A DNA stretch of 13,000 nt from an uncultured Oscillospiraceae bacterium (GTDB lineage Bacteria > Bacillota > Clostridia > Oscillospirales > Oscillospiraceae). The DNA lies in assembly GCA_900756495.1 (NCBI GenBank), contig CAAEKI010000149.1, positions 1 to 13,000 on the forward strand. Direction: 5' to 3'. Positions 1 to 13,000 of this stretch are shown here, one piece after another (the stretch's first letter is position 1; each line of letters opens with the position of its first letter). The notes under the pieces were generated by a model. It searched no databases and had not been told where the DNA came from. It was given only the letters and a program-made list of their open reading frames with translations. The translations under genes were made by a program, and so were the position numbers.

Positions 1-69
1 AGGGGCGGCGGAGCTTGCGGTTATTCATATATGGTATTGCGCCAAAGAGAGGGCAAAATCAGCGGAGAG

Positions 70-726
70 TCAAGAGGGGGCGGCGACGAGCACCTGGGCG
101 CGCTTGGCGGCCTCGGCTGCATTGACAGTATAGGCGTCGGCACCAATCTGTTCGGCAAAGGAGCGTGAAATAGGACCGCCGCCCACCATAACCCGAACGG
201 AATCACGCAGGCCCTCCTCCTTCAGCCGCTCGATTACCCGCCGCATGTTATCCATGGTAGTAGTCATGAGAGTAGACATGCACACCAGAGAGGCTCCGGT
301 TTCCCTCGTTTGGGAGACAAATTCCTCCACAGGAACATCGCGGCCCAGATCGATCACGTGAAACCCGGCGGTTTCCAGCATGATCTTAACCAGATTTTTG
401 CCGATATCGTGCGTGTCTCCCTCTACCACACCGATGACGGCGGTATGGGCGTTATCCTGGGAGATTGCCTTCAGATGGGGGCGCAGGATCTCCAGGCCAT
501 TGTACATGGCGTCGGAGCAGATGAGCAGCTCAGGGACAAAATACTCCTCTTCCTCATAGAGCTGACCGGCTTTTTCCATTCCCTTGGACAACCCCTGGGT
601 GATCCCGTCGTAAGCGTCATATCCCTCGTCTACATAGGTCTTGGCCGCGCTGACAACAGCTTCGTCCTCCATCTCCAAGACACAGCGATCCAACTCATGT
701 AGCAGTTCCTGTTTCCTGTCCGGCAT
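70..726 (-). CDS. Corrinoid protein (cobalamin-binding methyl carrier of a methyltransferase system)
   Basis: A 218-residue protein of the MtaC/MtbC/MttC type, which carries a methyl group on cobalamin between two methyltransferases in the cytoplasm. Residues about 5-88 form the helical cap typical of methionine-synthase-like B12 domains. Residues about 95-215 form the Rossmann-like B12-binding domain, with the base-off/His-on motif G-D-T-H-D-I-G (D104, H106, G109; H106 is the expected lower cobalt ligand), then S-T-L-M-T-T-T (151-157) and V-G-G-G (181-184). Length and motif order are normal for the family. The ATG at 726 is chosen over an in-frame ATG at 765 because GGAAGGAG lies about 10 bases before it. 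It overlaps the end of the preceding gene by 32 bases, so the two are probably translationally coupled. It is the only corrinoid protein in the window, so it should be the common partner of the UroD-family enzymes and the activase. Family assignment is strong; the substrate pathway is unknown. Confidence 0.94.
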   Translation of the reverse strand: MPDRKQELLHELDRCVLEMEDEAVVSAAKTYVDEGYDAYDGITQGLSKGMEKAGQLYEEEEYFVPELLICSDAMYNGLEILRPHLKAISQDNAHTAVIGVVEGDTHDIGKNLVKIMLETAGFHVIDLGRDVPVEEFVSQTRETGASLVCMSTLMTTTMDNMRRVIERLKEEGLRDSVRVMVGGGPISRSFAEQIGADAYTVNAAEAAKRAQVLVAAPS

Positions 727-1576
727 TGTTTTTACGCTCCTTCCATGTGATAAGGGCCAGTTCAACTCTGGGGCTGTCCACCAGATTCAGGCACCAGTGC
801 CCCACAAGGCGCTTCTCTCCCAGTGTACTCCGGTATGCCTCCAGTGCCTGGCCGTAAGTCCGGCACCCCAGCGGGGCGCGCCAATGCTCCAGGGTACAGC
901 TTTCGGTATCCAGGAGGCTCTGGGTCATCTTTCCGCAGAGGTGGACCACCGTACCCGGATTGTCTGTGCGCAGCCGCTCCAGCAGCCCCAGACAACATTC
1001 GCGATAGTGCCGCATAAAGGTGCGCTCCCCCAGAATATCCAGCGCGGCAACCGGATCTGCATAGGAGAGAATGACTGCGCCCCGGTTGGCGGCCATAGCG
1101 GCCCACTCCGCAGCCCAGGCCGCGGCACGGGCCAGAAGTGCGGAGCCCTCCGGCTTGCGCAGAACAGAAAAGAGCTTCGGCATGGGCAGAAGAGCCGCGA
1201 GTATTGTCAGAGGGCCGTCTACCTGAAAGATAACACGTTCACCCCCGGCGGACAGCAGGTCTACAGCCGAGAGCATGGCACGCATACGGGGGGAGAGTAC
1301 GGCAAAGGCAGGCACCTCCGAAGCGGAGGAGAAGGGAGGCTGTCCGGCCATTGCTCCCGTCACCGTCAGCACGGTTGGGGCCCCCAGGCCCTCGGCCGCC
1401 AGCGTGCTGCAAAATGGAAGCCGGACATATCCGCCCTGTCCGGCGGCAAGGGCTGCCGCCGCAATTTTATCAGGAGACAGGTGAAGCATCTCCGGCTGCG
1501 AGAGCCCCAGCAGATCTGTAATACCACCGGGAAGCTGAGGATGGTCCTGCCCGCTCTGGCAGATAAAACGTTCCAT
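695..1576 (-). CDS. Short UroD-family (MtaA/CmuA-like) protein A, C-terminally truncated
   Basis: A 293-residue protein with the uroporphyrinogen-decarboxylase fold used by cobamide methyltransferases. Visible family marks are F-Q-V-D-G-P-L-T (117-124), Y-A-D-P (172-175) followed by the I-L-G stretch, and H-L-C-G (212-215), which supplies the first two zinc ligands of an HxC...C site. The third ligand, in the other three copies a Cys 76-83 residues after the His just before a T-P-(L/I)-E-N stretch, is absent: this protein ends 81 residues after its His in a polar tail (KERKNNAGQETGTAT). C262 lies at the strand that in the paralogues reads G-N-V, so it is not an obvious substitute. The N-terminal part is also short. 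The ATG at 1576 follows GGAGGGG and starts 2 bases after the activase gene stops; an ATG 13 codons earlier lacks such a site. It may be a non-catalytic or specialised subunit, or a distinct subfamily. Function unassigned beyond the fold. Confidence 0.8.
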   Translation of the reverse strand: MERFICQSGQDHPQLPGGITDLLGLSQPEMLHLSPDKIAAAALAAGQGGYVRLPFCSTLAAEGLGAPTVLTVTGAMAGQPPFSSASEVPAFAVLSPRMRAMLSAVDLLSAGGERVIFQVDGPLTILAALLPMPKLFSVLRKPEGSALLARAAAWAAEWAAMAANRGAVILSYADPVAALDILGERTFMRHYRECCLGLLERLRTDNPGTVVHLCGKMTQSLLDTESCTLEHWRAPLGCRTYGQALEAYRSTLGEKRLVGHWCLNLVDSPRVELALITWKERKNNAGQETGTAT

Positions 1577-1578
1577 AC

Positions 1579-3183
1579 TCACGCCCCTCCAAATTGCAGG
1601 CACTTGGCAAAGCACCGCTCATACCCGGGTGAGGTAGACAACTCGATGTACGATATTTCCCCGGCGATCCGTCCGGCCCTTGCCCGCTCCTGGCGGGAGA
1701 GCAGGCACATGATGGCGCCTGATTTGGCGGCGTTACCCAAGTATGAGATTTTTCCAGCCAGGGCGGAGGGCAGGAGGCCCGCGCCAACCAGGCTCTCCGG
1801 AGCCAGATGCCGGCCAAATTGTCCAGCCACGAGAACACGGTCGATCTCTTCGGGCTGAATCTTGAGAGATTCCATCAGAGTCAGGCAGCCGGAGAGAATA
1901 GCGCCCTTGCACAGCTGAACCTGACGGATATCGTTCTGAGTCAGGAACAGCCCGTTTTCCTCAGAGAGCACAATACGCCGCTTTCCCGATCCGTCCGTGC
2001 CGGAGCACGGGTGGCTGGCGGAAATACGCCCGCTTTTCCCGATCAGTCCGCACTCCGCCGCCTGACTCACCGCGTCCAAGAGGCCGCTGCCGCACAACCC
2101 GCGGGGCGCGCCGCCGCCAATGACTCCAAGCACTGCCTGCGAACCGCGAAGCAGCACACGATCCACAGCGCCGGGGGCGGCCCGCATTCCGCAGCTGATG
2201 TTCATGCCCTCCAGCGCCGGCCCGGCCGCGCATGCACAGGCGGCCATCCGGCCTTTCCGGCTGAGGATCATTTCTCCATTGGTTCCGATGTCCAGAAAGA
2301 GGACGGTGTCCTCCGCTGCGTCCAGACGGGCGGCAAGAGCCCCGGCCACAATATCGCCGCCGATATAGGCAGAGACCGGGGGGGAGCACCAGACATGGGC
2401 CGCCGGATGGAGCTCTAAACCAAGCTCTGAAGCGGGTACCTCCCGGGCGCCGGTAAACGAGCAGCGGTATGGGGCGCGCCCCAGGGGTTCCAGCGGTTCC
2501 CGCAGCAATGCATGCAGCATTGTGGCATTGCCGCTGACAGCGACCTCAAAGATTGCCCGGGGAGAAACGCCCATCCTGAAGACACTCTCCTGAAGCGCAG
2601 AGACCAGAACACGCTGCAGCTCCGCCGCTCCGCACTCACGTTCTGCCGCATAGTGGATGCGGGACAGCACGTCCAGGCCGTAGGCCTTTTGAGGGTTGAG
2701 GAATCCATCCTCCCCGGCTGTCTCGCCGGTTTGCAAATCCAGCAGTGTGACCGCTATCGTCGTGGTGCCGATATCCACGGCCAGACCATAGACGCCGGAC
2801 GCATCTGGTTCTAAGACACGGTCTCCGCGCAGAACAGAGGTGCCGTGTGTTCCTTTCCGGCAGGAGACGGCCGGATCAAAAACAAAGGGCGGCAGAACTC
2901 CCTCGCCCAGTATGGCACTGGAGTCGGCGGACAGCAGACCCAGCGGATCCACCTCTACCGGCCCTTCCGGTACGGCCAGACAGGCCAGCCGGATTCCGCT
3001 GTGCAGTTCCTCAGAAGTGAGAAACGCCTTCTCTTCGGGTGTGACGGGACCGGCTTTTCCACGCAGCAGGCGTACCCTGCATTTCCCGCACAGCCCTTTG
3101 CCGTTGCACGGGCTCTCCAGAAGGATTCCGGCGCCCCGCAGCTGGTTGAGAATCGTATCACCGGTTCCCGTTATCTGCAGCAT
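1579..3183 (-). CDS. RACo-type corrinoid activation protein ([2Fe-2S] plus ASKHA/DUF4445 ATPase)
   Basis: A 534-residue protein of the reductive activator of corrinoid proteins family. It uses ATP to drive electron transfer to inactive Co(II) corrinoid and return it to Co(I). The N-terminal ferredoxin-like domain (about 1-80) has C26, C32, C35 and C68 in a Cx5Cx2C...C pattern for one [2Fe-2S] cluster. The large ASKHA part starts near residue 133 with V-D-I-G-T-T-T (137-143) and has a second phosphate loop, L-D-I-G-T-N-G-E (298-305). It also shows the family stretches A-A-G-P-A-L-E-G (319-326), G-L-C-G-S-G (362-367) and a G-x-F-G motif (454-457). At 534 residues it has a short linker compared with the roughly 630-residue Carboxydothermus RACo. 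The ATG at 3183 follows GGAGGAGG and overlaps the upstream gene by 26 bases. Its place between UroD-family genes and the corrinoid protein fits a dedicated repair enzyme. Its electron donor is not visible here. Confidence 0.92.
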   Translation of the reverse strand: MLQITGTGDTILNQLRGAGILLESPCNGKGLCGKCRVRLLRGKAGPVTPEEKAFLTSEELHSGIRLACLAVPEGPVEVDPLGLLSADSSAILGEGVLPPFVFDPAVSCRKGTHGTSVLRGDRVLEPDASGVYGLAVDIGTTTIAVTLLDLQTGETAGEDGFLNPQKAYGLDVLSRIHYAAERECGAAELQRVLVSALQESVFRMGVSPRAIFEVAVSGNATMLHALLREPLEPLGRAPYRCSFTGAREVPASELGLELHPAAHVWCSPPVSAYIGGDIVAGALAARLDAAEDTVLFLDIGTNGEMILSRKGRMAACACAAGPALEGMNISCGMRAAPGAVDRVLLRGSQAVLGVIGGGAPRGLCGSGLLDAVSQAAECGLIGKSGRISASHPCSGTDGSGKRRIVLSEENGLFLTQNDIRQVQLCKGAILSGCLTLMESLKIQPEEIDRVLVAGQFGRHLAPESLVGAGLLPSALAGKISYLGNAAKSGAIMCLLSRQERARAGRIAGEISYIELSTSPGYERCFAKCLQFGGA

Positions 3184-4213
3184 GGGCCTCCTCCTTCACA
3201 GTCTCCATCAATATCCGGATATTCTCCAGCGGGGTAGTGGTGCCCAGTCCACAGGCCGGGGCGAGAATATTCACGCCGCTCTTCAGACAGCCGCGGCAAA
3301 GTCCGCGTACTGTTTGGGGTGTCCCGCCCGCAAGGGCGAAGGTACTTACATTGCCCATCACCGCCTTGCCCGGCACGTTTTTGAGTACGTCGCGGATACT
3401 GACCACCGCATCAAAACTGATGGCATCGCACTCAAGCTGAGCGAGTTGAGGATAGATGGACTGAAGGCGGCCGCAGATATGGACGATGACGCCGCGGCAC
3501 AGGGGACGGAGGGCCCGGCAAAGCCGGTTGAGAGCGGGGAGAGCATACTCCTCAAAGAGCTTCGGACCCAGTATCTCCCCTGTCCCGCTGGGATCGGAGA
3601 TGGCAATAAACGATGCGCCGGACTCAATCTGGGCCTTACCAAATGCAATCAGGTTATCGGTGACAAACTCCATCAGGGCATGGGCGTTCTCACGCTTTTT
3701 GCGCAGGTCCTTATAAAAGCACGCCGCATCAGCCAGCGAGGAGGCCAGGCTGACGGGGCCGGTCAGACTGCCGGTAATGGCTGCGTCCGGATAGCGCTGC
3801 TCAATCATGGAGAGCGCCTCCAGTACGACCTTGGGCCGCCCGGCGGAGAGATCCATGTGCGGGAGGTCGCGCCAGCCGTCTACCGAGGAAATGGGATAGG
3901 ATGTGACACGGGGCTCGGTATAGCGGTCGCCCAAATCCACCTGGGCCCCCATGGACTCTGCCTCTACCGTCATACAAAAGGGGACGCCGATGTTGTCAAA
4001 GAGCTGATTTGTGTATACAGCGGCGGCCAGCTCTGCCATGACCGCCGGGCGGAGGTGGGCTTCCGGCCAGCAGACGCCGCAGAGGTCCATCAGCTGTGCG
4101 GTCAGCATATTCATCATCCCGCCGGGGCAGATACAGGGGCGGCGCGTTGACCTCTTCCCATGCAGAGATTCTTCCAAAAGATCGGCAGGGGTAAAACCGT
4201 TTTGCTGTCTCAT
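3158..4213 (-). CDS. UroD-family methylcobamide methyltransferase B (MtbA/MtaA-like)
   Basis: A 351-residue cytoplasmic methyltransferase of the MtbA/MtaA group. In methanogens this group moves the methyl group from a corrinoid protein to coenzyme M; bacterial relatives use other acceptors or donors. Key features are R-P-C-I-C-P-G-G-M-M-N (25-35), typical of this group, G-S-L-T-G-P (148-153), S-D-P-S-G (206-210), the zinc motif H-I-C-G (H245, C247) and the third ligand C321 in A-C-G-L-G-T-T-T-P-L-E-N. Length is normal. It starts 1 base after the stop of the preceding UroD-family gene, with GAGGAGGGG just upstream of the ATG. It belongs to a different subgroup from copies C and D, and it sits with the activase and the corrinoid protein rather than behind a transporter. 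I infer that it is the shared second methyltransferase of the core. Acceptor unknown: coenzyme M is unlikely in a Firmicute, and tetrahydrofolate or another thiol is possible. Confidence 0.88.
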   Translation of the reverse strand: MRQQNGFTPADLLEESLHGKRSTRRPCICPGGMMNMLTAQLMDLCGVCWPEAHLRPAVMAELAAAVYTNQLFDNIGVPFCMTVEAESMGAQVDLGDRYTEPRVTSYPISSVDGWRDLPHMDLSAGRPKVVLEALSMIEQRYPDAAITGSLTGPVSLASSLADAACFYKDLRKKRENAHALMEFVTDNLIAFGKAQIESGASFIAISDPSGTGEILGPKLFEEYALPALNRLCRALRPLCRGVIVHICGRLQSIYPQLAQLECDAISFDAVVSIRDVLKNVPGKAVMGNVSTFALAGGTPQTVRGLCRGCLKSGVNILAPACGLGTTTPLENIRILMETVKEEAHAADNGNR

Positions 4214-4214
4214 A

Positions 4215-5369
4215 CTAAACCAGCCCCTCCTCGATCAAGCCCCGACAGAGCTGTCCCTTTTTGGCACCCCGTCCATACCGGCGGGCGGCATACACATAGG
4301 CTCGAAGATTTTCTATCGGAGTGCCGACAGGAATCTGGCAGCCAACCGCCAACATGTATCCCATGGGGTTATCACTACACTTGATCAGGCACTGCTGCAC
4401 GGAATGTATTACATCGTCAATGGTGCCGTTTTTTAGCACATCCACAGGAGGTACATTTCCCAATATCATCATCCTGTCGCCTACGGCTTCTTTCAACTCC
4501 TGCAAATCCTCACAGTTATCTACAGAGAAAGAAGGCATGCCTAGATCGGATAAATAACTCCAAATAGGCTTTGTTTTTCCGCAGATATGTACACCTGGTA
4601 TCTTGCCCGTCAACCGTTTGAAGCCGGCAAGCAAGTCCTGTAAGTGGGGTACACAGAACTCCTGAAATTGCCGTTCACTGATTAAATACATAGAAGATAC
4701 CGGGTCAGAGAAGCTTGCGGTAGCAGGACCGAGTTCCTCAATGACAGCTTCCAGCCATTTAAGGCTGCAGTGTACGCTTAAATCCAGAAGTTCATGTACC
4801 TTTGCCTTGTTTTTGAGCATATCCCGCATCAGCAGCTCGGGCTTACGAATGGCGGCGGCGGTAGACAATGGGCCGACTACCCCTAGAGTAACAGGAAAGT
4901 TATTTCCACACTCCTTTTTGTACTGACGAACAAGAGCAGTTTTTTGGGATAGAAATTCGTTTGTTTTGGGGTCAAACTTGGTATACATCTCAGGAAGCAT
5001 GTCGTAGTCTGTCAAAACAAAGTCGGTCACATAATCAACACTATTTTCCGGGTATTTTATCGTAGAGCCCAATGCCGCTCCGATTCCCCGGAGCCCAATA
5101 GAGACCGTAGCGCTTTTGCCCTCGCCAAGTTCTGGATTAGTGCGGATGAATTCCAGTTCCGCGCGCCGCGCGTCAAAACTCTGATTATACTGCCTCACTG
5201 TATAGCCATACAGGGGAGCCGCCGTTTCCCCCAGTGTCAGGGCATATGGTACATGATCCACCTCATCCCCGTTGGCGTAAGCCGCCATACGCTCTGCATT
5301 GGTCATTTCCTCCGGGTACGCGCTCAGCCCCTCCATCAATGTTTTATAATCCATATCAATACGTCCCAT
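4215..5369 (-). CDS. UroD-family corrinoid methyltransferase C (partner of importer A)
   Basis: A protein of up to 384 residues with a UroD-type barrel. It has V-V-G-P-L-S-T (164-170), S-D-P-V-S-S (221-226), the zinc motif H-I-C-G (H261, C263), I-L-G-N-V (302-306) and the third ligand C344 in V-G-C-Q-I-P-V-G-T-P-I-E-N. All three zinc ligands are therefore present, and it should be an active methyltransferase rather than a heme-pathway decarboxylase. It resembles copy D, the last gene of the other importer cassette, more than copy B. I infer that it demethylates what importer A brings in. The start is uncertain: the ATG at 5369 has no ribosome site, and the ATG at 5354 has only a weak GGGACG before it. 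A 14-bp stem-loop ends about 9 bases before the first ATG. Base composition is AT-richer than copies B and D, like the rest of cassette A. Confidence 0.87.
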   Translation of the reverse strand: MGRIDMDYKTLMEGLSAYPEEMTNAERMAAYANGDEVDHVPYALTLGETAAPLYGYTVRQYNQSFDARRAELEFIRTNPELGEGKSATVSIGLRGIGAALGSTIKYPENSVDYVTDFVLTDYDMLPEMYTKFDPKTNEFLSQKTALVRQYKKECGNNFPVTLGVVGPLSTAAAIRKPELLMRDMLKNKAKVHELLDLSVHCSLKWLEAVIEELGPATASFSDPVSSMYLISERQFQEFCVPHLQDLLAGFKRLTGKIPGVHICGKTKPIWSYLSDLGMPSFSVDNCEDLQELKEAVGDRMMILGNVPPVDVLKNGTIDDVIHSVQQCLIKCSDNPMGYMLAVGCQIPVGTPIENLRAYVYAARRYGRGAKKGQLCRGLIEEGLV

Positions 5370-5378
5370 TTTATGATA

Positions 5379-5426
5379 AAGAAAAGGATACGCAAAGTAT
5401 AAGTGTCATTTTCGTATCCTCTTCTT
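5379..5426 (-). terminator. Stem-loop between permease A and methyltransferase C (partial terminator or attenuator)
   Basis: On the minus strand AAGAAGAGGATACG pairs with CGTATCCTTTTCTT over 14 bp with one G-U wobble and a 20-base loop. The 3' arm is T-rich (CCTTTTCTTTAT), as in an intrinsic terminator, although the loop is long. It starts 5 bases after the permease stop and ends just before the candidate starts of the next gene. It could lower read-through into methyltransferase C or protect the 3' end of the transporter mRNA. Confidence 0.5.
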
Positions 5427-5431
5427 CAAAA

Positions 5432-6193
5432 CTAATCGATCGTCCAATGCAACATGCGGTCTTTTAGTTTTTCAACGATTTGCATCACGATAACCATAAC
5501 CAGTGCCAGGAAAAGAAATCCGCTCCAAACGTGCTGGAACCGTCCTAAGTCAGAGTTAGCTTTTACGAAATAGCCCATGCCAAGCTTAGTTCCATACATC
5601 TCTGCAAACACAAGGCTGAGGAATGAACTTCTCAGAGCTGTGACAAAACCACCAGCCATGGAAGGAAACGCTGCCGGCAAAACGATTTTGATCAACCGCT
5701 TTGCGCCGGATACCCCAAGCACGGTCGCATTGTCCAAATATCGTTTATCAATGGTCATAATACCATTAATGGTGGCGAACAGCATGCTCCAGACGGTTCC
5801 CCAGACAACCAGAAACAGACCTGCTGCTCGTAGTGTTGGTGCCAGATGGATCGCAAAAGGTGAAAGCAGGATAACAGGGATCATGCTGACCGCATAGATG
5901 AACGGATGGATTGTTTTTCTGATCCTTTTGTTCAGCCCCATGGGAATACCCAGCGCCAACGCCAGAACTACACCAATGATTACACCGGGAATGAGCAGTT
6001 CAAAAGATGCCTTTAGGTTTGCCAACATATCGGGCCAGTGCTCCAGAAAGGACTGTCCGATGGTACCTACCTGTGGGAATATATATCGGTCCAGGAATTC
6101 CAAATCGGTGGCAATCTTATAGACTAGAAAGATACCCACAAAAATCAGTATCGTGCCAGTGTAATTTTTAAAAAAAGCTCTCAGCCTATTCAT
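5432..6193 (-). CDS. ABC transporter permease A (NitT/TauT family)
   Basis: A 253-residue inner-membrane permease of the SsuC/TauC/NrtB type, the membrane channel of an importer. About six hydrophobic segments are visible: near 12-28, 64-85, 98-115, 123-143, 181-199 and 224-241. The cytoplasmic EAA-type loop that contacts the ATPase is at about 155-185 (T-V-L-G-V-S-G-A-K-R-L...L-P-A-A-F-P). The segment M-T-I-D-K-R-Y-L (146-153) and the end H-W-T-I-D are closely matched by permease B. Length is normal. The start at 6193 lies 19 bases after the binding-protein stop, with AGGGG about 12 bases before the ATG. With the adjacent binding protein and ATPase it forms a complete importer. The family covers nitrate, sulfonates, taurine, aromatic acids and thiamine precursors, so the substrate cannot be named. 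Confidence 0.92.
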   Translation of the reverse strand: MNRLRAFFKNYTGTILIFVGIFLVYKIATDLEFLDRYIFPQVGTIGQSFLEHWPDMLANLKASFELLIPGVIIGVVLALALGIPMGLNKRIRKTIHPFIYAVSMIPVILLSPFAIHLAPTLRAAGLFLVVWGTVWSMLFATINGIMTIDKRYLDNATVLGVSGAKRLIKIVLPAAFPSMAGGFVTALRSSFLSLVFAEMYGTKLGMGYFVKANSDLGRFQHVWSGFLFLALVMVIVMQIVEKLKDRMLHWTID

Positions 6194-6212
6194 GACACTT
6201 TGTTTCCCCTAA

Positions 6213-7307
6213 CTACAGAATGTCAGAATTGACTTCGTTAAAGTACGCCACATAATAATCATAGTATTCGGGATTCTCATCGTAGTAGTCTTCATAAGCC
6301 GCATCTAACGCCGCTTTATAGATATCCGTCGTGAAATGCTCTTTCAGGTTCTGAATATCCGTGTTTTCTCCCAAGACCCCCAGACGGTCCAGGTAATCCC
6401 AAGCCCTGGAAGTAGCCTGCCAATGAGGATCCAGACGAATCATAAAATGATCATTCTTTATAAAACCCTCTACATATTCTTTAGTCAGCTCGGTCTGTGC
6501 TACGGTTACTTCAACTGCAAAGTCTTTATCGGTTTCCAGCACTTCCTGAGCGCGCATCCAGGCTTTCATCAGGCAGACCGCCGCATCCTGGTTCTCGTTG
6601 AGCCATTCTGTTGTTGAATAGACGCGGCAGCAGGAGTACTCAGGGAGCAAATCGCTGGCAAAGCACGCTGGGATCAGGCCCATCTCCGCAGCCTGGGTAT
6701 GCAGACCTGTGGTAGAAGGGCAATAATCCGCCTCACCCTTTCGTACTAGCTCCAAGTTGGACGTTACGTCCACAGACTGAACCCACTCAATATCATTGTA
6801 GGGGTCATAACCCAAATCCATTAAGGGGCCGGAAATGTAATAAGCAGCAGGAGAGCCGATAACACGTTTGCCGATGAGATCTTCCACGCTGCTGATTTCA
6901 CTGCCCTCTCGACCGATAACGGGCATACAGCCCTGCAACATATATCCACCGAAAATGGTAAATTCACTGCCATCCGCAATAGACTGTAATGGAACGGTTG
7001 TTCCGTATGTAGAAGCAACATCCACTTGGCCGGCGAGCAGTGCGGCGTTTGCGTCAACGGGATAGTGAGTAAAATAAAGTTCAACCTGAACACCCACGTC
7101 TTCATAGAAGCCCTTCTCCTCAGCGATGGCGTGCAGAATATGACCACTGTAAGGGGTGCAGGCTACACGGATGACAGGTGTTTCTTCTGGAGTATCGGCA
7201 TCAAAATTCTGTGAAGCCTCAGTTCCGGGGATCGTATCAGGCGACCCGGTACCACCAGTTGTCTTATCTTTTCCCGACAGACAGCCGGTAAGCAGCGATA
7301 TCACCAT
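6213..7307 (-). CDS. ABC transporter substrate-binding lipoprotein A (NMT1/TauA-like), signal peptide out of frame
   Basis: The open frame from the ATG at 7307 gives 364 residues of an NMT1/TauA/SsuA-type periplasmic-binding fold that captures ligand outside the membrane for permease A. It begins V-I-S-L-L-T-G-C, so the lipobox L-T-G-C is intact, but the positively charged front of the signal peptide is missing. That front (M-K-K-K-L-I-T-L-L-L-F-S-A) is encoded just upstream from the ATG at 7347, which has a good AAGGA site, but a run of ten A's shifts it one base out of frame. The ATG at 7307 has no ribosome site. Restored, the protein would have 377 residues with the lipid-bearing cysteine at 22. 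The body shares S-T-Y-G-T, an F-x-I-F-G-G-Y-M stretch and the vicinal-cysteine motif S-C-C-R (225-228) with binding protein B. The rest of the frame is uninterrupted and normal in length. It may be switched, made by slippage, or simply carry a sequence error. Confidence 0.88.
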   Translation of the reverse strand: MVISLLTGCLSGKDKTTGGTGSPDTIPGTEASQNFDADTPEETPVIRVACTPYSGHILHAIAEEKGFYEDVGVQVELYFTHYPVDANAALLAGQVDVASTYGTTVPLQSIADGSEFTIFGGYMLQGCMPVIGREGSEISSVEDLIGKRVIGSPAAYYISGPLMDLGYDPYNDIEWVQSVDVTSNLELVRKGEADYCPSTTGLHTQAAEMGLIPACFASDLLPEYSCCRVYSTTEWLNENQDAAVCLMKAWMRAQEVLETDKDFAVEVTVAQTELTKEYVEGFIKNDHFMIRLDPHWQATSRAWDYLDRLGVLGENTDIQNLKEHFTTDIYKAALDAAYEDYYDENPEYYDYYVAYFNEVNSDIL

Positions 7308-7347
7308 GGCAGAAAATAAAAGCAGAGTTATCAGTTTTTTTTTTCAT
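7308..7347 (-). other. Out-of-frame signal-peptide start with a ten-A tract (possible slippage or phase-variable site)
   Basis: The minus strand reads GAAGGAACT then ATG (7345-7347), followed by exactly ten A's (7335-7344) and then CTG-ATA-ACT. With nine A's the frame joins the binding-protein gene and gives a textbook lipoprotein leader. With ten, translation from this ATG gives a 27-residue peptide ending in TAA. The binding-protein frame itself has a TGA formed by the ATG's TG plus the first A of the run. Runs of nine or more A's are known sites of RNA-polymerase slippage and replication slippage. Confidence 0.8.
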
Positions 7348-7385
7348 AGTTCCTTCTCTCTTCCTTTTTATTTTTTATATAATCA

Positions 7386-7409
7386 GGCGGTGTGCTTAAT
7401 TGCACCGCC
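7386..7409 (-). repeat. Short GC-rich stem-loop at the ATPase A / binding protein A junction
   Basis: GGCGGTG pairs with CACCGCC over 7 bp around a 10-base loop. The hairpin overlaps the ATPase stop codon and lies about 40 bases before the binding-protein start. No T-run follows on the minus strand, so it is more likely an RNA-processing or stabilising hairpin, common before highly expressed binding-protein genes, than a terminator. Confidence 0.45.
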
Positions 7410-8181
7410 CAACAATATCCTGATGGAATTGCTTGATTAACTCGTTGCGCATCCGCATAGCTTCCGGATCTTCGTACAAGGTTTCGCGCGTATGCCGCTT
7501 TTCTTCGGGGATTTTCTGTTCATAAATAATTTGGCTCGGAGTTTGCCCTAACACACATATCCGGTTTGCCAACAAGAGGGCTTCATCCACATCATGGGTC
7601 ACGAAAAATACCGTCTTCTTCTGTGCTTCCTTTGCCCAGAGCTCCAATACCATATCCTGCAGCTTGGCCCTTGTCAGCGCATCCAATGCGCCGAAAGGCT
7701 CGTCCATCAGCAAAATCGTGGGGTCGACGCTAAATGACCGGGCAATGGCGCACCGCTGCTTCATTCCGCCAGAGAGTTCCTTCGGATATTTATGGAATAC
7801 TTCTTCATCCAAACCTACACTGCAAATGGCCTGAAGGGCGATCTGCTTCAGCTCTTTTTTCTTTTTTGCAGGAAACTTTTCCTCCAGGGCCAGCAGTATA
7901 TTTTCACCTGCTGTCATCCAAGGGAACAGACCGTAGTCCTGAAAAACCACGCTTCGTTCCAGATCGGCTCCCTTCAGCACCTTATCCCCTATTTTTATTT
8001 GCCCCGACGTTGGTTTTTCTAACCCTGCCAATAGGCGCAGCAGTGTACTTTTACCACAACCGGACTGCCCTAACAGGCAGACAAATTCTCCTGCACTTAC
8101 CTCGAGATTGATATCCTCCAATATCAACCTGCCGCCTTCGCTATAAGAAAATGAAAGGTGCTCAATTACGACGTCATGCAT
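7396..8181 (-). CDS. ABC transporter ATP-binding protein A (NitT/TauT family)
   Basis: A 261-residue ATPase of the SsuB/TauB type that powers importer A from the cytoplasmic face. All working motifs are present: Walker A G-Q-S-G-C-G-K-S-T (38-46), Q-loop glutamine 81 in V-F-Q-D-Y-G-L-F-P-W, signature L-S-G-G-M-K-Q-R (136-143), Walker B I-L-L-M-D-E-P (156-162), D-loop G-A-L-D (164-167) and switch histidine 196 in F-V-T-H-D. The frame is open for 67 more codons upstream, but the ATG at 8181 is chosen because GAGGGG lies 8 bases before it and the family begins here. The upstream extension has no family similarity that I can see. The sequence is clearly homologous to ATPase B, with the same Walker A flank and the same F-P-W-M-T-A-G stretch. 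Confidence 0.94.
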   Translation of the reverse strand: MHDVVIEHLSFSYSEGGRLILEDINLEVSAGEFVCLLGQSGCGKSTLLRLLAGLEKPTSGQIKIGDKVLKGADLERSVVFQDYGLFPWMTAGENILLALEEKFPAKKKKELKQIALQAICSVGLDEEVFHKYPKELSGGMKQRCAIARSFSVDPTILLMDEPFGALDALTRAKLQDMVLELWAKEAQKKTVFFVTHDVDEALLLANRICVLGQTPSQIIYEQKIPEEKRHTRETLYEDPEAMRMRNELIKQFHQDIVGRCN

Positions 8182-8391
8182 ATTTCTGTTCCCCTCAGAT
8201 TTTTCTTGCAGAAAGCCACTGATCACATGTAAGTTATTTCCAGGAAATAGGGGAAACATCTTGTCTGCGTTCCTGTGGACTGCTTTTGTTGTGGAGGTGC
8301 CGCTTATTTTATTATTAGAGGTTATGATAGGCAGACGGTTTGCCGAACAGCAGACTCCCGGGCGGCGTTGGACGGTTGGCATCCTGGGGTG
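8182..8391 (-). other. AT-rich junction between cassette B and cassette A (no gene seen)
   Basis: These 210 bases separate the stop of methyltransferase D from the start of ATPase A; junctions elsewhere in the operon are 1-95 bases or overlap. I find no coding signal beyond an unused upstream extension of the ATPase frame. There is no convincing terminator and no good TTGACA/TATAAT pair on the minus strand; stretches such as TAATAATAAAAT near 8305-8316 could serve as a weak -10 region. Composition drops from GC-rich to AT-rich within about 8290-8400, marking the edge of cassette A. Confidence 0.5.
8235..8249. promoter_or_regulatory. Perfect 15-bp palindrome in the cassette junction (candidate operator)
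   Basis: TATTTCCAGGAAATA is a perfect inverted repeat (7-bp arms, central A) about 54 bases before the ATPase A start. Its position between the two cassettes would suit a regulator of cassette A, but no regulator gene or convincing promoter is visible, so this is only a candidate. Confidence 0.3.
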
Positions 8392-9486
8392 TCATAGAGT
8401 GCGCGTTCCGCCGCCGCAGGCTGCAATCAGATCGTCCACGTGCTCGGGGACGACGGGGTAGCCCACATCCCGTACAGCGTCCATCATGGCCTGAATGTTT
8501 TCCAATGGGGTCTCTACAGGAAGGCTGCACCCGGACATCACGACATAGCCTTTGGGGGAGTCGTAGCCCTCGCGGATGCAAGCCAGCGTTTTCAACCTGA
8601 CCTCCAGGGGAGAGCCGGAATACATTACGCCGCCGGGATCTACGTTGCCCAGGATTTTGGTTTTCCCGCCGATGGAATTCTTGCATTCTGTCAGACTGGC
8701 TACATTATCAATGCTCATACCGGCGATCCCCATATCCGCCAGATCAGTCCAGAGCCGGCTGCTCTTTCCGCACACATGAATAATGACATTTCTGCCCAGT
8801 CCTCTGATGTAATCCACCAGCTCCCGGAGGTAGGGCAGAGAGAAGGTGCGGAAATCCCTTGGACTGACCACGGTGGAGGAGGACATGGGTTCAGAGATGG
8901 CTGGCGTCAGTCCGAGGTTGACGGACGCCGCCGCATAGGCCTTGCAGGTTTCCAGAGAGACCCTGCAGAGCTTGTGGACGGCCTCCGGGTTTTTGTGCAT
9001 CAGTCCAAGCGTCTCCTTTACGCCCATCAGAAAAAAGGCGTTGGTAAAGGGACCGACTACGCCGCAGGAGCAGCCGATTTCGTCCCCCACCTCGTCCACA
9101 AGGTATTTCATGGCCTCCAATTGGACTGGCAGCCGCCCGTCCTTAAAGGGATCGGCAGGTTGGAGAGAGTCAATCTGGCTCTCATCCTGAATGGCGGGCT
9201 GCTCCAGATCAGCCGTATTATCGGCCGGATATTTTACCTTGGCCCCCATGGCCTCCGCCCAGGGAAACAGATCGGTAAAGATGCGGATGCTGTCGTAGCC
9301 GAATCGGCGATAGGCTGCAATCTGCGCCTTTGCCAATACTTTTGGATCTGAGTTAAATGCAGAGATTTTGCAGCCGTAAATGCGCGCTACGCCGTTGGCG
9401 ATGTTCGGGTTGCAGGGCAGCCGGTCGGCTGGCTTGCCCTGGGCAATGGCAGCGGCGCGCTGAGCGGGGGTCATTTGGTCAAGCAT
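8392..9486 (-). CDS. UroD-family corrinoid methyltransferase D (partner of importer B)
   Basis: A 364-residue UroD-fold methyltransferase with V-V-G-P-F-T-N (143-149), I-S-E-P-M-S-S (197-203), the zinc motif H-V-C-G (H237, C239), I-L-G-N-V-D-P-G (278-285) and the third zinc ligand C320 in S-G-C-S-L-P-V-E-T-P-L-E-N. The full HxC...C site is present and length is typical. The N-terminal M-R-Q-A-G-R stretch of true uroporphyrinogen decarboxylase (HemE) is missing, which argues against a heme role. The ATG at 9486 follows GGAGG at 7 bases; an ATG 5 bases earlier is out of frame. It begins 37 bases after permease B and is the last gene of cassette B, mirroring copy C in cassette A. I infer that it transfers a methyl group from the compound taken up by importer B to the corrinoid protein. 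It is GC-richer than copy C. Confidence 0.88.
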   Translation of the reverse strand: MLDQMTPAQRAAAIAQGKPADRLPCNPNIANGVARIYGCKISAFNSDPKVLAKAQIAAYRRFGYDSIRIFTDLFPWAEAMGAKVKYPADNTADLEQPAIQDESQIDSLQPADPFKDGRLPVQLEAMKYLVDEVGDEIGCSCGVVGPFTNAFFLMGVKETLGLMHKNPEAVHKLCRVSLETCKAYAAASVNLGLTPAISEPMSSSTVVSPRDFRTFSLPYLRELVDYIRGLGRNVIIHVCGKSSRLWTDLADMGIAGMSIDNVASLTECKNSIGGKTKILGNVDPGGVMYSGSPLEVRLKTLACIREGYDSPKGYVVMSGCSLPVETPLENIQAMMDAVRDVGYPVVPEHVDDLIAACGGGTRTL

Positions 9487-9523
9487 TTCATTTCCTCCCG
9501 GCGGTTCCTGGAATAGGAAGCGC

Positions 9524-10282
9524 TCAATTGTTGATGGTCCAGTACAGGAGCCGGTTTTTGATCAGATCAAAGACATAGAGAATAATAACCAGTACGATAG
9601 CCATAAAGATAAAGCCCACTGCGACCAGATCAAAACGGCCGAAATCGGAGTAGTACTGAATAAAGTATCCCATTCCAGAAGTGGCGCCGAACATCTCGGC
9701 TACGGCCAGCAGGGTAAAGGCCAATTTTAAGGAGATGGTGCAGCCCGTTAGGATAGCGGGAGACGCGGCGGGGAGCACAATCCGGAACAGCCGCTGCATG
9801 CGGGGAAGCTCCAATGTAGCTGCGTTTTCCAGATACCGTTTGTCGATGGTCATAACGGCGGTAATGGTAGAGCCCAGGATAATCCAGAAGCAGCCCAGAA
9901 AAATAATGAAAATGGAGGCAATGCGGAACGAGGGGAAGAGGTTAATGGCATAAGGAGTGAGCAGCGTGACCGGGATGGCGCTGAATGCATTGATATATGG
10001 CGTCAGATTTTTGCGGACAAGATTCTTGGAACCAATAAAGGCGCCAAGGCCGATGCCGCATACCAGCGCCAGCAGGTAGGCGATGACCAGCAGGGAGAGG
10101 GAGCTTTTCAAGCCCTCCATCAACTGCCCAAAATAGGATACAAAAAGACCCGGTACGGTCGAAATGCTGTGAAACAGGAAGGGATTGAGCACGTGGAATC
10201 CATCGGTCAACAGGACATAGGCGGCAATGACACAGACGAAGATCAAAATGATGCCCCACCGCTTTTGCAAGAATTGCTTCAT
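9524..10282 (-). CDS. ABC transporter permease B (NitT/TauT family)
   Basis: A 252-residue inner-membrane permease related to permease A. Hydrophobic segments are visible near 9-25, 62-84, 97-115, 121-144, 180-199 and 222-241. The EAA-type ATPase-contact loop is at about 152-182 (A-T-L-E-L-P...V-L-P-A-A-S-P). It shares M-T-I-D-K-R-Y-L-E-N-A with permease A and ends Y-W-T-I-N-N. The start at 10282 has AGGAGG (10295-10300) upstream. A GC-rich stem-loop with a T-run sits immediately before that ribosome site, so expression is probably lower than that of the binding protein made from the same transcript. With ATPase B and binding protein B it forms a complete importer of unknown substrate. Confidence 0.92.
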   Translation of the reverse strand: MKQFLQKRWGIILIFVCVIAAYVLLTDGFHVLNPFLFHSISTVPGLFVSYFGQLMEGLKSSLSLLVIAYLLALVCGIGLGAFIGSKNLVRKNLTPYINAFSAIPVTLLTPYAINLFPSFRIASIFIIFLGCFWIILGSTITAVMTIDKRYLENAATLELPRMQRLFRIVLPAASPAILTGCTISLKLAFTLLAVAEMFGATSGMGYFIQYYSDFGRFDLVAVGFIFMAIVLVIILYVFDLIKNRLLYWTINN

Positions 10283-10301
10283 ACGGCTGAGTAACCTCCT
10301 G

Positions 10302-10356
10302 AAAAATGGCGCGAACCCGGGAACGGGGCCGCCTTGCCCTCATCCCCGGACGCGCC
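10302..10356 (-). terminator. Attenuator-like stem-loop between binding protein B and permease B
   Basis: On the minus strand GGCGCG pairs with CGCGCC, and inside it CCGGGGA pairs with TTCCCGG (one G-U). The structure is followed by ATTTTTC and then the AGGAGG of permease B. This is an intrinsic-terminator shape in an intercistronic gap of 95 bases. Such partial terminators are common after binding-protein genes and would give more binding protein than permease; they may also protect the upstream mRNA from decay. Confidence 0.65.
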
Positions 10357-10377
10357 GCAGATATGTACGATGAAAGA

Positions 10378-11538
10378 CTACAGATTATTCTCTGTGAACT
10401 GCACCATCTTATCCTGGAAGAACTGGCTGTCGGGGTATTCTTCGATTAAGGACTCCAGAGCCCGCTGGTAAATGGAAGAGTTCATATGGTCGCTCAGATC
10501 AATTTCACCCACGCTGAGGTAGCCAAAGTTGGCCATTTTTTCCCACATAGTCTGAACGCTCTTTGTATAGGGGTCGGTATCATACTTCATATGGGGGCTG
10601 AGCACAAAACTGTCGGCAGTCTCCTTTTGGAGATCCAGGTTTTCCACAACCAGGTCGGAGACTTCTTCCATGTTACCCTGCATATACTCCTCGGCACGCA
10701 GGTAGGAGCGCAGCAGCCGGTAGAGGGCCTCTTCGTTCTCATTCAGGTAGGTGTTGGTACAGAGCATGCGGCAGCAAGAGTGGTTGGGCCAGAGCTCGTC
10801 AGGCCACATTTTTACCTCCAGGCCAAGCTCTCTGGCCTGGATCTGGTAACCAGTGGCGGTGGCGCCAAAGTCGACTTCGCCCTTCATAACGGCCTGAAGC
10901 ACGTCGGTATTCTTCTTATATTCAATGAATTCGATCATATCAGGGTCGTTCTCGTCGCCAATAATGGTGGTGCCGCCATAAGTAAAGGAATAGCCCGCGT
11001 CATAGAGAATACCCTTTAATACAATGTCAGGCGTACCGCCGCGCGTGATGCCGATTCGCTTGCCGCGCAGGCTGTCCAGATCTGTGTACTCGGTTTCGGG
11101 CTTGCCGTAGAGAGGGGTCTCGCCAATGATCATATAACCGGCAAACAGGTTGAAGTCCTGCCCGTTGGCAATCTGAGTCAGGGGGCCGCCGGTACCATAG
11201 GTGGAGAGTACGTCGACTTGACCGGCGGCCAGGGCGGAAGCGGCGTCCGACAGGTTGCTCAGCCAGACCATCTCAACCTCCACGCCTTCCTCCTCGTTAA
11301 AACCGTGCTTATCGGCGATGAATTGAAACACCTGACCAGAGGTGGGCTGTGCGCCGACGCGAATTTTCAGTACGTCATCCGGGGCGCTTTGGGCGGGAGC
11401 AGTGGAAGCTGGGGCGGTATCCGGCTCGGTGGAGGGCTGCTGAGAAGGTGCGGAGGCGGTGCCGTTCCCTCCGCTACAGGCACTCAGCGCCAGTGCGGCG
11501 GTCAGCAATAGGGACGGCAGAAAAAGCAGTTTCTTCAT
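10378..11538 (-). CDS. ABC transporter substrate-binding lipoprotein B (NMT1/TauA-like)
   Basis: A 386-residue lipoprotein. The signal peptide M-K-K-L-L-F-L-P... ends in the lipobox L-S-A-C, so C21 carries the lipid anchor. A low-complexity Ser/Thr/Ala/Pro linker (about 22-55) spaces the binding domain from the membrane, which supports a Gram-positive host. The domain (about 56-386) has the NitT/TauT binding-protein fold: K-I-R-V-G-A-Q-P-T-S-G at its front, A-A-G-Q-V-D-V-L-S-T-Y-G-T (104-116), L-F-A-G-Y-M (131-136) and S-C-C-R (254-257). The last three are matched in binding protein A, so the two are homologues, although much of the rest differs, which suggests different ligands. The start at 11538 has AAGGAGAG upstream. 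No frame problem is seen here, unlike copy A. Substrate unknown. Confidence 0.93.
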   Translation of the reverse strand: MKKLLFLPSLLLTAALALSACSGGNGTASAPSQQPSTEPDTAPASTAPAQSAPDDVLKIRVGAQPTSGQVFQFIADKHGFNEEEGVEVEMVWLSNLSDAASALAAGQVDVLSTYGTGGPLTQIANGQDFNLFAGYMIIGETPLYGKPETEYTDLDSLRGKRIGITRGGTPDIVLKGILYDAGYSFTYGGTTIIGDENDPDMIEFIEYKKNTDVLQAVMKGEVDFGATATGYQIQARELGLEVKMWPDELWPNHSCCRMLCTNTYLNENEEALYRLLRSYLRAEEYMQGNMEEVSDLVVENLDLQKETADSFVLSPHMKYDTDPYTKSVQTMWEKMANFGYLSVGEIDLSDHMNSSIYQRALESLIEEYPDSQFFQDKMVQFTENNL

Positions 11539-11608
11539 GGGGGGTCTCTCTCCTTAATTAGATTTGTTTCTCACATTTCATTGCTTGGAATAGTGGACAG
11601 GTTCCTTA

Positions 11609-12439
11609 TCAGACAGCTTGCTCCAGTGTGATTTCTCCGGAGGCAATCTCCTCTTGGGCAGCGCGTTCATTGGCATCGGTATGAATTAGGCCAATCAGAT
11701 GGTTGCGCAGGCTGGCGATCTTGGGATCCGTATACATGTTTTTACGGGTAGGATGAACCTCGCCTTCAAAGGAGTGCCGGTACATTACCGTGGCAGGAGA
11801 CTGGCTGAGCACATAGATGTCAGTGGCCAGAAGCAGTGCCTCATCTACCTCGTGGGTTACAAAAAATATGGTTTTCCGCTTGTCGCCCTCCTGCTGCCAG
11901 AGTTTAAGTACCAGATCCTGCAGCTTTGCTTTTGTAACTGCGTCCAGGGAACCGAAAGGCTCGTCCATAAGCAGAATCGGAGGGTCAATGGCAAAGGCCC
12001 GGGCAATACCGCAGCGCTGCTTCTGGCCGCCGGAGAGTTCACCTGGGAGTTTATCGTAGAGAGAAGCGGTCATACCGACATGATCCATCCAGTAGAGCGC
12101 GCGTTCTTTGCGCTCGGCCTTGCTCATCCCTGGAAAGCGCCGCTCCAGTGCAATGGTGATGTTCTGACCTGCCGTCATCCAAGGAAACAGACCATAGTCC
12201 TGGAATACAACGCCGCGCTGCAGGCTTGCGCCTTTTACCGGCTGTCCGTCTACCAGGACCGCGCCGCTGTCAGGCTTCTCCAATCCGGCCAGAAGGCGGA
12301 GCAGCGTACTTTTTCCGCAGCCGGACTGTCCCAAAAGACAGACGAAAGAACCGGATTGTGCGTGGATGGAGATGTCTCCCAGAATCTGAGCCTGCCCATT
12401 GTATGAGAACGTCAGGTGGTCGAGAGATACATTAAGCAT
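11609..12439 (-). CDS. ABC transporter ATP-binding protein B (NitT/TauT family)
   Basis: A 276-residue ATPase, first gene of the operon, energising importer B. It has Walker A G-Q-S-G-C-G-K-S-T (37-45), Q-loop V-F-Q-D-Y-G-L-F-P-W (Q80), signature L-S-G-G-Q-K-Q-R (135-142), Walker B I-L-L-M-D-E-P (155-161), D-loop G-S-L-D (163-166) and switch histidine 196. The C-terminal tail of about 20 residues (A-N-E-R-A-A-Q-E-E-I...) is acidic and absent from ATPase A. The start at 12439 follows GGAGGCG. A strong promoter lies about 70-100 bases upstream, giving a leader of roughly 65 bases with no recognisable riboswitch. Confidence 0.95.
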   Translation of the reverse strand: MLNVSLDHLTFSYNGQAQILGDISIHAQSGSFVCLLGQSGCGKSTLLRLLAGLEKPDSGAVLVDGQPVKGASLQRGVVFQDYGLFPWMTAGQNITIALERRFPGMSKAERKERALYWMDHVGMTASLYDKLPGELSGGQKQRCGIARAFAIDPPILLMDEPFGSLDAVTKAKLQDLVLKLWQQEGDKRKTIFFVTHEVDEALLLATDIYVLSQSPATVMYRHSFEGEVHPTRKNMYTDPKIASLRNHLIGLIHTDANERAAQEEIASGEITLEQAV

Positions 12440-12511
12440 TTAGCGCCTCCCAATATGCTTAAAAATTTAAAAAGCGGTTGATAAAACACGTTCAAGCTTT
12501 TTGTGGTTTTT

Positions 12512-12541
12512 ATTATAAAAATATACTTGACTAATTGTCAA
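12512..12541 (-). promoter_or_regulatory. Strong sigma-70/SigA-type promoter P1 of the operon
   Basis: On the minus strand a perfect -35 box TTGACA (12536-12541) and a perfect -10 box TATAAT (12512-12517) are separated by 18 bases, in a very AT-rich stretch. Transcription should start near 12505, about 65 bases before the ATPase B start codon. It is the best promoter in the window and is correctly placed to drive the whole operon. Confidence 0.8.
12527..12541. promoter_or_regulatory. Inverted repeat over the P1 -35 box (candidate operator)
   Basis: TTGAC-N5-GTCAA is a perfect inverted repeat that includes the -35 box and extends into the spacer. A dimeric repressor bound here would block RNA polymerase. 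Its half-sites are the same as those of the second palindrome at 12653-12665. No regulator gene lies in the window. Confidence 0.45.
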
Positions 12542-12636
12542 ATTGTAGTATTAAATAACAAATACCCGCCTATTAGAATTTTTAATATCTGTTTTAAGAT
12601 ACGACTCTGAAATAAAAAGGCTGGACCTGAGGCAGT

Positions 12637-12664
12637 ATTTTATGTAAAAGTGGTTGACCGTCAA
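12637..12664 (-). promoter_or_regulatory. Candidate upstream promoter P2
   Basis: On the minus strand TTGACG (12659-12664) and TAAAAT (12637-12642) are 16 bases apart, each one mismatch from consensus. A start near 12630 would place it about 125 bases upstream of P1's start, giving a longer leader to the same operon. It is weaker than P1 and unproven. Confidence 0.4.
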
Positions 12665-12665
12665 C
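12653..12665. promoter_or_regulatory. Second palindrome, over the P2 -35 box (candidate operator)
   Basis: GTTGACCGTCAAC has perfect 6-bp arms around one base. It contains TTGAC and GTCAA half-sites like the P1 repeat, but with 1 base instead of 5 between them. The different spacing means one dimer might not bind both in the same way. Confidence 0.4.
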
Positions 12666-12704
12666 AAGCAGGGTGGCTTAAATCTGCGGTAGCCAGACAA
12701 AGTA

Positions 12705-12745
12705 AAGCCGCTGAAACCTCAAATAGCCTGAGGGTTCAGCGGCTT
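12705..12745 (-). terminator. Terminator-like hairpin upstream of the operon promoters
   Basis: AAGCCGCTGAA (12705-12715) pairs perfectly with TTCAGCGGCTT (12735-12745). After one mismatch, CCTC pairs with GAGG around a 9-base loop, giving a 15-bp stem. On the minus strand it is followed by a moderately T-rich tail (TACTTTGTCT). It would insulate the operon from transcription coming from the tRNA side. Confidence 0.5.
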
Positions 12746-12770
12746 CATACGTTATATTTTGACTCTATAA

Positions 12771-12858
12771 AAGCAGGCAGGGGAAGAAGTCTTTATCGCT
12801 GATCGGGCGCACTCCGCTGGAGCGCGCCCCCCTGCCGATCACCTCTCCCCTGCCGCTT
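12771..12858. repeat. Large GC-rich hairpin, possible structured RNA or palindromic repeat element
   Basis: An outer stem pairs AAGC(A)GGCAGGGGA (12771-12784, one bulged A) with TCCCCTGCCGCTT (12846-12858), 13 bp. An inner arm pairs GGGCGC (12805-12810) with GCGCCC (12824-12829) and CTCC with GGAG around a 3-base loop. GATC repeats at 12801-12804 and 12837-12840 can close the middle. The strand of any transcript is unclear: on the minus strand it lies between two terminators with no clear promoter of its own. I do not recognise a known RNA family. A dispersed palindromic element is equally possible. Confidence 0.45.
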
Positions 12859-12901
12859 CCATTCGAAAGGTGGGAAATAGAATACAGAAGGAACGATATA
12901 A

Positions 12902-12945
12902 AAAAGCCCCGAGACCCTTTGAAAAACAAGGGTTTCAGGGCTTTT
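12902..12945 (-). terminator. Intrinsic terminator of the tRNA-Arg gene
   Basis: AAAAGCCC pairs with GGGCTTTT and, further in, ACCCTT with AAGGGT; the intervening bases pair except for one C-A mismatch and one G-U wobble. On the minus strand the stem runs into a T-tract, and A/T-rich arms on both sides could make it work in both directions. It lies 5 bases after the tRNA 3' end. Confidence 0.85.
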
Positions 12946-12950
12946 CTCGT

Positions 12951-13000
12951 TGGTACGGCCGAAGGGACTCGAACCCCCAACATTCAGAACCGGAATCTGA
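12951..13000 (-). tRNA. tRNA-Arg (anticodon CCG), 3' part, cut by the window edge
   Basis: Reading the minus strand from 13000: a 5-bp anticodon stem TCAGA/TCTGA encloses the loop TTCCGGT, giving anticodon CCG (12991-12993) for arginine codon CGG. Then follow a short variable loop, a T arm with the TTCGAGT loop, the 3' acceptor strand CGGCCGT, discriminator A and an encoded CCA (12951-12953). The D arm and 5' acceptor strand lie beyond the window. Gene-encoded CCA and the adjoining terminator are normal. Confidence 0.9.

Follow-up and report, generated by a model that had tools for sequence, protein, structure and literature searches.

Among described systems, the type 1 mlp gene cluster of Kountz & Balskus is a cluster for which demethylation of methyl-selenium or methyl-sulfur compounds has been proposed, the methyl-sulfur role for about 10% of mlp clusters (PMC10418091). 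In that work, Mlp proteins have more than 25% identity to MtaA and fall into three lineages, and the genes in Cl. ljungdahlii are ordered Mlp1-Mlp2-Corr-Mlp3-Ram. The zinc site of Mlp is His-Cys-Cys, from which several Mlp1 deviate, whereas one or both Cys residues of the site are replaced in O-methyltransferases (PMC10418091). An Mlp2 methylates selenide in vitro; only one Mlp2 has been assayed, namely with selenide and sulfide (PMC10418091). The main text (version 4) does not contain the word "NitT" and uses "transporter" once, for methionine transporters.

Three further systems share parts with the locus examined here. SdmABC of Methanococcus also combines a corrinoid protein with methyltransferases for methyl-selenides that are annotated as uroporphyrinogen decarboxylases, but it is archaeal; in the part of the article available to us, the sdm genes are associated with the use of dimethylselenide, the described set names no importer, and the uptake of dimethylselenide and dimethyldiselenide is left open (PMC11097638). 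The SAO operon (Haft & Gwadz), as described in the available part of PMC13188914, likewise places an importer of a related family, dependent on a substrate-binding protein (SBP), beside organo-element chemistry. The vanillate/veratrol-type O-demethylases (OdmB, VdmB, and CdmB) also consist of a UroD enzyme, a corrinoid protein, and an activase, but differ from our locus in zinc ligands and sequence family.

Organization of the operon

The window, i.e., the whole stretch of 13,000 nucleotides analyzed here, comes from an uncultured Oscillospiraceae bacterium. An ORF check of the window confirmed all twelve ORFs between positions 70 and 12439, each on the minus strand. Along the run come importer A with UroD_A, importer B with UroD_B, UroD3, RACo, a short UroD, and one corrinoid protein, and searches against Pfam and NCBIfam found ABC ATPases, NMT1-type binding proteins, permeases, three URO-D proteins, RACo, and B12-binding domains. 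The leftward run reported in the initial annotation is hence borne out. From right to left, the features are:

12512..12541, minus strand: promoter, perfect sigma-70-like consensus TTGACA-18-TATAAT, overlapped by the palindrome TTGACTAATTGTCAA at 12527-12541
11609..12439, minus strand: ATP_A, ATPase of NitT/TauT importer A (PF00005; orthologues 59% in G480 and 64% in G1510)
10378..11538, minus strand: SBP_A, lipoprotein binding protein of importer A, NMT1/SsuA type (Cys-Cys-Arg motif C255 C256 R257)
9524..10282, minus strand: PermA, permease of importer A (PF00528; nitrate/taurine permease families below cut-off; 39% to PermB)
8392..9486, minus strand: UroD_A, Mlp2-like UroD-fold corrinoid methyltransferase (PF01208, 282 bits; zinc ligands His-Cys-Cys; clade)
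7396..8181, minus strand: ATP_B, ATPase of importer B (sister of ATP_A plus the G480 ATPase in the tree)
6213..7307, minus strand: SBP_B, lipoprotein binding protein of importer B (PF09084; P0015, 377 aa; poly-A)
5432..6193, minus strand: PermB, permease of importer B (PF00528)
4215..5369, minus strand: UroD_B, Mlp2-like UroD-fold corrinoid methyltransferase (His-Cys-Cys; clade; relatives follow MetNIQ-like importers)
3158..4213, minus strand: UroD3, Mlp3-like UroD-fold methyltransferase, nearest MtaA/MtbA (NF004889, 393 bits, cut-off 244; 31.6% to MtaA; His-Cys-Cys; clade)
1579..3183, minus strand: RACo/Ram-type corrinoid reductive activase (PF14574, PF17651, PF00111)
695..1576, minus strand: UroE_short, Mlp1-like short UroD-fold protein (keeps H-x-C and the second Cys, GH-x-C)
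70..726, minus strand: corrinoid (B12-binding) methyl-carrier protein (PF02310, PF02607; TIGR02370, 210 bits, just under the 215 cut-off)

Ribosome-binding sites and homologue lengths place the probable starts of the corrinoid protein at ATG 726 (vs TTG 765), of the short UroD at ATG 1576 (vs GTG 1615), and of ATPase B at ATG 8181, within an ORF opening at 8382. With this last start, the gap between UroD_A and ATPase B becomes 210 nt instead of 9; all remaining intergenic gaps are at most 95 nt. The sigma-70-like promoter, matching at 12 of 12 positions, lies about 70 nt upstream of ATPase A, and all four terminator-like sites found on the minus strand are inside genes; co-transcription of the twelve genes from one promoter is plausible, as judged from the sequence.

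The palindrome overlapping the promoter was set aside as an operator marking a shared regulon; a search of 35 sequences (595,599 bases in all) found TTGAC-N1-8-GTCAA six times, including four occurrences beyond the window. An Rfam scan of the window gave zero matches above the gathering score, a search of the window for a complete tRNA found none, and the twelve ORFs as read (table 11) contain no in-frame selenocysteine codon. The 5' end of the SBP_B gene has a frame problem, with one extra A in a poly-A interrupting the gene in this sequence. Also set aside was a mobile-element origin: one plasmid-collection match for SBP_A (25%, 45% covered), five weak phage-collection records for UroD_A (22-25%), and no relative in viral contigs with either as a single-protein query.

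Comparison with the type 1 mlp gene cluster

By its sequences and gene arrangement, the core agrees with most published criteria of a type 1 mlp gene cluster (PMC10418091). Four UroDs (26.5-31.6% identical to MtaA), RACo, and a B12 protein are present and run in the same direction with no divergent gene between them. As to the spacing of at most 2 kb between genes, UroD_B to the corrinoid protein is contiguous, and only the additional UroD_A, on the far side of importer B, is 3.0 kb away. UroD_A, UroD_B, and UroD3 have the His-Cys-Cys zinc site; the putative Mlp2 and Mlp3 lineages agree with the published ones in tree pattern and gene order; and the clade position of UroD3 fits the selenium type, for which the selD counts come from relatives. 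No tetrahydrofolate methyltransferase was found among the twelve genes in the 13 kb visible, the type 1 mlp criterion being 20 kb.

The window thus shares with type 1 mlp clusters several MtaA-like UroDs, one corrinoid protein, and one Ram/RACE activase in one run, as well as the soft zinc site, the pattern of three Mlp lineages and, in relatives, the selD link, methionine-type importers, and a double-cubane protein. Unlike those clusters, its run also contains two NitT/TauT importers; an Mlp2-like enzyme comes after each, and these two enzymes belong to different sub-clades. The kind of core is already described, with methyl-selenium or methyl-sulfur substrates proposed; the initial view of an undescribed system with no known substrate was only half right.

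UroD-fold proteins and their zinc sites

A Pfam scan gave the short UroD (695-1615) no match of its own; PF01208 was nonetheless present in 11 of 14 listed homologues, and the best Foldseek match of its AlphaFold model was MtaA (4ay7, E 1.7e-10). In local alignments with the MtaA part of 4ay7, all four UroDs show 26.5-31.6% identity, the alignment of UroD_B covering only 214 aa. The window proteins thus share fold, identity level, and His-Cys-Cys site with the soluble CoM methyltransferases MtaA/MtbA, but their host is bacterial. UroD_A scored 119 bits against MtaA vs 23.7 bits against CdmB, and the similarity search with UroD3 returned no CdmB row. In alignment columns, His-Cys-Cys was found in 28/28 UroD3 rows and 30/31 Mlp2-like rows; by alignment, the short lineage has both Cys residues in 21/21 and the His in 12/21.

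A tree of 81 UroD proteins (best matches at E 1e-8 from 29 loci, L079 excluded, ORFs above 420 aa cut back to the region of the match) was made by a quick method and has long branches in the short lineage; it resolved the short, UroD3, and Mlp2-like lineages. The Mlp names used here reflect tree shape and gene order, compared without the named ClMlp1-3 sequences. UroD_A and UroD_B fall into different Mlp2-like sub-clades, and the best UroD_B relatives in the genomes searched stand at 56-58%.

Related clusters and selD

UroD3 had 20 matches in 391 class genomes, the twentieth being the genome of L001. Sixteen of the 19 extended regions around UroD3 combined RACo and a corrinoid protein with two or more UroDs, and three (L068, L069, L074) were partial; BLAST against chosen references placed importers within or next to no more than four of the 19 (L062, L068, L070, L072). 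The relatives' clusters include MetNIQ-like importers, a double-cubane protein, and CobW genes, and the order in Acetoanaerobium noterae is short UroD-UroD-Corr-UroD3-RACo.

A selD gene over the cut-off was found in 19/27 genomes with a cluster vs 1/20 without (20 listed of the 371 non-matching genomes; Fisher p 5e-6, our Fisher and binomial values counting related genomes as independent). Within the UroD3 group of the window, 14/15 tested genomes had selD, vs 1/8 in the other clade; the UroD3 of the window does not belong to the clade in which most genomes lack selD.

Two paralogous importers and their partner enzymes

In trees built from a manual selection of 19 binding proteins and ATPases and of 11 permeases (a second binding protein of L034 excluded), importers A and B are paralogues, not independent systems. 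The binding proteins match the SsuA/sulfonate family with scores below the cut-off. Cys-Cys-Arg is invariant in a hand-picked, 72-row alignment of binding proteins. Among 195 listed homologues and 18 locus proteins, [SA]CC[RKQ] occurs in 120/120 of the SBP_A set (the best 120 of 252), 66/75 of the SBP_B set (seven others with another CC past residue 60, two without), and 16/18 of the locus proteins. At eight loci, Cys-Cys-Arg binding proteins had no UroD gene in the approximately 4 kb read. The fold comparison of SBP_A covered the best 50 matches, and families missing from these may still match. In the parts of the literature available to us, a search on THI5-type cysteine motifs found nothing on such binding proteins, and one on methylated selenium forms returned general selenium works only.

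The order ATP-SBP-Perm-UroD_A-Corr recurs in two other genomes, G480 and G1510, whereas importer A has no adjacent UroD in two of the four genomes having it (L082 and L087, in G1570 and G1432). The four genomes in which importer A reaches at least 52%, which belong to the family, phylum, and order samples, all carry UroD3 at E 1e-79 or better, against a base rate of 20/391 in the class sample. The UroD_B relatives in the genomes searched lie directly behind an importer permease in 5/5 cases, 6/6 loci with the window included. There the importer is MetQ-MetN-MetI-like (MetQ/MetI-like scores below curated cut-offs, in scans that took in L002 and L005-L007), and in the window a paralogue of importer A occupies its place. 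The proposed pairing of each importer with its own enzyme is hence supported, and the arrangement is not confined to one assembly as regards the module of importer A, UroD_A, and corrinoid protein; the exact two-importer form was seen only in this window. In G480, the surroundings of importer A include a methionine gamma-lyase family gene, and at L088 a related importer stands beside an AtuA gene.

Possible function

We consider it fairly probable that the locus is a type 1 mlp cluster equipped with importers and serves to scavenge selenium (or sulfur), with each of the two importers supplying a demethylase of its own and both demethylases using a single corrinoid carrier. The initial idea of a corrinoid methyl-transfer pathway with a single carrier is retained here. 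As to chemistry, direction, and substrates, importers A and B would each import a small methylated selenium (or sulfur) compound, the soft Se/S atom of which would be bound at the His-Cys-Cys zinc of UroD_A or UroD_B. These Mlp2-like enzymes would transfer the methyl group to the Co(I) corrinoid protein, which RACo would re-reduce; UroD3 would pass the methyl group to a thiol, with the Mlp1-like short UroD acting either alongside it or as an additional donor enzyme. Selenide (or sulfide) released in this way might then enter selenoprotein (or methionine) synthesis.

The same machinery could instead serve methyl-sulfur compounds, for methionine salvage or sulfur scavenging, which we regard as possible at a rather low probability. 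The role proposed for a minority of mlp clusters (PMC10418091), the SsuA/sulfonate likeness of the binding proteins, and the methionine gamma-lyase family gene in G480 would all fit. L070 and L072, with a NitT/TauT importer downstream of the cluster, are in genomes without selD over the cut-off, and sulfur is thus favored there; against it for the window stand the place of its UroD3 outside the selD-poor clade and the frequency of selD in its own group. It appears unlikely that the importers carry something else (an anion, a vitamin, or a corrinoid precursor) and have no part in handling methyl compounds, which would be left to the UroD/corrinoid core that shares their operon: importer A without a UroD neighbor in G1570 and G1432 and the AtuA neighbor at L088 speak for it, but the UroD_A order is kept in three genomes including the window, and UroD_B remains directly behind an importer despite the change of importer family.

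NitT/TauT importers can carry aromatics, and UroD, corrinoid, and activase parts also make O-demethylases. Nonetheless, O-demethylation of methoxylated aromatics or amines is very improbable, and methoxylated aromatics are not supported as the leading idea because the three full-length enzymes have His-Cys-Cys ligands instead of the replaced Cys of O-methyltransferases (PMC10418091) and resemble MtaA, not CdmB; the lack of a tetrahydrofolate methyltransferase among the twelve genes also counts against it. Slightly more improbable still is organometal (Hg, As) handling like that of SAO, where the vicinal cysteines of the binding proteins would hold a soft metal alkyl. The invariant Cys-Cys-Arg and a weak kinship of PermB and ATP_B with SaoP/SaoA point that way, but SBP_B (20.5/300 bits), PermB (90.6/295), ATP_B (202.8/360), and PermA (64.7/295) all fall below the NCBIfam cut-offs of SaoX/SaoP/SaoA, the three that were hit, and there is no SaoL-like lyase among the twelve genes.

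Within the selenium reading, a more specific and rather doubtful proposal is that the two ABC importers, A and B, specifically take up methylated selenium anions, the invariant Cys-Cys-Arg catching the soft selenium compound and each importer feeding its own Mlp2-type demethylase; the importer type would then predict the substrate of each Mlp2 paralogue. Methylseleninate is given as an example because its size and charge resemble those of the anions bound by SsuA/CmpA/NrtA relatives.

Conclusions

While mlp clusters are widespread in anaerobes, the methylated compound of each Mlp and its entry into the cell constitute a gap, which the importer-enzyme pairs described here address by making Mlp substrates directly testable. 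Knowing what the two lipoproteins bind would identify the substrates of two orphan demethylases; if the selenium reading is true, it would also reveal how clostridia, many of which live in the gut, compete for methylated forms of selenium.

Results

Twelve minus-strand genes of the window form one run from 12439 to 70, which confirms the leftward gene run observed in the initial annotation. With the start sites of the genes refined, the features are as follows.

12439 to 70, minus strand: ATP_A, SBP_A and PermA (ATPase, binding lipoprotein and permease of NitT/TauT importer A), UroD_A, ATP_B, SBP_B and PermB (NitT/TauT importer B), UroD_B, UroD3, RACo (activase), short UroD, corrinoid protein, in this order
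7307-7360: just upstream of SBP_B, an ATG with ten A's, one out of frame with the ORF
12527-12541: palindrome TTGAC-N5-GTCAA, over the -35 box of the promoter
12654-12664: upstream palindrome TTGAC-N-GTCAA, with identical half sites
12950-13000, minus strand: 3' part of a tRNA by eye, cut off by the window end

Domains were assigned (Pfam, NCBIfam) to all of these genes except the short UroD, for which the NCBIfam matches were below the cut-off. The search for sigma-70-like promoters gave a single 12-of-12 match in the window, about 70 nt upstream of ATP_A. Its -35 box is within the palindrome TTGACTAATTGTCAA, whose pattern was seen once, with 0.01 occurrences expected; a single long transcript for the run is plausible. 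The paired TTGAC/GTCAA palindromes are a possible operator for some regulator. The anticodon of the partial tRNA was read by eye as CCG (Arg), and ARAGORN reported no tRNA in the window.

In PMC10418091 (version 4; Kountz & Balskus), the term Mlp is given to UroD proteins sharing more than 25% identity with a soluble CoM methyltransferase, and four rules set the "true" mlp clusters. The four window UroDs were 26.5-31.6% identical to the MtaA (CoM methyltransferase) stretch of 4ay7 in local alignments, and three of the four rules hold for the run; the remaining one is that no tetrahydrofolate methyltransferase occurs within 20 kb, and the window spans just 13 kb. The locus of Acetoanaerobium noterae has the order short UroD-UroD-Corr-UroD3-RACo, like the Mlp1-Mlp2-Corr-Mlp3-Ram order given there for C. 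ljungdahlii. UroD3 was matched in 20 of the 391 genomes of the class sample; of 19 extended regions around it, 16 contain the set of corrinoid protein, RACo and two or more UroDs, and L068, L069 and L074 are short of one or more of these. The window arrangement is best read as a new form of type 1 mlp gene cluster. The initial view that no described system matched this arrangement is to be revised for the core and retained for the complete two-importer run, which, among the loci examined, was found in the window only; no paper describing two-importer mlp clusters was found in a limited literature search, and PMC10418091 (version 4, main text) does not contain "NitT". Elsewhere, CobW and short UroD genes overlap in A. 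noterae, a single 595-aa ORF matching CobW and the short Mlp1-like UroD is an apparent fusion in L064 (4969-6756), and UroD3 is split into two possibly frameshifted ORFs in L099 (7827-9037).

Eighty-one UroD proteins, taken from the window and 29 loci together with MtaA, split in a tree into a short lineage (21 rows), one of UroD3 (28) and one of Mlp2-like proteins (31) joined by MtaA. These resemble Mlp1, Mlp3 and Mlp2, respectively, of PMC10418091, and the lineage names used here are putative. When zinc ligands were read by alignment column against MtaA, His-Cys-Cys was found in 28/28 UroD3 rows, including that of the window, and in 30/31 Mlp2-like rows, including UroD_A and UroD_B, which are only 29% identical to each other; the one exception, L073_6695, has a gap aligned at the last ligand. 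In the short lineage, which is without the stretch in between, both cysteines are kept by alignment in 21/21 and the histidine in 12/21, in agreement with the departure of several Mlps1 from His-Cys-Cys noted in the same source. The best match of the AlphaFold model of the short UroD (pLDDT 86.3) was MtaA. In L033 (6423-7790), a UroD protein with a C-terminal Thioredoxin_3 domain is directly before a NitT/TauT importer.

Importer A precedes UroD_A and a corrinoid gene (ATP-SBP-Perm-UroD_A-Corr) also in G480 (L031; identities 59/52/54/65/56%), where the run stops at the contig end and the short UroD, UroD3 and RACo are at the end of a second contig, and in G1510 (L086; 64/53/64/68/60%), which has a UroD3 on another contig, neither RACo nor a corrinoid gene being recognised in the surrounding 17 kb read. 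Counting against the importer A-UroD_A pairing, importer A has no adjoining UroD in G1570 (L087) and G1432 (L082). Both genomes have UroD3, in a full mlp cluster in G1570 and, in G1432, adjoining a 68% identical UroD_A and a corrinoid gene on a contig different from that of importer A. Indeed, all four genomes with importer A at 52% identity or more have UroD3 (base rate 20/391, from a different sample). Near the importer-A copy of L087 (3552-8696) are a UroD_B-like gene (43%), two PEP_hydrolase-like genes and a UPF0261 gene, and in L088 (7967-12115) a related importer is followed by an AtuA-family gene in place of UroD.

Five relatives of UroD_B (55-57%; L002, L004-L007) start about 10-30 nt downstream of the permease gene in a MetQ-MetN-MetI-like importer, the slot held in the window by importer B. 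These importer proteins hit the MetQ/NlpA and MetI models at scores under the cut-offs in 5/5 and are 61-97% identical to those of L004, the loci being closely related rather than five independent events. The MetN-like ATPase of L002 (8934-9985) is split into two possibly frameshifted ORFs. In the binding-protein, ATPase and permease trees, importer A groups with that of G480, and importer B is sister to both (support 95/99, 100/100 and 93/100, respectively), SBP_B being on a long branch; importer B is therefore an old paralogue of importer A. NitT/TauT importers also occur in the clusters of A. noterae, L070 and L072. Public cluster P0015 (377 aa) is 100% identical over the 364 aa of SBP_B and starts with MKKKLITLL, the in-frame read-through; the 5' frame break is either a homopolymer error or a strain variant.

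Every row of a 72-row NitT/TauT binding-protein alignment has the Cys-Cys-Arg motif (C255, C256 and R257 of SBP_A; C226-C227-R228 of SBP_B), and its strict form is present, among the matches listed, in 120/120 SBP_A and 66/75 SBP_B homologues. The motif lines up with a cluster of cysteines in fungal THI5/THI13, and the closest overall folds among the matches listed were the anion/sulfonate binders CmpA, NrtA and SsuA. Related importers for which no UroD gene adjoins in the sequence read also carry Cys-Cys-Arg, so that the motif marks a binding-protein subfamily, not the pathway.

Discussion

As for the element handled, selD was over the cut-off in 19/27 cluster genomes versus 1/20 genomes from the same class sample that had no match to UroD3. 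In the UroD3 tree, selD occurs in 1/8 genomes of the eight-row clade L068-L075 and in 14 of the 15 tested genomes of the 17-row group (support 90) that contains the window, the 15 being all but A. noterae and the window's host; the fifteenth (G004) has only a selD fragment at a contig end. Because clusters lacking selenium share one Mlp3 clade according to PMC10418091, the UroD3 position would place the window with the selenium group.

Importers A and B would bring in methylated Se/S compounds, as the importer-UroD pairing suggests. RACo proteins rescue corrinoids by reduction, and that of the window would do so, by family, for its corrinoid protein. UroD_A and UroD_B would demethylate the substrate onto the corrinoid, given their family, their zinc site and the published assay in which an Mlp2 methylates selenide in vitro (PMC10418091), and UroD3, near to MtaA/MtbA, may pass the methyl onward. 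According to PMC11097638, dimethylselenide and methylseleninate are among the forms used by M. maripaludis, in which selenium depletion induces an sdm-like operon. The window pathway may handle Se or S, and methoxylated aromatics, the acids of which were among the substrates initially proposed, are unlikely. The recurring importer-demethylase pairs make substrate assignment for these enzymes directly testable.
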